Made by a program: the position numbers and the translations under genes. The notes beneath the pieces were generated by a model, which worked only from the letters and a program-made list of their open reading frames with translations, did no database searches and was not told the DNA's origin. 62,023 bases of DNA, taken from the NCBI GenBank assembly GCA_028291365.1, contig JAQGIE010000089.1:1-62023 (forward strand), given 5' to 3'. This document shows positions 1 to 62,023 of this stretch, piece after piece. The stretch comes from Rhodospirillales bacterium. Its GTDB lineage: Bacteria; Pseudomonadota; Alphaproteobacteria; BOG-932; Roseiterribacteraceae. Every line of letters starts with the position of its first letter. The first letter of the stretch is position 1.

Positions 1-2
1 GC

Positions 3-1493
3 GTGATCGCGCCGAAAGTGCTCGGTCACATGGAATCGGCCGAGAACGCGGTGAAGGATTACACCGAGCTCGAAGGCCGTCGCTCCGGCCTGCAGATCAC
101 CATGTCGCTGATCTTCCTGGTCGTGGCGCTGCTGTTGCTGGTCGTGGCGATCTGGTTCGGCGTGCGCTTCGCCAAGCAGCTGGCCATGCCGCTCGCCAAG
201 TTGATCGATGCGGCGGAACAGGTGCGCGCCGGCGATCTCTCGGCCCGCGTCGTCGAAGCGCACGGATCCGACGATGAAATCTCGGCGCTGGGCCGTGCGT
301 TCAATCGCATGACAAGCCAGCTCGAAAGCCAGCGGCGGGAATTGATCGAAGCCAATCGCCAGGTCGACGCGCGGCGGCGCTTCACCGAAACCGTGCTGTC
401 GGGCGTCTCGGCCGGCGTGCTCGGTTTCGACCAGGAACAGCGCATCACCATCGCCAACCAGGCAGCCATGGATTTCCTGCAGCTCGCGCCCGGCGAGATG
501 GTCGGCCGGCCGCTGGTCGAGGTCCTGCCGGAACTCGAGCCGCTGCTGGCGCAGAGCGGGCTGCGCGGCGACCGTGCCGTCGAAGATCATCTGCAGTTGA
601 AGCGGCCGGGACAGACCACGCGCACCCTGCTGGTGCGCATCGCGGCCGAGCCGCACGCCGATCAACCGGCGCGCGGCCATGTCGTGACGTTCGACGACAT
701 CACCGACCTGCTCGGGGCGCAGCGCACCGCAGCCTGGGCCGACGTCGCACGCCGCATCGCGCACGAGATCAAGAATCCGCTGACGCCGATCCAGCTGTCG
801 GCCGAGCGGCTCAAGCGCAAATATCTCTCCGAGATCACCTCCGATCCCGAGACCTTCCGCACCTGCACCGACACGATCGTGCGCCAGGTGACTGATATCG
901 GTCGGATGGTCGATGAATTCTCGTCCTTCGCGCGCATGCCGGCGCCGGTGATGCGGCGCGAAAGCCTGACCGATCTCGCGCGGCAGGCCGTGTTCCTGCA
1001 GCGTCAGGCCCATCCCGGCGTGAAGTATGAAATCGAAGCGCCGGATACGCCGGTCTTCGCGCTGTGCGACGGACGGCAGATCGGACAGGCGCTGACCAAC
1101 CTGCTGCAGAACGCCGCCGACGCGATCGACGGACGCGGTAACGGTCCGAACGGCGAGAAGGGCGGCCATGTCTGGCTGCGCATCATTCCCGTCGACGATC
1201 AGATCCGGCTCGAAGTGGCCGACGACGGCAAGGGCCTGCCGCCCGATCGCGAGCGGCTGACCGAACCCTATGTGACGACGCGCACCAAGGGCACCGGCCT
1301 GGGTCTAGCCATCGTCAAGAAGATCATGGAAGACCACGGCGGCGAGTTGATGCTCGCCGACCGTCCCGGTGGCGGCGCGATCGTTTCCTTGACCTTCGCG
1401 GTCGGCGCTGTCGAATCCCAACTTGGTTCTGAAGAGTCGCCAGCCGGCGATTCGACGAGCCCCACCAGACGCACGGCGACGCATGGCGCGTGA
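3..1493 (+). CDS. ntrY: Nitrogen regulation sensor histidine kinase NtrY, 3' part
   Basis: C-terminal 496 residues of a membrane sensor kinase; the frame is open at the left edge, so the true start and the first membrane segments lie outside the window (NtrY is usually about 750 aa). Visible in order: a membrane segment at about residues 32-54 of this fragment, a HAMP region, a PAS region (about 135-230), a HisKA box with the phospho-acceptor His in 'RRIAHEIKNPLTPIQ', and an HATPase domain with the G-box 'GTGLGLAIVKKI'. It should phosphorylate NtrX, encoded next with an 11-nt overlap. The family acts in nitrogen-status and redox signalling in alphaproteobacteria. Identity rests on the HisKA sequence and on the ntrX neighbour. 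Confidence 0.93.
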   Translation: MIAPKVLGHMESAENAVKDYTELEGRRSGLQITMSLIFLVVALLLLVVAIWFGVRFAKQLAMPLAKLIDAAEQVRAGDLSARVVEAHGSDDEISALGRAFNRMTSQLESQRRELIEANRQVDARRRFTETVLSGVSAGVLGFDQEQRITIANQAAMDFLQLAPGEMVGRPLVEVLPELEPLLAQSGLRGDRAVEDHLQLKRPGQTTRTLLVRIAAEPHADQPARGHVVTFDDITDLLGAQRTAAWADVARRIAHEIKNPLTPIQLSAERLKRKYLSEITSDPETFRTCTDTIVRQVTDIGRMVDEFSSFARMPAPVMRRESLTDLARQAVFLQRQAHPGVKYEIEAPDTPVFALCDGRQIGQALTNLLQNAADAIDGRGNGPNGEKGGHVWLRIIPVDDQIRLEVADDGKGLPPDRERLTEPYVTTRTKGTGLGLAIVKKIMEDHGGELMLADRPGGGAIVSLTFAVGAVESQLGSEESPAGDSTSPTRRTATHGA

Positions 1494-2910
1494 CATTCTC
1501 ATCGTCGACGACGAAGCCGATATCCGGCTGTTGATCGGCGGCATTCTTCAGGACGAGGGCTTCGTCACTCGTCAGGCGGGAACCAGCGAAGCGGCGCTGA
1601 CGGCGCTGCGCGCGCGGCAGCCGGCCCTGGTCATTCTCGACGTGTGGCTCGAAGGCAGCCGCATGGACGGGCTGGAGCTGCTCGACCAGATCCAGAAACA
1701 CCACCCGACCGTGCCAGTGGTGATGATCTCGGGCCACGGCACGATCGAGACCGCGGTCGCCGCCATCCGCAAGGGCGCCTACGACTTCATCGAAAAGCCG
1801 TTCAAGGCCGACCGCCTGCTGTTGATCGTCGACCGCGCGCTCGAATCGGCGCGGTTGAAGCGCGAGAACGAAGAGCTGCGCCTGCGTGCCGGTGCGACCG
1901 CGGATCTGCTTGGCACATCCCCCGCGATCCATCAGGTGCGTCACGTGGTCGAAAAAGTGGCGCCGACCGGCAGCCGCGTGCTGATCACCGGCGCACCGGG
2001 CAGCGGCAAGGAGGTCGTGTCGCGCCTGCTCCATGCGCGCTCGAAACGCTCGACCGGCCCCTTCGTGGTGCTCAACTGCGCCACCATCCGGCCCGAGCGG
2101 CTGGAGATCGAAGTGTTCGGCACCGAGTATGCGATCGACGGGATGGGCCGCAAGATCGGCGTGCTCGAACACGCGCATGGCGGGACGCTGCTGCTCGACG
2201 AAGTCGCCGACATGACGCTCGAGACCCAGGGCAAGATGGTCCGCGCGCTGCAGGAGCAGACGTTCGAGCGTGTCGGCGGATCGACCAAGGTCGAAGTCGA
2301 CGTGCGCGTCATCGCGACCTCGAACCGAGACCTGACCGCCGAAATGGCGGCGGGGCGTTTCCGCACCGATCTTTTCTATCGTCTCAACGTGGTGCCGATC
2401 CGCGTTCCGTCGCTGACCGAGCGGCGCGAAGACATTCCGCTGCTGGCCCGCCATTTCATGGAGCGCGCCAGCGAAATCGGCGGCGTGCCCGCGCGTGATT
2501 TCGGCGAGGACGCGATCGCCGCGCTGCAGGCCTATGACTGGCCGGGCAACGTGCGCCAGCTGCGCAACGTGGTGGATTGGCTGCTGATCATGGGTGCGGG
2601 CGAGCCGCGCGAACCGATCCGTGCCGACATGCTGCCGCCGGAAATCGGCTCGATCGCACCCGCCGTGGTGCGCTGGGACAAAGGCGCCGAGATCATGAGT
2701 CTGCCGCTGCGCGATGCGCGCGAAGTGTTCGAGCGCGAATATCTGCTGGCGCAGGTCAATCGCTTCGGCGGCAACATCTCGCGTACCGCGGCCTTCGTCG
2801 GCATGGAGCGCTCGGCGCTGCATCGCAAGTTGAAGTCGCTTGGCGTGCCGGCCGCCGATCGCGGTCAAGGTCCGGCGCCGATCGCACCCGAACGCGCCAC
2901 CGGAACCTGA
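1483..2910 (+). CDS. ntrX: Nitrogen assimilation response regulator NtrX
   Basis: 475-aa response regulator of the NtrC superfamily. Receiver domain at about residues 4-120 with phospho-acceptor D53 and conserved K105; AAA+ domain with Walker A 'GAPGSGKE' and Walker B 'GGTLLLDEVAD'; C-terminal Fis-type helix-turn-helix around 'ISRTAAFVGMERSALHRKL'. The GAFTGA loop that contacts sigma-54 is absent: 'YAIDGM' occupies the equivalent position after 'EVFGTE'. This is typical of alphaproteobacterial NtrX and suggests it does not act as a classical sigma-54 activator. I chose the ATG inside the end of ntrY (11-nt overlap) because the receiver domain begins directly with 'MARDILIVDDE'. Partner of NtrY. 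Confidence 0.95.
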   Translation: MARDILIVDDEADIRLLIGGILQDEGFVTRQAGTSEAALTALRARQPALVILDVWLEGSRMDGLELLDQIQKHHPTVPVVMISGHGTIETAVAAIRKGAYDFIEKPFKADRLLLIVDRALESARLKRENEELRLRAGATADLLGTSPAIHQVRHVVEKVAPTGSRVLITGAPGSGKEVVSRLLHARSKRSTGPFVVLNCATIRPERLEIEVFGTEYAIDGMGRKIGVLEHAHGGTLLLDEVADMTLETQGKMVRALQEQTFERVGGSTKVEVDVRVIATSNRDLTAEMAAGRFRTDLFYRLNVVPIRVPSLTERREDIPLLARHFMERASEIGGVPARDFGEDAIAALQAYDWPGNVRQLRNVVDWLLIMGAGEPREPIRADMLPPEIGSIAPAVVRWDKGAEIMSLPLRDAREVFEREYLLAQVNRFGGNISRTAAFVGMERSALHRKLKSLGVPAADRGQGPAPIAPERATGT

Positions 2911-2913
2911 CCC

Positions 2914-3795
2914 ATGCCTCGTTTTGCGTATGTCGACGGGCGCTATGTCCCGCACGCGAAGGCGTGCGTGCATATCGAGGATCGCGGCTTCCAGTTTGCC
3001 GACGCCGTCTATGAAGTGATCGCCATCCGCGGCGGCGTGCTGATGGACGAGCGCGGCCATATCGACCGGCTGGTGCGCTCGCTGAACGAGCTCAAGATCG
3101 CGCTGCCGATGTCGATTGCCGCGTTGCAGCTGGTGATGCGCGAGCTGGTCCGCCGCAACCGCGTGCACGACGCCGCTTTGTACATGCAGATCACGCGCGG
3201 CCAGGCGCCGCGCGACTTTCGCTTCGGTCCCGGCCTGGTGCCGACCCTGGTGATGACGGTGCGCCGCGCCGACTTCAGCCACGCCAAGCAGCTTGCCGAC
3301 GGGCTCAGCGTAATGGCGGTGCGCGACATTCGCTGGGCGCGCCCCGACATCAAGACGGTGATGCTGCTGCCGTCGTCGCTGGCCAAGATGCACGCGATCG
3401 AGCAGGGCGCCGACGATGCCTGGCTGGTCGACGCCGACGGCTACGTCACCGAAGGCTCGTCGAACAATGCCTGGATCGTCACCGGCGATGGCGAGATCGT
3501 GACCCGGCCCGCCGACGGACGCATTCTGAAAGGCGTGACGCGCAACGCGTTGCAGCACGTGGCGAAGCTGTTCCAGCTTCGCATCGTCGAACGGCCGTTC
3601 ACGATCGCCGAAGCGCAGTCGGCGCGCGAGGCCTTCACCACCAGCGCCAGCGCCTTCGTGCTGCCGGTCGTGTCGATCGACGGCAAGCCGGTCGGCGACG
3701 GCAAGCCGGGTCCGGTCGCGCGCGACTTGCGTGCACAGTATCTGGCCTACAGCAACGGCGCGCACGGCGCGCCGATCGGCTGGACGCCGTCGTGA
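2914..3795 (+). CDS. dat: D-amino acid aminotransferase (class IV PLP enzyme)
   Basis: 293-aa fold-type IV aminotransferase that interconverts D-amino acids and 2-oxo acids using pyridoxal phosphate, classically supplying D-Glu/D-Ala for peptidoglycan. The 'RPDIKTVMLLPSSLAKMHA' segment carries the PLP lysine in the 'LLPxxLAKxxA' context, followed by 'EGSSNNAWIV', the usual phosphate-binding region. The N-terminal 'YVDGRYVPHAKACVHIEDRG' is typical of the family. It starts 3 nt after ntrX. A branched-chain aminotransferase is less likely because the lysine context matches D-amino acid transaminases. Confidence 0.88.
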   Translation: MPRFAYVDGRYVPHAKACVHIEDRGFQFADAVYEVIAIRGGVLMDERGHIDRLVRSLNELKIALPMSIAALQLVMRELVRRNRVHDAALYMQITRGQAPRDFRFGPGLVPTLVMTVRRADFSHAKQLADGLSVMAVRDIRWARPDIKTVMLLPSSLAKMHAIEQGADDAWLVDADGYVTEGSSNNAWIVTGDGEIVTRPADGRILKGVTRNALQHVAKLFQLRIVERPFTIAEAQSAREAFTTSASAFVLPVVSIDGKPVGDGKPGPVARDLRAQYLAYSNGAHGAPIGWTPS

Positions 3796-3887
3796 GTACG
3801 GTTTCGTGAGAGGGCGGCCGGCGCAACCGGCGTTCGCTTGATGCCGGTGGAACCGGCTCGCGCCTGACGCCGTTCGAAGCGCCGGGT

Positions 3888-5120
3888 ATGAATCGGCGCC
3901 CGGCAACCTTGTTCGTCTTCGTGACCGTGCTCATCGACCTGATGGGCATCGGCCTGGTCATGCCGGTCACGCCCAAACTGGTCGAAAGCTTCATCGGCGG
4001 CGGTCCCTCGGGGGCCAGCACCACGTTTGGGCTGCTGGTCACGTCCTACGCGCTCGCCTCGTTGCTGGGTGCGCCGTTGCTGGGTGCGATCTCGGACGCG
4101 ATCGGGCGTCGCCCGGTGCTGCTGCTCGCGGTCGCCGGGCTGGGCGTCAACTATGTCGCAGCGGCGCTGGCGCCGAACCTCGCGGTGCTGTTCGCAGCGC
4201 GCATTTTCGCCGGGCTTTGCGGCGCCAGCTACACCACCGCCGCGGCCTATATCGCCGACGTGACCGCGCCCGATCGGCGTGCGGCGGCGTTCGGCCTGAT
4301 CGGCGCTGCCGCGGGCTGCGGCTTCATTTTGGGCCCGGCGATCGGCGGCTTGCTGGGTGATCTCGGGCCGCGGGTCCCCTTTGCCGCGGCTGCGATTCTC
4401 GCCGGGGTGAATTTCCTCTACGGCTTGCTGGTGTTGCCCGAAAGCCTGCCGCGCGCGATTCGCCGGCCCTTCACCTGGCGTGCCGCCAACCCGTTCCGGG
4501 CCCTGCTGCGCCTGGCGCGCTTCAAGGCGCTGCCGGGATTGGCGCTGCTCTATTTCTTCGTCGAGATCGGCGGCGTGTTTCCGCAATCGATCTGGGTGTT
4601 GTTCACCGACTATCGCTTCGGCTGGAGCGGGGCTCAGGTCGGCATCTCGCTGGCGCTGGTCGGCCTGTTCTTCGGCGCCGCGCAGGCCGGGCTGACGCGC
4701 ATCGTGGTTCCACGGCTGGGCGAGCGCTTCGCCGTGCTGCTGGGCCTCGGGGGCTACATTGCGGGCTGCGTGCTGTTCGTGCTCGCGACCGAAAGCTGGC
4801 AGCTCTACGTGATCGTGCCGATCTACAGTCTCGGCGGACTCGCGGCGCCCTCGGTGCAGGCGGTGATTTCGGCGCGCGTGCCGGCCCACGAGCAGGGCGA
4901 ACTGCAAGGGGCGTTGGCCAGCACGATCGGCATCGCTGCGGTGCTGGCCCCGATCTTCGCGACTTTGATTTTCGGTCTGTGCACCGGGCCCGGTGCAATC
5001 GCGGACGCGCCCGGCGCGCCGTTCCTGGTCGAAGCGCTGCTGCTCGGCGGCGGCTTTCTGCTGGCGCTGCATACGATGCCACGGCGTGCGCCGGAGCGGC
5101 GGCTGGCGATCGCCGCATGA
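3888..5120 (+). CDS. MFS transporter, TetA-like
   Basis: 410-aa protein of about 12 membrane segments. The start '[20 protein letters not shown]' and the loop 2-3 motif '[15 protein letters not shown]' match the TetA/drug:H+ antiporter-1 branch of the major facilitator superfamily. '[19 protein letters not shown]' is the motif C expected of an antiporter. It likely exports a small toxic compound; the substrate is unknown. Its stop overlaps the next gene by 4 nt (ATGA), so the two are probably cotranslated. No tetR-like regulator is adjacent, so annotation as a real tetracycline pump is not justified. Confidence 0.86.
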
Positions 5121-5809
5121 AGTCACTGCCGGCGCCGCGCGCCATCCTGTTCGATTGGGACAACACGCTGGTCGACAATTGGCGCTGCCTGCAGGCGGCG
5201 CTGAACACGGCGCGTGCCGCATTCGACCTGCCGCCGCTCGACCTCGCCGAGACCTTGGCCAATGCGCGCCTGTCGGCCCGTGACTCGTTTCCGCGCATGT
5301 TCGGGGCCGAGTGGGAGCGGGCGCGCAAGATCTTCTACGAGGCGTTCGAGCGCGGCCACCTGGAAGGCCTCGTCGCGCTGCCGGGTTCGGTGGAACTGCT
5401 GTCATGGCTGCGGAATAACGACACACCAGCGGCCGTCGTCAGCAACAAGCGCGGTGCGTTCCTGCGCCGGGAGGTTGCCTATCTCGGCTGGGATGACTGT
5501 TTCGGGGCGCTGGTCGGGGCGGGCGATGCGCCGCAGGACAAGCCCGACGCCGCGCCGGCCCTGATGGCGTTGGCGGCGCTGGGCGTCGAGGCGGGCGCTG
5601 GAGTCTGGTTCGTCGGCGATACCGATGTCGATCTGCGCTGCGGCTTGGCCGCTTCGTGCACGCCGGTGCTGGTTGAGACGAGCGAGCTCGATCCAGCGTT
5701 GATGCTGGATTGCCCGCCGGCGGCCCGGGTGAGCGGCCTCGATCGGCTGCTTGGCTTGGTGGAGGCGGTTTCGCGTCCTATATCCGGGGCGTCGTCGGAA
5801 CGGGGCTAA
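5117..5809 (+). CDS. HAD-family hydrolase, phosphoglycolate phosphatase-like
   Basis: 230-aa haloacid dehalogenase superfamily phosphatase. Motif I 'LFDWDNTLVDN' gives the nucleophile Asp; motif II is the Ser in 'AAVVSNKRG'; the motif III lysine is in 'DKPDAAP'; motif IV is 'WFVGDTDVDLRC'. The helical cap between motifs I and II indicates subfamily IA, as in Gph. Substrate cannot be fixed: phosphoglycolate or another small phosphomonoester is plausible. The start overlaps the MFS stop by 4 nt. It lies just upstream of hfq, but a 66-nt gap with AT-rich sequence suggests that hfq has its own promoter. Confidence 0.86.
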   Translation: MKSLPAPRAILFDWDNTLVDNWRCLQAALNTARAAFDLPPLDLAETLANARLSARDSFPRMFGAEWERARKIFYEAFERGHLEGLVALPGSVELLSWLRNNDTPAAVVSNKRGAFLRREVAYLGWDDCFGALVGAGDAPQDKPDAAPALMALAALGVEAGAGVWFVGDTDVDLRCGLAASCTPVLVETSELDPALMLDCPPAARVSGLDRLLGLVEAVSRPISGASSERG

Positions 5810-5875
5810 GGCGGTCAGGCCATCGGTCGGACCTTCTGGGCCCCCAAAAATGCAACAAAACAAAGAGAGAAAGCG

Positions 5876-6124
5876 ATGACCGAGAAAAATCAGAACGTCC
5901 AAGACGTCTTCCTCAACAACATTCGCAAGAACAAGGCGCCGGTCACGATTTTCCTGATCAATGGCGTGAAGCTCCAAGGCATCGTCACCTGGTTCGATAA
6001 TTTCTCCGTCCTGCTGCGGCGGGACGCGCACTCGCAGCTCGTCTACAAACACGCGATCTCGACCATCATGCCGACCCAGCCGATCCAGCTCTTCGAGAAA
6101 GACAAGGAAGAGGACGCGGCTTGA
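5876..6124 (+). CDS. hfq: RNA chaperone Hfq
   Basis: 82-aa Sm-like protein forming a hexamer that anneals small RNAs to mRNAs. The Sm1 stretch '[20 protein letters not shown]' with conserved Q/F residues and the Sm2 '[10 protein letters not shown]' motif are both present, and the length is usual for alphaproteobacteria. A purine-rich ribosome binding site (AAAGAGAGAAAG) ends just before the ATG. The stop overlaps the hflX start (TTGA), the classical hfq-hflX arrangement. Confidence 0.98.
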
Positions 6125-7479
6125 GCGTGCGCCCGACCGCCTCAGCTGAATTCGGTGAGCGCGCCGGTCCCCCCGAGGACCGGCGGACCGGCGGACGTGC
6201 GTTGGTGCTGCATCCGATCGTGGGACGCGCGGTTGCCGAAGCGCGCGATCCCGAGGCCCGGCTGGAAGAAGCGGTCGGCCTTGCCGCCGCCATCGAACTC
6301 GACGTCGTCCATGCCGAGCTGGTGCGGGTCACGCGCCCGCAGCCCGCCACCTTGCTGGGCTCGGGTGCGGTCCGGCGCGTGGCCGAGGCGATCGAGAACG
6401 AGCTGAAGCCGATCGAGCTGGTCGTCATCGACCACCCGCTGTCGCCGGTGCAGCAGCGCAATCTGGAGCGCGACTGGAAGACCAAAGTGATCGACCGCAC
6501 CGGTCTGATCCTCGAGATCTTCGGGGCCCGCGCCCGCACCAGGGAAGGCACGCTGCAGGTCGAGCTGGCGGCGCTGAACTATCAGCGCTCGCGTCTGGTG
6601 CGCAGCTGGACCCATCTCGAGCGTCAGCGCGGCGGTTTCGGCTTTCTCGGCGGCCCCGGCGAAAGCCAGATCGAAATGGACCGCCGCCTGATCGGCGATC
6701 GCATCATCAAGCTCAAGCGCGAACTCGACCAGGTGCGCCGCACGCGCGACCTGCATCGCGCCGCGCGCAAACGCGTGCCGTATCCGGTGGTTGCGCTGGT
6801 CGGTTACACCAACGCGGGCAAGTCGACGCTGTTCAACCGCCTGTCCGGCGCGACGGTGCGGGCGGAGGACCTGTTGTTCGCAACGCTCGATCCGACCATG
6901 CGCGGCATCGCGCTGCCGTCGGGCCGACGCATCATTCTGTCCGACACGGTCGGCTTCATTTCCGACCTGCCGACGACGCTGGTCGCGGCCTTCCGCGCCA
7001 CGCTGGAAGAAGTCGAACAGGCCGACGTGATCCTGCATGTGCGCGACCTGGCGCATCCCGACAGCGAAGCCCAGCGCGAAGACGTGCTGTCGGTCCTGTC
7101 CGAGCTCGGCATCGACGGCGAAAGCGATCCTCGCATGATCGAGGTCGGCAACAAGATCGATCTCATGAGCGACGAGGATCGTCGGCATGCGCGCACCAAG
7201 AGCGCGCGTCACGCCGAGCCGATTCCGGTCTCGGCGCTGACCGGCGAAGGCATCGACCGGCTGCTTCAGCGCATCGAAGCGCGGATCGAAGCGGAGCGTC
7301 AGGTGATCGATTTCGAAATCGACCTCGCCGACGGCGGCGCGCTTGCCTTCCTGCATCGCGAGGGGGACGTGCTGTCGCGCCAGGATGACGGCGAGCACGG
7401 CCGCGCGCGCGTCACGGTCGGGCTTGAGCCGACCGCGCGCGAACGGTTCGAGCGCCAATATCCGTATCGCCCGGTCTGA
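6121..7479 (+). CDS. hflX: Ribosome-associated GTPase HflX
   Basis: 452-aa GTPase that splits stalled or stressed 70S ribosomes. The N-terminal HflX domain (about residues 30-200) includes the glycine-rich '[19 protein letters not shown]'. The G domain has G1 'GYTNAGKST', G3 'DTVGFI' and G4 'NKID'. Translation appears to start at the TTG overlapping the hfq stop; the first about 20 residues are not conserved in the family, so a later start is possible. The 3' end overlaps the 3' end of the convergent LysR gene by 68 nt. Confidence 0.95.
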
Positions 7480-8344
7480 ACGAAGCCAGTTCTTCGCGCA
7501 CGCTTTGGCGCAGCATTTCGGCGAGCCGCGTCGCCGCGGCTGACCGCGCGCCCGCGGCGTAGCGCAACGCCAGCTCGGCCCGCGGCAGGCTGGGCAGCCC
7601 GCTCTCGATGACGCGCAGCGCCGGCGGCAGGCCGAGCCTGGTGCGCGCGGTGATGCCAAGCCCGGCTTCGACGGCGGCGTAGAGTCCCGCAACGCTGGCG
7701 CTCGAGGCCACTACCCGCCACGGACGGCCGGCCGCATCGAGTGCGGCGGTCGCGGCCTGGCGGAAGATGCAGGGCGCATCGAGCAGCGCCATCGCCAGCG
7801 GCTCGCCGGGCGGGACCGTGCCGCTGGCGCCGATCCAGATCATCGGCAAGGTCGCGAGCGTTTCGTCGCCGCTGCCGCCCTCGCGCGCGAAGATCAGCGC
7901 CAGATCGAGCTCGCCATGTTCGAGCGCGTCGAGCAGCGCGCGGTTGCGGTCGACGCGCACCGAGACGCGCACGCCGGGATGGGCGCGGGCATAGCGCGAC
8001 AGGGCGGCGGGCAGGGCGCCGGACGCCAGATCCTGCGGCAGGCCGAAGCGCAGCTCGCCCTCGAGCGCGTGGCCGCGCACGGCGGCCAGCATCTCGTCGT
8101 TGAGGTCGAGCATGCGGCGCGCATAGGCGACCACCAGCTCGCCCATCTCGGTCAGCGCGACACCGCGCCCGTCCTTGCGAAACACGCGTTGGCCGAGCTG
8201 CGCTTCGAGGCCGCGAAGCTGCAGGCTCACCGCCGAAGGCGAGCGGTCGAGCGACGAGGCGGCGCGCCCGAACCCGCCCAGATCGACCGCCGTTACCAAG
8301 GTACGCAGCACGCCGAGATCGGCGGTAAGGCCGGCACGATCCAT
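7412..8344 (-). CDS. LysR-family transcriptional regulator
   Basis: 310-aa regulator: N-terminal winged helix-turn-helix at residues 8-67 ('FGRAASSLDRSPSAVSLQLR') and a periplasmic-binding-protein-like effector domain from about residue 95. It is divergent from the small membrane protein and tautomerase cluster, the usual arrangement for a LysR gene and its target. An imperfect dyad with a T-N11-A core lies in the intergenic region. Its last 22 codons run antisense to the end of hflX. The effector is unknown. Confidence 0.9.
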   Translation of the reverse strand: MDRAGLTADLGVLRTLVTAVDLGGFGRAASSLDRSPSAVSLQLRGLEAQLGQRVFRKDGRGVALTEMGELVVAYARRMLDLNDEMLAAVRGHALEGELRFGLPQDLASGALPAALSRYARAHPGVRVSVRVDRNRALLDALEHGELDLALIFAREGGSGDETLATLPMIWIGASGTVPPGEPLAMALLDAPCIFRQAATAALDAAGRPWRVVASSASVAGLYAAVEAGLGITARTRLGLPPALRVIESGLPSLPRAELALRYAAGARSAAATRLAEMLRQSVREELASFRPGDTDIGARTVRARSAQARP

Positions 8345-8359
8345 CAGAATCTCTCGTCA

Positions 8360-8392
8360 ATCAGTTTCGATCCATTCGATCGATAAACCGAT
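8360..8392. promoter_or_regulatory. Candidate LysR operator
   Basis: Imperfect dyad between the divergent LysR and small-protein genes: ATCAGTTTCGAT on the left faces ATCGATAAACCGAT on the right, with a T-N11-A core at 8367-8379. Spacing and location suit a LysR autoregulatory and target site. The symmetry is interrupted by a two-base insertion, so confidence is modest. Confidence 0.35.
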
Positions 8393-8436
8393 CCTGCAGC
8401 GCCAGTCTCCGTCCGACAAGCAAGATGGAGGTTTCG

Positions 8437-8595
8437 ATGTTCTCAGACCTGAATTTAACCGACCCGCATTCTGCTCACGGCCTCAGTGGGTTCCTGCGAA
8501 CTCTGGATCCAGTAAATGACTTCGCCCTGGTCTGGACGGCGGGTGCGCTGCTGGGCGCGCTCGTCGGGCTGGGCCTTTGGCTCCTGGCGGCGTGA
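8437..8595 (+). CDS. 52-aa single-span membrane protein, unknown
   Basis: Small reading frame preceded by a strong ribosome binding site (GGAGG, 5 nt before the ATG). The N-terminal half is polar ('SDLNLTDPHSAHGLSGFLRT'). Residues about 31-52 form one hydrophobic helix ('WTAGALLGALVGLGLWLLAA') that ends the protein, so it should be a bitopic or tail-anchored inner-membrane peptide. It is the first gene of the tautomerase operon, 7 nt ahead of it, and sits directly opposite the LysR regulator, so it is probably part of that regulon. I recognise no family. The evidence for translation is the Shine-Dalgarno sequence, the hydrophobic pattern and the tight spacing. Confidence 0.65.
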   Translation: MFSDLNLTDPHSAHGLSGFLRTLDPVNDFALVWTAGALLGALVGLGLWLLAA

Positions 8596-8602
8596 GGCGA
8601 CC

Positions 8603-8986
8603 ATGCCGCTGCTTCGCCTGACTCTTCGCCCGAGCCGTGACCCGGCCACGCGTCGCGCCATCGCCGACGCCGCCTATGACGTGATGCTGCGGACGCTGAA
8701 GCCGCCGGACGACGATCGGTTTCAGCTCATCGCTGCACCCGACGATACCGCCTTCATCGCGCATCCGACCTATCTCGGCATGGATCGCCGCGATCCGGTC
8801 ATGGTCGAGCTGACATTGCGGCGTGGCCGCACCGACGATCAGAAACGCGCCTTCTATGCCGGGCTGGCCGAGGCATTCGAGCCGCTCGGCGTACGCTCCG
8901 ACGATCTCATCGTCGTGCTGACCGAGAACGAGGCGATCGACTGGTCCTTCGGCCAGGGCCGCGCCTCCTACGCGCCGGGCGCGTGA
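8603..8986 (+). CDS. Tautomerase family protein
   Basis: 127-aa protein beginning Met-Pro ('MPLLRLTLR'), so after Met removal it exposes the N-terminal Pro used as catalytic base by the 4-oxalocrotonate tautomerase superfamily. 'TDDQKRAFYAGLAEAF' is the usual helix after the second strand. The length fits the two-beta-alpha-beta branch (about 130 aa). The ATG was chosen because Pro-1 is essential in this family. Downstream of a LysR-controlled start and overlapping the DUF4865 gene (GTGA), it probably acts in one pathway with that protein. Substrate unknown. Confidence 0.85.
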   Translation: MPLLRLTLRPSRDPATRRAIADAAYDVMLRTLKPPDDDRFQLIAAPDDTAFIAHPTYLGMDRRDPVMVELTLRRGRTDDQKRAFYAGLAEAFEPLGVRSDDLIVVLTENEAIDWSFGQGRASYAPGA

Positions 8987-9459
8987 CCATGCTGCTGATG
9001 CGCTACGACATCCCGCTCGAGGACGCCGCCCAGGTTGCCGCGGTGCGAGCCCGCGCCGCCGAGCGCGGACCGCGCTTCGACGGCATGGCCGGTCTCGACT
9101 GGAAGCTGTTTCTCGTCGATCCCGTCGAGCCTTGCTACGCGACGCTCTACGCCTGGAACGATCCCGCGGCGGCGACGCGCTTTCTCGACGGTCCGTTCTT
9201 CGAGGCGCTGGTCGCGTCTTTCGGCCGGCCCGAGGTGCGGCTGTTGCTGCCGCGCCTGGTGACGCCGCCGCCACGGGATCTTCGGCACATGACGCGCACC
9301 GACGATGGGGCCGATCTCGCCCCTGATCTTTCGGCGCTCGACCCGCAGGACGGCGCCATCTTCAACGCGCGCTGGGGAGATCTGGGGCGCATCGCGGAGG
9401 GGCGCAGGTTCGAGGTGATGTACCTCGCGCACGGAAGTGCTAGCACGCACGGAAACTAG
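8983..9459 (+). CDS. DUF4865 family protein
   Basis: 158-aa protein matching the DUF4865 pattern as I know it: 'MRYDIPL' start, 'ERGPRFDGMAGLDWKLFLV', 'YATLYAWNDPAAATRFLDG' and 'VASFGRPEVRLLLPRL'. The N-terminal half looks like a dimeric alpha/beta-barrel (antibiotic-monooxygenase-like) fold. It is often found next to LysR and tautomerase genes, as here. The GTG overlapping the tautomerase stop is taken as the start; an ATG two codons later is equally possible. The biochemical role is not established. Confidence 0.78.
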   Translation: MTMLLMRYDIPLEDAAQVAAVRARAAERGPRFDGMAGLDWKLFLVDPVEPCYATLYAWNDPAAATRFLDGPFFEALVASFGRPEVRLLLPRLVTPPPRDLRHMTRTDDGADLAPDLSALDPQDGAIFNARWGDLGRIAEGRRFEVMYLAHGSASTHGN

Positions 9460-9476
9460 ATATCGGAGTGACGAGG

Positions 9477-10355
9477 ATGACTGAGCCGAAACGCGTCGCG
9501 TTCCTGGGACTGGGCGTCATGGGCTATCCGATGGCGCGCCATCTGGCGAAGGCCGGCCATGACGTCACGGTCTACAACCGCACCCAGGAAAAGGCGCAGC
9601 GCTGGGTCAGCGAGTTTGGCGGCCGCGCCGCGCCGACCCCGGCGGCAGCCGCGGAAGATCGCGACATCGTTTTCGCCTGCGTCGGCAACGATCACGATCT
9701 GCGCGAGGTCGTGCTGGGCGAGCAGGGCGCCTTCGCGGGCATGCGCTTCGGCAGCATCTTCTGCGATCACACCACCGCCTCGTCCGAGATCGCGCGTGAG
9801 CTCGCCAAGGCCGGTACCGAACGCGGCATCGGCGTGCTCGACGCGCCGGTGTCGGGCGGTCAGGCCGGCGCCGAGAACGGCCAGCTCACCATTATGATCG
9901 GCGGTGCCGAGGGCACCTTCCTCAAGGTCGAGCCGGTGATCCAGGCCTATGCCAAAGCCGCCGTGCTGATGGGCGAGGCGGGGGCGGGACAGTTGACCAA
10001 GATGGTCAACCAGATCTGCATCGCCGGCGTCGTGCAGGGCCTCGCCGAAGCCATCAATTTCGGCCAGCGCGCCGGGCTCGACATGGAGAAGGCGATCGCC
10101 GCCATCTCCAAAGGTGCCGCGCAGTCGTGGCAGATGGAAAATCGCTACAAGACGATGATCGAAGGCAAGTTCGATTTCGGTTTCGCGGTCGACTGGATGC
10201 GCAAGGATCTCGGCATCGTGCTCGACACCGCGGACCAGGTCGGCGCGCGCGTGCCGATGACGGCGCTGGTCGACCAGTTCTACGCCCAGGTGCAGGCGCG
10301 CGGCGGCAAGCGCTGGGACACGTCGAGTCTGATCCAGCTGCTGCAGAAGGATTGA
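9477..10355 (+). CDS. NAD(P)-dependent 3-hydroxyisobutyrate dehydrogenase-like oxidoreductase
   Basis: 292-aa beta-hydroxyacid dehydrogenase. Rossmann motif 'VAFLGLGVMGYPMARHLAKA' at the N terminus; substrate signature 'LDAPVSGGQAGAENGQLTIM'; catalytic Lys in 'GAGQLTKMVNQICIAG'; C-terminal 'FDFGFAVDWMRKDLGIVLD'. It may act on 3-hydroxyisobutyrate, tartronate semialdehyde or succinic semialdehyde (GLYR-type). The ATG at 9477 is preferred over a GTG three codons upstream because GGAG lies 8 nt ahead. A 17-nt gap separates it from the DUF4865 gene, so it may share the transcript. Confidence 0.9.
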   Translation: MTEPKRVAFLGLGVMGYPMARHLAKAGHDVTVYNRTQEKAQRWVSEFGGRAAPTPAAAAEDRDIVFACVGNDHDLREVVLGEQGAFAGMRFGSIFCDHTTASSEIARELAKAGTERGIGVLDAPVSGGQAGAENGQLTIMIGGAEGTFLKVEPVIQAYAKAAVLMGEAGAGQLTKMVNQICIAGVVQGLAEAINFGQRAGLDMEKAIAAISKGAAQSWQMENRYKTMIEGKFDFGFAVDWMRKDLGIVLDTADQVGARVPMTALVDQFYAQVQARGGKRWDTSSLIQLLQKD

Positions 10356-10360
10356 ACGCG

Positions 10361-10549
10361 ATGCTCGAGCTGGCCGATTGCGCGAACGAGGTTTGCCCGT
10401 TCTCGGGCAAGCCGGTGGTGGCCGACTCGTTGACCCGGTTTGAAGGTCGCGTCGTGGGTTTCTGCAATCCGGGTTGTCGCGACAAGTTCGCGCGCGAGCC
10501 GAGCGCCTATCCAGCGGCGGTCGAGTTGTTTCGCGCCATCCCCAGGTGA
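10361..10549 (+). CDS. Small four-cysteine YHS/TRASH-like protein
   Basis: 62-aa protein with C7, C12, C35 and C39. The segments 'CPFSGKPV' and 'GFCNPGCRDKFA' resemble YHS/TRASH-type treble-clef metal-binding modules. It is a stand-alone module without a catalytic domain. It starts 5 nt after the dehydrogenase stop and its own stop overlaps the next GTG start, so it lies inside the operon. A role in metal (Zn or Cu) sensing or binding is inferred from the Cys pattern only. Confidence 0.75.
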   Translation: MLELADCANEVCPFSGKPVVADSLTRFEGRVVGFCNPGCRDKFAREPSAYPAAVELFRAIPR

Positions 10550-11571
10550 CGGGCGGCTACGCCGCGCGGTTCCAGAGTTTCGCCAGCTTTGGAACGCTCG
10601 GCACGTCGCCGCTCTACGAGGCGCTCGGACCGGGCATCGCCGCCGATCAGCGGCTGCTCGACATCGCCGCCGTGGCGCAGAAGGGCCAGCCGCTCCCCAA
10701 CCTCATGTTTGGCGCCGTGCAGTATCTGCTGCGCCGCGCGAGCGACGATCCGTTGGCGCGCTTCTATCGCAGCCTGACGCCGCGGCCGGCGCCGCCGGAC
10801 CAGGCCTTTCCCGATTTCCGCCGCTTCGTGCTCGCCCACGAAGAAGAGCTGCGCGGGCAGATTGCGACGCGCACGGTCAACACCAACGAAACCGGACGCT
10901 GCTCGCTGATCCGGCCCGGGCTTGCGCTGGCATCGACTCTGTTCGGCGACGATGCGGCGCCGCTGCATCTGATCGAAGTCGGCGCCAGTGCCGGCCTGGT
11001 CCTCAACTGGCCGCTCTATCGCATCGCCTATGCCGGCGGGCCGACGGTCGGGCCCGCAGACTCGCCGCTCGAGCTCGCCTGCGAGCTGCGCGGCGGGACG
11101 CTGCCGCCGCTTGCTGTCGCACGGCCGCTCGGCGCGCACGTCGGACTCGAACAGTCGCCGGTCGATCTCTTCGATGCCGATCAGACCGATTGGTTGCGCG
11201 CTTTGATCTGGCCCGAGCGCGTCGACCGCCAGCTTCGATTCGATCACGCACTTGCCATCGCGCGCAGCCACCGCCCCGACATCCGCCAGGGCGATGCGGC
11301 GCGCGATCTGGCCGCGCTCGCCGACGAACTGCCCGCCGGGCCGCTCGTCGTGCTGCATGCCTTCGTGCGCTACCAGTTCGACGCTGCGACCGAGGCCGCG
11401 TTTGAGGCGGCGCTCGCCACGATTGCAGCGGCGCGGCGCGTCGCGGTGCTGGGGCTGGAATGGGAAGAGGGTGATGCGACGCCGTTCCTTACGTTGGCGC
11501 GCCCGGGTGATCCGCGCCGCACGCTGGCGAGCTGCGACAGCCACGGCACGTGGCTGCATTGGAGCGGCTAA
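10546..11571 (+). CDS. DUF2332 family protein
   Basis: 341-aa protein with the DUF2332 pattern: 'SPLYEALGPGIAADQRLLDI' near the N terminus, 'PNLMFGAVQYLL', then a Rossmann-like 'LHLIEVGASAGLVLNWPLYR' resembling an AdoMet-binding loop, and 'VVLHAFVRYQF'. Methyltransferase activity is an inference from that glycine-rich stretch. The GTG start overlaps the previous stop (GTGA). It converges with the EAL gene, with only 1 nt between the two stops. Confidence 0.82.
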   Translation: MTGGYAARFQSFASFGTLGTSPLYEALGPGIAADQRLLDIAAVAQKGQPLPNLMFGAVQYLLRRASDDPLARFYRSLTPRPAPPDQAFPDFRRFVLAHEEELRGQIATRTVNTNETGRCSLIRPGLALASTLFGDDAAPLHLIEVGASAGLVLNWPLYRIAYAGGPTVGPADSPLELACELRGGTLPPLAVARPLGAHVGLEQSPVDLFDADQTDWLRALIWPERVDRQLRFDHALAIARSHRPDIRQGDAARDLAALADELPAGPLVVLHAFVRYQFDAATEAAFEAALATIAAARRVAVLGLEWEEGDATPFLTLARPGDPRRTLASCDSHGTWLHWSG

Positions 11572-11572
11572 A

Positions 11573-12727
11573 CTAGGCTGCTGAGCGTCGCAGCAATACG
11601 GTTGCGCTGGCAGCCGGCATCGGGCGCGCGAACCAATAGCCCTGGCCGAGGCGGCACCCGCTCGCCTGCAGCGTGCAGGCGACCTCGTCGCTTTCGATTC
11701 CTTCGGCGATGACCTGCACGTTGAGCGCGCTCGCGAGCGCCAGGATCGCGCGCACGATGGCGGTCGCGTCTTCCGAGTCCATCAGATGCAGCACGAAGGA
11801 CTTGTCGATCTTGAGTTCGGTGCAGGGCAGGGACTCGATCAGCTGCAAGGTCGAGCTGCCGGTGCCGAAATGGTCGAGCGCGACGCGATAGTTGGCTTGC
11901 CGCAGATGGGTCATCGTTTCGCGCAGCCGCGTCGGATTGCGCGCCGTCGACGCCTCGGTCAATTCGAGGCAGATCTGATCGGCCGTGAGCCCGTGCTCGA
12001 TGCGTTGGGCCTCCAGCACGTCAGCGAACTCGGTGGCCTCGAACGTTTCGGGTGAGACATTGATCGAAATGGTCGGGCGCACGCCGTAGCACGACCAGAT
12101 CGCCGCCTGCGCGAACGCCTGGTCCAGAACCCAGGCCGACAGGCGTTGGCCCAGCCCGCCGGTCTCGGCCAGTGGCACGAACGAATCCGGATAGACCAGC
12201 CCGAGATCCGGATGCTGCCAGCGGCACAGCGCTTCCATGCCGGTGATCTGTTTGCTGGTGAGGTCGACGATCGGCTGCCAATGCAACACCAGCTCGCCGC
12301 GATCGATCGCCTGCGACAAGGCGTCGATCCGGCTGAGCCCGCTGGTCGGCATCTTGTGTGCCAGCGCACGCGCGAAACTCGCCACCGTCATCGGCTTCTG
12401 GAGCACGTCCCCCATCGACAGGCCGAACGACGTGCCGATCCTGCGCATCGTCTCCAGGACCATCGGTTCGAAGGCGCTCATCAAAACGATGGTTGCGGAG
12501 CAGCGCCGGCATGCCAGTTCGCGAAGCAGCTGCAGCCCGTCGAGATTGGGCATCTGCAGATCGATCAGCACGAAATCGGGTGCCCATTCGTGCGCGATGC
12601 GCAGAAACACAGGCGGGTCGGTGGTGGTCCGACTTTCGGCGCCGGTCTGCACGGCGAGACGCTCGACGAAGCGAAGCATCATCGGCTCGTCATCCATGGC
12701 GAGTAGCCGCATCGTGCGAATCCCCAT
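11573..12727 (-). CDS. Response regulator with EAL domain, probably impaired c-di-GMP phosphodiesterase
   Basis: 384-aa protein: receiver domain at residues 7-125 with phospho-acceptor D56 and K111, then an EAL domain at about 135-380. Conserved EAL features are present: E165-A-L, N223, E255, K306, E342 and Q362. The 'DDFGTG' motif reads D285-H286-F-G-T-G, so the second acidic residue of the metal-site motif is His. That could lower or abolish c-di-GMP hydrolysis and leave a sensing or scaffolding role. Architecture resembles RocR. No partner kinase is adjacent. A start at the internal Met6 ('MRLLAMDDEP') is possible. Confidence 0.9.
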   Translation of the reverse strand: MGIRTMRLLAMDDEPMMLRFVERLAVQTGAESRTTTDPPVFLRIAHEWAPDFVLIDLQMPNLDGLQLLRELACRRCSATIVLMSAFEPMVLETMRRIGTSFGLSMGDVLQKPMTVASFARALAHKMPTSGLSRIDALSQAIDRGELVLHWQPIVDLTSKQITGMEALCRWQHPDLGLVYPDSFVPLAETGGLGQRLSAWVLDQAFAQAAIWSCYGVRPTISINVSPETFEATEFADVLEAQRIEHGLTADQICLELTEASTARNPTRLRETMTHLRQANYRVALDHFGTGSSTLQLIESLPCTELKIDKSFVLHLMDSEDATAIVRAILALASALNVQVIAEGIESDEVACTLQASGCRLGQGYWFARPMPAASATVLLRRSAA

Positions 12728-12974
12728 CGGGGAATAAAAGAACAGTTTATCGTAAGGTTCCCCGCAGCGCCTTCCTTTTTAGATTGTCACAGCGCCGTAA
12801 CATATTGTTCACGCTCCGTTATTCCGGACACGTTCGTCGCTGCGATGCCGCTGTAGGCGTAAATCAGCGCCGGATCAACGCTTGTGATGATCCACGGATC
12901 GAGGCGACGGACTCGTCGGCACGCGCGCAGCGGCCGTTCGCCGGCCGGCCCGCTACAGGATGGCCGCCGCAGCC

Positions 12975-13802
12975 TCAGGCTTCGGTTTTGGCGCGCTGCC
13001 AGAGCATTTCCATCTCGTCCAGCGTGGCGCCGTCAGGCCTGCGGCCCTCGGCGGCGAGGCGGTCTTCGATGAAGCGGAAGCGGCGCTCGAACTTGCCATT
13101 GGTACCGCGCAGCGCGGCTTCAGGATCGATCTTGAGATGGCGTGCGAGGTTCACGACGACGAACAGCACGTCGCCAAGTTCGTCCTCGATGCGCCGCGTG
13201 TCGCCGGCGGCGAGTTCTGCGCGTAGTTCACGCAGTTCTTCTTCGAGCTTGTCGAGGATCGGCGGCGCGTCGCTCCAGTCGAAACCGACGCGCGCGGCAC
13301 GTTTCTGCAGTTTGAGGGCGCGAGTGAGCGCGGGCAGGCCGGCGGCGACCCCGTCGAGCGTACTGGCGCGTCGGCCGGCCGCGGCAGCCTTGGCGGCGCG
13401 CTCGCTTTCCTTGCGCTGTTCCCACCATTGATTGACGGCGCGCTCATCCTCGAGCGTGCCGCCGGCGAAGACATGCGGATGACGCGCTTCCATCTTGTCC
13501 GCGATGGCGGTGACGACGTCGGTGAAGGTGAAGTCGCCGCGTTCTTCGGCCATGCGCGCGTGGAACACGACCTGGAACAGCAGGTCGCCGAGCTCGTCCT
13601 TGAGATCGTGCATGTCGCCGCGCTCGATCGCGTCGGCGACCTCGTAGGCCTCTTCGATCGTGTAGGGCGCGATGGTCGCGAAATCCTGGCGCAGATCCCA
13701 CGGACAGCCGCCATCGGGATCGCGCAGCTTCGCCATCATCTGCAACAGCCGCTGCAACGCGGCGCTGGAATTGCCGGCAGGTGAGTCATCGAACGGGGGC
13801 AC
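12975..13802 (-). CDS. mazG: Nucleoside triphosphate pyrophosphohydrolase MazG
   Basis: 275-aa all-alpha NTP pyrophosphatase with two MazG repeats. The first has 'GGCPWDLRQDFATIAPYTIE' and the metal-binding 'EEAYEVADAI...DELGDLLFQVVFHA'; the second has 'LEEELRELRAEL...DELGDVLFVVVNLARHL'. It removes non-canonical or excess NTPs and can affect (p)ppGpp-linked survival. I chose the GTG at 13802 because AAGGA sits 6 nt ahead and homologous proteins begin near this point. The frame stays open for 33 more codons upstream (to 13901), but that extension has no family similarity that I can see. Confidence 0.93.
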   Translation of the reverse strand: MPPFDDSPAGNSSAALQRLLQMMAKLRDPDGGCPWDLRQDFATIAPYTIEEAYEVADAIERGDMHDLKDELGDLLFQVVFHARMAEERGDFTFTDVVTAIADKMEARHPHVFAGGTLEDERAVNQWWEQRKESERAAKAAAAGRRASTLDGVAAGLPALTRALKLQKRAARVGFDWSDAPPILDKLEEELRELRAELAAGDTRRIEDELGDVLFVVVNLARHLKIDPEAALRGTNGKFERRFRFIEDRLAAEGRRPDGATLDEMEMLWQRAKTEA

Positions 13803-14041
13803 GGCAGGTCCTTCTTCGCGGACTCGAAAAACGAGCGTCGCTCCCCGCATTAGGCGCGTGATCAGGTCCTGACAATCGGCGAGCAGGTCAGCGAGCCGCA
13901 ATCTCGTGTCGGTTTTCTTTTCAGGTTCGGCGCCGGCATCCGCATCCGCCGGGCGGAATCCGTAAAATTATGAGCAACCGCGCCAACGGCCCCCGTCTTG
14001 CGAACGAGAGCGAAGGAAGAACAAACCCAGGGAGAGAGAGC

Positions 14042-14713
14042 ATGTTCCGTAGATGTTGTTCGACCTGCCGCCTGGCGCTGTTTGCCGGCGTGACAGGGCT
14101 CAGCCTCGCTGCCGCGGCACCGGCCAGTGCGGCTGTCAGTTGGACCTCAACGCCCGGCGGCGGCAATCCCAACGGGCTCAGCTCGGGGCAGGCCGGCGCC
14201 ACCACGATCGACTTCAATAGCGGTGCGGCACCGGGCTTCTTCGGCGGCGCGGTCGTCGGTCCGGGAACCACGCCCGGCCTGTTCGCAACGCCGCTCGACG
14301 ACTTGACGAAATACTATTCGGCCGGCCCGTCGACCGGTTCGCCGGCGTCGCTGACCCTCGGCGGTCCGAACAATTATTTCGGGCTCTATTGGGGTTCGAT
14401 CGACAGCTACAATACGATTCAATTCTTCTTCGGCGCCACGCTCATCGCGTCGTTCACCGGGACCGACATCAACAATCCGGCGAACGGCGATCAAACGAGC
14501 AGCGCGACCAACCGTTTCGTCGAGTTCACGTTCACTGGCGGTAGCACCTTCACCGGCGTTCTGTTCTTTTCGTCCCAGAACGCCTTCGAGTTCGACAACG
14601 TCGCTGTTGCCAACGTCGAGGGCGGTGGCCCCAACGTGCCGGAACCGGCTTCAGCAGCGCTGCTCGGCGCGGCTTTGTTCGGGCTCGGCTGGGCACGCCG
14701 CAAAAAGCACTGA
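14042..14713 (+). CDS. PEP-CTERM sorting-domain protein
   Basis: 223-aa secreted protein. N-terminal signal peptide (about residues 1-31, ending 'APASAAV'); a Gly/Ser/Thr/Asn/Phe-rich beta-type body; C-terminal tripartite tail: 'VPEPASAALL', a hydrophobic helix, and a basic end 'WARRKKH'. PEP-CTERM proteins are processed by exosortase (EpsH/XrtA) and reach the cell surface or biofilm matrix. The ATG at 14042 follows a GGGAGAGAGAG ribosome binding site. It is monocistronic, between mazG (divergent) and a strong hairpin. No exosortase gene is in this window. Confidence 0.9.
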   Translation: MFRRCCSTCRLALFAGVTGLSLAAAAPASAAVSWTSTPGGGNPNGLSSGQAGATTIDFNSGAAPGFFGGAVVGPGTTPGLFATPLDDLTKYYSAGPSTGSPASLTLGGPNNYFGLYWGSIDSYNTIQFFFGATLIASFTGTDINNPANGDQTSSATNRFVEFTFTGGSTFTGVLFFSSQNAFEFDNVAVANVEGGGPNVPEPASAALLGAALFGLGWARRKKH

Positions 14714-14737
14714 CGCACACGAGATCGCCTGAGCACA

Positions 14738-14771
14738 ATGCGGCCCGCCGGATCGGTTCGGCGGGCCGCAT
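14738..14771 (+). terminator. Strong hairpin after the PEP-CTERM gene
   Basis: Perfect 13-bp inverted repeat: ATGCGGCCCGCCG and CGGCGGGCCGCAT around an 8-nt loop, 24 nt after the stop. There is no clear T-run, so termination may depend on stem strength. It lies between convergent genes and could serve both directions. Confidence 0.75.
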
Positions 14772-14845
14772 CAGTTCTAGGCCCGCGGCCATCGGCTTGT
14801 GTCCTGTGTCCGTTTTCGGCGATGGTTAGCGGACGTCCCACGAGA

Positions 14846-16153
14846 TCACTCCGACTGCGCCAGGCCGCCATCCACGCGACGGAACGCCAAGGCCTGCCGG
14901 ACTTCGGCGTCGGTGTCTTGCGAACGCGTTTCGCCCAACAAGCCCAGCAGCAGCATCGCGATCACGCCGACGGCTGCGGCGCCATAAAACGCGACCGCAT
15001 AGCCAAAATGATCAACCGTCATGCCGCCGACGATACCAGCGAGCGCGGCGCCCGCGCCGTGAATGGTGGCAACGGCGCCCTGCGCGACGTTGAAACGGCC
15101 GGTACCGCGCGTCAGGTCGGCGATGACCAACGGCGCAATCGCGCCCAGAACACCGGCGCCGATACCGTCGAGCAGTTGTACGAGCAGCAGCCAGCCGGTG
15201 TCGTCGGATACGGTGAACAACAGCGCGCGTAGCGGCAACGACGCAAAGCCGAGGAGCAGGATCGGCCTGCGGCCCCAACGTTCGGCGTTGCGCCCGACCA
15301 GCAGCGCGACGCCCAGCATCATGAGCTGGGCGGCGACGATGCAGCCCGACAGCATCGCGGTCGCGTACGCGGCATGGGCGTCGGCAAGCTTCTGGCCGAC
15401 GAAAGGCAGCAGCGGGGCATTGGCGAAATGGAACAGAAAACCGCACGCGGCGAAGACGAGCAGCGGGCGGCAGGTGATGAGAACACCAAGCGCAGCCTGC
15501 GGTGCTGCCGCGTCGCCATTGCCGCCGCCTCGCGCGCGTTGGTGATCGACCGCGCCGGCGGGAATTGAAAGCGTCGCAGCAGCCGCCAGCACGGCGAAGG
15601 CAGGAACCAGCAGGAACACGGCACGCTGCGACAGCAACCAGCCGATCAGGCCCGCCAGAACCGCCACCGCTATGTTGCCGGCATGGTCGAAGGCTGCGTT
15701 GCGCCCGAGGCGCCGCGCGAGCCGCGCACGGCGATAGAGGCCGAGCGTCAACGCCGCGACCGCCGGTCCGAATACGTCGCCCACCATCGATATGGCCGCG
15801 TTCGCGGCCAGCACCGGCCAGAACGACGTCGACAGAAAGATAACCAGCGCTCCCGCTGCCAGTACGCCGAGCGCCCCGACGATCAACGCGCGTTTGGCCC
15901 GCGTTGCATCGATGAGAACACCGATTGGCGTCTGCACGGCGAGGCCGAGCAGGCCGCCAATGGTCGTTACCACACCGACCCCCGACTGAGTCCAATGCTG
16001 GTCGGTGACGAGGAAGACGTTGAGATAGGGGCCCAGCGCGCCGCGCACGTCGGCCAGCAGGAAGTTCACCGCATCGAGCGAGCGTCTGGGGTCGTCGCTT
16101 CGCCTCACGGCGCAGCTTTCAGCTGCCGACGGCGCCGCATGTCGGAATTTCAA
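14846..16153 (-). CDS. MFS transporter
   Basis: 435-aa protein of about 12 membrane segments. 'NFLLADVRGALGPYLNVFLV' begins the conserved part, followed by 'GVGVVTTIGGLLGLAVQTPI' and the motif-A-like 'GVLIDATRAKRALIVG'. The substrate is unknown; this MFS branch is not assigned. The start overlaps the stop of the preceding paralogue gene by 4 nt, so it is probably the last gene of the sigma-54-driven operon from 17.5 kb. A later start near residue 28 would also fit, since the first about 25 residues are hydrophilic and not conserved. Confidence 0.87.
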   Translation of the reverse strand: MKFRHAAPSAAESCAVRRSDDPRRSLDAVNFLLADVRGALGPYLNVFLVTDQHWTQSGVGVVTTIGGLLGLAVQTPIGVLIDATRAKRALIVGALGVLAAGALVIFLSTSFWPVLAANAAISMVGDVFGPAVAALTLGLYRRARLARRLGRNAAFDHAGNIAVAVLAGLIGWLLSQRAVFLLVPAFAVLAAAATLSIPAGAVDHQRARGGGNGDAAAPQAALGVLITCRPLLVFAACGFLFHFANAPLLPFVGQKLADAHAAYATAMLSGCIVAAQLMMLGVALLVGRNAERWGRRPILLLGFASLPLRALLFTVSDDTGWLLLVQLLDGIGAGVLGAIAPLVIADLTRGTGRFNVAQGAVATIHGAGAALAGIVGGMTVDHFGYAVAFYGAAAVGVIAMLLLGLLGETRSQDTDAEVRQALAFRRVDGGLAQSE

Positions 16154-16791
16154 TGCGCGGGATGGTGCTTCGGCCCGCGCTTGTGTGGCGGATGTTCGTC
16201 CTCGGGATCGTGCGGCTTCGGCTTCTTCTCGATCGGACGCAGGTCGCGTTGGTTGGTGCCAATCTCGTGCGCGTGCACGACGGTTCCGTGCACCGTCGTT
16301 CGGGCCTCGCCGCGCAGGGCCAGCCGCGCGCCCGGCTTCAATCGTTCATCCAGCGCGGCTGCCGCGTGCGGTGGGAAGCGGCCGCTGCGGCCGTCTTCGA
16401 ACAGCACCCCGCGTACTTCGCCTTTGGGACCATGCAGCGGGCGCAGCACGACACCCTCCACTGTGGTCGCGGGCGAATGCGACCCGCTCGGCTTCTTCGC
16501 AGGCTTCTTGTCGTGAGCGGGCGGACCGTTGTCGATGATTTCAATTCCGTCTTCGGCGACGACGCTGACCGCAGCGATGAACTTGACGACGCCGCGCGGC
16601 CGCACGCCGCGGACGAGAACGCGGCTGCCCGGCTGGACCGCCGCGCACAGCGCCGCGCCCATATGCGGCGGGAAATGCACTTCGGTGCCGTCGTCCAGCA
16701 TCAGCCCGTCGGCGTCGCCTTTGGGGTTGAGAAGAAAGCGTTCGACCGTACCGTGCGTTTCGGGCAGGCCTGCAGAATCGATCCAATGCAT
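16150..16791 (-). CDS. Two-repeat 'DGTEV-PP' protein, cytoplasmic paralogue, with His-rich tail
   Basis: 213-aa protein without a signal peptide. It carries two copies of a domain of about 68 residues (12-80 and 110-179). Core motifs are 'GDADGLMLDDGTEVHFPPHM' and 'GEVRGVLFEDGRSGRFPPHA', each followed by 'PGxRxxxRG'. The pattern suggests a small beta-barrel (OB-like) fold, but I recognise no named family. The linker at 90-108 is rich in Lys/Pro/Ser. The C-terminal tail 188-213 is Pro/Lys-rich with six His (194, 200, 203, 209, 210, 213) and might bind metal. It is paralogous to the secreted protein 42 nt upstream and overlaps the MFS gene downstream. Confidence 0.8.
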   Translation of the reverse strand: MHWIDSAGLPETHGTVERFLLNPKGDADGLMLDDGTEVHFPPHMGAALCAAVQPGSRVLVRGVRPRGVVKFIAAVSVVAEDGIEIIDNGPPAHDKKPAKKPSGSHSPATTVEGVVLRPLHGPKGEVRGVLFEDGRSGRFPPHAAAALDERLKPGARLALRGEARTTVHGTVVHAHEIGTNQRDLRPIEKKPKPHDPEDEHPPHKRGPKHHPAH

Positions 16792-16833
16792 CGCCGAAAA
16801 TCCTTTGTCGATGTGTGGGAGTTGGTGTGGGTG

Positions 16834-17487
16834 TTAGTGCAGTGTCGGCGGTCCGCCCGGCGGGCCGCGGCGATCCCCGGGCTTCGGCGCGACGCGAGCG
16901 AGCTGGGTCGCGTTGCTGCCGATTGCGCGCGCCGCGATCACCTTGCCGAGCGGGCTGGCGACGCCGTCACCTTCGACGTAAAGCGTCTGGCCGGGCGCCA
17001 GTGACATCGCAAGACGGTCGGCTTCGGACGGCGGCAAGCGCACCATCGTTCCGTCATCGAGCAGCACGCCGTTCAGATCGCCCTCGGGCCCGTGCAGCTG
17101 TGCTTTGACACGACCTTGCACGTTCATCGGTCGCGCCGGTGCGGGGCCGGTGTCGCTGATCGTATTGCCGGTCGCGTCGGCGGTCACTTCCATCGCCTGC
17201 ACCAGCGGAAGCGAGCGCGCTTTCAGGCCGCGCACGGTGACGGCGTCACCGGGACGAACCGCGAAAACAAGCTGCGTGCCGAGATGGGGCGGCAGATGCA
17301 CTTCGGTGCCGTCTTCGAGGATCAGTCCATCGACGTCCCCGCGGTCATTCAGGCTGTATTGCGCGACCTTGCCTTGGACGGCGGGCAATTGCTGTGGGTC
17401 ATAGGTCGCCGCGCCTTGCGCCAACGCGACGGCGCCGGATGTACCGGCGAGCAACGGCGCGGCGAGCAAGACGAATTTCGTACGCAT
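16834..17487 (-). CDS. Secreted two-repeat 'DGTEV-PP' protein
   Basis: 217-aa protein with a signal peptide (residues 1 to about 24, ending 'AVALAQ'), so periplasmic or secreted. Two domain copies: residues 36-103 ('GDVDGLILEDGTEVHLPPHL' and 'RPGDAVTVRG') and 121-190 ('GDLNGVLLDDGTMVRLPPSE' and 'APGQTLYVEG'). The C terminus is Gly/Pro-rich. No enzyme motif is visible. A GGAGG ribosome binding site lies 5 nt before the ATG. It is the first gene after a predicted sigma-54 promoter and follows the sigma-54 response regulator on the same strand, so it is probably the main target of that two-component system. Confidence 0.82.
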   Translation of the reverse strand: MRTKFVLLAAPLLAGTSGAVALAQGAATYDPQQLPAVQGKVAQYSLNDRGDVDGLILEDGTEVHLPPHLGTQLVFAVRPGDAVTVRGLKARSLPLVQAMEVTADATGNTISDTGPAPARPMNVQGRVKAQLHGPEGDLNGVLLDDGTMVRLPPSEADRLAMSLAPGQTLYVEGDGVASPLGKVIAARAIGSNATQLARVAPKPGDRRGPPGGPPTLH

Positions 17488-17503
17488 GTCATCCTCCGTG
17501 AAA

Positions 17504-17517
17504 CGAGCCTTTGCTCG
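17504..17517 (-). promoter_or_regulatory. Small inverted repeat near the predicted transcript start
   Basis: CGAGC and GCTCG with a 4-nt spacer lie at the start or in the leader of the predicted sigma-54 transcript. It could form a short 5' stem; a regulatory role is only a possibility. Confidence 0.3.
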
Positions 17518-17526
17518 CTCTGGAAG

Positions 17527-17542
17527 AGCAACCGCGATGCCA
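17527..17542 (-). promoter_or_regulatory. Sigma-54 (-24/-12) promoter of the secreted-repeat-protein operon
   Basis: On the minus strand the sequence reads TGGCATC-GCGG-TTGCT. The invariant GG and GC are separated by exactly 10 nt, against the consensus TGGCACG-N4-TTGCA. The predicted start is near 17516, about 29 nt before the ATG of the secreted protein. It lies between the sigma-54 response-regulator gene and its likely target, so activation by that regulator is the obvious inference. Confidence 0.75.
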
Positions 17543-17579
17543 GTCGTGAAATGGCGGTTTTGCTGACGATCGCTCCGCC

Positions 17580-18956
17580 TTACACGTCGTCCCCGTCCGG
17601 ATCGGAGACGCGCGGTGTCCGACTTCCGGACTCGTCCAGCCCGTAGCGCGCGATTTTCTCGTACAAAAGCTGGCGTCGGATCCCGAGTTGTTTGGCAGCT
17701 TGCGCGCGATTGCCGCCGGCAGCCGTGAGCGCCGCGCGGATCATCCTCGCCTCGAGCCGTGCGACGGCGTCCGGCAGCGTTTCGGTGGGCTGCACTGCAT
17801 CGGGCGTAGCAGACTCGCCCTGCAGGAATTCTAGATCTTCGCCGGTGACGAGGGGGCGTCGCACGAACGCCGCGACACGTTCCATCGTGTTGCGTAGCTC
17901 GCGCACATTGCCCGGCCAGGCATGCGCGAGTAAGCGCGCCGCTGCGTCGGCCGAGAGCTGTTTGGCGCGCGCGTCGCCAGCCGCGAGCGCGAGAAAATGT
18001 TCGGCCAGCGGCACGATGTCGGCGAGCCGTTCGCGCAAGGGCGGCAAGGGCAGGGGAATAACGCCGAGCCGGTAGTAGAGGTCTTCCCGAAACACGCCGT
18101 CGCGCACGGCGCGCTGCAGGTCGCGGTGCGTCGCGGCGACGACGCGCACATCGACCGCAATGGCGCGACCGCCCACCGGGACGACGACGCGCTCTTGTAG
18201 CGCGCGCAGCAGCTTGGCCTGCATGGCCAGCCCCATGTCGCCGACTTCATCGAGAAACAACGTGCCGCCATCGGCTTCGCGAAACGAACCGGCGCGATCG
18301 CCGACGGCGCCCGTGAACGCGCCGCGTACATGGCCGAACAACAGGCTCTCGAGCAATTCGGACGGGATCGCGGCGCAGTTCACCGCCACGAACGGGCCTG
18401 CGGCGCGACGGCCGTAGCGGTGGATGGCGCGCGCGACGAGTTCCTTTCCGGTGCCGGTCTCGCCCGTGATCAGCACCGTCGCGTCGCCATCCGCGAGCAG
18501 GCCGATCGCCTTCTGCACCTCGCGCATCGCGGCGCTCGATCCGACAAGCTCGTGGTCGCGCGTCGACGCCGCCGGTTCTCGCGTCGCCAGGACGGTCGGC
18601 TGCAACATCCGTGCGAGCAGGGCGATGAGGTCGTCGCGCCCGACCGGTTTGGCGAGGTGATCGACGGCACCGAGCCGCATCGCTTCGATCGTATTGTCGC
18701 TCGTCGGAACCGCCGTGATCACCGCCACCGGCGGCGGCGACGGTTGCGCCACGATACGACGCAGAACCTCCAGCCCGTCGAGGCCCGGCATGCGCAGGTC
18801 GAGCAGGACCGCATCGGCACGCTCGCGCGCGATCCAATCCAGCGCCTGCATGCCGTCAGCCGCTTCGGCGGCGACATGGCCGAGGTCGCCGAGCGCAGTC
18901 GCGAGCGCGCTGCGCAAGGCCGTGTCGTCGTCGACGATCAGCACTGTGGCCATCAC
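17580..18956 (-). CDS. Sigma-54-dependent response regulator (AtoC/ZraR-like)
   Basis: 458-aa activator. Receiver domain at residues 3-115 with D53 and K103; AAA+ domain from about 137 with Walker A 'GETGTGKE', an intact 'GAFTGA' at 212-217, Walker B 'GGTLFLDEVGD' and arginine-finger region 'REDLYYRLGVIPLPLPPLRER'; Fis-type DNA-binding region at about 395-440 ('GNRAQAAKQLGIRRQLLYEK'). The complete GAFTGA loop means it should drive sigma-54 promoters, unlike NtrX in this window. It overlaps the upstream kinase gene by 4 nt. It may start at Met1 or Met2. Confidence 0.93.
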   Translation of the reverse strand: MMATVLIVDDDTALRSALATALGDLGHVAAEAADGMQALDWIARERADAVLLDLRMPGLDGLEVLRRIVAQPSPPPVAVITAVPTSDNTIEAMRLGAVDHLAKPVGRDDLIALLARMLQPTVLATREPAASTRDHELVGSSAAMREVQKAIGLLADGDATVLITGETGTGKELVARAIHRYGRRAAGPFVAVNCAAIPSELLESLLFGHVRGAFTGAVGDRAGSFREADGGTLFLDEVGDMGLAMQAKLLRALQERVVVPVGGRAIAVDVRVVAATHRDLQRAVRDGVFREDLYYRLGVIPLPLPPLRERLADIVPLAEHFLALAAGDARAKQLSADAAARLLAHAWPGNVRELRNTMERVAAFVRRPLVTGEDLEFLQGESATPDAVQPTETLPDAVARLEARMIRAALTAAGGNRAQAAKQLGIRRQLLYEKIARYGLDESGSRTPRVSDPDGDDV

Positions 18957-20425
18957 GAGTCCTGCGGCAATTCCAAGGAAAAGATGGTGGCCTCGGCATC
19001 CGCCTCGGCGCGATTTTCGCGCAACACGAGACGACCCCCATGGGCATCGGCGAGTTCGCGCGCGATCGCGAGACCGAGGCCGGTGCCGTCGGCGCGGCCG
19101 GTGACGAACGGTTCGAACAAGCGCTCGCGCATGGTGGGCGAAACGCCGGCGCCGCTATCGGCGACTTCGATCGCGAGCGAACCGTCGCGGTGCTGCGCCG
19201 TCAGCCGGACGAGTCCGCCATCGGGCGCGTGGCGCACCGCGTTGGTCAGGAGATTGTCGAGGATGCGTTCGACGAGCGCGACATCAAGCGTGGCTGTCGT
19301 GACGCCGCTTTCGCAGGCGAGCGTGATGCGGCGCGCGTCTGCGGCAGCGCGATGCGCGTCAAGCCTGCGTTGCAGGAACGGCACCAGGTCGATTTTCGTC
19401 GGGTTGGGTGTCCGACGTTGCGTCATGGCCAGGAGTTCGGTGACGAGCGTGTCGAGGCGGCCGACCTGCGCGAGCATATCAACGATGGCGGTGCGTCGCC
19501 GAGCTTCGTCGCCGGCGAGCGCGTTTTCGCCTTGCAGCCGCAACACCGCGAGCGGGTTTCGAATCTCGTGCGCGACGCCGGCGGCGACACGGCCAAGCGC
19601 GGCGAGGCGCTCGGCGTTGGCGGCGCGGGCGGCGAAACGCTCGGAGTCACGACGTGCGTCGCCGAGACGCCGTCGCGCGTCGTTGAGCGCATCGACGATG
19701 CGGTCGAGTTCGCGTTCGCCGGTGGCCCGAATTTCGGGCAATCCGCTGGCGTCGGCTTGCCGCAGCGTGCGTTCGATGCTGCGCAGCTGACGGGCCCAGA
19801 CGACGAGCATGCGCGTCAGCAGCGCGGTTATGCCCATCATCAACGCGAACAGCACGCCCAGCCCGAGTTGCAAGGGCCCATAGCCAAGGGCCGATTGTAC
19901 GCGAGTCATCGTCCAGGCGCTGAGGCCGGCGATGGGCCCCGGCAATGGACACGCATGCAGCAGCAAGGTCTGCGCGCGCGTCGCGGCGCGCGCTCCCGCC
20001 GGTTGTTCGTCGCGCAACGCCTGCTGGTTGATGGCGGCGACCCGGTCGCGCTCGGCGACCGGAAAATCGGTCTTCGGTCCGGTGCCCTGATACGTCGGGA
20101 AGGCATAGGCGAGGGACCCCGCCTCGGTCTGCCAGATGCCGCCCTCGATCCCGTCCTGGCGACCCAGGGCCACTGCGACAACGGCGCCCAGCTCTTGTCG
20201 TAGCGTCGGGTCCGCGAAGGACGGAACCGGGCCGTGCCAGGCGCGGGCGTAGAAGTCGAAGCGGTTGCGGATCAGGTCGCAGGCGCGTGCCACCACGGCT
20301 TCGGCGCGACCGACCTGTGCCTCGGTCGATTGCTGATAAAGCTGCACGAACAAGATGCCGACCGCGACGCATGCAACCAGCGACAAGCCCCATAGGGCGA
20401 AGAGACGGGCGCGAAACGAGTGCAT
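18953..20425 (-). CDS. Membrane sensor histidine kinase, partner of the sigma-54 regulator
   Basis: 490-aa kinase. Membrane segments at about 8-30 and 187-209 flank a periplasmic sensor region of about 155 residues that matches no domain I know. A HAMP-like linker leads to HisKA with H286 ('GVAHEIRNPLAVLR'), and the HATPase has 'DNLLTNAVRHA', 'DSGAGV' and 'GTGLGLAIARELADAHGG'. The NtrB-like 'HEIRNPL' box fits pairing with an NtrC-type regulator, which is encoded next with a 4-nt overlap. The signal is unknown; the periplasmic sensor and the secreted target protein suggest envelope or extracellular sensing. Confidence 0.92.
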   Translation of the reverse strand: MHSFRARLFALWGLSLVACVAVGILFVQLYQQSTEAQVGRAEAVVARACDLIRNRFDFYARAWHGPVPSFADPTLRQELGAVVAVALGRQDGIEGGIWQTEAGSLAYAFPTYQGTGPKTDFPVAERDRVAAINQQALRDEQPAGARAATRAQTLLLHACPLPGPIAGLSAWTMTRVQSALGYGPLQLGLGVLFALMMGITALLTRMLVVWARQLRSIERTLRQADASGLPEIRATGERELDRIVDALNDARRRLGDARRDSERFAARAANAERLAALGRVAAGVAHEIRNPLAVLRLQGENALAGDEARRRTAIVDMLAQVGRLDTLVTELLAMTQRRTPNPTKIDLVPFLQRRLDAHRAAADARRITLACESGVTTATLDVALVERILDNLLTNAVRHAPDGGLVRLTAQHRDGSLAIEVADSGAGVSPTMRERLFEPFVTGRADGTGLGLAIARELADAHGGRLVLRENRAEADAEATIFSLELPQDS

Positions 20426-20479
20426 CTCGGCATGGGACCAGGGCGACGGGCAATCAACGCCATGGCGGCTTGCTTCGTC

Positions 20480-21685
20480 TCAGGCGTGGAAAGCCCGTGT
20501 GCGTCGACGCTCGTCGAGCCAGGCGAGGACCCAGACGGCCAAGCCGCCGAGCGCCAGCGCGGATCCGACAAGCCCGGTCGAGCCCCAGCCGAATCCCGCG
20601 CGGATCGCCATGCCGCCGAGCCACGGGCCGATCGCATTGGCGGTGTTGAACGCGCTGTGATTCAGCGCTGCCGCCAACGTCTGCGCGTCGCCGGCGACGT
20701 CCATCAAGCGCGTCTGCAGGATCGAGGCGAGCCCGCCGCCGCAACCGATCAGCAACGTGACGATCGAGATCGACCAGAGATGCGGTGCGGCGAACGGGTA
20801 GAGGGCAAGGGCGCTTGCGCTCCAGATCAGCAGCACGGCTGCTGCCGGCATCAGGGCGCGATCGGCGGCCCAGGCACCCGCGAGATTGCCGAGTGTCAGG
20901 CCGATGCCGAAGACGCCGAGCACGAACGGTACTGTCCCGGCCGAGACTCCGGTGACCGCCATCAGCGTCGACGCGAGATAGGCATAGACCGCGAACATGC
21001 CGCCGAAGCCGATCGCACCAATGCCCAGCGTCAACCAGACCTGACGGCGCTTCAGCGCCGTCAGCTCGCGCAACGGGCTGGCTGCTTCATCGGGCGTGTC
21101 TTTGGGCACGAAGGCGAAGACGAGCGTCGCGGTGAGCAAGGCGAGCACTGCGACGATGCCGAAGGTCCAGCGCCATCCCAAGGCGAGACTGACCGCCTTG
21201 GCCGTAGGCACGCCGATGACGGTTGCAATCGTCAGGCCCGCGAGCACGCGCGCCACGGCCTGGGCGCGCCGTTCCGGCCCGACGAGATTGACGGCCACGA
21301 GCGCAGCGACGCCGAAATAGGCGCCGTGCGGAACGCCGCTGAGAAAGCGGAATGCGAGCATCCAGCCATAGGACGGCGCCGACGCGCTCAGCGCGTTGCC
21401 GATGGCGAACAGCGCCATCAGTCCGATCAGCAGCGTGCGCCGTGCGAACCGCGCGCCCAGCACCGCGATCACCGGCGCACCCAGCACGACGCCCAGCGCG
21501 TAGGCGCTGATCACATGGCCGGCGGTCGGCTCGTCGATGCCGAGGCCCGCGGCGAAGTCGGGCAGCACACCCATGGCGGCGAACTCGGTCGTGCCGATCG
21601 CGAAGCCGCCCATGGCGAGCGCAAAGAGGATGAGTCCGTTCGACCGGACGGAGACGCCGGTCGAAACAAGCTGTGTCGATGACAT
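20480..21685 (-). CDS. MFS exporter, AraJ/YdhP-like
   Basis: 401-aa transporter of about 12 membrane segments. Typical of the AraJ/YdhP (DHA1) branch: 'MGGFAIGTTEFAAMGVLPDF', 'ISAYALGVVLGAPVIAVLGA' and 'GVPHGAYFGVAALVA'. These proteins export sugars, purines or drugs; the substrate here is unknown. I prefer the ATG at 21685 because upstream in-frame codons give a hydrophilic unconserved lead, though the ribosome binding site is weak. A nested palindrome about 190 nt upstream is a candidate operator. It lies 54 nt upstream of the histidine kinase on the same strand. Confidence 0.86.
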   Translation of the reverse strand: MSSTQLVSTGVSVRSNGLILFALAMGGFAIGTTEFAAMGVLPDFAAGLGIDEPTAGHVISAYALGVVLGAPVIAVLGARFARRTLLIGLMALFAIGNALSASAPSYGWMLAFRFLSGVPHGAYFGVAALVAVNLVGPERRAQAVARVLAGLTIATVIGVPTAKAVSLALGWRWTFGIVAVLALLTATLVFAFVPKDTPDEAASPLRELTALKRRQVWLTLGIGAIGFGGMFAVYAYLASTLMAVTGVSAGTVPFVLGVFGIGLTLGNLAGAWAADRALMPAAAVLLIWSASALALYPFAAPHLWSISIVTLLIGCGGGLASILQTRLMDVAGDAQTLAAALNHSAFNTANAIGPWLGGMAIRAGFGWGSTGLVGSALALGGLAVWVLAWLDERRRTRAFHA

Positions 21686-21876
21686 TTTTTGGAAACGCGT
21701 CGAGAGGATGTTCGCCAGGCAACCTAGCTCTGCGACCGGCATCGTCAGCGCGGCAATTGGTTGCTGCGCCAGCCGCGGATTGCGTCGGGGCGACGCCGCC
21801 GGATCGGTCCGCCGATCAGCGCGCATGCGTGGGGATCGTGTTGCCGAAAGGCTCGGTTTTAAAGGAAACCCCCACC

Positions 21877-21915
21877 TGTCTTAGTCGCATAATATGTATT
21901 ATGGAAAATAAGACA
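21877..21915. promoter_or_regulatory. Nested palindrome, candidate operator
   Basis: Outer arms TGTCTTA (21877-21883) and TAAGACA (21909-21915) enclose inner arms CATAATA (21888-21894) and TATTATG (21897-21903), all perfect. Such two-layer dyads are typical of dimeric winged-helix repressor sites (MarR/HxlR/TetR type). It lies upstream of the leftward MFS exporter and immediately before a rightward short frame. Confidence 0.6.
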
Positions 21916-22040
21916 TGGATCCGGGCGGATCTGTTGTGACGGCCCCGAATGGAGGCCCGGTGATCGACGATCTATCCGAAGCGGAATTTGCCGATCTGCT
22001 GCACCAGCACCTGTCGCCATCACGCCCTAATGCCCCTTAG
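21915..22040 (+). pseudogene. 41-aa reading frame, possible truncated gene remnant
   Basis: Frame starting 'MDPGGSVV' and ending 'DLLHQHLSPSRPNAP'. The stretch 'LSEAEFADLLHQHLSPSRP' reads like genuine protein, and I associate it loosely with the N terminus of some AAA-type ATPases. The frame stops immediately after it, so it may be a decayed 5' remnant. GGAAA lies about 8 nt before the ATG. The assignment is weak. Confidence 0.3.
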
Positions 22041-22044
22041 GGCG
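22023..22044 (+). terminator. Short hairpin before the ParD-like promoter
   Basis: Perfect 8-bp arms CGCCCTAA and TTAGGGCG with a 6-nt loop, overlapping the end of the short reading frame. There is no T-run. It may insulate the following promoter from upstream transcription. Confidence 0.4.
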
Positions 22045-22056
22045 ACGGTCGCTCGA

Positions 22057-22085
22057 TTGACCGGAGAATATGCGAACCATATACG
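22057..22085 (+). promoter_or_regulatory. Sigma-70-type promoter of the parD-like/map operon
   Basis: TTGACC (22057-22062) and TATACG (22080-22085) are separated by 17 nt, close to the -35/-10 consensus. The predicted start is near 22092, about 26 nt before the ATG of the ParD-like gene. Confidence 0.6.
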
Positions 22086-22097
22086 GTTCGTATATTC
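22066..22097. promoter_or_regulatory. Palindromic operator over the parD-like promoter
   Basis: 13-bp arms GAATATGCGAACC and GGTTCGTATATTC with one mismatch and a 6-nt spacer. It covers most of the -35/-10 spacer, the whole -10 and the predicted start site. This is the expected position for autorepression by a ribbon-helix-helix antitoxin-like protein, encoded next. Confidence 0.65.
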
Positions 22098-22117
22098 GTT
22101 AGCTTTCAGAGACGTCC

Positions 22118-22324
22118 ATGGGCATCGTGAAAATCGACGACGACCTGCATGAGGAAGCCCGTCGGGCCAGCACAGTGATGTGCCGGTCCATCAATGCGCA
22201 GGCCGAGTTCTGGATGAAGATCGGCATGCTGGCTGAAGCCAATCCGACCCTGTCGTTCAACGACATCGTGAAGATGCAGTTCGCGGCGGCGCATGTGCGT
22301 CTCGCGGATGTAGCGGTCGCCTGA
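22118..22324 (+). CDS. ParD-like antitoxin family protein (DUF3423-type)
   Basis: 68-aa protein: 'MGIVKIDDDLHEEARRASTV', 'CRSINAQAEFWMKIGMLAEA' and 'LSFNDIV' match the ParD-like family (PF11903/DUF3423) as I know it, with a ribbon-helix-helix N-terminal pattern. It probably binds DNA as a dimer. The downstream gene, 1 nt away, is not a ParE toxin but a methionine aminopeptidase, so a classical toxin-antitoxin reading does not hold. An AGAG ribosome binding site lies 6 nt before the ATG. Confidence 0.82.
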   Translation: MGIVKIDDDLHEEARRASTVMCRSINAQAEFWMKIGMLAEANPTLSFNDIVKMQFAAAHVRLADVAVA

Positions 22325-22325
22325 C

Positions 22326-23105
22326 ATGGTAAAGACCCCGGACGAACTGGCGCTCATGCACGTCTCGGGCAAAATGCTGGCGTCCGTCTTCGAGATGCTG
22401 GACGGGCAAGAACTCGCCGGCATGTCGACATTGCAGGTCAACGATCTGGTCGACCACTTCATCACCGTGGACCTCGCCGCCCGTCCGGCGAGCAAGGGGC
22501 AATATGGCTTCAAATATGTCCTGAACTGCTCGATCAATCATGTCGTCTGCCACGGCGTGCCCGATCCGGGCGAGATCATCCGTGACGGCGACATCATCAA
22601 CCTCGACATCACGCTCGAAAAGAACGGCTTCATCGCGGATTCGAGCAAGACCTACCTGGTCGGCAATGCCCCGCCCGCCGCGAGGCGGCTCGTGCGGGTC
22701 GCCCAGGAGGCGATGTGGAAAGGCATAAAACAGGTGCGGCCCGGAGCACATCTGGGGGACATCGGCTTCGCGATCGAACAGCATGCCAAAAGGAACGGCT
22801 ATTCGGTTGTGCGGGAATATTGCGGGCATGGCATCGGCCGCGAGATGCACGAGGAACCGCAGGTGCTGAATTTCGGACGGACGGGAACCGGCTTGAAGCT
22901 GTGCGAGGGCATGGTCTTCACCATCGAGCCAATGGTCAACCAGGGCACCCGCAAGGTCTCGACCGAGAGCGACGGATGGACGGTCGTGACCAACGACCGG
23001 AAGCTCTCCGCCCAATTCGAGCATACGGTCGCGGTCACGAGGAATGGCGTCGATGTCTTGACCCTGCGCCGCGACGAGACGCCGATGCTGGAGCGCAGCG
23101 TGTGA
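22326..23105 (+). CDS. map: Type I methionine aminopeptidase, accessory copy
   Basis: 259-aa metalloprotease removing N-terminal Met. All expected active-site residues are present: H76, metal ligands D94, D105, H168, E201 and E232, and H175. No N-terminal zinc-finger or SH3-binding extension. The N-terminal sequence ('MVKTPDELALMHVSGKMLAS') differs from what I expect of housekeeping alphaproteobacterial Map, so a second genomic copy is likely but not shown here. It is cotranscribed with the ParD-like gene (1-nt gap) under the palindromic promoter. Confidence 0.92.
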   Translation: MVKTPDELALMHVSGKMLASVFEMLDGQELAGMSTLQVNDLVDHFITVDLAARPASKGQYGFKYVLNCSINHVVCHGVPDPGEIIRDGDIINLDITLEKNGFIADSSKTYLVGNAPPAARRLVRVAQEAMWKGIKQVRPGAHLGDIGFAIEQHAKRNGYSVVREYCGHGIGREMHEEPQVLNFGRTGTGLKLCEGMVFTIEPMVNQGTRKVSTESDGWTVVTNDRKLSAQFEHTVAVTRNGVDVLTLRRDETPMLERSV

Positions 23106-23525
23106 TCATCGGTCCGCTTGTATGGCCCTCACCGCGCGATCAAACGCCGCCAAAATGCGCGCCAGATTCGGACTGTCATCAGCATCGCGATTCGTAGGCG
23201 ACGCTGCTCCACACGATGTTGCGACGGCGTGGTTGAAATATCCCCGCTGCCAAATACCAGCGCCGTCACATTCCGCCGCCACACATTTGTACAACGTCGG
23301 ATCCAAACCCGCCTGTCCGGCGCGCGCTTTCAGGTTCGCGACGCCTGATTGTGACGATCCCTGATTGAGGTCACGCGGGCGTTTCGGCACGGAAAAGACC
23401 CTCGCTGCCCGTGGCGCTACCCGTGAGGACGTCCGGCGGAACCCCGTCGCGCGCTCGCTCGTAGACACGGCTACGGGGCCGCGGTGCGTCGGATACGCGC
23501 TTCCTGCCGGAGGGAGTATTCGGAC
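23106..23525. other. 420-nt region without a recognised gene
   Basis: Short open frames exist on both strands (for example 23122-23364 on +), but none has a good ribosome binding site or a protein pattern I recognise. A small stem (CGTAG/CTACG) lies near 23460-23476. GGAGGG at about 23509-23514 belongs to the next gene's leader. Confidence 0.5.
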
Positions 23526-23885
23526 ATGACGGTCAAGCTGAATCCTGGCGCGTACACGCATGCGCGAAAGCTGATCAAGGAACGCCGCTTCGTCTTCGAC
23601 GATCGCGATGCCTGGAGCGAGCACCGCCCGACGGCGCAGCAGGAGACTGATTTTCTCCACGCGCACGGCCCGTCGGAGTACGGCCACTGGTATCTCGGAA
23701 TCGACGAGAACGAGCCGGAAGACAAGAAGACCCGGTACAAATTCCCGTACGGCGATTTCCGCAAGGTGCATCGCTGCGGCCTGCTCGCTGCCGAGTCGCG
23801 CGCCGGCCAGTACAAATACACCGACATCGAACACGCCGTCGCGCATCTGCACGGCATGCTCGACGCGCTGCACGAAGCGTCGTGA
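23526..23885 (+). CDS. Conserved protein of unknown function, 119 aa
   Basis: Soluble, charged protein with the strongly patterned stretches 'FVFDDRDAWSEHRPTAQQET', 'EYGHWYLGID', 'TRYKFPYGDFRKVHRCGLLA' and 'GQYKYTDIEHAVAHLHGMLD'. I have seen closely similar hypothetical proteins in actinobacteria and other soil bacteria; no function is assigned. There are no membrane segments or signal peptide. The ATG follows GGAGGGAG by about 10 nt. It is flanked by gaps and appears monocistronic. Confidence 0.75.
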   Translation: MTVKLNPGAYTHARKLIKERRFVFDDRDAWSEHRPTAQQETDFLHAHGPSEYGHWYLGIDENEPEDKKTRYKFPYGDFRKVHRCGLLAAESRAGQYKYTDIEHAVAHLHGMLDALHEAS

Positions 23886-24129
23886 CGCGCGTGCCACTCG
23901 GGCTGCTGGTTCCCCGCTGCTGGCACGGCGCGAACGTGCCGTAGGTTCGGGGCTCATCACGGTGTCAGGGGCGAAGGAATCGCCTTAGAATGATCGTCGA
24001 GGCAATGCGCCCCGCCGCCTCGTGCGGTGCGCGCCATCGGCACGCCCGTGCTCGTGCGCCATCGCAGCGCGACACGACGCACGGGAGACGTGCTCTCTTT
24101 CCCGTTCCCGCGCTTCAGGAGAATCGACA

Positions 24130-25065
24130 ATGGCTTCCGGTCTTGCGGCACTGCTGGACGACATTGCCGGCATCGCCAAACTTGCCGCCGCTTCGCTCGA
24201 CGATGTGGCGAGTGCCGCCGGCAAGGCAGGCTCGAAGGCCATCGGCGTCGTCGTCGACGACGCCGCCGTTACGCCGGGCTACGCGGTAGGATTCACGCCC
24301 GATCGGGAACTGCCGATCGTCTGGAAGATCGCGGTGGGTTCGCTTCGCAACAAGCTCCTGATCCTGCTGCCGGCCGCGCTTTTGTTGAGCGCGCTGGCGC
24401 CCGGCGCGGTGACTCCCTTGCTCATGTTGGGCGGCGCTTATCTCTGCTTCGAAGCAGCCGAGAAAATCATTGAAAGCTTCGCAGGCCATGACGATGCAGG
24501 CGACCCCGCGACGCTGGCGCTGAGCTCTGCCGAACTCGAAGCGAAAAAAGTGTCGGGCGCGATCCGTACCGACCTCATCCTGTCGGCGGAAATCATGGCG
24601 ATCGCGCTCGCGGATGTCGCCGACAGACCCTTCGCAGTCCGGGCCGGCGCGCTGCTCCTGGTCGGCCTATTGCTCACCGTGATCGTCTACGGCGTCGTCG
24701 GATTGATCGTCAAAATGGACGATATCGGCCTGCATCTGGCGCGCCGCGGAACGTCGCTGCGGCGTGCACTCGGTCGCGCGCTCGTACGCGCGATGCCACC
24801 GACGCTGCGTGGCCTGACGATCGTCGGTACAGCCGCCATGCTCTGGGTCGGCGGCGGCATCATCGTCCATGGGTTGGCCCATTTCGACGTGCGCACCATC
24901 CCGGATCTGCTTGAGCGCGCGGCGCACCTAGCAGCGTCGGTGCCGGCAATCGGCGCGGTCACGGGATGGGTCGCATTCGCCGCCGGCGCGGCACTGGTTG
25001 GCTGGTTTGTCGGCGCCAGCCTGGTTGGCTTGCTGCACCTGCTGCCCCGCCGCAAGGCAGCGTAG
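24130..25065 (+). CDS. DUF808 family membrane protein (YedI-like)
   Basis: 311-aa inner-membrane protein with about 6-7 hydrophobic segments. 'MASGLAALLDDIAGIAKLAA', 'ASLDDVASAAGKAGSKAIGV', 'VVDDAAVTPGYAVGF' and 'AIRTDLILSAEIMAIALADV' are the family's hallmarks. DUF808 proteins are widespread but without a proven function. AGGAG lies 8 nt before the ATG. It converges with mepA, 31 nt between the stops. Confidence 0.9.
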   Translation: MASGLAALLDDIAGIAKLAAASLDDVASAAGKAGSKAIGVVVDDAAVTPGYAVGFTPDRELPIVWKIAVGSLRNKLLILLPAALLLSALAPGAVTPLLMLGGAYLCFEAAEKIIESFAGHDDAGDPATLALSSAELEAKKVSGAIRTDLILSAEIMAIALADVADRPFAVRAGALLLVGLLLTVIVYGVVGLIVKMDDIGLHLARRGTSLRRALGRALVRAMPPTLRGLTIVGTAAMLWVGGGIIVHGLAHFDVRTIPDLLERAAHLAASVPAIGAVTGWVAFAAGAALVGWFVGASLVGLLHLLPRRKAA

Positions 25066-25096
25066 CTCGCCGCCCGCGCTCGCCTGCACTTCGCCG

Positions 25097-26005
25097 TCAG
25101 GGCGTGCCGAGCACGTCGCGGCAGGAGGCCGGCAGATCGGCGAGCTTGAGCGGCGGCTTTTCCGGCCCTGGTTTGGGATGCAGCGCTTCCGGCGTGAACC
25201 ACGAGTCGAGCGTCGCGTCGCAGCCGTCACCTGCGGGTACCGGATCCTGGTGCCGGCATTCGGCTTCGCCGGCCGGACAGCTCAGCCGGATGTGGAAGTG
25301 GTAATTGTGCCCGTAGACCGGCCGCAGTTTGGCGAGCCACGAACGATCGCCCGTCGCGTCGCGGCAGATCGCTTTCTTGATCGCCGGATTGACGAAGATC
25401 CGTTCGACTTCGGGCTCCAGCGACGCGGCGCGCAGCAGCGCGAGATGCGCTTTGGTCCACGTTTTGGGATCGACGTCCAGCCAGTCGGTGCGCACGACAT
25501 TTGTCGCCGACAGATTTTCGCGCTCGACGCGGCTGAGACGATGGTCCGGCATCGGCGACAGCCAGACATCGGCATCGAGTCCAAGCTGGTGCGACGCGTG
25601 GCCGGTGATCATCGGGCCGCCGCGCGGCTGCGCCATGTCGCCGACCAGAAGACCCGGCCAGATGCCCTGCTCTTTCACCTTGCGTGCAAAGCGCTCCAGG
25701 AACGACACCATCGCCGGATGGCCCCAGTTGCGGTTGCGCGACAGGCGCATGACCTGCCACGCATCACCGTCGATCGGCAGCGCACGGCCGCCGGCGAGAC
25801 ATCCGTTCGAATAAAAGCCGATCACGTGCGGCTCGATCGCCGCCGGCTCGCGCTTGCGGCCGAACAATTCCTTGGCCGGGACCGATGGGTCGCCGGGATT
25901 GACGATCGGCGGCAACGACACGGGTTCCAGCGTGCCGAGATCCTGCGCCACCGCAGGCAGACTGAGACACAGAAGCAGCGCGGTTCGAATCGTCCAGGAC
26001 GTCAT
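25097..26005 (-). CDS. mepA: Penicillin-insensitive murein endopeptidase MepA
   Basis: 302-aa periplasmic Zn-dependent endopeptidase (LAS/M74) cutting D-Ala-meso-DAP cross-links. Signal peptide 'TALLLCLSLPAVAQD' at the N terminus; 'GHASHQLGLDADVWLSP' and 'YGHNYHFHIRLSCP' supply the metal-site His and Asp residues. Cys residues near the ends may form disulfides. The ATG at 26005 was chosen for AGGA 8 nt upstream and a proper signal peptide. It follows the L,D-transpeptidase gene by 31 nt; both act on peptidoglycan cross-links. Confidence 0.93.
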   Translation of the reverse strand: MTSWTIRTALLLCLSLPAVAQDLGTLEPVSLPPIVNPGDPSVPAKELFGRKREPAAIEPHVIGFYSNGCLAGGRALPIDGDAWQVMRLSRNRNWGHPAMVSFLERFARKVKEQGIWPGLLVGDMAQPRGGPMITGHASHQLGLDADVWLSPMPDHRLSRVERENLSATNVVRTDWLDVDPKTWTKAHLALLRAASLEPEVERIFVNPAIKKAICRDATGDRSWLAKLRPVYGHNYHFHIRLSCPAGEAECRHQDPVPAGDGCDATLDSWFTPEALHPKPGPEKPPLKLADLPASCRDVLGTP

Positions 26006-26036
26006 GGCCCGGATCCTAACGCTCATGCGTGACTCG

Positions 26037-26921
26037 TCAGTGCGTGATCGCCACCGGAACATCGGTGCGTTCCCACATCGCCTGACGCACCGCGGCCCAG
26101 TCGACACGCCCGGCGTCTTTGCCGGCATGTGCCAGCACCATCTTCATGAAGCCGTCGGGCACGTCGTAATCGCGGTGCGCCTGTTCTTCGATCTGGTCGG
26201 TCTGATGCGCGTCGGGATGCGCCTGCATGTAAAGCTGGCCGTCGATCCAGCCGAATTTGATCGGCTGATCGACGACGGTGACTTTGGTGCCGACCGGAAT
26301 CTTGCCGAACATCTCGACGATGTCTTCGGGATACATGCGGATGCAGCCGCGGCTGTCGCGGCGACCGATACCGTGCCAGTCATCGGTGCCGTGAATCAGA
26401 TAGGCCGGCCAGCCGAGATACAGCGCATGAGTGCCGAGCGGATTGTCCGCGCCCGGCGGCACGATCTTGGGCTTCCACGGCTTGTCGGCGATTTCCGCTT
26501 TGGTCCGGTACCAGGTCGGACCGGCCATCTTGCGCACGACGCTGGTCGTGCCCATCGGGGTCTCGTTGCCTTCGCCGCCGATCCCCAGCGGATGCGTTTC
26601 GGGTACGCCGTCCTTGGTCGGATAGTAGTAAAGCCGCAGCTCGCCGATATTCACGACGACGCCTTCATGCGGTGCGTCGGGCAGCAGGTGCATGCTCGGA
26701 ATCACCACGTCGCGCCCTGCCCCCGGCACCCACGGGTCGACGCCGGGATTGGCCGCGAGCATCTCGACGTAGCCGACATTATGGGCGCGTGCGAGGTCGA
26801 CCAGCGTGTCCTCGTACGTGGTGTGAACCACCTGCACGGTGCCGACGGCGGGCGGACTTGCCGAGGCGATGGCGGGAAGCGTCAGGACGGTGAAGAGCGT
26901 GTAGATCGCGCGACGGAACAT
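26037..26921 (-). CDS. L,D-transpeptidase with LysM-like domain (YkuD/ErfK)
   Basis: 294-aa exported enzyme: signal peptide (residues 1-22), LysM-like peptidoglycan-binding region at about 30-78 ('TTYEDTLVDLARAHNVGYVE'), and a YkuD domain with catalytic motif 'HGTDDWHGIGRRDSRGCIRM' (His, then S-R-G-C nucleophile). It forms 3-3 cross-links or attaches proteins to peptidoglycan. It lies upstream of mepA as a probable two-gene wall-remodelling operon. No Lpp-type substrate is nearby, so the cross-linking role is more likely. Confidence 0.92.
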   Translation of the reverse strand: MFRRAIYTLFTVLTLPAIASASPPAVGTVQVVHTTYEDTLVDLARAHNVGYVEMLAANPGVDPWVPGAGRDVVIPSMHLLPDAPHEGVVVNIGELRLYYYPTKDGVPETHPLGIGGEGNETPMGTTSVVRKMAGPTWYRTKAEIADKPWKPKIVPPGADNPLGTHALYLGWPAYLIHGTDDWHGIGRRDSRGCIRMYPEDIVEMFGKIPVGTKVTVVDQPIKFGWIDGQLYMQAHPDAHQTDQIEEQAHRDYDVPDGFMKMVLAHAGKDAGRVDWAAVRQAMWERTDVPVAITH

Positions 26922-26999
26922 ACCCCCAGGACTGGCATATTTTGTCGGGCCGGCCCAAGCGCCAAGAAGACGCGGCCGGTCGGCTTCAGGCCTGCCCGC

Positions 27000-28463
27000 C
27001 TAGGATTGGACCTGCACCGGATCGCCGTGCTGCTGGGCGGTGCCCGGCGCGATGACCAAAAAGCGCCGCTCGGCCTTGGCGGGGTTCTGCACGACCTGCC
27101 GGATCGGACCGAGCGCATTCACGATGGCCGAACCCGCCGGGTTGGTCATGAAGGACGCAAGCGGTTCGAGCGCACCGCTGCCGTCGGCATTGCGCGACAG
27201 CGCCAGAATGTAAGGTTGCTTCGGCTCGAGGCCCGTCGCCGACGCCTGCAGCACCTGCAACAGGCCTTGGTCGAACAAGGTGACGCTGGTCGGGGCGCCG
27301 GTGGCCGGCGGTGCCTTGCCGCGCGGCGCGAGCGTCAGATGCGCCGCCTGCCCGGCCACGCCGAGCGGCTGCAGGCCCTGCGTCCCGTCGCCTTGCGGAA
27401 CCGCGCTCGGCACGTACGCGATCGCTTGCGCTGCCTGCCCGATCGGAACCGTCGCGATCACCTTGTTGGTCAGCGTATCGATCGCCGCGAGCGCGTCGTC
27501 ATTTTCGAGCCCGACATAGATGCGCGTGCCGTCGCCCGACGGCCACAGCCCGTGCGGCAGCTTGCCGACGGGAATGGTCGCAACGTTGGCGAAATCGTCG
27601 GTGCGGAACACCTGCACCTGATTGAGACCGCCGATCGTCACATAGGCGAACGAGCCATTCGCATTGGTGGCGAAATTGACGTGATTGGTGATCGGCCCGG
27701 TGTCGAGCGTCTTCAGGATCGAAAACGGCGGACGCGCATCGAACACGACGGCTTTGCCGACGTCTTTCAACGTGAACCAGACCTGTTTTCCGTCCGGCGT
27801 CGCGGCGATGTTGGGACAGAACGGGCTCGGCTGCTGCACGTGGCCGACGATCCGGTGGTCGGCGACGGCGATGACCACCGTTTCGGGATTGAAGGACGAG
27901 CAGACATAACCGTAGGTGCCGTCGGGCGAAAAGATCTGCATGCCGGGGCCGCCCGGGACGATGATCCGGCTTTTCTCCTGGTAGGTATGGCCGTCGAGGA
28001 CGGCGACGTAATTCTCGCCGCGGACCGTGACCCAGACTTCGTTGCCGTCGGGTGTGAAGAAGGCTTCGTGCGGCGAGCGTCCGACATAGGTGACGTGCTT
28101 GACCGCATTCGTCGCCGTGTCGATGAAGCTGACCGAATTCGAACCGATCGAGACCACCGCGATGGTGCGATGGTCGGGCGAGAATCCCATGCCGTGCACC
28201 AGGAGCTGGCCGCGATAGAGCGGGCTGAGATTGCCCGGTGCAGGGTCGCCCAGCCGGATCACGCCCAGCAGCTTGTTGTCGGCCGGATCGGTGACCGAAA
28301 CCGTGTTGGAAAACTGCTCCGCCGCATAGACGCGGTCGCGATGGCTGACGGGAATGTCGGGGCTCGAGGATGCCGCCGGCGCCTGACCGGCCAGGGCGGC
28401 GAATTGGAGCGGCGGCACGAGCATTGCCAGCAGCGACGCGAAGAGTGCGACGCGCGGCTTCAC
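27000..28463 (-). CDS. YncE-like exported beta-propeller protein
   Basis: 487-aa secreted protein: signal peptide (1 to about 30), then about seven repeats with 'SPDHRTIAVVSIGSNSVSFI', 'TPDGNEVWVTVRGENYVAVL' and similar YVTN-type blades, and a C-terminal region of about 110 residues without blade pattern. The likely role is ligand or redox-partner binding in the periplasm; no catalytic residues are evident. It starts with GTG, AGGAG 8 nt ahead, overlapping the end of the DUF305 gene region (1-nt gap), so the two are an operon. Confidence 0.85.
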   Translation of the reverse strand: MKPRVALFASLLAMLVPPLQFAALAGQAPAASSSPDIPVSHRDRVYAAEQFSNTVSVTDPADNKLLGVIRLGDPAPGNLSPLYRGQLLVHGMGFSPDHRTIAVVSIGSNSVSFIDTATNAVKHVTYVGRSPHEAFFTPDGNEVWVTVRGENYVAVLDGHTYQEKSRIIVPGGPGMQIFSPDGTYGYVCSSFNPETVVIAVADHRIVGHVQQPSPFCPNIAATPDGKQVWFTLKDVGKAVVFDARPPFSILKTLDTGPITNHVNFATNANGSFAYVTIGGLNQVQVFRTDDFANVATIPVGKLPHGLWPSGDGTRIYVGLENDDALAAIDTLTNKVIATVPIGQAAQAIAYVPSAVPQGDGTQGLQPLGVAGQAAHLTLAPRGKAPPATGAPTSVTLFDQGLLQVLQASATGLEPKQPYILALSRNADGSGALEPLASFMTNPAGSAIVNALGPIRQVVQNPAKAERRFLVIAPGTAQQHGDPVQVQS

Positions 28464-28464
28464 G

Positions 28465-28869
28465 TCAATTCTCCTGGATCTTATGCGCCGGCTGATGCGG
28501 CGCCGCTGGTCGGGTCGGCGATTCCATCGGCGGCGGCAGAGGCTGGCCGAGCGCCAGCCGCATCGCCGCGATTTCCTGCTGCTGCGTGACGATGATTTCC
28601 TGTGCGAGGCGGCGGATCTGCTCGTTGCGACCGTAACGCAACACGGCCTGGGCCATGTCGATCGCGGCCTGGTGATGCGGCACCATCATCGCGACGAAAT
28701 CGGCATCGACGTCGCCCGAGGGCTTAATTGTCATCCCGTCCATCATCTTGGCCATGGCTGCATCGTTTTCAGCCAGGAAGGATGCTTCGTCGTCATTGGC
28801 CGCGCCTGCGGATCCGGCCGTGAGGACGAGCAGACAGGCGAGCAGAGCCGAGCGTGCAGAATTTTTCAT
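28465..28869 (-). CDS. DUF305 family exported protein
   Basis: 134-aa secreted protein: signal peptide ending 'TAGSAGA', then the DUF305 helical pattern 'DADFVAMMVPHHQAAIDMAQ', 'IRRLAQEIIVTQQQEIAAMR'. Met- and His-rich helices of this family form a ferritin-like bundle and are linked to copper handling in some bacteria (CopM-like). The ATG at 28869 gives the proper signal peptide; GAGG lies 4 nt ahead. It heads a two-gene operon with the beta-propeller protein. Confidence 0.9.
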   Translation of the reverse strand: MKNSARSALLACLLVLTAGSAGAANDDEASFLAENDAAMAKMMDGMTIKPSGDVDADFVAMMVPHHQAAIDMAQAVLRYGRNEQIRRLAQEIIVTQQQEIAAMRLALGQPLPPPMESPTRPAAPHQPAHKIQEN

Positions 28870-29051
28870 CGTGCCTCGCCGTTCGCGAATGTCGTCGATC
28901 GGCATTCGTGGCACGGGCTCGAAGGTTACCCCATCAGCGCGTGGTCGGCGTCAACTCGCCGAGCGAGGACGCACTGACTCGCGCGTCAGAACCCGATGCG
29001 CCTGCGCCGATGAAGGCCGATGAAGTACGGCTTCGGCGCGTCAACCCGCGC

Positions 29052-31259
29052 TTACGTCGCGCGCAGCGCGGCCTGCACCTTGTCGGGGGTGAACGGGACC
29101 GAGCGCAGGCGCGCACCGACCGCGTCGAACACCGCGTTGGAGATCGCCGGTGCGATGACGGCGGCCGAGGGCTCGCCGGCCCCCCACGGCTTTTCGGTCT
29201 GGCGTTCGACCAGATCGATGTCGATCACCGGCACTTCGGGGAAAGTCAGGATCGGATACGAGCTCCAATCGACGCTGGTGACGAGGTTTGAATCCCAGGT
29301 CAGCTGTTCTTTCAGCGTGCGGCTGACCGTCTGGATGACGTTGCCTTCGATCTGGTTGCGCACGCCGTCGGGATTGATGATCTGCCCGCAATCCTGCACC
29401 ACGGCGAAACGCGTGACGCGAACGTCGCCGCTCTTGCGGTCGACCTCGACGTCGGCGACCGCGCCGACATAGGTGCGATTGAGTTCATAGAACACGTAGG
29501 CGAGACCACGGCCCGTCGCCTTGTCGGCGCTGGGCGTGGTGCGCGGACCGGTTCGCTTCTGCCATTTCGCGAACGTGCCGAGACGCTGCAGCAGCTCCTT
29601 GCCACGCGCATCGTCGAGATAACGCAGGCGAAATTCGAGCGGATCGGCGTTCGCGGCCGCGGCGAGCTCGTCCAAAAAGGACTCGTTCGCGAACGTGTTT
29701 TGCATGCGCCCGGGCGTGCGGATCCAGGACGGACGGAACGGCGTCGTTTCCAGCCGGTGCACGCGCGTGGCAACGGCGGCGAACTTGTACGGGATCGCCG
29801 AGTTGCCCTGAATGCCGCCCGGGAACAGGCCGACATCATACGGCAGCTTGGCAAGATCGGCGGCGATCAGTGGCACCGGCCCTGCCCCGCCTTGCGGAAT
29901 GTAGAAGTCGGTGCGCCATGCCGCGACCGCGCCGTCAGGGCCGAGCGCGGCCTTGCAATCGATCAAGGTCGGCGGGCCTTTCGGATCCCAGCCATGTTCG
30001 TCGGCGCGCATCCACTGCACGCGTACCGGCTTGCCCACCGCGCGCGCCATGAGGGCGGCGTCGCCGGCGGCGTCTTCGTGCCCGTTGCGCCCGTAGCAGC
30101 CCGCACCTTCGACATAGATCGCGCGCACCTTTTCGGCCGGCATCGCCATCATCTTGGCGAGCTGCTGGCGCAGCGCATGCGTCGCCTGCGATGCGGTCCA
30201 GACCGTGAGCTGATCGTCGGCGAAGGTCGCGATGGCGCAGGACGGGCCGATCGAACCGTGCGTGTGGATCGCGAAGTCGTAGGTCGCCGACAATTTCTTC
30301 GCAGCACCATTCAGCACCGCGTCGGCGTCGCCGACCGTGCTGGTCGGTTCTTCCTTCACGATTTTGGTGTTGCGCACATGCTCCCAGAGCTTGGCCTGGT
30401 CGGGCAGTCCGCCGCCGCCGCTCCACGTCGCCTTGAGCGCCTGCGCAGCGCGGATCGCACCCCATTCGCTGCGCGCAACGACGCCGAGGAAATTGCCTTC
30501 GCGCACGACTTTGACGAGGTCGGGAATGCCGCGCACGGAGCTTTCGTCGACCGACTCAAGCGTGGCGCCGATCGCGGTCGGCCGCACCACGCGCCCATGC
30601 AGCATGCCGGGCACGCGCGCATCCTGCATGTAGGTGAAGCGCGCCGTGACCTTGTCGGGAATGTCGAGACGCCGTGCTGACTGACCGACCAGCTTGTAGT
30701 TCTTGGGATCCTTGGCCGGCGCGTCCTTGTCGAGCTTGGCCGTGAAGCGCTTGTCGCCGATCAGATCGCCATACGCGACGTGCTTGCCGCCCGGTGCGGT
30801 GACGACGCCGTCGGCAACGGTCAGTGCTTCGACCGGGGCGCCGAGCTTTTGCGACGCCATGGTGAGCAGCGCCTTGCGCGCGGTCGCGGCTGCCTGGCGC
30901 AGCTGCATGCCGCCGATTTGAATCGACTGGCTGCCATAGGTCGGACCCTGGTCCGGCGTCAGCGCGGTATCGCCTTGCACGATGTGCACCCGCGCCATCG
31001 GCACGTCCAACTCTTCGGCAGCGATCTGCGTCATCGCGGTTTCCACGCCGGTGCCGAGGTCGACCTTGCCCGAAAAGACGGTGACGCGGCCGTCGCGACC
31101 GATCGCGAGAAACGAATCCACTTCGTCGATGGCGACCGGTTTGGACGGCAGCGCGGCCGCTTTGTCGGCGGCCAAGGACGCAGCGGGCCGCAGCGCAAAG
31201 CTGACGATGAGAGCACCGCTGCCTTGCAGCAAGGCGCGACGATCGAGCGTGTCGAACAT
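29052..31259 (-). CDS. Molybdopterin-binding subunit, Tat-exported isoquinoline 1-oxidoreductase-like
   Basis: 735-aa large subunit of a xanthine-oxidase-family molybdenum hydroxylase. N-terminal Tat signal 'DRRALLQGSGALIVSFALRP'. Family motifs 'SGKVDLGTGVETAMTQIAAE', 'DQGPTYGSQSIQIGG' and the catalytic Glu in 'WGAGEPSAAVIAPAISNAVF'. Such enzymes hydroxylate N-heterocycles or oxidise aldehydes in the periplasm, passing electrons through the 2Fe-2S subunit to a cytochrome. No cytochrome subunit or XdhC-like maturation factor is adjacent. The substrate is unknown. It follows the 2Fe-2S subunit by 11 nt. Confidence 0.92.
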   Translation of the reverse strand: MFDTLDRRALLQGSGALIVSFALRPAASLAADKAAALPSKPVAIDEVDSFLAIGRDGRVTVFSGKVDLGTGVETAMTQIAAEELDVPMARVHIVQGDTALTPDQGPTYGSQSIQIGGMQLRQAAATARKALLTMASQKLGAPVEALTVADGVVTAPGGKHVAYGDLIGDKRFTAKLDKDAPAKDPKNYKLVGQSARRLDIPDKVTARFTYMQDARVPGMLHGRVVRPTAIGATLESVDESSVRGIPDLVKVVREGNFLGVVARSEWGAIRAAQALKATWSGGGGLPDQAKLWEHVRNTKIVKEEPTSTVGDADAVLNGAAKKLSATYDFAIHTHGSIGPSCAIATFADDQLTVWTASQATHALRQQLAKMMAMPAEKVRAIYVEGAGCYGRNGHEDAAGDAALMARAVGKPVRVQWMRADEHGWDPKGPPTLIDCKAALGPDGAVAAWRTDFYIPQGGAGPVPLIAADLAKLPYDVGLFPGGIQGNSAIPYKFAAVATRVHRLETTPFRPSWIRTPGRMQNTFANESFLDELAAAANADPLEFRLRYLDDARGKELLQRLGTFAKWQKRTGPRTTPSADKATGRGLAYVFYELNRTYVGAVADVEVDRKSGDVRVTRFAVVQDCGQIINPDGVRNQIEGNVIQTVSRTLKEQLTWDSNLVTSVDWSSYPILTFPEVPVIDIDLVERQTEKPWGAGEPSAAVIAPAISNAVFDAVGARLRSVPFTPDKVQAALRAT

Positions 31260-31270
31260 GGACGCCTCCT

Positions 31271-31738
31271 CTAAACCGAAGTCGCGCGCTGCACCGCGCG
31301 CACGATGCGCGCGTGCGTGCCGCAGCGGCAGAGATTGTTGGCCAGCGCTTCGCGGATCGCAGCTTCGTCGGGCTTGTTGTTGGTGCGCAGCAGGGCCGCG
31401 CTCTGCATGATCATGCCGTTGATGCAGTAGCCGCACTGCACCGCCTGCTCGTCGATGAAAGCCTGTTGCAGCGGATGCGGCTTGCCGTCCTTGCCCAGCC
31501 CTTCAAGGGTGGTGATCTTGGCCTTGGCGGCCACCGCAGATAGCGGTGTCACGCAGGAGCGCACCGCTTCGCCGTCGATCAGCACCGTGCAGGCGCCGCA
31601 CTGGCCGAGGCCGCAGCCGAATTTCGGCCCGTGCAATCCAAGCCCGTCGCGCAATGCGTACAGCAGCGGCATGTCGGGATCGTCGGTCTCGACCTTCGCC
31701 GAACGGCCATTCACCTGGAGAGTCAAAGCACGCGGCAT
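31271..31738 (-). CDS. 2Fe-2S subunit of the molybdenum hydroxylase
   Basis: 155-aa small subunit with two [2Fe-2S] domains: plant-ferredoxin type 'CGLGQCGACTVLIDG...C' at about residues 42-62 and the four-helix type 'CGYCINGM...CRCG'. It has no signal peptide, so it is presumably carried through the Tat pathway with the large subunit. GGAGG lies 5 nt before the ATG. First gene of the operon; upstream is a perfect hairpin. Confidence 0.95.
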   Translation of the reverse strand: MPRALTLQVNGRSAKVETDDPDMPLLYALRDGLGLHGPKFGCGLGQCGACTVLIDGEAVRSCVTPLSAVAAKAKITTLEGLGKDGKPHPLQQAFIDEQAVQCGYCINGMIMQSAALLRTNNKPDEAAIREALANNLCRCGTHARIVRAVQRATSV

Positions 31739-31850
31739 GGCGACCTCCGTAGCTGCAGCCCAGCGAGGCTAATCGAAGTGGCACCGGCGCGGAAGTGCGG
31801 CACGCTGGCCATCATCAATGGCGAGACCGCTGGCTGGCCGTCGCGACCGA

Positions 31851-31881
31851 AAGAGCGTCCGGATCACCGCCGGACGCTCTT
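31851..31881 (-). terminator. Perfect hairpin between the ABC importer and the molybdenum hydroxylase
   Basis: 12-bp arms AAGAGCGTCCGG and CCGGACGCTCTT with a 7-nt loop, 32 nt beyond the end of the binding-protein gene. A short T-run (CTCTTT) ends the stem on the minus strand. It probably separates the two same-strand operons. Confidence 0.7.
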
Positions 31882-31908
31882 CTGGTGACGCGCGTCTGGT
31901 GACGCGCG
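31881..31908. repeat. 14-bp tandem duplication
   Basis: TCTGGTGACGCGCG occurs twice without a gap (31881-31894 and 31895-31908), between the hairpin and the stop of the binding-protein gene. Probably a replication-slippage duplication. Confidence 0.8.
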
Positions 31909-31912
31909 CGAT

Positions 31913-32947
31913 CTACTTGGCTTTCTTACCCTGCGCCGCTTCGACGAATTTCTCGGTGTAGGTTTTCGAGACGTCGATCTTGGCGCCCGCCACCGCGGGA
32001 TCGAACGAAGCCAGCACTTTGGCTGCGTTCTCGGCGCCGGCAGGATCGATGCGGCCGTCCTGCGAGTAGGATGGCTTCGAATGCTCGATCGCGTTCCGGT
32101 ACAGCGTCGGATCGCCCAGCGCGTATTCGGGCGGCATCACCTTGGCGATCTCATCGGCGCTCGACTTGGCGACGAAGTCCAACGCCCGCACCATCGCGTT
32201 CACCAGCGCCTGCACGGTCTTTGGATTTTTGTCGATATAACCCACCTGCAGGTACAGAACCGCCGCGGGATATGAACCGCCATACAGTTCCTGCGTGCCT
32301 TTCTCGGTGCGCGTGTCGACGATCGGCTTCACGAGCTTGAGCTGTTCAAGCTGCGTCATGGCCGGATCGAGGTTCGATACGCCGTCAATGTCGCCGCGCT
32401 GGATGGCGGCGACGACGCTGGCGCCCGCACCGACCCCGGTCACCGACACGTCTTCCGGCTTCATGCCGTTCTTCGCGAGATACTGGTTGAGGGCGAAATG
32501 CGTCGTCGAACCCGGCGCCGTCACACCGAATTTGAGCCCTTTCAGATCCTTCGGCTCTTTGTATTTCGCCGCCACTTCATTGCGAAGCGCGATCACCACG
32601 CCGGGATAGCGGCCTTGCGCGACGACCGCCTGCAATTGCTGTCCCTTGGCCTGGATCTGGATCGTATGGTCGAACGCGCCCGAGACGACGTCGACGCTGC
32701 CGCCCATCAAGGCCTGCAGTGATTTCGCGCCACCCTGGAAATCCTCGATCTCGACCTGCAGCCCTTCGTCTTTGAAGTAGCCCTGCCGCTCGGCGATGGT
32801 CAGCGGCAGATAGTACAGCAGCGACTTGCCGCCGACGCCAAGCTTGATCTTGGTCTGTTCGGGCTTGTCCTGCGCCGATGCCGTATCTGCGGCCGTGGCC
32901 GCCAGCGTGAGCAGCGCGATGGCCGCCAAGAGCGTTCGTTTGATCAT
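31913..32947 (-). CDS. ABC transporter substrate-binding protein (SsuA/TauA/NMT1-like)
   Basis: 344-aa periplasmic protein: signal peptide ending 'DTASAQD'; the NMT1/SsuA-like pattern 'LTIAERQGYFKDEGLQVEIE', 'GGSVDVVSGAFDHTIQIQAK' and 'FGVTAPGSTTHFALNQYL'. Members bind sulfonates, taurine, nitrate or pyrimidine precursors; this one's ligand is not predictable. It is the last gene of a permease/ATPase/binding-protein set in leftward order ATPase, permease, binding protein. Confidence 0.92.
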   Translation of the reverse strand: MIKRTLLAAIALLTLAATAADTASAQDKPEQTKIKLGVGGKSLLYYLPLTIAERQGYFKDEGLQVEIEDFQGGAKSLQALMGGSVDVVSGAFDHTIQIQAKGQQLQAVVAQGRYPGVVIALRNEVAAKYKEPKDLKGLKFGVTAPGSTTHFALNQYLAKNGMKPEDVSVTGVGAGASVVAAIQRGDIDGVSNLDPAMTQLEQLKLVKPIVDTRTEKGTQELYGGSYPAAVLYLQVGYIDKNPKTVQALVNAMVRALDFVAKSSADEIAKVMPPEYALGDPTLYRNAIEHSKPSYSQDGRIDPAGAENAAKVLASFDPAVAGAKIDVSKTYTEKFVEAAQGKKAK

Positions 32948-32968
32948 TTGGTTTCCCCCCGGTTCGTT

Positions 32969-33799
32969 TTAGTGCGTCGACACAGTGGTCGATGTCTGTG
33001 GCCGCCAGCGCAGCAGCTTGTTCTCGACCGCGCTCACGCATGCGTCGATGACGATGACGAAGATCGTCAGCACCAGCATGCCCGAGAAGACGCCGACCGT
33101 GTCGAATACGCCTTCGGCCTGCGCGATGCGGTAGCCGAGCCCGGCCGAGGCGCCGAGATATTCGCCGACCACCGCACCGACCAGCGCGAAGCCGACGGCC
33201 GTGTGCAGGCTCGAAAACACCCACGACATCGCTGACGGCAGGTAGACGTGACGCAACAGCTGCCGCCCGTTCATGCCCAGCATGCGCGCATTGGCGAGAA
33301 TGACCGGGCTGACTTCCTTGACGCCCTGATAGACGTTGAAGAAGACGATGAAGAAGGTCAGCGACACGCCGAGCGCGACCTTCGACCAGATACCGAGGCC
33401 CAGCCACAACGCGAAAATCGGCGCCAGCACGACGCGTGGCACCGCGTTCGCCGCTTTGACATACGGATCGAACACCGCCGACACGAGCGGGGCGCGCGCA
33501 AACCAGAAGCCGATCGCGATGCCCGCGACGGTGCCGATGGAAAAGGCCAGCACGGTTTCGAGCAGCGTGATGCCGAGATGCCGATAGAAGGCGGCGGTCA
33601 GCAGATCCTTGCCCGTGCGCTCGAGCACGCCCAGCGGCGTGGCAAAGAAGAACGGGTTGAGCAATCCCGTCGCGGTCAGTACGTGCCACAAAAGAAAGAA
33701 TGCGATCAGCACGAAGATCTGCAGCGCCAGCAGCTGCGGCCGCGAGTCCAGCAGGCGCTTCGGCTCGCGCTTTGGTTTAGACACGGCTGGTGCGCGCAT
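32969..33799 (-). CDS. ABC transporter permease (SsuC/TauC-like)
   Basis: 276-aa inner-membrane permease with about six hydrophobic segments and a cytoplasmic EAA loop, 'ANARMLGMNGRQLLRHVYLP'. It forms the channel with the ATPase, whose stop it overlaps by 23 nt. A start at the internal residue 7 region would shorten the overlap. Confidence 0.93.
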   Translation of the reverse strand: MRAPAVSKPKREPKRLLDSRPQLLALQIFVLIAFFLLWHVLTATGLLNPFFFATPLGVLERTGKDLLTAAFYRHLGITLLETVLAFSIGTVAGIAIGFWFARAPLVSAVFDPYVKAANAVPRVVLAPIFALWLGLGIWSKVALGVSLTFFIVFFNVYQGVKEVSPVILANARMLGMNGRQLLRHVYLPSAMSWVFSSLHTAVGFALVGAVVGEYLGASAGLGYRIAQAEGVFDTVGVFSGMLVLTIFVIVIDACVSAVENKLLRWRPQTSTTVSTH

Positions 33800-34565
33800 A
33801 GCCCTTCAGAACCTCGCCTTTGAGATCGGCCCAGATGGCCTTGTGCAGGTCGAGAAAGCCGCCAGTCATGCGAATCTCGGCGACGTCGCGCGGCCGCGGC
33901 AGGTCGATCTTGTATTCGCCGATGATGCGCGAGCGCGGGCCGGCCGAGAGCAGCACGACGCGATCGGACAGCGCGATCGCCTCTTCCAGGTCATGGGTGA
34001 TGAAGACCACCGACTTGCGATCGGCCGACCACAATTCGAGCAGCTCGTTTTCCATCAGCTGCCGCGTCTGCACGTCGAGCGCGCTGAACGGCTCGTCCAT
34101 CAGCACGATCTTGGGATCAAGGATCAGCGTCTGCGCCAGCGCCGCGCGCTTGCGCATGCCGCCGGACATCTGATGCGGGTAGCGGTCGCCGAAATCGCTC
34201 AGGCCCACGCGCTCGAGCCAGGCGTCGGCGCGCGCCAGGGCCACGCTGCGCGTGGTGCCGCGCACTTCGAGCCCGACCGCGACGTTGTCGCGCGCGGTCT
34301 TCCAGGGCATCAACGCTTCGGTTTGAAACATGTAGCCGGCGTGCGGATTGAGCCCGTCGAGCTCGTCGCCGAACACCAGCACCTGCCCGTCACTGGGTCG
34401 CAACAGCCCGGCGGCGACGTTGAGGAAGGTCGACTTGCCGCAACCGGTCGGGCCGACGATCGACACGAATTCGCCCGGCGCGACGTCAAGCGACGCGCCG
34501 GCGATCGCGGTATAGCCACCCGCGAAGGTGCACGTGACGTCCTGCAGCGACAGGGCCGCCGTCAT
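33777..34565 (-). CDS. ABC transporter ATP-binding protein (SsuB/TauB-like)
   Basis: 262-aa ATPase: Walker A 'GPTGCGKST', Q-loop 'FQTEALMPW', signature 'MSGGMRKRAALAQ', Walker B 'KIVLMDEPFSALD' and H-loop 'FITHDLEEA'. All catalytic elements are intact. First gene of the importer operon. About 110 nt of GC-rich sequence upstream separates it from msrQ and presumably holds the promoter. Confidence 0.95.
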   Translation of the reverse strand: MTAALSLQDVTCTFAGGYTAIAGASLDVAPGEFVSIVGPTGCGKSTFLNVAAGLLRPSDGQVLVFGDELDGLNPHAGYMFQTEALMPWKTARDNVAVGLEVRGTTRSVALARADAWLERVGLSDFGDRYPHQMSGGMRKRAALAQTLILDPKIVLMDEPFSALDVQTRQLMENELLELWSADRKSVVFITHDLEEAIALSDRVVLLSAGPRSRIIGEYKIDLPRPRDVAEIRMTGGFLDLHKAIWADLKGEVLKGYARTSRV

Positions 34566-34677
34566 TGCCGCGCCTCCCCTACGTTCTTGCTTGGGCGGGC
34601 GATCCGTTCACGCATGCGCCGCCTTGCCGTTGGGGAAAGCGTAGGTGCTGCGGCGCAGCCCGACAAGCAGCGTCAGG

Positions 34678-35295
34678 TCAGGCGGAAACCGGCCTCGTCG
34701 CCACACGGCGCGTCCGCGCCTGCCACACGCGCCAGCCCAGCAGGGCCGCGAGCAGCCCGGCATAGAACCAGGGCCAGGTCGTGTCCGATTTCACCAGCAG
34801 GTCGTAATGCAGCACGCCGAGGGGTGCGATCAGGTAGGCAAGCTTGTGCAGTTGCCGCCAGCGCCGCCCACCCAGCCGCCGCACCATCGCATTGGTCGAG
34901 GTGATCGCCAGCGGCAGCAACAACGTGAAGCCGAGCATGCCGAAGGTGATGTAGGGCCGCTTCAGCACGTCCTTGACGATCGCCTGCCAGTCGAAGAACT
35001 GGTCGACGCCGATATAGGTCAGCAGATGCAGCGCGATATAGGCGAAACCCGACAGGCCGATCGTGCGGCGATAGCGCTGCAGCCCGTGCCAGCCGAACCA
35101 GCCGCGCAACGGCGTGATGGCAAGGCCGGCGACCAGGAAGCGCAGTCCCCACAGGCCGAGAAAACGTAGGCCCGTGTTGATCGGATTGGCACCGAGCTGA
35201 TCGTCCAGTCCCCACCACACCAGGCACAGCAGCGGCGACAGGCAGGCGAGCCAGACGACCGCATAGATGATGCGATCGCGTGTGCGTCTGGTCAT
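34678..35295 (-). CDS. msrQ: Heme-binding membrane subunit MsrQ
   Basis: 205-aa inner-membrane protein with about six segments and ferric-reductase-like conserved His in 'SGFAYIALHLLTY' and 'WRQLHKLAYLIAPLGVLHY'. It donates electrons from the quinone pool to MsrP for repair of oxidised Met in periplasmic proteins. It lies 3 nt after msrP. Confidence 0.95.
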   Translation of the reverse strand: MTRRTRDRIIYAVVWLACLSPLLCLVWWGLDDQLGANPINTGLRFLGLWGLRFLVAGLAITPLRGWFGWHGLQRYRRTIGLSGFAYIALHLLTYIGVDQFFDWQAIVKDVLKRPYITFGMLGFTLLLPLAITSTNAMVRRLGGRRWRQLHKLAYLIAPLGVLHYDLLVKSDTTWPWFYAGLLAALLGWRVWQARTRRVATRPVSA

Positions 35296-35298
35296 GGC

Positions 35299-36225
35299 TC
35301 AGAAGAACTTGCGCAGATCCATGCCCGCATACAGCTCGGCGACCTGCTCGCCATAGCCGTTGAACGGCAGCGTGTCGCGACGGCGGAACTCGCCGATGCG
35401 GCGCTCGGTCTTCTGCGACCAGCGCGGATGATCGACGTCGGGATTCACGTTGGAATAGAAGCCGTATTCATTGGGCGCCGACACGTTCCAGGCGGTGCGC
35501 GGCTGGCTATCCTGCAGCTTGATCCGGACGATCGATTTGATGCCCTTGAAGCCGTATTTCCACGGCACGACCAGGCGCAGCGGCGCGCCGTTCTGGTTGG
35601 GCAGCGTTTCGCCATAGAGCCCGACCGCGAGCAAGGTCAGGGGATGCATCGCTTCGTCGATGCGCAGCCCTTCGCGATACGGCCATTCCAGCACGCGGCG
35701 AGTCTGGCCCGGCATCTGCGCGGTGTCGTACAGCGTTTCGAACGCCACGTATTTCGCGCCCGGAGTCGGCCCCGCCGCCTGCAGGACACTGGCCAGCGGC
35801 ACGCCGATCCACGGGATCACCATCGACCAGCCCTCGACGCAGCGATGGCGATAGAGGCGTTCTTCCAGGGACGCCGGCTTGATCAGGTCGTCCAGCGCGT
35901 AGCTGCCGGGACGTTCGCACGCGCCTTCGACGACGACGCTCCAGGGCGACGTACGCAAGGTGCCGGCATTCTTCGCCGGCTCGTCCTTTTCGACGCCGAA
36001 TTCGTAGAAATTATTGTAGGTCGTGACCGCTTCCTTGGCGGTCGGCTTGTCGTCGGCCCGGAAGGGGCCGGGCTTCGCCGTCAAGGCGGCGCCGAGCGCG
36101 GTGCCGCTCGCCAGGGTCGCGAAGGCGGTCGCGCCCACGCCGGCGAGAAACTCTCGCCGTGCGAGATAAAGCCGTTGCGGCGTGATTTCCGACCACGGAA
36201 GCGCGGGTCCCAGACGATGCTGCAT
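35299..36225 (-). CDS. msrP: Periplasmic methionine sulfoxide reductase MsrP
   Basis: 308-aa molybdoenzyme of the sulfite-oxidase fold. Tat signal '[20 protein letters not shown]' in the N-terminal 50 residues; the Cys that ligates molybdenum is in '[20 protein letters not shown]'; '[15 protein letters not shown]' is a family hallmark. It reduces Met-sulfoxide in envelope proteins together with MsrQ. Confidence 0.96.
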
Positions 36226-36308
36226 GGTCCAATCCTCGTATCACGCCCGTTTCGTGCGCCGCCCAACCGAGGTTACTTGGCCAGCCCCCAATTGGATCGG
36301 ATCATGCT

Positions 36309-37397
36309 TTAGGGCAGCAGCGTCAGAAAAACGTAGGTGGCGAACAGGACCAGATGCACGAACCCTGACAGGATGTTGGTGCGCCCGGTTCCGAACGTGA
36401 GTGCGGCGACGATCATGGTCAGCACGAGCAGCACCATGTCCTTGCCCTCGAGGCCGAGCAGCAGGTTTTGCTTGGTGAAAATGCTGACCGCCGCGATCAC
36501 CGGAATGGTCAGACCGATCGTGGCCAAGGACGACCCCAGCGCGAGGTTGAGGCTCTGCTGCAGCCGGTCGTCGCGCGCCGCGCGAACCGCAGCGACGCCT
36601 TCGGGCATCAGGATCAGCAGCGCGACGGCGATACCGACCATGCCTTCGGGTGCGTCGGCCGCCACGGTCACCGCTTCCGCCAGCAACGCGAACTGTTTCG
36701 ACAGCAGGATGACGGCAACCAGCGCGACGATCAGCAACCCGAGATTCGCAGCCATGCGGCGATCGAATTTGGTCGGTGCCGTCCTGCCGTCGCCACTGCT
36801 GAGGTCGGCGAAATAGTCGCGGTGCTGGATGGTCTGGATGAACAGGAACACGAAATACAAGGCCAAGACCGCGATACCGACGAAGGTCAGCTGTGCGATC
36901 GAATAGACCGGGCCGACCGGCGTGGTGAAATTGGGCAGGATCAGCGTCAGAACTGAAAGCGGCATCAGCACGATCAGATAGGCCGCGACGCCTTTGGCGC
37001 GAAAACCTTGTTCGCGATAGCGCAACCCGCCGACCACGATGCACAGCCCGACCAGGCCGTTGCACACGATCATGATCACAGCGAACACCGTATCGCGCGC
37101 GAGCGCCGGTTTGGGGTGATCGCCAAGCATCGACGTCGCGATCAGGGCCACTTCGATCACCGTGACCGCGATGGTCAGGATCAGCGTGCCGTACGGCTCG
37201 CCGACACGATGCGCGATCTCTTCGGCATGGTGGACCGCGGCTGAGATCGCCGCGAGCAGAACCGCAATCAGCGCCAGCGAGGCGACGATGCGCAAGGACA
37301 GCGGCGTTGCTGCGCCGACCAGATCCACGCGTGCGAAGGCTGCGACGCTGAGCAGCGCCACGACCGGCGCTGCAATTGAGGGCCAGTGCTTGGTCAT
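36309..37397 (-). CDS. Calcium/cation:proton antiporter, ChaA-like
   Basis: 362-aa membrane protein with about eleven segments. It carries the acidic alpha-repeat helices of the CaCA superfamily: 'AVTVIEVALIATSMLG' in the first half and 'EGMVGIAVALLILMPEGVAA' with 'SLNLALGSSLATIGLTIPVI' in the second. It likely exports Ca2+ (or Na+/K+) for protons. The ATG overlaps the stop of the PAP2 gene (ATGA), so it is the last gene of that operon. An acidic linker typical of larger eukaryotic homologues is absent. Confidence 0.9.
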   Translation of the reverse strand: MTKHWPSIAAPVVALLSVAAFARVDLVGAATPLSLRIVASLALIAVLLAAISAAVHHAEEIAHRVGEPYGTLILTIAVTVIEVALIATSMLGDHPKPALARDTVFAVIMIVCNGLVGLCIVVGGLRYREQGFRAKGVAAYLIVLMPLSVLTLILPNFTTPVGPVYSIAQLTFVGIAVLALYFVFLFIQTIQHRDYFADLSSGDGRTAPTKFDRRMAANLGLLIVALVAVILLSKQFALLAEAVTVAADAPEGMVGIAVALLILMPEGVAAVRAARDDRLQQSLNLALGSSLATIGLTIPVIAAVSIFTKQNLLLGLEGKDMVLLVLTMIVAALTFGTGRTNILSGFVHLVLFATYVFLTLLP

Positions 37398-38620
37398 GCC
37401 GTTGATCCGCCCGGCCGCCGCGCCCACCAGCCTTGGAAGATCAATCGTTCGAGAACGAGCATGACGAGCAAGGTAAGCAAGATGCCGATCACCGTGTCGC
37501 TGAGAAAATGCGCGCCGCGCGCCATCCGCATCAGCGCCACCAGCGCCGCGAAGCTGCCGATCCGCCAGGCCCAGCGGCGGCGCTGCACGCCGGCCGGCCA
37601 AGCCCAGGCGAAGGCGACCAGCGCCACCGCAAAGGACGCGTCACCCGACACGAAGCTGCAGTTTTTCGGGCACTGATCGCTGACCGCCCAGGCCGGGCTG
37701 AAGCGCTTTGTGCCGCCGAATTCGGCGATCTGGTGCGGCCTCGCGCGGCCCCAATTGTTCTTGAGCACGGCGTTGGCGACGAGACCTGGGCCGATCGCGA
37801 TGGTCAGCGCCACGAACAGCAGCAGCGGCCGCGACAAGCGCCACAGATGCGCGCGCCGGATCTCGCCCCATGCGAACAGCAGCAGCACCACAGCCAGCCC
37901 CCACTCGATGGCGGCAGGCACGGTGTCGAAGATGCGGGCCACGACCGAGTTGGTGGTCAGGAATTCGTGGTCACCGCGATAGAACCAGCCCGCCACGTGC
38001 AGGTCGACGCCCGGCACCACGACGAAGAAAAGCGAGCTGAGACATAGGATGAGGAACAGGGCGCGGATCATCTTTGTATCCGTCACTTGGCGCAGATAGC
38101 TGCGCCACGGTGCGAGCAGTGCATGCAGCCGCTCGGCACGGACCCGGCTGCGTTCGATATCGTCGTCGGTGCGGGCCGGCAGGCCGGGCAGCAGGCGGCG
38201 GACCCAGCGATCGATGCGCTCGATCAGCGGCATGGCGCCTGCCCGTCCCGGCCTGTCACCGCCCGAACTGCGGAACGCGCGCACCAGCTCGTCGCGAAAG
38301 TTGCACTCGCGCGGCACCGCCGCCAGCAGCGGTACCGACGCACGCACCTCGTCTTCGTCGTCGAACGGCGTGTCGGTCAGCGCCTGCGGAATCCAGATCC
38401 AGCCATTGTCGAGGTCGCGCCGCACCAGCGAGGCGTTGGCGAGCTCGTCCATCGCCGCTTCGATCCGCGCCAGATCGAGCAAGGTGTCGCGCGCCGCGTC
38501 GAGCGCGTCGAAACAGAACGCGCCGATGCGGTTCGAGGCCGGCCCGGTCACCAGCCAACTCGCCAGCAGCTTCGCGTCGGCGCCGATCGTCTGGCCGCGC
38601 CAGAAAGCGGCGAGCGTCAT
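37394..38620 (-). CDS. PAP2-family lipid phosphatase with N-terminal winged-helix-like fusion
   Basis: 408-aa protein in two parts. Residues 1 to about 115 are soluble: 'SWLVTGPASNRIGAFCF' and 'LDNGWIWIPQAL' resemble the N-terminal winged-helix-like domain of phage replication proteins. From residue 184 onward there are about six membrane segments with PAP2 motifs 'KNNWGRARP', 'FVSGDASF' and 'RMARGAHFLSD'. The PAP2 part should dephosphorylate a lipid such as lipid A, undecaprenyl-PP or phosphatidate. The PAP2 part could also be translated separately from Met184 (38071). Overlaps the GT39 gene upstream and the antiporter downstream by 4 nt each. Confidence 0.82.
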   Translation of the reverse strand: MTLAAFWRGQTIGADAKLLASWLVTGPASNRIGAFCFDALDAARDTLLDLARIEAAMDELANASLVRRDLDNGWIWIPQALTDTPFDDEDEVRASVPLLAAVPRECNFRDELVRAFRSSGGDRPGRAGAMPLIERIDRWVRRLLPGLPARTDDDIERSRVRAERLHALLAPWRSYLRQVTDTKMIRALFLILCLSSLFFVVVPGVDLHVAGWFYRGDHEFLTTNSVVARIFDTVPAAIEWGLAVVLLLFAWGEIRRAHLWRLSRPLLLFVALTIAIGPGLVANAVLKNNWGRARPHQIAEFGGTKRFSPAWAVSDQCPKNCSFVSGDASFAVALVAFAWAWPAGVQRRRWAWRIGSFAALVALMRMARGAHFLSDTVIGILLTLLVMLVLERLIFQGWWARRPGGSTA

Positions 38621-40080
38621 CCTTTAAAGCCGGTGACTTCGAGATAGCGATAAACGCGCTGCCGGCCGGTACCGATGCGCAGCAGCAGGCGGCCGACGAT
38701 TTGTGCCTGTTCGAAACGTTGCGTCACCGGTGAGTCGCCGTCGAACGGCAGGATCAGCAGCCCGTGCGCGCCGGTCCTGGCGTCGATCGGCTGCGTCAGC
38801 TCGAACTGGTTGCCCGGCACCGGCCCGGTCGGAACGATCACCAGCGGCGCCGGATAATCGCGCAGATAGTAGGTCAGCGCCGCCATCGTCTTGCGGTCGA
38901 CCGTGACGATGCTGGCACCCGGCATGTTGAGGCTGCGCGTCCGCACGTCGCGCGCGAGGCTCGACCAGCCGCGACGGAAGGCGAGCGGCGCGTCCAGCAC
39001 TTTGGGCAGCGGTGCCGATGCGAGTCCGGCGGCATAGACGTAGAAGATCAGCGCGACCACGAGGTGCAGCCCGATCGAGGCGGCGGCGATGCGCTTGCGT
39101 CCGGTCGCCAGCAGCCAGCGCACCACCCAGATGCTGCCCGCGACATAGGCGGGCGCGGCCCAGTTGGCATGGGCCCGCGCGATCGCCGCCTGCACCAGCA
39201 CGACGACGATCGGCGTCAGCGTGAAGCACAGCAGGAATCGCTCGGTCAGGTCGGCCGGATGGCGGCGCAGCAGCGCCAGACGAACCAGCAGTGCGCCGAA
39301 CAGGATCGGCCCGAACACGCCGAATTGCGACGCGATCCAGATCGGCGCGCCTTCGGTGTCGCTGGCCGCGTCGTTCCAGGCGGCATTGGCAGCCGTATGG
39401 CCGAACGTGGCCCAGCCATTGGTCGCGTTCCAGATCAGGTTGGGCAACAGGCACAGCAGCGCGACGGCGATCGCCAGCAAGCCGCGCCGCGACCACCAGA
39501 ACTGCCGCGCCTCGCGCGACCACAGCGCATGCAGCAATGCGGCGAGGACGAAATAGGCCATCGCATATTTGGCGAGAAAGCCGATGCCGATCGCGAGCCC
39601 GAGCACGAAACTCCGGCGCAGGCTGCTTGCCTTGGGGGCTTCGGCATACGCGACCAGCGCCACCGCCCAGGCCGCAAGCAGCGGCGCGTCGGTCGAGATC
39701 AGGGTCGACGAAAACGTGACCCCGGGCAGCGTCAGATACGTCAGCGCGCTCCAGAAGCCGAGCCGCTGGTCGTTCAAGGCGGTGCCGAGGCGATAGAGCG
39801 CGAAGGCCGCAACCGCGTGACATAGCGGCGACGCCATGCGCACGCCGTACTCGGCGTCGCCGGCGAGTTTCGTCGTCGCCGCGATCAGCCAGGCGATCAG
39901 CGGCGGCTTGGAGAAATAGCCGAAGGCGAACTCCCGGCTCCACGACCAGTACTGCGCTTCGTCGGGCAGCAGGTCGAGCGGGCTGATCTTCAACACGCCG
40001 AGCCGCAGCAGCGTCAGGCCGAGGACCGTCGCCAAAGTCCAGCGCGCCCAGGGCGGCGCGAATGTACGCGGGTCAGTCAT
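38617..40080 (-). CDS. Glycosyltransferase family 39 membrane protein (ArnT-like)
   Basis: 487-aa polytopic enzyme with about 11-12 membrane segments. The N-terminal loop 'LLPDEAQYWSWSREFAFGYF' carries the catalytic Asp-Glu of the PMT/GT39 family and is followed by 'SKPPLIAWLIAATT'. It transfers a sugar from a polyprenyl-phosphate donor to a lipid or protein in the periplasm. With the PAP2 phosphatase next to it (4-nt overlap), modification of lipid A or another envelope glycolipid is plausible. Overlaps the MBL gene by 8 nt. Confidence 0.9.
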   Translation of the reverse strand: MTDPRTFAPPWARWTLATVLGLTLLRLGVLKISPLDLLPDEAQYWSWSREFAFGYFSKPPLIAWLIAATTKLAGDAEYGVRMASPLCHAVAAFALYRLGTALNDQRLGFWSALTYLTLPGVTFSSTLISTDAPLLAAWAVALVAYAEAPKASSLRRSFVLGLAIGIGFLAKYAMAYFVLAALLHALWSREARQFWWSRRGLLAIAVALLCLLPNLIWNATNGWATFGHTAANAAWNDAASDTEGAPIWIASQFGVFGPILFGALLVRLALLRRHPADLTERFLLCFTLTPIVVVLVQAAIARAHANWAAPAYVAGSIWVVRWLLATGRKRIAAASIGLHLVVALIFYVYAAGLASAPLPKVLDAPLAFRRGWSSLARDVRTRSLNMPGASIVTVDRKTMAALTYYLRDYPAPLVIVPTGPVPGNQFELTQPIDARTGAHGLLILPFDGDSPVTQRFEQAQIVGRLLLRIGTGRQRVYRYLEVTGFKG

Positions 40081-40852
40081 GGTCGAACTCTAGCACCAAG
40101 CCGTCGAAAGCCGGCGCGACGCCGCCCGGAAGCTCTTCGCGCAGCCCGGCATAATCCATCGTGTGATTGAGATGGGTCAGGAAGGCCTGGCGCGGGCGCA
40201 GCCGTTCGATCCAGCCCAGCACCTTGTCGAGATGCGCGTGCGCGATATGCGGCTGGCGCCGCACCGCCGCGACCAGCCAGGTATCGATGCCGGCCAGCGT
40301 CGCCCAGGCATGGTCGTCGAGCTCCTGCACGTCGGTCGAATAGGCGAAGGCACCGACGCGAATGCCGATCGAGGTCGCGACGACATGATCCTGGCGGAAC
40401 AGGGCCAGATCGAGCCCGTCGAGCGTCAGACGGTCGGTCGCCTCGTGCGCGATCAGGGTCGGCTTGTCGTAATAGCCGCTGCGTCCGCCGCGACCGAACA
40501 TGTAGGGAAAGCGGCGTTCGATGTCGTCGAGCGTGGCGCGGTCGGCATAGATGTCGATCGGGCTGCGGCGCGCGATGGTCAGCGCCCGAAGATCGTCGAT
40601 GCCGGCCGTGTGATCGGCGTGGTGGTGCGTGAACAGGATCGCATCGACCCAAGCGATCTCGGCGCGCAACAGCTGTTCGCGAATGTCGGGGCCGGCGTCG
40701 ATCAGCACCCGGCGTCCCCCGCGCTCGACCAGAACAGCCGGCCGCAGGCGGCGATTCTTGGGCTCGTTCGGGTCACAGTCGCCCCAGATCGGCCCCAACA
40801 TCGGCACGCCGGTGGAGTTGCCGCAGCCGAGAACGGTGATCTTGAGCGTCAC
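40073..40852 (-). CDS. MBL-fold metallohydrolase, PhnP-like
   Basis: 259-aa metallo-beta-lactamase-fold hydrolase. Motif 'THHHADHTAGIDDLRAL' supplies the HxHxDH metal ligands; 'VLGCGNSTGVPMLGPIWGDC' at the start and 'HLNHTMDY' near the end fit the PhnP/RNase Z-like phosphodiesterase branch. A cyclic-phosphate or nucleotide diesterase role is likely. I chose the GTG at 40852 because 'TLKITVLGCGNSTG' begins the fold. It follows tatD by 58 nt, as is common in alphaproteobacteria. Confidence 0.9.
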   Translation of the reverse strand: MTLKITVLGCGNSTGVPMLGPIWGDCDPNEPKNRRLRPAVLVERGGRRVLIDAGPDIREQLLRAEIAWVDAILFTHHHADHTAGIDDLRALTIARRSPIDIYADRATLDDIERRFPYMFGRGGRSGYYDKPTLIAHEATDRLTLDGLDLALFRQDHVVATSIGIRVGAFAYSTDVQELDDHAWATLAGIDTWLVAAVRRQPHIAHAHLDKVLGWIERLRPRQAFLTHLNHTMDYAGLREELPGGVAPAFDGLVLEFDHD

Positions 40853-40910
40853 GTGGCTTCGATCCGCGAAGCGGAAGAAGAATTTACCGCTCGGCGCTCG
40901 ACGCTTCCCT

Positions 40911-41684
40911 TCATGCTGCGCGCTTCGCGCGCGAAAAGAGGCGGAAGAAGTTTTCCGTCGTATGCCGCGCCAGCTCGGCCGGGTCGACATTTTTCAGCTC
41001 GGCGACGAAACGCGCCGTGTGGGCGACGAAAGCCGGCTCGTTGCGCTTGCCGCGCATCGGTGTCGGCGCGAGATACGGCGCGTCGGTCTCGACCAGCATC
41101 CGGTCGAGCGGAACGAGCTGCGCGATCTCCTGCAGCTCGACCGACTTCTTGAACGTCACGATGCCCGAGAAGGAGATGTACAGCCCCATCGCCAGCGCGC
41201 GTTCGGCCATGGCGCGGCTCGACGAGAAACAATGCAGCACGCCATGGGTGCCACCCTCTTCCTGCAGCAGCCGCAGCGTGTCGTCCTCGGCGTCGCGCGT
41301 ATGCACGATCACCGGCAGGCCGGTCGCCTTGCACGCCTGCAGATGGGCGCGGAACTGGCGCTGCTGCACGTCGCGCGGGCTGGTGTCGTAGAAATAATCC
41401 AGCCCGGTCTCGCCGATGCCGACGACTTTTGCATCGCCGGCGAGCTTGATGAGCTCGTCGGTGGTGACGTCGCCCTCTTCCGCGCTGTGATGCGGATGCG
41501 TGCCGAGCGAGCAGCTGACATCGTCATTGGCGGCGGCGACGGCGAGGATCTCGCCGAAACGGCGCACGCGCGTGCAGATGGTGAGCATGTGACCGACGCC
41601 GGCCGCGCGGGCGCGCGCCAGCATGTCGGCGTGATCGGGCGCGAAGTCGGGAAATTCGAGATGGCAGTGGCTGTCGACCAGCAT
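40911..41684 (-). CDS. tatD: TatD family hydrolase
   Basis: 257-aa metal-dependent DNase of the amidohydrolase fold. Metal ligands in 'MLVDSHCHLEF', Glu in 'VGIGETGLDYFYD', His in 'LPVIVHTRDAEDD', 'HGVLHCFSSS' and Asp in 'LVETDAPYLAP'. It acts in 3'-5' DNA trimming during repair or quality control. It overlaps the metG stop by 3-4 nt; the metG-tatD order is conserved in many bacteria. The GC-rich stem GCGCGC/GCGCGC near the stop could weaken readthrough. Confidence 0.95.
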   Translation of the reverse strand: MLVDSHCHLEFPDFAPDHADMLARARAAGVGHMLTICTRVRRFGEILAVAAANDDVSCSLGTHPHHSAEEGDVTTDELIKLAGDAKVVGIGETGLDYFYDTSPRDVQQRQFRAHLQACKATGLPVIVHTRDAEDDTLRLLQEEGGTHGVLHCFSSSRAMAERALAMGLYISFSGIVTFKKSVELQEIAQLVPLDRMLVETDAPYLAPTPMRGKRNEPAFVAHTARFVAELKNVDPAELARHTTENFFRLFSRAKRAA

Positions 41685-43225
41685 CACGCTTTCTCCAGCT
41701 CGATGCGCGGAAACAGGCCGTGGGGCGCCGGCAGCGACGTTCCCGGCGGCACTGCGTGTTTCGGTCCGGCATGGGCGAAGTCGCGACGGTCGCTCGGCAC
41801 GCCGAGCTGGTCGAGCAGCCGCGCCATGCTGCCGGGCATGAAAGCCTGCAGCACGATCGCGATCGGGCGCAGCGTCTGCACCAGCACCGCAAGCACCGTC
41901 GCCATGCGCGCCGGATCGGTCTTGCGCAGCGCCCACGGCGCCTGGTGGTCGATATACTGGTCGGCCTGGCCGATCACGCTCCACACGCCTTCGAGCAGCT
42001 TGCCAAACGCGAGGTCGCCCATGGCGGTGCGGGCCTGCGGCACGATCGTGTCGGCGGCGTTGAGCAACAGCTGGTCTGCGTCGGTGAGCTCGCCCGGCAC
42101 CGGCACTTTGCCATCGCAATTCTTGGCGACGAGGCTCAACACGCGCTGCGCCAGGTTGCCGAGCCCGTTGGCGAGATCGCTGTTGATGCGATGCACGACC
42201 GATTGCTTGCTGAAATCGCCGTCATTGCCGAATGGCACTTCGCGCAGCAGCGCGTAGCGCAACTGGTCGAGCCCGTAGGTTTCGACCAGCGCCAGCGGCT
42301 CGATCGCGTTGCCAAGCGACTTGGACATTTTCTGGCCTTCGACGGTCCACCAGCCGTGACCGAACACGCGCTTGGGCAACGGCATGCCCGCGGCCATCAG
42401 GAAGGCCGGCCAATAGATCGCGTGGAACCGCACGATCTCCTTGCCGACCAGATGCAGGTCGGCCGGCCAGTATTTGTCGTACAGACCGCCCTCTTCCGGC
42501 GGCCAGCCCAGCGCGCTGACATAGTTGAACAGCGCGTCGAGCCAGACATAGACGACGTGGCCTTCGTCGTTCGGCACCTTGATACCCCAGTCGAACGTCG
42601 TGCGGCTGACCGAGAGATCTTTCAGCCCCTGTTTGACGAACGACACGACTTCGTTGCGGCGGCTCTGCGGCTGGATGAATTCGGGATGCGCATCGTAATG
42701 CGCCAGCAGCCTGTCGCCGTACTCGCTGAGCTTGAAGAACCAGCTCGGCTCTTCGACCCATTCGACCGGATTGCCGGAAGGTGCGACGCGCGAACCGTCG
42801 TCGCGCAAAGTCAGCTCGTCTTCGCCGTAAAAGGCTTCGTCGCGAACCGAGTACCAGCCTTTATAGGCACCCGAATACAGCGCGCCCTTGTCGGCGAGCA
42901 GCGTCCAGAATTTCTTGAGCGCTTCGGTATGGCGCGGCTCGGTGGTGCGGATGAAGTCGTCATACGTCGCACCGACCGCGTCGGCCATGGCGCGGAATTT
43001 GGCGGCCACCTGATCGGTGAATTCGATCGGCGTGATGCCCGCCGCGGTCGCCGATTGCTGCACCTTCTGGCCGTGCTCGTCGGTGCCGGTGAGAAAACGC
43101 ACGTCGTAGCCGTCGAGACGCTGGAAGCGGGCCACCACGTCGGCGGCGATCGTCGTGTAGGCGTGCCCCAGATGCGGCTCGCCATTGACGTAATAGATCG
43201 GCGTCGTGACGTAGAAACTGGGCAT
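41684..43225 (-). CDS. metG: Methionyl-tRNA synthetase
   Basis: 513-aa class Ia synthetase. 'YYVNGEPHLGHAYTTIAADV' contains the HIGH box (HLGH) and 'EGQKMSKSLGNAIEP' the KMSKS loop. It lacks the four-Cys zinc knuckle and the C-terminal tRNA-binding appendix, so it is the short MetG form usual in alphaproteobacteria. It supplies Met-tRNA for initiation and elongation. It lies 18 nt after holB. Confidence 0.97.
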   Translation of the reverse strand: MPSFYVTTPIYYVNGEPHLGHAYTTIAADVVARFQRLDGYDVRFLTGTDEHGQKVQQSATAAGITPIEFTDQVAAKFRAMADAVGATYDDFIRTTEPRHTEALKKFWTLLADKGALYSGAYKGWYSVRDEAFYGEDELTLRDDGSRVAPSGNPVEWVEEPSWFFKLSEYGDRLLAHYDAHPEFIQPQSRRNEVVSFVKQGLKDLSVSRTTFDWGIKVPNDEGHVVYVWLDALFNYVSALGWPPEEGGLYDKYWPADLHLVGKEIVRFHAIYWPAFLMAAGMPLPKRVFGHGWWTVEGQKMSKSLGNAIEPLALVETYGLDQLRYALLREVPFGNDGDFSKQSVVHRINSDLANGLGNLAQRVLSLVAKNCDGKVPVPGELTDADQLLLNAADTIVPQARTAMGDLAFGKLLEGVWSVIGQADQYIDHQAPWALRKTDPARMATVLAVLVQTLRPIAIVLQAFMPGSMARLLDQLGVPSDRRDFAHAGPKHAVPPGTSLPAPHGLFPRIELEKA

Positions 43226-43243
43226 CTGGTGCGGCGCGCTCTA

Positions 43244-44341
43244 TTAGGCCGCGGCTGCCTCGATCGCGCGAAGTGCCGCGAGCAGCGCGTGGCGCCGATC
43301 AAGATTGGCCGCGTCGGTGGTCTGAAACTGGCGGGCCGCCTTATCCCACGCGTCTACCAGCCGTTCAAGCGACCGGGGATTCCGGAAGCGTGCGGCGGGC
43401 GCGGAATCGCCGGGCAGGATCTCGGGCGGCACCTCGCCGCGCGCGGCATAGCGGGCCGCCCGCGTCAGCCACCAGCCGATCAGCTCGACCACCACCCGAT
43501 AGGACGCGTCGGCCGAGGCCGCGCCCAGCCGGTCGGCGAAGCCGTGCGCCGCCACCACATCCAGCCGCGGCAAGGTCGTGAGGAGCCCGACCAGATCGGC
43601 ATAGAGCTCGAGCCCGTCGGACTCGGCCAGCGCCAGGGCGCGACCGATCGACCCGTCGGCCATGCGCGCCAGCGCGTCGCGTGACTCGGCGTCGAGATCG
43701 CTGCGCCACCGCGCCAGCAAGTCGCGCACGACGGACTCGTCGAGCGCGTCGAGCGTCAAGGTGCGAGCGCGCGATCGCACCGTGGGCAACAATCCGCCCG
43801 GCCGGTCGGTGACCAGGATCAGGCAGCAGCGCGGCGGCGGCTCTTCGAGAATCTTGAGCAGCGCGTTCTGGCCGGCGCGATTGAGGCTTTCGGCACCGTC
43901 GACGACGACGCAGCGCCAGCCGCCTTCGGCGGCGGTGAGGCGGAAGAACGGCGCGATCCTGCGCACGTCGTCGACCGCGATGTCTTTCTTCGTCTTGCCC
44001 TTGTCGTCGTCGAAGCGGCGCTCGACCGTCAGCAGGTCGGCATGGCCGGACGCAGCGACGCGACGAAAGACGGGATGCTGTGGATCGATCGCCAGCGACG
44101 ACGGCGCCGCCGGCGCGTCGCCGAACAGCGACGGGTCATCGTCCTGCGCTGCGCCACCGCCGGCAAAAAGAAAACGTGCGAAACGGAAGGCCAGCGTCGC
44201 CTTGCCGACGCCGCTCGGTCCGGCGAAGATCCAGGCATGCGGCATGCGCCCGCCCGAGCTCGCTTCGAGCAGCGTGCGTTCGGCGCGCGCCTGGCCCAGC
44301 AGCTCGGGATTTGCGCGCGGTTCGGGCGCGGTTTCTGTCAC
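43244..44341 (-). CDS. holB: DNA polymerase III subunit delta'
   Basis: 365-aa clamp-loader subunit. RuvB-like AAA+ fold: 'HAWIFAGPSGVGKATLAFRF' (degenerate P-loop, Ala in place of the second Thr/Ser region), 'RCVVVDGAESLNRAGQNALL' and the sensor 'LVTDRPGGLLPTVRSRA' with the SRC-like motif changed to SRA. The GTG at 44341 is chosen because the frame upstream runs into an intergenic repeat element and would add unconserved residues. It sits between tmk and metG, the usual alphaproteobacterial order. Confidence 0.92.
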   Translation of the reverse strand: MTETAPEPRANPELLGQARAERTLLEASSGGRMPHAWIFAGPSGVGKATLAFRFARFLFAGGGAAQDDDPSLFGDAPAAPSSLAIDPQHPVFRRVAASGHADLLTVERRFDDDKGKTKKDIAVDDVRRIAPFFRLTAAEGGWRCVVVDGAESLNRAGQNALLKILEEPPPRCCLILVTDRPGGLLPTVRSRARTLTLDALDESVVRDLLARWRSDLDAESRDALARMADGSIGRALALAESDGLELYADLVGLLTTLPRLDVVAAHGFADRLGAASADASYRVVVELIGWWLTRAARYAARGEVPPEILPGDSAPAARFRNPRSLERLVDAWDKAARQFQTTDAANLDRRHALLAALRAIEAAAA

Positions 44342-44348
44342 GAGGAAA

Positions 44349-44494
44349 CCACCAAGGCACCAAGGACACCAAGGTACACCAAGGGGGTTCGCTCGCGCGC
44401 GCAGCGCGCAGAAAGCCCCCGCAGCAGGATCGAGTGCGCGCTTCGCGCTGGGCAAGCATCTTCGTGCTTCTTGGTGCCCTTGGCGTCTTGGTGG
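44349..44494. repeat. Inverted pair of 'CACCAAGG' heptamer-type repeats
   Basis: 44349-44387 holds four near-periodic CACCAAGG units on the + strand. 44460-44494 holds the same type of array on the - strand (CTTGGTG units, with CCACCAAG at its outer end). The two arms face each other across about 72 nt of GC-rich sequence with GCGCGC stems. The element fills the 162-nt gap between tmk and holB. It is not a CRISPR array: units are 7-9 nt and there are no unique spacers. Confidence 0.85.
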
Positions 44495-44503
44495 TTGCCC
44501 ATA

Positions 44504-45145
44504 CTACCGGCCCAACTCCGGAAAGCGCCCGACCAGCGCGGCGCGCATATCCGACTGCACCGCCTCGGCGTCGCGCGACGCGTCGATCAGCGTGCAGCGT
44601 TGCGGCGCGTGCGCGGCGATGGCGCGATAGCCTTCGCGCAGCCGCTCGTGAAAGCTGCGATCCATGCGCTCGTAGCGGTCTTCGTCGCCGTGCCGCGTCT
44701 TGGCGCGTGCGAGGCCGAGCTCGACGGGAACGTCGAGGATCAGCGTTGCGTCGGGCCAGAAACTGCCCAGCACGCTTTCATGCAGCGCGTGCACCCAATG
44801 ATCGCCGAGCCCGTAGGCAAAGCCCTGATACGCGACCGAGGAGTCGGCGAAACGGTCGCACAATACCCAGCTGCCGGCGGCGAGCGCGGGTTCGATCGTG
44901 CGGTCGACATGATCGCGTCGTGCGGCGTAGAGCAGCAAGGCTTCGGTGACCGGCGACCAGCGGCTGGGATCGCCGGTGACGAGCAGCGTGCGGATTTCTT
45001 CGGCACCGGGACTGCCGCCCGGTTCGCGCGTCACTTTGGTCGAGATGCCGCGCTCGCCCAGCCATGCGACCAGCGGCGCGATCTGCGTCGACTTGCCTGC
45101 GCCCTCGCCGCCTTCGAGGCTGATGAACTTCCCTCGCTGACTCAC
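44504..45145 (-). CDS. tmk: Thymidylate kinase
   Basis: 213-aa dTMP kinase. P-loop 'FISLEGGEGAGKSTQ', dTMP-site 'TREPGGSPGAEEIR', 'DRFADSSVAYQGFAYGLG' (DRY/DRF box) and a lid with Arg residues near 'DEDRYERMD'. It makes dTDP for DNA synthesis. Starts with a GTG that overlaps the stop of the D,D-carboxypeptidase gene (GTGA). Confidence 0.96.
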   Translation of the reverse strand: MSQRGKFISLEGGEGAGKSTQIAPLVAWLGERGISTKVTREPGGSPGAEEIRTLLVTGDPSRWSPVTEALLLYAARRDHVDRTIEPALAAGSWVLCDRFADSSVAYQGFAYGLGDHWVHALHESVLGSFWPDATLILDVPVELGLARAKTRHGDEDRYERMDRSFHERLREGYRAIAAHAPQRCTLIDASRDAEAVQSDMRAALVGRFPELGR

Positions 45146-46314
45146 GAAACCTTCGGCGGACCGGAAACCAGGTACGACAGCGCCGCGCCGATGCGCCCGA
45201 ACAGGCCCTGACGCTCGACCGGCTGCGCCGCGACGAGCGGGAATTCCACCGGCGTGCCGCCGGCCGTGGTCAGCACCAGCGTGCCGATCGGCTGGCCTTG
45301 CGCGATCGGCGCCTTCACCGTCTGCGGCATGCGCACGACGGCTTTCATGCTGCGCTTCTCTTCGTTGGACAGAACCGTGCGCGCCGGCGCCGCCACGGTC
45401 AGCGGCACGCGGTCCTGCGTGCCCAGCCACACGCCGGCACTGTCGATGACCTCGCCCGGTCGCGCGACGTCGACCATCTGGAACTCGCGGAAGCCGAACT
45501 CGATCAGGTTGGCGCCTTCGTCGGCGCGCGCCTGCATCGACGGCAGGCCGTTCATCACCATGATGATGCGGCGTCCGTTGCGCTCGGCCGAGGCGGTGAG
45601 GCCATAGCCGGCGGATTCAGTATGGCCGGTCTTGAGCCCGTCGACGCCGATCCCTTTGTAGAGCAGCGGATTGCGGTTCCCCTGCTTGATCTTGTTCCAG
45701 GTGAATTCGCGCTCGGAATAGAAATGGTAGTGCTCGGGGAAGTCGCGGATCAGCGCCATGCCGATGGTCGCGAGGTCGCGCGCCGTCGAATAATGTTCGG
45801 GATCAGGCAAGCCGCTGGCGTTGCGGAAATTGCTGTTCGTCGCGCCGAGCTTCTTGGCGCGCGCGGTCATCTGTTCGGCAAAGGCGCCTTCGGATCCGGC
45901 CAGCCCTTCGGCCAACACGCGCGTCGCGTCATTGCCCGATGCGATGACGACGCCGCGCAGCAAATTCTCGACCGAAACCGATTCACCGAGCGCCAGGAAC
46001 ATCTCCGAGCCGCCCGCCTTGCCGCCCTCGCCCCAGGCGCTGCGCGACACGGTCAGCATGTCGTCCATCTTCATGCGGCCTTGCTTGATCGCGTCGAACA
46101 CCATGTAGGCGGTCATGATCTTCGACATCGACGAAGTCGGCATGCGCTGGTCGGCGTTCTTCTCGAACAGCACGCGGCCGGTGGTGACGTCGACGATGAT
46201 CGCCTGCTTGGCGGCGGTATCGATGGTCGGACCCGCCGCGCGCGCGCCCTCAGACGTCAGTGCGCCGGCGACGAGAAGCAGCAGGGTGATGGCGAGAATA
46301 GACAGGCGGCGCAC
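45142..46314 (-). CDS. D-alanyl-D-alanine carboxypeptidase (PBP5/6-like, DacC/DacA)
   Basis: 390-aa serine peptidase S11: signal peptide ending 'GARAAG'; SxxK 'SMSK' in 'MPTSSMSKIMTAYM'; SxN 'SGN' in 'VIASGNDATR'; KTG in 'DGLKTGHTESAGYG'. A C-terminal PBP5 beta domain is followed by an amphipathic helix that could anchor it to the membrane. It trims pentapeptide stems. Gene order rlpA-dac-tmk-holB-metG-tatD is conserved in alphaproteobacteria. Confidence 0.95.
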   Translation of the reverse strand: MRRLSILAITLLLLVAGALTSEGARAAGPTIDTAAKQAIIVDVTTGRVLFEKNADQRMPTSSMSKIMTAYMVFDAIKQGRMKMDDMLTVSRSAWGEGGKAGGSEMFLALGESVSVENLLRGVVIASGNDATRVLAEGLAGSEGAFAEQMTARAKKLGATNSNFRNASGLPDPEHYSTARDLATIGMALIRDFPEHYHFYSEREFTWNKIKQGNRNPLLYKGIGVDGLKTGHTESAGYGLTASAERNGRRIIMVMNGLPSMQARADEGANLIEFGFREFQMVDVARPGEVIDSAGVWLGTQDRVPLTVAAPARTVLSNEEKRSMKAVVRMPQTVKAPIAQGQPIGTLVLTTAGGTPVEFPLVAAQPVERQGLFGRIGAALSYLVSGPPKVS

Positions 46315-46335
46315 GGGAATCCTCGACTGGTCCGG

Positions 46336-47334
46336 TTACTCTGCGACGATCTTGGCTTCGCCCGCCCCGGCAGCGACGACCTTGGCGAGTGCCGCGTCGG
46401 CTTGATCGACGCTGGTCAGCGGACCGATGCGCACCCGAAAGAAGGTGCGGCCACCGACCTGAACCTGACTGACGTCGGCGTGGCCGACTTTGGTAAGTTG
46501 CTGACGCAGCCGCTCGGCATTGTCCAGTACGCCGAAGGCGCCGGCCTGAATGAACAGCTGCGTCTTTTTGGGCGCCGTCTGTTTGATGGCGGCCGCGGGC
46601 AGGAACCGTCCGCCGATCGTGGTGCCCTGCGCCACTGTGGCCGAGCCCGGCGAGGCCTGGGCCAGCAATGTTTTTTCATCCACCGCGGGCGCCGCCGCGA
46701 CCACCGGTTCCGACAGCGGCGGCGGCAACGGGGTACGTTCGACGTCGCGACCGCCCGGCTCGACCACCGGCGGCGGCACGGGCGCCTGCGCCACGACGGT
46801 CGCGGCCGGCTTGCCTTGCAGCGCCGCTTCTTTGAGCGTCTGGCTTTCCTTGGCCAGGATCTGCACCCGCACCTTGGCGGTGCCGACTTTCTCGACCCCG
46901 AGCAGCTGGGCCGAGCGTTTCGACAGATCGATGATGCGGCCGGCGACGAACGGGCCGCGATCGTTCACGCGCGCGATGAGCTGGCGGCCATTCTCGAGGT
47001 TGGTGATGCGCACCAGGCTCGGCAGCGGCAGCGTCTTGTGTGCGGCGGTGACTTCGTTCTGGTCGTAGATCTCGCCGTTGGCCGTATATTTGGCGTGAAA
47101 TCCCGGCCCGTACCAACTGCCGACGCCGGTCTCGTCGTAGCCGTAATCTTCGCGCGGCACGTACCGCATGCCTTCGACTTCGTACGGATTGCCGACTTTG
47201 TAGTAGCCGCGCTGCTGCACCGGCGCCGAGGCTGTGGATTTGCCCGGTTCCGTACCGTTGGTGCAGGCGCCCAGGACGAGAATGGGCGCGAGCGTCATCG
47301 CGGCGATGGCCGAGCGTTTCGTCGTTGCACGCAT
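46336..47334 (-). CDS. rlpA: Septal ring lytic transglycosylase RlpA (lipoprotein with SPOR domain)
   Basis: 332-aa outer-membrane lipoprotein: lipobox 'LVLGAC' in the N terminus, double-psi beta-barrel 'GVGSWYGPGFHAKYTANGEI' to 'NDRGPFVAGRIIDLSKRSAQ', a Pro-rich linker of about 80 residues, and a C-terminal SPOR domain 'LFIQAGAFGVLDNAERLRQQ' that binds denuded septal glycan. The ATG overlaps the mltB stop. Confidence 0.95.
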   Translation of the reverse strand: MRATTKRSAIAAMTLAPILVLGACTNGTEPGKSTASAPVQQRGYYKVGNPYEVEGMRYVPREDYGYDETGVGSWYGPGFHAKYTANGEIYDQNEVTAAHKTLPLPSLVRITNLENGRQLIARVNDRGPFVAGRIIDLSKRSAQLLGVEKVGTAKVRVQILAKESQTLKEAALQGKPAATVVAQAPVPPPVVEPGGRDVERTPLPPPLSEPVVAAAPAVDEKTLLAQASPGSATVAQGTTIGGRFLPAAAIKQTAPKKTQLFIQAGAFGVLDNAERLRQQLTKVGHADVSQVQVGGRTFFRVRIGPLTSVDQADAALAKVVAAGAGEAKIVAE

Positions 47335-48305
47335 CAGGGCGCGCCGCCGATGCGGTCGGACAGCAATCCGACCGCGGTCGCGAAATAGGTCGAACGATTC
47401 CATTTCATCACCGCGCGGAAATTGTCGGCGACCAGGAAGGCGCGCCCGCCCGGCCCGTCGGGCTGCACGATCGCGGTTTCGCCGCTGAATTCGGGCAGCG
47501 CGCCGCCGCCGACCTTCTTCACGCCGCGCGCGCGCCAGACTTCGACGCTCTTGCGATTGTCAGGGCCGATCGCGAGCGGATCGAAATTGGCCGGCAGCCG
47601 CACCTCGCAGCCCCAGCCCTCGCCCGACTGCCAGCCCAGCCCGCGCAGGAAATTTGCGGTCGATGCGAAGACGTCGGCGGTCGAGCGCCAGATGTCGCGC
47701 TTGCCGTCGCCGTCGCCGTCGGCCGCCCATTTGCGGAAAGTCGACGGCATAAACTGCGCCTGCCCCATCGCGCCGGCCCACGAGCCGCGCATCGCGTCAG
47801 CGCGGATATGGCCTTCGGCGAGGATCCTGAGGGCTTCCATCAACTCGGTGCGGAAGAAGGCGGCGCGCCGGCCTTCATAGGCGAGCGTGGCGAGCGCTTC
47901 GACGACTTTGAAATTGCCCTGCACTTCGCCGTAGTTCGATTCCATCGCCCACAGCGCGACGACGGTGCGCGGCGCGACGCCGTACTGGGCGCTGATCTTC
48001 TGCAGCAGCGGGCGGTACTGAACCAGCAATTCGCGCCCGCGCGTGACACGCGCGTCGCTGACCGTGCTGGCGAGATATTGCGCCAGGGTCAGTGTGCTTT
48101 CGGGCTGTTTGCGATCGAGTTCGACCACGCGCGCCAGCGGCTTGATGCCGTCGAGCGCGACGTCGGTCACGTAGGGCGGAATGCCGTTCTGCGCCGCCTC
48201 GGCGCGTACGCCGTCGAGCCAGGTGGCGAAATCCTCCTGGGCGGTGGCGGTGATCGGCGCCGCAAACACGGCGAGCAACAGCAGGGCAAGGGAAAAGCGG
48301 CGCAC
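47334..48305 (-). CDS. mltB: Lytic murein transglycosylase B
   Basis: 323-aa periplasmic enzyme: signal peptide 'SLALLLLAVFAAPITATAQ', catalytic Glu in 'ALWAMESNYGEVQGNFKVVE', and 'GSWAGAMGQAQFMPSTFRKW'. It cleaves glycan strands with anhydro-MurNAc formation. The GTG at 48305 is chosen because it places the signal peptide at the N terminus. An upstream TTG (48365) would overlap the hydrolase gene and add a basic lead. No peptidoglycan-binding domain is visible at the C terminus. Confidence 0.92.
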   Translation of the reverse strand: MRRFSLALLLLAVFAAPITATAQEDFATWLDGVRAEAAQNGIPPYVTDVALDGIKPLARVVELDRKQPESTLTLAQYLASTVSDARVTRGRELLVQYRPLLQKISAQYGVAPRTVVALWAMESNYGEVQGNFKVVEALATLAYEGRRAAFFRTELMEALRILAEGHIRADAMRGSWAGAMGQAQFMPSTFRKWAADGDGDGKRDIWRSTADVFASTANFLRGLGWQSGEGWGCEVRLPANFDPLAIGPDNRKSVEVWRARGVKKVGGGALPEFSGETAIVQPDGPGGRAFLVADNFRAVMKWNRSTYFATAVGLLSDRIGGAP

Positions 48306-48354
48306 TGACCGGGTGTAACGGCGCCTCCCGAGTCGCGCCAACGCGACCAAACGT

Positions 48355-49122
48355 TCAGCCCGCAACGAAGTCAGCGATGGCGGTGCCGAGCGTGGGCTGC
48401 GTGACCGCGCTCATATGGTTGCCGGGCACCATCTGGTAGCGCCCGTCGGGCAGCGCTGCCGCGAGCGCCTCGGCCGAGCCGTTATCCTGGTCGTCGGCGC
48501 CGGTGAGCACGAGCGTCGGCGTGGTGATCTGCGCCAGCGCCTCGCGCGGCGTGTCGACGAACGTGTCGAGCACCTTGAGCAGCGTCACCGGATCGCCGCC
48601 CACCGTCTTGAGGAAGGCCTCGGCCATCCATTCGACCGAGTTGCGCTCGAAGGTGCCGAGATTGGTGAGGATACGCCGGAAATGGGCGCCGCGACCGCCG
48701 GTGTCGACGATGCCCTGCAGCCCCATCCCGGCCACGATCGCACGGCGCGGCGTCGCTCCGCGCGCCAGCATGCGCACCACGGTTCGACCGCCGAGCGAAT
48801 AGCCGCCGAGGTCGTACTCGGTGAGGGCCAGATGTTCGAGCAGCGCGAAACCGTCGTCGGCAAGCACGTCGGGCGGATAGGCCGCTTGGTCGTGCGGCTT
48901 GGCGCTGTCGCCGTGCGCGCGCAGATCCGGCATGACGACACGGAAGCCGCGCGCCGCGATTTTCGCCGCGTGGCCATAGCGCACCCAATTCACCGTCGCG
49001 GTCGAGAAATAGCCGTGGATCAACACTACCGGCCGGCCCTCGCCGATCTCCCGATAAGCGAGCTGGACGCCGTCGCGGCCGCAGAAATGATGGACAGGGA
49101 GATCGGTGGAAGGGTTGTGCAT
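48355..49122 (-). CDS. Alpha/beta-fold hydrolase
   Basis: 255-aa hydrolase: oxyanion-hole 'VVLIHGYFSTA', nucleophile elbow 'LGGYSLGGRTV' (Ser), acid 'TGADDQDN' and the His in 'VPGNHMSAVTQP'. The fold suits esterase, lactonase or haloperoxidase-like activity; the substrate is unknown. The ATG at 49122 precedes the homologous part directly. Upstream are intergenic repeats and the tRNA-Ser gene on the same strand. Confidence 0.9.
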   Translation of the reverse strand: MHNPSTDLPVHHFCGRDGVQLAYREIGEGRPVVLIHGYFSTATVNWVRYGHAAKIAARGFRVVMPDLRAHGDSAKPHDQAAYPPDVLADDGFALLEHLALTEYDLGGYSLGGRTVVRMLARGATPRRAIVAGMGLQGIVDTGGRGAHFRRILTNLGTFERNSVEWMAEAFLKTVGGDPVTLLKVLDTFVDTPREALAQITTPTLVLTGADDQDNGSAEALAAALPDGRYQMVPGNHMSAVTQPTLGTAIADFVAG

Positions 49123-49157
49123 GGGTCCAATGGCGCGGGCTGGTCCGCCGGCGCGTG

Positions 49158-49290
49158 CCCTCCTTCGCTGAAGCTTCGGAGGGAACGACGAGGGACTTGT
49201 CCTCCGAAGCACGCCCTCCTTCGCTGAAGCTTCGGAGGGTAAACGACGAGGGACTTGTCCTCCGAAGCACGCGCAGCGTGCGAAGGAGGA
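49158..49290. repeat. Tandem 56/58-bp repeat with outer inverted tail
   Basis: Two direct copies, 49158-49213 and 49214-49271, differing mainly by a 2-nt insertion. Each contains the stem TTCGCTGAAGCTTCGGAGGG and the block GGACTTGTCCTCCGAAGCACG. The end (CGTGCGAAGGAGGAT) is the inverse complement of the CTCCTTCGC/CTCCGAAGCACG parts. Related units occur at 52556-52735, so this is a dispersed intergenic repeat family. Confidence 0.88.
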
Positions 49291-49380
49291 TGGCGGACAG
49301 GGTGGGATTCGAACCCACGGTGGACTCGCGCCCACGGCGGTTTTCAAGACCGCTGCCTTAAACCACTCGGCCACCTGTCC
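49291..49380 (-). tRNA. tRNA-Ser (anticodon UGA)
   Basis: 90-nt class II tRNA with CCA encoded. Acceptor arms GGACAGG and CCTGTCC pair, with discriminator G; D arm TGGCCGAGTGG; anticodon loop CTTGAAA gives UGA; a long variable arm follows; T loop GGGTTCGAATCCC. All features fit serine UCA decoding. Confidence 0.97.
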
Positions 49381-49503
49381 TCGCCCGCTCCCTAGCATAG
49401 AGGCAGCGGCGCGGTGAAATTTTAACGACCTCGTAGCGCTCTCGCGCGAGGCTCGGACAAACGAATCCCGCGCATCAAGAATCGACCTCCAAGGACTTAA
49501 CGG

Positions 49504-49854
49504 ATGGCCACGCCACGCGACGAGTACGATCGGGACGCACGCCCGAGCTGGTTCACCCGGGCCTTCTGGTGGCTCTTTGCCGCCGGCTTCTGGGGCTGGG
49601 TCGTCTACGAGTTCATCAACGGATCGACCCAGGACCGGCGCTGGATTGCGGCCGCCGCCGCGCTTGGATTCGGCGTCCAATACATCGCCAACAAGATCGA
49701 CCGGCTGGAACGGCGGTCGGCGAGCGCCGTGCTGCGCCGCATGGACCAGGTCGAGCGCGCACTGGCATCGTTGCGCGCTGAAATCGAAATGGATCGCCCG
49801 CCGTCGCCGCGCGCCTCCGAGAAAGCTTCACCGCCGCGAGCGGCGACGAAGTAA
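49504..49854 (+). CDS. Small membrane protein of unknown function, 116 aa
   Basis: Polar N terminus ('RDEYDRDARPSWF'), a Trp/Phe-rich hydrophobic stretch at about 17-39, a second weaker one at about 46-62, then a charged likely coiled coil ('IDRLERRSASAVLRRMDQVE') and a Pro/Ser/Ala-rich tail. No family is recognised. AAGGA lies 8 nt before the ATG. It converges with flgL, 13 nt between ends. Confidence 0.72.
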   Translation: MATPRDEYDRDARPSWFTRAFWWLFAAGFWGWVVYEFINGSTQDRRWIAAAAALGFGVQYIANKIDRLERRSASAVLRRMDQVERALASLRAEIEMDRPPSPRASEKASPPRAATK

Positions 49855-49867
49855 TCCCGCATTCGCC

Positions 49868-50950
49868 TTAGAGGTAGTTGACCAGGTTCAGATCCTTGAA
49901 CTGCGCTATGATCTTGTAGCTGGCAGTTAGCTGCGCCTGCAGGCTGTCCAGCCGTGTCAGCGCATCGGCGACGTCGGTATCCTCGACCTGGCCGATGAAG
50001 GTTTCGAGCGTGACGGCCGTCTTGTCATGGTTGGTATTGGTGGAATCCAGACTCTTCTGGAGCACGCCGAGCTTGGCGTCGAGCGAGGTCAACTGGTCGG
50101 CGCCGCCCGGCGCAGAAGGCGAACGCGGCACGCCGGCTGCGTCCTTGTTGGTGCCACGCATCAGCTGCATCTGCCGATTATAGACGTTCCAGAAACCCTG
50201 GTCCGTTTGGCCAGCTTGCCCATATTGCAGCTGTGCGGTGATCGCGTAGCCGACAACCATGTCGGCGAAGCCGTTGTCGGTCGCCTTTACGGTGTAGTCG
50301 ACCGATGTCTGGTCGTCGACCTGGGCCTGCACCTTGTTGGTTGCGGCGTTGAACCCTGCGAAGCCTGGTGGCGTCGTCCACGGGATCGCTCCGCGCACGG
50401 TCGTTTCAAGCGTATTGAGGTCGGCGGCGGCCTGCGGCGACGCGTTGTACGTGGTCATCGCAGTTTGGACACTGGTGAGAAAAGTCGGCATCTGCGTGGT
50501 GTCGATCGGCGCCGTCTGGGTCAGACCGCCCGAAAACACGTAACGCCCGTCGACGCGGGTGTTCATGCGGTCGAATTGCGTTTCGAGCTGCTTCTGCGCC
50601 ACCGCATTGAAGCCCGCGAGACCTGCCGGCGCGCTGTTGGTGTTCTGCACCGGCAGCTGCATCTGGGACGCAAGATCGGTGGCGCTGTGCGACAGCTCGA
50701 CCAGTGCCGAGTCCATCACCGTGACCCGCGTCTGCACGCTCGTGATGTTGTCCTTGTAGGCGTCGATCTTGCTGCGGTCCGACCGCAAGGAGAGCGAGCG
50801 CAGACTGTCGACGCCGCCGAGATCGTTGAACAGTGAGGCGCGCTTGGCGCTGCTGATCTGGGCCTGCGTGGTCAGCAAGTCTTTGCGCACCTGGGTCAAG
50901 ATCGACCGCAGGTAGGTCTGCTGGGCGGAGTCGCTGATATTGAGCGTCAC
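49868..50950 (-). CDS. flgL: Flagellar hook-associated protein 3 (FlgL)
   Basis: 360-aa flagellin-family junction protein linking hook and filament. N-terminal helix 'ISDSAQQTYLRSILTQVRKD' and C-terminal 'TSYKIIAQFKDLNLVNYL'-type helices form the D0/D1 coiled coil. 'LRSLSLRSDRSKIDAYKDNI' is typical. It follows flgK by 10 nt. No other flagellar genes are in the window. Confidence 0.9.
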   Translation of the reverse strand: MTLNISDSAQQTYLRSILTQVRKDLLTTQAQISSAKRASLFNDLGGVDSLRSLSLRSDRSKIDAYKDNITSVQTRVTVMDSALVELSHSATDLASQMQLPVQNTNSAPAGLAGFNAVAQKQLETQFDRMNTRVDGRYVFSGGLTQTAPIDTTQMPTFLTSVQTAMTTYNASPQAAADLNTLETTVRGAIPWTTPPGFAGFNAATNKVQAQVDDQTSVDYTVKATDNGFADMVVGYAITAQLQYGQAGQTDQGFWNVYNRQMQLMRGTNKDAAGVPRSPSAPGGADQLTSLDAKLGVLQKSLDSTNTNHDKTAVTLETFIGQVEDTDVADALTRLDSLQAQLTASYKIIAQFKDLNLVNYL

Positions 50951-50960
50951 TGAATAACTC

Positions 50961-52499
50961 CTAGCGGATCGCGGCGAGCAAGTCGTCGAGCATCTTGTTC
51001 ACGGTAGAAATCACGTGCGCAGCGGCGCTGTAGGCCTTCTGGATCGTCATGACGTTAGCGGTTTCATTGTCAAGACTGACGCCCGACTGGTTCTGCTGCC
51101 GCTGAGTCAGGGAATCGCGGAACGACGATTCGAAGGTCAATCGCTGATCGATCAGCGATTTGTCGTTGGCCTGTTTGGCGATGAGCTGTTGCGCGAAATC
51201 CAAAATGGTCGTGTTGCCGGGCAGACCGGTGCTCAACTGTCCGTTCGCGCCCAGTGAGGTGGTTGCGAAAGTAAACGTGCCTCCGAAAGCAGTGTTCAGA
51301 ACGTTGTTGATGGTCGTTGCGTCGCCCGGATTGGTCAGACCGGCATCACCCGCTTGGACGCGGGACGGACCGTTGGGGGTCACCAGCGGATCAATCAACG
51401 CGTTGACCTGCAACACCTGCGCGAGACCCAGATGTCCGGTCGGAGGCGCTGCGGATGGACTGGAAAGATTGGGCGGCAGCGCCGCCGCGATGTTGGTACC
51501 CGCCGGGTCGGTAAACAACGTCAGTCCTGCGGTATTGAACTGCTTGGCAATGCCGTAAGACATTTCGTCAAGCTGCGCTTGAATGGCTGGCAGCGCCGTA
51601 TCTCGCAGTTCGAGAAGTGCGCCGAGTTGGCCACTCGGATTCGTCAGCGTTAGGTCAGCAGCGCTAGAGCCGAAGCCGATCCAAAGTGCGGGAGCGGAAG
51701 TGGGATATGAGCTTGTGGCCCCGAGCGGCGTCGGCGTAAATGGAGTCGAGGTCGGCGATGCGGGCGCCGATGGGCCATAGCTCACCTGCGTCGCCGTCGT
51801 GTCCGCCAGGAACCGTCCTTCGCGCGTTTGCACGACGAGCACGCCGTCAGGACGCGTGAAGGTCGAGATGTTCATCTTCTCGGAAACCAGGCGCACCGCT
51901 TCGTCGCGCTGGTCTTGCAGATCCGGGGCGGAGCCCCCGTTCACCACCTGGGCCGAAATCTGTTTGTTCAGCGTCGCGATCTTGGCGAGCTGCGCATTCA
52001 CGTCGGTAACCGCGCCGACGATGTCGGTCTGGGCCTGATTGCGCTGCTGCTGGACCAGGTTGGCGAGCTGATTGACGTCCTTGGCGAAAACACCGGCCCG
52101 AGATACCGCCTCCTGCTGCAGCACACTTGAATCTGGCGTCGCGGAGAGCTTGGTGAAGGTGTCCTTGAGGTTCGAGAGGTCGGCTGCGACCGAATTCTGG
52201 GCGTCGGGCTTGCCGAACACCTGCAGCACGCGGTCGATATAGCTGGACAGGGTGGTGAGGCGCTGGGCCTCGCCGGTCTGCCTCCAGACGTCCGCCTGCA
52301 GCGCCGTGTCGACGTCGCGCTGAACGTTGCCCGCGAGCACCCCGAAGCCACTTGTGCCGATCACGTAGGTGGTGAGCGGCACATTTTTCCGGGTATAGCC
52401 CGGCGTCTGGGCATTCGCGATGTTGCGCGACGCAATATCCATCTGGGTCTGCGAAATTCGCAGCCCCTGGAGGGCGGATTGGAGCGCTTCGATGGACAT
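50961..52499 (-). CDS. flgK: Flagellar hook-associated protein 1 (FlgK)
   Basis: 512-aa hook-filament junction protein. N-terminal rod/hook motif 'LRISQTQMDIASRNIANAQT', internal 'DLQDQRDEAVRLVSEKMNIS', and C-terminal 'SGVSLDNETANVMTIQKAYS' followed by 'AAHVISTVNKMLDDLL', all typical. The ATG at 52499 is preceded by AGG. A predicted sigma-54 promoter lies about 50 nt upstream and should drive flgK-flgL. Confidence 0.95.
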   Translation of the reverse strand: MSIEALQSALQGLRISQTQMDIASRNIANAQTPGYTRKNVPLTTYVIGTSGFGVLAGNVQRDVDTALQADVWRQTGEAQRLTTLSSYIDRVLQVFGKPDAQNSVAADLSNLKDTFTKLSATPDSSVLQQEAVSRAGVFAKDVNQLANLVQQQRNQAQTDIVGAVTDVNAQLAKIATLNKQISAQVVNGGSAPDLQDQRDEAVRLVSEKMNISTFTRPDGVLVVQTREGRFLADTTATQVSYGPSAPASPTSTPFTPTPLGATSSYPTSAPALWIGFGSSAADLTLTNPSGQLGALLELRDTALPAIQAQLDEMSYGIAKQFNTAGLTLFTDPAGTNIAAALPPNLSSPSAAPPTGHLGLAQVLQVNALIDPLVTPNGPSRVQAGDAGLTNPGDATTINNVLNTAFGGTFTFATTSLGANGQLSTGLPGNTTILDFAQQLIAKQANDKSLIDQRLTFESSFRDSLTQRQQNQSGVSLDNETANVMTIQKAYSAAAHVISTVNKMLDDLLAAIR

Positions 52500-52546
52500 T
52501 TCTTGCCTAGTTCGCTCGGGTTCTGTGACTTCTCCGGCAGGGTCTC

Positions 52547-52562
52547 TGCAACCAGCGTGCCG
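52547..52562 (-). promoter_or_regulatory. Sigma-54 promoter of flgKL
   Basis: On the minus strand CGGCACG-CTGG-TTGCA, with GG and GC exactly 10 nt apart; only the first base departs from TGGCACG-N4-TTGCA. The predicted start is near 52536, about 37 nt before flgK. Late flagellar genes in alphaproteobacteria are often sigma-54 dependent. It overlaps the edge of the repeat block. Confidence 0.7.
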
Positions 52563-52735
52563 TCCTCCTTCGCCAAGGCTTCGGAGGACAAGCCAAGGCC
52601 TTGCCCTGCGAAGCACGACATCCGGCCGGCAGGCCGGCCCTGAGGCGCGACCTCCGGCGGCAGGCCTTGCCCTGCCAAGCGCGGCATCCGGCAGCAGGAC
52701 TTGTCCTGCGAAGCGCGACAGCGCGTAGCAGGATG
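52556..52735. repeat. Intergenic repeat block related to the one at 49.2 kb
   Basis: Contains CTCCTTCGC-CAAGGCTTCGGAGG, then three degenerate units of the type AGG(C/A)CTTG(C/T)CCTGCGAAGC(A/G)CG, two of them followed by (A/G)CATCCGGC. The end GCGCGTAGCAGGATGGC mirrors CGTGCGAAGGAGGATGGC at 49.28 kb. It fills most of the 271-nt flgK-kdpD divergent gap. Confidence 0.8.
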
Positions 52736-52770
52736 GCAGTGCACCGCAGCAGTGGTAGGTTCGGCGCCCC

Positions 52771-55494
52771 ATGACCACGAACCGCGAGACCGACGCGGCC
52801 GACGGCAATGCGCCGGCCCCGGCGCGCGGTCGGCTCAAGATCTTCCTCGGCGCCGCCCCGGGCGTCGGCAAAACCTATTCGATGCTCGAGGACGCGCAGC
52901 GCCGCGCCCGCGACGGCATCGACGTGGTCGTGGCGCTGGTCGAGACCCATGGGCGCCAGGAGACCGACGCGCTGCTGCGCGGGCTCGAGATCCTGCCCCG
53001 CCGTACCCTGCTCAGCCGCGAACGGCCGCACCAGGAGCTCGATGTCGACGCGGTGCTGGCGCGCCGGCCCAAGCTGGCGCTGATCGACGACATCGCCCAC
53101 GCCAACGCGCCGGGCAGCCGGCACACCAAGCGCTACAAGGACGTGCAGGACATTCTCGAAGCCGGGATCGACGTCTACACGACGTTGAACGTCCAGCATC
53201 TCGAGAGCCTCAACGACGTCATCGCGCGCATCGCCCGCATCCGCGTGCGCGAGACGCTGCCCGACCAGGTGCTGGAACAGGCCGACGAGATCGAGCTCAT
53301 CGATCTGCCGCCCGAGGACCTGATCGAGCGGCTGCGCCAGGGCAAGGTCTTCGTGCCCGAACAGGCGGCGCGCGCGATCAGCCATTTCTTCAGCCGCGGC
53401 AACCTGACGGCGCTGCGCGAACTGGCGATGCGCGCCGCCGCCGAGCGCGTCGATGCCGAGATGCTCAGCTATATGCGCGCGCATGGCGTGTCGGGGCCGT
53501 GGCCGACCCGCGATCGCGTCATGGTCTGCGTGCATGAAGGTGCGCTGGGTCAGAAGCTGGTGCGCGCGACGCAGCGCATGGCCGACCGGCTGCGCGCCGC
53601 CTGGATCGCGGTGCATGTGCAGACCCCGCGCGAGGAAGGGCTCAAGGACGACGCCAAGGACCGCATCCAGGAGACGATGCGGCTGGCCGAACGGCTCGGC
53701 GCCGAAGTGGTTTCGCTGCCCGGCGCGCACGACGTCGCGAGCGAACTTCTGGCCTACGCGCGGCAGCGCAATGTCAGCCGTATCGTCGTCGGACGGCCGC
53801 GCACGCGCGGCCTGCGACAGATGTTCAAAAAATCGGTGACGCACACGCTGGTCGATCAGGCCAAAAGCTTCGAAGTGATGGTCGTGGGCAACGAGGAAGA
53901 CACGGCGCCCGACACGACCCCGCTGGCCGTTCCGGGGCTGGAGGAATTCAAGGCTTCGTCGTGGAAGGATTTCGGTCTCGCGACGCTGTCGATCGTGTTC
54001 GCCGGGCTGCTGGCCGCGATCGCCGAGATGTTCGTTCCGTTGCAGACGCTGGCCGTGATCTTCGTGCTGCCGGTGCTGCTGACCGCGGTGCGCGTCGGTC
54101 TGATCTGGTCGATCTATGTCAGCCTGCTCGGCTTCGAGGTCTATAATTTCTTCTTCACCGAGCCGCGTTTCACCATCGCGATCGAGAACCGCGAAGACCT
54201 GTTCGTCCTGTCGCTCTACCTCGCCATCGCGCTGCTGACCGGCAACATCGCCAGCCGCGTGCGCGACCAGGCGCGTGCGTCGCGACAGGCGGCGCGGCGA
54301 ACCGCACGTCTCTACGAATTTTCGCAGCGCGTCGCGGGCGCGGCTGGTCGCGACGACGTGTTGTGGGCGGTCGTGCATCACGTCGCGTCGACGCTGCAAT
54401 GCCGGTCGCTGGTGCTGCTGGCCAAGCCCAAGAGCACCAAGCTCACCATCGAAGCGGGCTATCCGCCCGAAGACGAACTGACCGAAAACGCCGCCGCCGC
54501 CGCCGACTGGTCGTGGAAGCACGGCAAGCCGGCAGGCTGGTCGACCGACACGCTGCAATCGTCGGAATGGCTGTTCGTACCGCTGCGTACCGCCAGCGGC
54601 ATCGTCGGCCTGCTCGGCGTCGCCTTCGATGACGGAACGGCAAGCCTCAACCCGGAACAGCGCCGGCTGCTCGACGCGGTTGCCGATCAGGCAGCGGTTG
54701 CGATCGAACGAACCAATCTCGCAGCGTCGATGCAGGATGCGCGGGTGTTGACCGAGACCGAGCAGTTGCGCTCGGCCCTGCTTTCTTCCATCAGCCACGA
54801 TCTGCGCACGCCGCTGGTGTCGATCATCGGCTCGGCGACCAGCCTGGTGAATTTCGGCGACAAGATTCCGCGCGATAGCCGGCACGAGCTGCTGCGCACC
54901 ATTCTCGAAGAAGCCGAACGGCTGAATCGCTTCGTGCAGAATCTGCTCGACATGACGCGGCTCGGCTACGGCGCGCTGCAGCCGAAGCGCGATTGGACCG
55001 ATCTGCGCGACATCGTCGGCCGGGCCTTGGAACGGCTGAAGCGCGCGCTAGATGGCTTCAACGTCTCGATCGACATCGCGCCCGACCTGCCGCTGCTCTT
55101 TGTCGATCCCGTGCTGATGGAGCAGGTTCTCCTGAACCTGCTCGAGAACGCCGCCAAATATTCCGGCGGCACCGACCGGATCTATCTGCGTGCTTTCGTG
55201 CGCGACAATAAAATCGTGATTCGCGTGACCGACGAAGGTCCGGGCATTCCCGAAAACGAGCGCGAGCTCGTCTTTGATATGTTCTACCGCGTCAAGGCCG
55301 GCGATACGCGCATTGCCGGCACCGGCCTCGGCCTTGCGATCTGCCGCGGCCTCATGCAAGCCCATGGCGGCACCATCGCCGCGCTGGCCGGCGAGCACGG
55401 CCGTGGTACGACGATCGAACTGAGCCTGCCCCGCAAGGAAATGCCGGGCGCTGAAACAACCGACGAAAAAAGCGCTTCGAGGAGCGCAGCATGA
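52771..55494 (+). CDS. kdpD: Sensor histidine kinase KdpD
   Basis: 907-aa kinase. KdpD N-terminal domain with Walker A 'GAAPGVGKTYSMLEDA' and 'IDDIAHANAPGSRHTKRYKD'; a USP-like domain (about 250-370); four membrane segments at about 400-490; GAF-like region (about 510-650); HisKA 'SSISHDLRTPLVSIIG'; HATPase with 'GTGLGLAICRGLMQAHGG'. It senses K+ limitation or osmotic stress and phosphorylates KdpE, encoded next with a 4-nt overlap. No kdpFABC is adjacent, since flgK lies upstream in divergent orientation. The repeat block probably leaves little room for a complex promoter. Confidence 0.95.
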   Translation: MTTNRETDAADGNAPAPARGRLKIFLGAAPGVGKTYSMLEDAQRRARDGIDVVVALVETHGRQETDALLRGLEILPRRTLLSRERPHQELDVDAVLARRPKLALIDDIAHANAPGSRHTKRYKDVQDILEAGIDVYTTLNVQHLESLNDVIARIARIRVRETLPDQVLEQADEIELIDLPPEDLIERLRQGKVFVPEQAARAISHFFSRGNLTALRELAMRAAAERVDAEMLSYMRAHGVSGPWPTRDRVMVCVHEGALGQKLVRATQRMADRLRAAWIAVHVQTPREEGLKDDAKDRIQETMRLAERLGAEVVSLPGAHDVASELLAYARQRNVSRIVVGRPRTRGLRQMFKKSVTHTLVDQAKSFEVMVVGNEEDTAPDTTPLAVPGLEEFKASSWKDFGLATLSIVFAGLLAAIAEMFVPLQTLAVIFVLPVLLTAVRVGLIWSIYVSLLGFEVYNFFFTEPRFTIAIENREDLFVLSLYLAIALLTGNIASRVRDQARASRQAARRTARLYEFSQRVAGAAGRDDVLWAVVHHVASTLQCRSLVLLAKPKSTKLTIEAGYPPEDELTENAAAAADWSWKHGKPAGWSTDTLQSSEWLFVPLRTASGIVGLLGVAFDDGTASLNPEQRRLLDAVADQAAVAIERTNLAASMQDARVLTETEQLRSALLSSISHDLRTPLVSIIGSATSLVNFGDKIPRDSRHELLRTILEEAERLNRFVQNLLDMTRLGYGALQPKRDWTDLRDIVGRALERLKRALDGFNVSIDIAPDLPLLFVDPVLMEQVLLNLLENAAKYSGGTDRIYLRAFVRDNKIVIRVTDEGPGIPENERELVFDMFYRVKAGDTRIAGTGLGLAICRGLMQAHGGTIAALAGEHGRGTTIELSLPRKEMPGAETTDEKSASRSAA

Positions 55495-56255
55495 CCAGCA
55501 ATGAAAGCGACGTCCCGCCCGCGGACGAAAACAATCCCGACGATGCGAGCGAACTTGCCCGCGGCGATGCCGACAAGATCCTCATCGTCGATGACGAGCC
55601 GCAGATCCGAAAGTTCCTGCGCATCAGCCTCACCGCCCACGGCTACGACGTGGTCGAAGCAGCGACCGGCGCCGAAGGCGTCAGCCAGGCGGCGGGTGAA
55701 AAGCCCGACCTGATCATTCTCGATCTCGGCCTGCCCGATTTCGACGGACACCAGGTCTTGTCGAAGATCCGCGAACGTTCGCAGACGCCGGTGATCGTCC
55801 TTTCGGTGCGCGCGGGTGAAGCCGAGAAAGTGCGCGCGCTCGACGGCGGCGCCGAAGACTATCTGACCAAGCCGTTCGGAATCGGCGAGTTGCTGGCGCG
55901 CATCCGTGCGGCGCTACGCAAGCGCGGCGACGGCGTCGAACCGCGCGAGATCGTGTTCCGCAAGGGCGACCTGATCGCCGATCTCGGCCACCGGCGCGTC
56001 ACGCTGCGCGGCGAAGAGGTCAAGCTGTCGCGCAAGGAATACGACATTCTGAAATTGCTCGTGATCAATGCCGGCCGCGTCGTCACGCACCAGCAGATCC
56101 TGAGCGAGGTATGGGGACCGAACCATCTCGAGGATACGCACTATCTGCGCATTCATGTCGGTCACCTGCGGCAGAAGCTCGACGACGACCCTGCGTCGCC
56201 GACCTACATCCTGACCGAGCCCGGCGTCGGCTATCGGCTCGCCACCGACGATTGA
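55491..56255 (+). CDS. kdpE: Response regulator KdpE
   Basis: 254-aa OmpR/PhoB-family regulator: receiver from residue 29 ('KILIVDDEPQIRKFLRISLT') with phospho-acceptor Asp in 'IILDLGLPDFDG' and Lys in 'YLTKPFG'; winged-helix domain 'LSRKEYDILKLLVINAGRVV' and 'YLRIHVGHLRQKLDDDPASP'. It has an acidic extension of about 28 residues before the receiver, unlike typical KdpE of about 230 aa. Its 3' end overlaps that of the convergent lipase gene by 25 nt. Confidence 0.95.
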   Translation: MTSNESDVPPADENNPDDASELARGDADKILIVDDEPQIRKFLRISLTAHGYDVVEAATGAEGVSQAAGEKPDLIILDLGLPDFDGHQVLSKIRERSQTPVIVLSVRAGEAEKVRALDGGAEDYLTKPFGIGELLARIRAALRKRGDGVEPREIVFRKGDLIADLGHRRVTLRGEEVKLSRKEYDILKLLVINAGRVVTHQQILSEVWGPNHLEDTHYLRIHVGHLRQKLDDDPASPTYILTEPGVGYRLATDD

Positions 56256-57094
56256 AGCTCGGCCTGGCGCAGCGGCGCGTTCGCCGCTGCGCGCACCAAA
56301 TCGAGCCGTCCGTCGCGCACCTGCCAGGTCTCGCCGGCTTCGAATTCCTTTTGCAGGCTGACGGTGTCGTGCGGCCGCAGCAGATGCGCGAGATCGGCCG
56401 GGTCCGCGGGCAGCACGTGGTTGACGCCGAGGCGCGGCAGTCCTGGCGCAAGCGCGAGCGGCGGTGAGGGCCAGTCGCCCATCGTTTCAGTCCCGTGATG
56501 GAGCGCGGGCAGCAACAAGATCGCACGTGGTCCGACCAGTGGATCGTTGCTGCGCACGTGATTGATCGCGGTGGCGAATGACTCGGGTGCGAGGTCGGGA
56601 AATTTCTGCGCGATGAGGCCCGACGGGTCGGGCGCGGCGAAGCTCTCGACCGTGGGCAGCCGTCGCTGATTCGACGACGCCGCGCTCGCGAGCTGGACGT
56701 AGGCGCAAGCACCGCCGAGCGAATGGCCGGTCAGCTGCACCGGCGTCGCGCTGCGCGAGCCGTACGTGCGCTCGACGTCGCGGTAGAACGCGACCGCGTC
56801 GTCGAAATGCGCGGCCCGGCGCGATCCGGTCAACAGATTCACGGCGGTCGTCAGGTCGCGCGCGACTTCTCCGTGAAGGTCGTGCGCCGCGCCGGTCGTG
56901 ACGTCACTGCCGCGATTGACCAGCACGACCTCCTCGAAGGCGCCTTGGTTGGCCGGATCGCGGCGGCCGATCGCATAGCCCTGATAGCCGCTGGCCGTCT
57001 CCGAACGGGCCAGCAGTTCCAACCCGCCGGGCAGATTCGCCGGATCGGGTTCGTAGGCCCATTCCGACAGAAGCAGCTTGGTTCGCGTATCCAT
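56231..57094 (-). CDS. Lipase class 3-like alpha/beta hydrolase
   Basis: 287-aa protein without a signal peptide. Nucleophile elbow 'LTGHSLGGACAYVQLA' is that of class 3 (Rhizopus-type) lipases; the candidate acid is in 'RSNDPLVGPR', the common 'NxxDPV' element, and the His in 'LGVNHVLP'. It may be cytoplasmic or use a signal-less exporter. A strong GGAGG ribosome binding site lies 4 nt before the ATG. Substrate unknown. Confidence 0.82.
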   Translation of the reverse strand: MDTRTKLLLSEWAYEPDPANLPGGLELLARSETASGYQGYAIGRRDPANQGAFEEVVLVNRGSDVTTGAAHDLHGEVARDLTTAVNLLTGSRRAAHFDDAVAFYRDVERTYGSRSATPVQLTGHSLGGACAYVQLASAASSNQRRLPTVESFAAPDPSGLIAQKFPDLAPESFATAINHVRSNDPLVGPRAILLLPALHHGTETMGDWPSPPLALAPGLPRLGVNHVLPADPADLAHLLRPHDTVSLQKEFEAGETWQVRDGRLDLVRAAANAPLRQAELQSSVASR

Positions 57095-57167
57095 GATCCC
57101 TCCGCGCCGACGGGATGGAGGGACAGTAGCATCAAGATGTTCTGGATGAAAACGTAATTACGCGATT

Positions 57168-57569
57168 TTATCGTTTCTTCGACTTGCCAAACGCGTTGGC
57201 CAGGGTGCGCATCGTGTCGGCGTGCTTGGCCGAAGCCTTCTTGGGCGGCGGGGCGGCATCCCCGGCCACACCGAGCGGCCCTTTCGACTTTTCGAAATTG
57301 CGGCCGAGCTGGCCGATCAGGCTGTCGAGCGCCTTGGCCGGCATGGGGCGGGGCGCCGGCGGCGGCTTGGTCGGCTTGAGCCCGGGGACGATCTTGCCGC
57401 CATGGTTGATCGCGTTGGCGACGATGCCGACCAGGAAGGGTTGCGTCAGCGCACGGAGCAGTTTCTCGTCGCGCTGCGCCCAGCCCAGCAGCACGCGCTG
57501 CGCCTGGTTCTGGTCGCCCTGGGCGATGTCGAGTGCATCGCGCACTTTCTGATCTAGATACGTGGCCAC
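57168..57569 (-). CDS. Conserved hypothetical protein, 133 aa
   Basis: Soluble protein. N-terminal half is helical ('YLDQKVRDALDIAQGDQNQA', 'LLGWAQRDEKLLRALTQPFL'); the middle is Pro/Lys/Ala-rich; the end is basic ('ANAFGKSKKR'). No motif of known function. Starts with GTG, GAGGGA 8 nt ahead. It is divergent from the DsbA-like gene with 71 nt between, so a shared control region is possible. Confidence 0.7.
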   Translation of the reverse strand: MATYLDQKVRDALDIAQGDQNQAQRVLLGWAQRDEKLLRALTQPFLVGIVANAINHGGKIVPGLKPTKPPPAPRPMPAKALDSLIGQLGRNFEKSKGPLGVAGDAAPPPKKASAKHADTMRTLANAFGKSKKR

Positions 57570-57640
57570 GTCCGGGTTCCCTCTTCGCTCGCCCGCCGAT
57601 CATGCGGCCAAATCGAGCGGCCCAAAAGCGGATCAAAGTC

Positions 57641-58264
57641 ATGCTGGTCGAGATCTTCGCCGACTTCGTTTGCCCCTGGTGCTGGATCGGGCGCCACCGT
57701 TTTCTACATGCGCTGAACCAACGGCCCGGCATGCAGATCGAAATCGCCTGGCGTCCGTACCGGCTGAATCCGGCGCTGCCGCCAGAGGGTATGGATCGCA
57801 CGCTGTACGTCACGTCGAAATTCGGCGACGCGCCGCGGGTCGAGGCGATGTATGCGTTGATGACACGAGTCGGCACCGAACTGGGACTCGATTTCGCCTG
57901 GGAGCGGATCGAACGTGCGCCCAACACGCTGCTGGCGCACCGTCTGGTCCGTCTCGCCGAGCGCGCCGGCCTGGCCGACGCGATGGTCGAACGCCTGTTC
58001 GCTGCGTATTTCCGTGACGGCGTCGATCTCGGCAATGCCGAGGCGCTGGCCCGGCTCGCGAGCGAGGTCGGTGTCGAGGCCGGCGAAGCGGCGCGCTTTC
58101 TCGCCAGCGACGAAGATCGTGCCGCAGTGCTGGCCGCCGACGGCGCCGCGCGCCGGCATGTCGACGGCGTGCCCTACTACGTCTTCGATCGCCGTTTCGC
58201 GCTTGCCGGTGCGCAGGACAGCGAAGCCTTCGTGCCGGTGTTCGACGCCGTGCGCGCCGCCTGA
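57641..58264 (+). CDS. DsbA-family oxidoreductase (FrnE-like)
   Basis: 207-aa thioredoxin-fold protein with helical insert. Active-site 'CPWC' in 'FADFVCPWCWIGRHRFLHAL'; cis-Pro loop in 'VDGVPYYVFDRRFALAGAQD'. No signal peptide, so cytoplasmic, as in FrnE/2-hydroxychromene-2-carboxylate-isomerase relatives. It probably reduces or isomerises disulfides or a small thiol substrate. The ATG at 57641 starts right at the fold; an ATG at 57602 is the alternative. Confidence 0.88.
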   Translation: MLVEIFADFVCPWCWIGRHRFLHALNQRPGMQIEIAWRPYRLNPALPPEGMDRTLYVTSKFGDAPRVEAMYALMTRVGTELGLDFAWERIERAPNTLLAHRLVRLAERAGLADAMVERLFAAYFRDGVDLGNAEALARLASEVGVEAGEAARFLASDEDRAAVLAADGAARRHVDGVPYYVFDRRFALAGAQDSEAFVPVFDAVRAA

Positions 58265-58274
58265 CCTGCCCAAA

Positions 58275-60365
58275 CTAGTCGCGGGACGTCCAGGGCCGCG
58301 CGCCCGCAACGGCGGCCACCGTTTCGATCGTGCCGTCGCGAAGGTCGATCGCATGGGCGCCGTCGCGTGCCAGCGCGGCGCGACCGATGCGCGCCAGACC
58401 GGGACAGGCGCCGCTGTCGGTCGGATCGACCACCAGCGTGATCTCGTGGCAAGCGCTGATCGTCTGCCTGGCCTCGACGATCAACAGCCTGCCCATCCGG
58501 CAGACGCCGCGCTGACAGACAAGCGGCGGCGTCACGACGCCGGCGGCCGGAAACGGCACCAGCTCGGCCCCGCCCAGGCGGCGCGACCAGATCTCGGCGG
58601 TGAAGCGGCCGCGCTTCAAGGTCGAAAGCGCCAACGCGCCGTCGTCGCGCCGCACGCCGACCAGTTTTCCGTCTTCGGAAATCAGCAGATCAGGCGCACG
58701 CGTGAAACAGGCGACGGCAATCGCTGCGGCAACCGCCAGCCAACCGAGATGCCGGACGCGCTGCGACCACAGCAGCAGCCACAAGCCGCCGATGACGGCG
58801 AGGAAGAACGCCGCCGTCGGCAGCGCCGGCACGTGCAGCACCGCGCCCGGCAGGCCGGCGAAGTAGTGCGCGATGTCGAGCAGCAGCGCGATCCCCCACC
58901 CCATCGGGACCAGCGCGATCTGCTCCAACCCGAACGGCAGCAGCGCATAGGCGAGCACGCCCCAGCCCATGATCCAGAAATCGTTGAGCGGCACCGCGAC
59001 CAGGTTCGCGACCACGCCCCAGGTCGAGATCTGCTGGAAGTGATAGAGCGAGAACGGCGCCGTCGCGAACGTGGCCAGGGCCGACATGCAGGCGACACCG
59101 ACGAGATACGCGACGGCACGGCGCACCAGGCCGCCCCCCTCCAGCCAACCGAACACCCGGGCGCGCAGCGTCTCCCACACGGCGACGATCGCCAGCACGG
59201 CGCCGAACGACATCTGGAACGACGGACCGACCAATTCTTCGGGCTCGGCGAGCAGCAGCACGATTGCAGCGACGGCGCAGGTGCGCAGCGACACGGTGGC
59301 ACGATCGAGCACGATGGCCGCGAGCACCAGGCTGCTCATCAGCATCGATCGCTCGGCCGAGACCGGCGCGCCGACGAACTCGGTATAGGCGATCGCGGCG
59401 AGCAGCGCGGCGGTCGCCGCGATCTTCTTGATCGGCAATGTCAGTGCGAGGCGCGGGCTGAGCGCCAGCAGCGCGCGCAAGGCGACGAAAACGAAGCCCG
59501 CCGCAATGCCGATATTCATCCCGGAGATCGCCAGCAGATGCGCCAGGCCGGACTGGCGCATCGCTTCGACATCGGCCTGGTCGATCTGGCCGCGCTCGCC
59601 GGCCAGCAGCGCGATGGCGATGGCGCCGACGCCGCCCTCGAGCACCTGTCCGATGCGATCGACCACGTCACGCCGAAGCTGCGCCACCGCGGACGGCGCT
59701 TCGCCGCCGGTCAGGTCGCGCGCACGTTCGAACCGGCGCACCGCCCAGCCGGTGCCGCCGATCCCGTCGAACCATAATTGCCGCCGCTGGTCGTAGGCGC
59801 CGGGTGCGACCGGCCGCATCGGCGGCTGCAATTCGGCGACCAGCCGCACGCGATCGCCGAGATGCGGCGCCTCGGAGTCCGGCGTCAGCCGCACGCGCAG
59901 CTTCCGCGGCGTCACCGCTTCGTCGAGGCCCGCGACACGCGGCGCGCGGAGCAGGATGCGCAGTCCGTTCTCGCGCGGGTCGAGCGATATGACGACGCCT
60001 TCGACCGCGACCGGTCCGGTCGGCGCGGCGAGCACCGGGGCGGCCACCTGTTCGGCACGGAATTGCGCCGCCGCGAAGCCGAGCGCGACCAGCGCCAGCG
60101 CCGCCGGCAGCGCGGCGACGTGCCACCGCCGCGTCCAGATCGTGATCGCTGCCGCGATGCAGGCGATTGCGGCGGCGAGGTCGGCCGGCGGTTCGGCCAA
60201 CAGCTCGAAATAGAGGACGATCCCAAGGCCGATCGCGACCGGCAGCCACAGAATCCGCCGCGGCCGCTCGAGCGCCCAGACGCGCGCCATCCAGGCGAGC
60301 GGGCCGCGCGGCCGTGTCGCGGTCGTCCAGCCCGTCTCCGGCCAATCCTGGGTGAGATCGGTCAT
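58275..60365 (-). CDS. comEC: ComEC/Rec2 family DNA-uptake channel protein
   Basis: 696-aa polytopic protein. N-terminal DUF4131 (OB-like) region at about 85-230, then the competence domain with '[20 protein letters not shown]', '[20 protein letters not shown]' and '[20 protein letters not shown]'. The C-terminal about 110 residues contain four Cys and do not show the HxHxDH motif of a metallo-beta-lactamase nuclease, so the third domain of long ComEC proteins is absent or degenerate. It transports single-stranded DNA across the inner membrane. Divergent from gltX (51-nt gap). Confidence 0.9.
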
Positions 60366-60416
60366 GCGGTCTGGGATCGTGCACGCGCCGCCGCCGCCGT
60401 GCTAGGACCGCCGCGC

Positions 60417-61814
60417 ATGGAAATCGTCACCCGCTTCGCCCCCTCGCCGACCGGCTTTCTCCATATCGGCGGCGCCCGCACCGCCTTGTTCAACTGGCTC
60501 TTCGCCAAGCACACCGGCGGCACCTTCCTGCTCCGCATCGAGGACACCGATCGCGCGCGTTCGACGCAGGCTGCGGTCGACGCGATCATTGCAGGCCTGC
60601 ACTGGCTCGGCCTCGAATGGGACGGCGACGCGATTTCGCAGTTCGAGCGCCGTGAACGCCATGCGCAGGTCGCGCATGAGCTGGTCGACAAAGGCATGGC
60701 GTATCGCTGCTTCACCTCGCCCGCCGAACTCGAAGCGATGCGGTCGGAACAGAAAGCGAAGGGTCTGCCGCTGCGTTATGACGGGCGGTGGCGCGATCGC
60801 AGCCCGTCCGAGGCGCCGGCCGGCGTCGAGCCGGTGATCCGTCTCAAGGCGCCCACCGAAGGTGAAACGGTGATCGACGACGCCGTGCAAGGTCGCGTCA
60901 CGGTCGCCAACGCCCAGCTCGACGACATGGTGCTGCTTCGCTCGGACGGCACGCCGACCTACATGCTGTCGGTGGTGGTCGACGATCACGACATGAGCGT
61001 CACCCACGTCATTCGCGGCGACGACCACCTGACGAATGCGTTCCGCCAGACGCAGCTCTACCGCGCCTGCGGGTGGAACGTGCCGGTCTTCGCGCATATT
61101 CCGCTGATCCACGGCCCCGACGGCGCCAAATTGTCGAAGCGCCACGGCGCGCAGGGCGTCGAGGAATATCGCGACATGGGCTACCTGCCCGAGGCGTTGC
61201 GGAACTACCTGTTGCGGCTGGGCTGGAGTCACGGCGACGACGAGATGATTTCGACCGAACAGGCAATCGCCTGGTTCGATCTCGACGGGATCGGCCGTTC
61301 GCCGTCGCGATTGGACTTTACCAAGCTGGATAATCTGAACGGGCACTATCTGCGTGCCACCGATGATGCGCGCCTGACCGAGCTGGTGACCGCAGGCAAG
61401 TCGCTGACCCCGGCGCAGGTCACGCGCGTGCGCGCCGGCATGAACGGACTCAAGCAGCGGGCCAAGACGCTGGTCGAATTGGCCACCAGCATGGGCGTGT
61501 ACACCAGCGAGCGGCCGCTCGCCTTCGACGACAAGGCGCGCGCCGCGTTGAATGATGAAGCGCGGGCGCTGCTCCGCGATCTGCACGGGGCATTGGCGCC
61601 CCTGTCATCGTTCGAAGCGGCACGACTGGAAGAGACGACGCGGAATTTCGCCGAACAACGCGGCGTCAAACTGGGTGCGGTGGCGCAACCCCTGCGCGCA
61701 GCGCTGACCGGCACGACCGTGTCGCCGCCGGTTTTCGAGGTCGCCAGCGTGCTCGGGCGTGAGGAAACGCTGGCGCGGCTGGCCGAGGCCGGATCTGCGG
61801 CCTCCCTGCCTTGA
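60417..61814 (+). CDS. gltX: Glutamyl-tRNA synthetase
   Basis: 465-aa class Ic synthetase. '[20 protein letters not shown]' contains the HIGH box (HIGG) and '[20 protein letters not shown]' the KMSKS-like loop. Full length for the bacterial enzyme. AGGA lies about 10 nt before the ATG. Alphaproteobacteria often have two GltX paralogues with different tRNA specificity; I cannot tell which this is. gltA follows, as in related genomes. Confidence 0.95.
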
Positions 61815-61852
61815 GGGGAGCCCGGGGCGGGTCTAGTTTGCGTCTGCGAATG

Positions 61853-61870
61853 CGAACGGGGTTCCGTTCG
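61853..61870 (+). promoter_or_regulatory. Short hairpin in the gltA leader
   Basis: Perfect 7-bp arms CGAACGG and CCGTTCG with a 4-nt loop, 22 nt before the gltA start and 8 nt before its ribosome binding site. It could be an operator dyad or an mRNA stem. Confidence 0.35.
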
Positions 61871-61892
61871 AACTGTTGAGGGATGTCAAAGG

Positions 61893-62023
61893 ATGACGAT
61901 GACCGCCAGCACCAATCCCGGCTCGAAAGCTGCGAGCGTCACGCTTGAGGATCCGGCGAGCGGAAAGTCGACCACCTTCCCCGTGCTCGAAGGCACGCTG
62001 GGCCCGAAGGTCATCGACATTCG
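61893..62023 (+). CDS. gltA: Citrate synthase, 5' end
   Basis: First about 43 codons, cut by the window end. The frame reads 'MTMTASTNPGSKAASVTLED' and continues with a 'FPVLEGTLGPKVIDI' segment, the N-terminal domain start of type II (hexameric, NADH-regulated class) citrate synthase. It condenses acetyl-CoA and oxaloacetate in the TCA cycle. GAGGGA lies 9 nt before the first ATG; an ATG two codons later is possible. Confidence 0.88.
   Translation, partial: MTMTASTNPGSKAASVTLEDPASGKSTTFPVLEGTLGPKVIDI

What the first reader, a model, noticed from the sequence alone, without database searches (positions are those of the whole stretch)
16150..17487. Four copies of a novel about 68-residue domain in two adjacent proteins
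Each protein holds two repeats with the pattern G-[DE]-[ALV]-x-G-[LV]-[MLIF]-[LF]-[DE]-D-G-x3-[HRG]-[LFR]-P-P, a gap, then P-G-x5-[RE]-G. The alternating hydrophobic spacing suggests a small beta-barrel. One protein is exported, the other is cytoplasmic with a six-His C-terminal tail, so an ancestral two-repeat gene seems to have duplicated and split by compartment.
Basis: seen in the sequence. Interest (0 to 1): 0.65.

Follow-up and report, generated by a model that had tools for sequence, protein, structure and literature searches.

The report
Regulated OB-fold pair across membrane
Two sister proteins, one sent outside the inner membrane and one kept inside, are each built from two copies of a familiar small barrel (OB fold); they are the apparent output genes of a dedicated, undescribed sensor-switch system found patchily in soil bacteria that probably handles a harmful or stress-related substance.

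Summary
In detail: two adjacent minus-strand genes (A 16834-17487, B 16150-16791) each encode two diverged copies of one ~70-residue domain, far beyond chance. The fold is not new: models of both proteins show the OB order b1-b2-b3-helix-b4-b5 twice and match OB folds. The family has no curated Pfam/NCBIfam entry; annotated relatives are 'hypothetical protein'. A has a signal sequence and B (typically starting MHW[IL]D) does not, across Alpha- and Betaproteobacteria. B's His-rich tail is neither a six-His run nor general. The larger finding is the module: sensor kinase - sigma-54 response regulator - A - B - MFS transporter (often plus ArsB-like pump, phosphoesterase). Related loci share a -24/-12 promoter before the first OB gene (37/40) and a palindrome TGTCSGN5CSGACA at fixed phased distances upstream (39/41, against 7% by chance). 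The kinases share two periplasmic cysteines. A congener lacks the 7.2-kb block at an otherwise syntenic site. Best reading: a ZraSR- or SipA-like envelope/toxicant response whose OB pair binds a ligand on both sides of the membrane; ligand unknown.

The parts
16834..17487 (-). Protein A: exported, signal peptide plus two OB domains (about residues 35-104 and 120-192), low-complexity P/G-rich C-terminus
16150..16791 (-). Protein B: cytoplasmic paralogue starting MHWID, two OB domains (about residues 9-80 and 108-183), His-rich C-terminal tail
17580..18956 (-). NtrC-type response regulator: receiver, sigma-54 interaction AAA+, Fis-type HTH
18953..20425 (-). Membrane sensor histidine kinase; periplasmic sensor between two predicted membrane spans (about residues 8-28 and 183-211) with two conserved Cys
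14846..16153 (-). MFS transporter, overlaps the end of B by 4 bases; same subfamily sits in the same place in related operons
17527..17542 (-). sigma-54 -24/-12 promoter TGGCATCGCGGTTGCT, 40 bases before the start of A
   Evidence: only match in the window; comparable site in 37 of 40 related loci
17616..17632 (-). Predicted response-regulator enhancer (palindrome AGTCCGGAAGTCGGACA, one mismatch to TGTCSGN5CSGACA), beginning 90 bases upstream of the -24 element
20480..21826 (-). Second MFS transporter (AraJ/Cmx-like), same strand, in the same block absent from the congener; not seen as a conserved member of the operon elsewhere

Best explanation
The genes form a self-contained stress-response module. 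Shown or strongly predicted: a membrane sensor kinase and a sigma-54-dependent response regulator sit directly upstream of the OB pair; the regulator's likely enhancer (TGTCSGN5CSGACA) and a sigma-54 promoter lie in front of A, so A, B and the MFS transporter are its output. A is delivered to the periplasm, B stays in the cytoplasm, and both are tandem OB-fold proteins descended from one two-domain ancestor. Inferred: the kinase senses an envelope or toxicant signal with its periplasmic domain, perhaps through its conserved cysteine pair; A and B bind the same or a related ligand (peptide, metal or metalloid complex, small toxic anion or damaged polymer) on the two sides of the membrane, and the MFS and ArsB-like transporters remove it. 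A would work like V. cholerae SipA or like ZraP, as a periplasmic binder or chaperone whose gene is induced by its own sensor; the cytoplasmic twin is the unusual part.
For: Kinase-regulator-OB linkage in 40 loci of Alpha- and Betaproteobacteria. -24/-12 site in 37 of 40 such loci, median chance rank 2.5%. Palindrome within 2 mismatches in 39 of 41 kinase-regulator loci, 13 perfect, mostly at 68-70, 90-91 or 100-101 bases from the -24 element, against 2 of 19 loci without kinase-regulator and 7% (0.3% perfect) of random stretches. In the own genome the palindrome-plus-promoter combination occurs once, in front of A, and rpoN is present. OB fold of both proteins. Export of A and not of B conserved. 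Two periplasmic Cys in 38 of 39 kinases. B fused in one ORF to the operon's metallophosphoesterase in L115. Analogues: SipA, an OB-fold periplasmic protein under a two-component system, binds antimicrobial peptides (PMC6370654, PMC5636140); ZraR drives zraP from a sigma-54 promoter (PMC4987338).
Against: I found no ligand, phenotype or expression datum for any member. Transporter types vary between loci (MFS, ArsB-like, anion transporter, NhaA), and some members stand alone without kinase or promoter (L016, L018, L020, L052-L054). The models are of middling confidence (pLDDT about 72, four sequences). Most loci are Burkholderiaceae, so the counts are not independent events.
Confidence: 0.55

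Rival explanations
1. Metal or oxyanion handling: A and B are two-OB binding proteins like the cytoplasmic di-Mop molbindin ModG, buffering a metalloid or oxyanion that the ArsB-like/anion transporter exports; the kinase senses it through thiols.
For: ArsB/CitMHS-type transporter in many operons, paired Cys in the sensor, His-rich tail in the window's B, ModG (1h9j) appears among structural matches (rank 26, prob 0.25).
Against: No TOBE/Mop sequence match; no conserved metal-ligand set in the OB domains (HxxxH of domain 1 is MFPPY in Acidiphilium); ArsB-like gene absent from the window operon; the ModG match is weak and ranks among many OB folds.
Confidence: 0.2
2. Signalling accessories: A modulates the kinase from the periplasm (feedback, as ZraP does for ZraSR), B modulates the regulator or kinase from the cytoplasm; the transporters do the actual work.
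For: Tight linkage of both proteins to kinase and regulator; kinase, regulator and A are kept in L009, L010, L021, L047 and L048 without a detected B or MFS.
Against: Stand-alone A and B genes exist without kinase or regulator (L016, L018, L020, L052-L054).
Confidence: 0.15
3. Nucleic-acid binding: the OB domains bind single-stranded DNA or RNA, B inside the cell and A in the periplasm, for example in DNA uptake or extracellular nucleic-acid stress.
For: Nearest solved folds are SSB, PriB and tRNA-synthetase anticodon-binding OB domains; weak PF01336 hits in 5-6 members.
Against: Fold resemblance is shared by OB domains in general and says nothing of function; periplasmic location of A; no SSB family match; transporter and kinase neighbours rather than DNA-processing genes.
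Confidence: 0.1

Closest known systems
V. cholerae SipA / E. coli YgiW / Salmonella VisP, YdeI (BOF family of periplasmic OB-fold proteins)
   Same: Periplasmic OB-fold protein whose gene is an output of a two-component system; stress-related (antimicrobial peptides, Cd, H2O2) (PMC6370654, PMC5636140)
   Different: SipA is a 15-kDa protein; no BOF sequence match here; here two domains, a cytoplasmic twin, and sigma-54 control within the same operon
ZraSR-ZraP (E. coli, Salmonella)
   Same: Membrane kinase plus sigma-54 response regulator driving an adjacent periplasmic stress protein (PMC4987338)
   Different: ZraP is a zinc-binding periplasmic chaperone, of Spy/CpxP type (own knowledge), not an OB fold; zraP is divergent from zraSR; kinase and regulator score far below the ZraS/ZraR equivalog cut-offs (134 of 479 and 354 of 760 bits)
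DUF5666 (PF18914) and OB tRNA_anti-codon (PF01336)
   Same: Weak sequence hits in 5 of 37 members each, best E 1.4e-4
   Different: Window A does not hit either at E 0.01 and neither A nor B does; neither family is defined as a two-compartment pair
GlrR enhancer TGTC(N)10GACA
   Same: Same half-sites TGTC/GACA (PMC4987338)
   Different: Spacing here is N9 with conserved SG/CS; the regulator is not a GlrR equivalog (347 of 763 bits)

Membership tests
OB fold | Five-stranded barrel b1-b2-b3-helix-b4-b5 | tested here: met
   DSSP of models of A and B shows this order in each repeat; best VIA-align rows for the N domain of A and the C domain of B are OB folds, Z up to 8.9 and 8.1. Models are of moderate confidence.
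BOF/YgiW (PF04076) | Match to the Pfam profile | tested here: not met
   No PF04076 hit in any of 37 members at E 0.01
BOF/YgiW (PF04076) | Single small OB domain exported to the periplasm | tested here: not met
   A is exported but has two OB domains; B is not exported
DUF5666 (PF18914) | Match over the curated cut-off | tested here: inconclusive
   5 of 37 members hit at E<=0.01, best 1.4e-4; window A does not; whether any member passes 27 bits was not listed
ZraSR-ZraP system | ZraS/ZraR equivalogs | tested here: not met
   134 of 479 and 354 of 760 bits
ZraSR-ZraP system | Periplasmic Spy/CpxP-like partner | tested here: not met
   Partner is an OB-fold protein, no Spy/CpxP profile hit
ZraSR-ZraP system | sigma-54 promoter before the periplasmic gene | tested here: met
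   Sequence match only:
NtrC-family enhancer-binding response regulator | Receiver + sigma-54 AAA+ + Fis HTH | tested here: met
   PF00072, PF00158, PF02954 over cut-off; below the equivalog cut-offs
SSB / PriB | Sequence family match | tested here: not met
   No SSB profile hit in Pfam or NCBIfam
SSB / PriB | Single-stranded DNA binding | not testable with these tools
   needs a binding assay
TOBE/Mop molbindin | Match to TOBE profile and oxyanion binding | tested here: inconclusive
   No TOBE hit; ModG structure only weakly matched; binding not testable here

The most novel reading that the evidence does not exclude
An undescribed, probably horizontally spread stress-response system in which a cysteine-bearing sensor kinase and a sigma-54 regulator switch on a matched pair of OB-fold binding proteins placed on both sides of the inner membrane, so that one ligand is captured in the periplasm and in the cytoplasm before export.
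Probability: 0.4. Interest if true: 0.65.

Novelty: new variant of a known kind. Interest (0 to 1): 0.5.

Why it matters
It turns a pair of 'hypothetical proteins' into a defined, testable regulon: kinase, regulator, enhancer, promoter and outputs are all located, and the same plan recurs in Bradyrhizobium, Acidiphilium, Methylocystis, Burkholderia, Paraburkholderia and Caballeronia, often on plasmids or secondary replicons. Periplasmic OB-fold proteins are a small, poorly understood group tied to envelope stress; a cytoplasmic sister co-induced with the periplasmic one would be a new arrangement. The inducer can be sought with a simple promoter reporter.

Tried and rejected
Sequence search of PDB with single protein and profiles: only chance hits. 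Pfam 'Cuticle_1' hits (12 of 37 members) cover a 15-residue DGTxVxxPP stretch, in window A below the cut-off, and were discarded as motif-level chance. The first composite pattern in the own genome used a wrong gap and found nothing; corrected, where the reversed control pattern also gave one match, so a chance match per genome is not excluded. An HxxxH metal site (HLPPH/HFPPH) was considered and dropped because Acidiphilium and the A protein of Burkholderia stagnalis lack it. Literature searches for the operon gave nothing relevant. Laying the whole genome in the Python box was not available.

Full report
1. Observation. A (16834-17487, minus) has 217 residues, B (16150-16791, minus) 213. Similarity between copies is 11.5 to 33 standard deviations above shuffles, highest for A1-B1 and A2-B2. 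No further copy was found in the window's genome. The tail of B has six histidines within its last 20 residues, but they do not form a run.

2. Fold. AlphaFold models from a four-sequence alignment (pLDDT 72.6 and 72.2) show, in both repeats of both proteins, three strands, a helix and two strands, the order of an OB fold. Foldseek and VIA-align return SSB, PriB, RPA, lysyl- and asparaginyl-tRNA synthetase OB domains, with Z up to 8.9 for the first domain of A and 8.1 for the second domain of B. Z near 8 alone would be modest, but the consistency of the list and weak, independent profile hits to the OB family PF01336 and to DUF5666 in several relatives agree. The domain is therefore an OB fold in a family without a curated model: no NCBIfam match in any of 37 members, and annotated relatives are 'hypothetical protein'.

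3. Relatives. tblastn finds relatives on 22 plasmid records of Methylocapsa, Bradyrhizobium, Methylocystis, Acidiphilium, Variovorax, Caballeronia, Paraburkholderia, Burkholderia and one Bacteroidota, Spirosoma. They are patchy: 2 of 59 relatives, 12 of 397 genomes of the phylum sample, 8 of 387 of the class sample, but 32 of 150 in the family of G257. That family is probably Burkholderiaceae, because two contig lengths of G503 equal those of Caballeronia sp. M1242 plasmids.

4. Compartments and origin. With start sites chosen by a simple rule, nearly all A proteins begin with a hydrophobic signal sequence, often with a lipobox-like AGCAAQ in Burkholderiaceae; the exceptions are rows where the rule picked an internal or early start (L103, L104, L117) or short or doubtful matches (the second L050 row, L124). 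B proteins typically begin MHW[IL]D and show no signal peptide. A tree of 148 domains puts N-domains of A and B together (72 rows, support 98/96) apart from most C-domains, and 32 B C-domains, including those of the window and Bradyrhizobium, in one group (99/92). So the domain doubled first, and the two-domain gene then split into an exported and a cytoplasmic line. Exceptions are the very diverged proteins of family f93 and Spirosoma, which sit on long branches.

5. Operon. In the window the order on the minus strand is second MFS (20480-21826), kinase, regulator, A, B, MFS; kinase-regulator and B-MFS overlap by 4 bases. Kinase and regulator next to A and/or B, usually with an MFS gene, recur in 40 loci of several families in two classes; Burkholderiaceae operons often add a metallophosphoesterase, an ArsB-like pump and a DMT-type protein. 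Spirosoma keeps DMT, phosphoesterase, pump and an A-like protein without the kinase. In L115 B and the phosphoesterase are one ORF of 588 aa.

6. Switch. The regulator is a typical NtrC-type enhancer-binding protein below the equivalog cut-offs. A -24/-12 promoter, TGGCATCGCGGTTGCT, at 17527-17542 is the only such site in the window, 40 bases before A. A comparable site precedes the first OB gene in 37 of 40 kinase-regulator loci. Upstream of it a dyad search exposed shared inverted repeats, summarised as TGTCSGN5CSGACA: within two mismatches in 39 of 41 kinase-regulator loci (one of the 41, L101, has only weak opposite-strand hits), 13 of them perfect, mostly beginning 68-70, 90-91 or 100-101 bases from the -24 element, spacings of about two or three helical turns; 2 of 19 other loci and 7% of random stretches have one. 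This is the expected anatomy of a regulator enhancer. In the window it is 17616-17632. The combination occurs once in the genome (one chance match also for the reversed control), and rpoN is present. Binding itself is inferred. The pattern was derived from these same loci, so the count for the kinase-regulator loci is not an independent test; the fixed spacing and the near absence from the other loci are.

7. Sensor. The kinase has two membrane spans around a periplasmic domain of about 150 residues without a Pfam match. Two cysteines about 100-115 residues apart, in C-x2-[IV] and [AG]-C-P-[LV] contexts in most, are present in 38 of 39 kinases of these loci (the exception is a truncated frame). 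They may form a structural disulfide or be the sensing element.

8. Mobility. In the congener G001 the window's 5-14700 and 25146-44316 are syntenic (76-86% identity over most of it), but 14701-21878 is missing and about 170 bases stand in its place. The block holds all operon genes plus the second MFS. Its GC content (68.0%) is close to that of the flanks. Gain here or loss in the congener cannot be told apart from this pair alone; absence from the three other genomes of the family as well favours gain.

9. Mechanism. Shown: anatomy, fold (predicted), conservation of compartments, operon, promoter and palindrome. Inferred: induction by the regulator, the nature of the signal, ligand binding by A and B, and export. 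The closest working models are SipA, an OB-fold periplasmic protein under a two-component system that binds antimicrobial peptides (PMC6370654, PMC5636140), and ZraP under ZraSR with sigma-54 (PMC4987338). The system is not a member of either by sequence. The cytoplasmic twin has no counterpart in those models, as far as I know.

10. Verdict. A solid observation with a partly correct reading: a new family on a known fold, serving as output of an undescribed but recognisable kind of sigma-54 two-component stress module.

Noticed in passing
window 21882-21909: TAGTCGCATAATATGTATTATGGAAAAT looks like the chromosome dimer resolution site dif (compare Mesorhizobium AAGTCGCATAAGATAGATTATGGAACTT and Rickettsia TTGTTCTATAATATGTATTATGGAAAAT in PMC2731167). 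It is the only copy in the genome, is conserved in the congener, and lies 55 bases upstream of the second MFS gene, so the OB block sits beside it; GC skew shows no clear turn here.
   Followed up: partly
window 21922-25145: Also absent from the congener G001 on the other side of the dif-like site (M24 peptidase 22326-23105 and downstream), so both sides of the site carry variable DNA.
   Followed up: no
L018, L087, L089, L091, L093, L101, L107, L110, L112: Stand-alone B-type genes (MHWIDP...) without kinase, regulator or A in Burkholderiaceae; in L018 next to a GntR-type regulator and an amidohydrolase.
   Followed up: partly
L115:2873-4636: Natural fusion of B with the operon's calcineurin-like metallophosphoesterase in a single 588-aa ORF.
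   Followed up: partly
L052, L053, L054: Small (2-2.5 Mb) alphaproteobacterial genomes carry a lone A-type protein without kinase or regulator; in G029 (L012) it lies just upstream of what look like AtpI and ATP-synthase a-subunit genes.
   Followed up: no
window 13970-14713: PEP-CTERM protein at the left edge of the variable block; Acidiphilium plasmid pACMV1 also has a PEP-CTERM gene a few kb from its OB operon.
   Followed up: no
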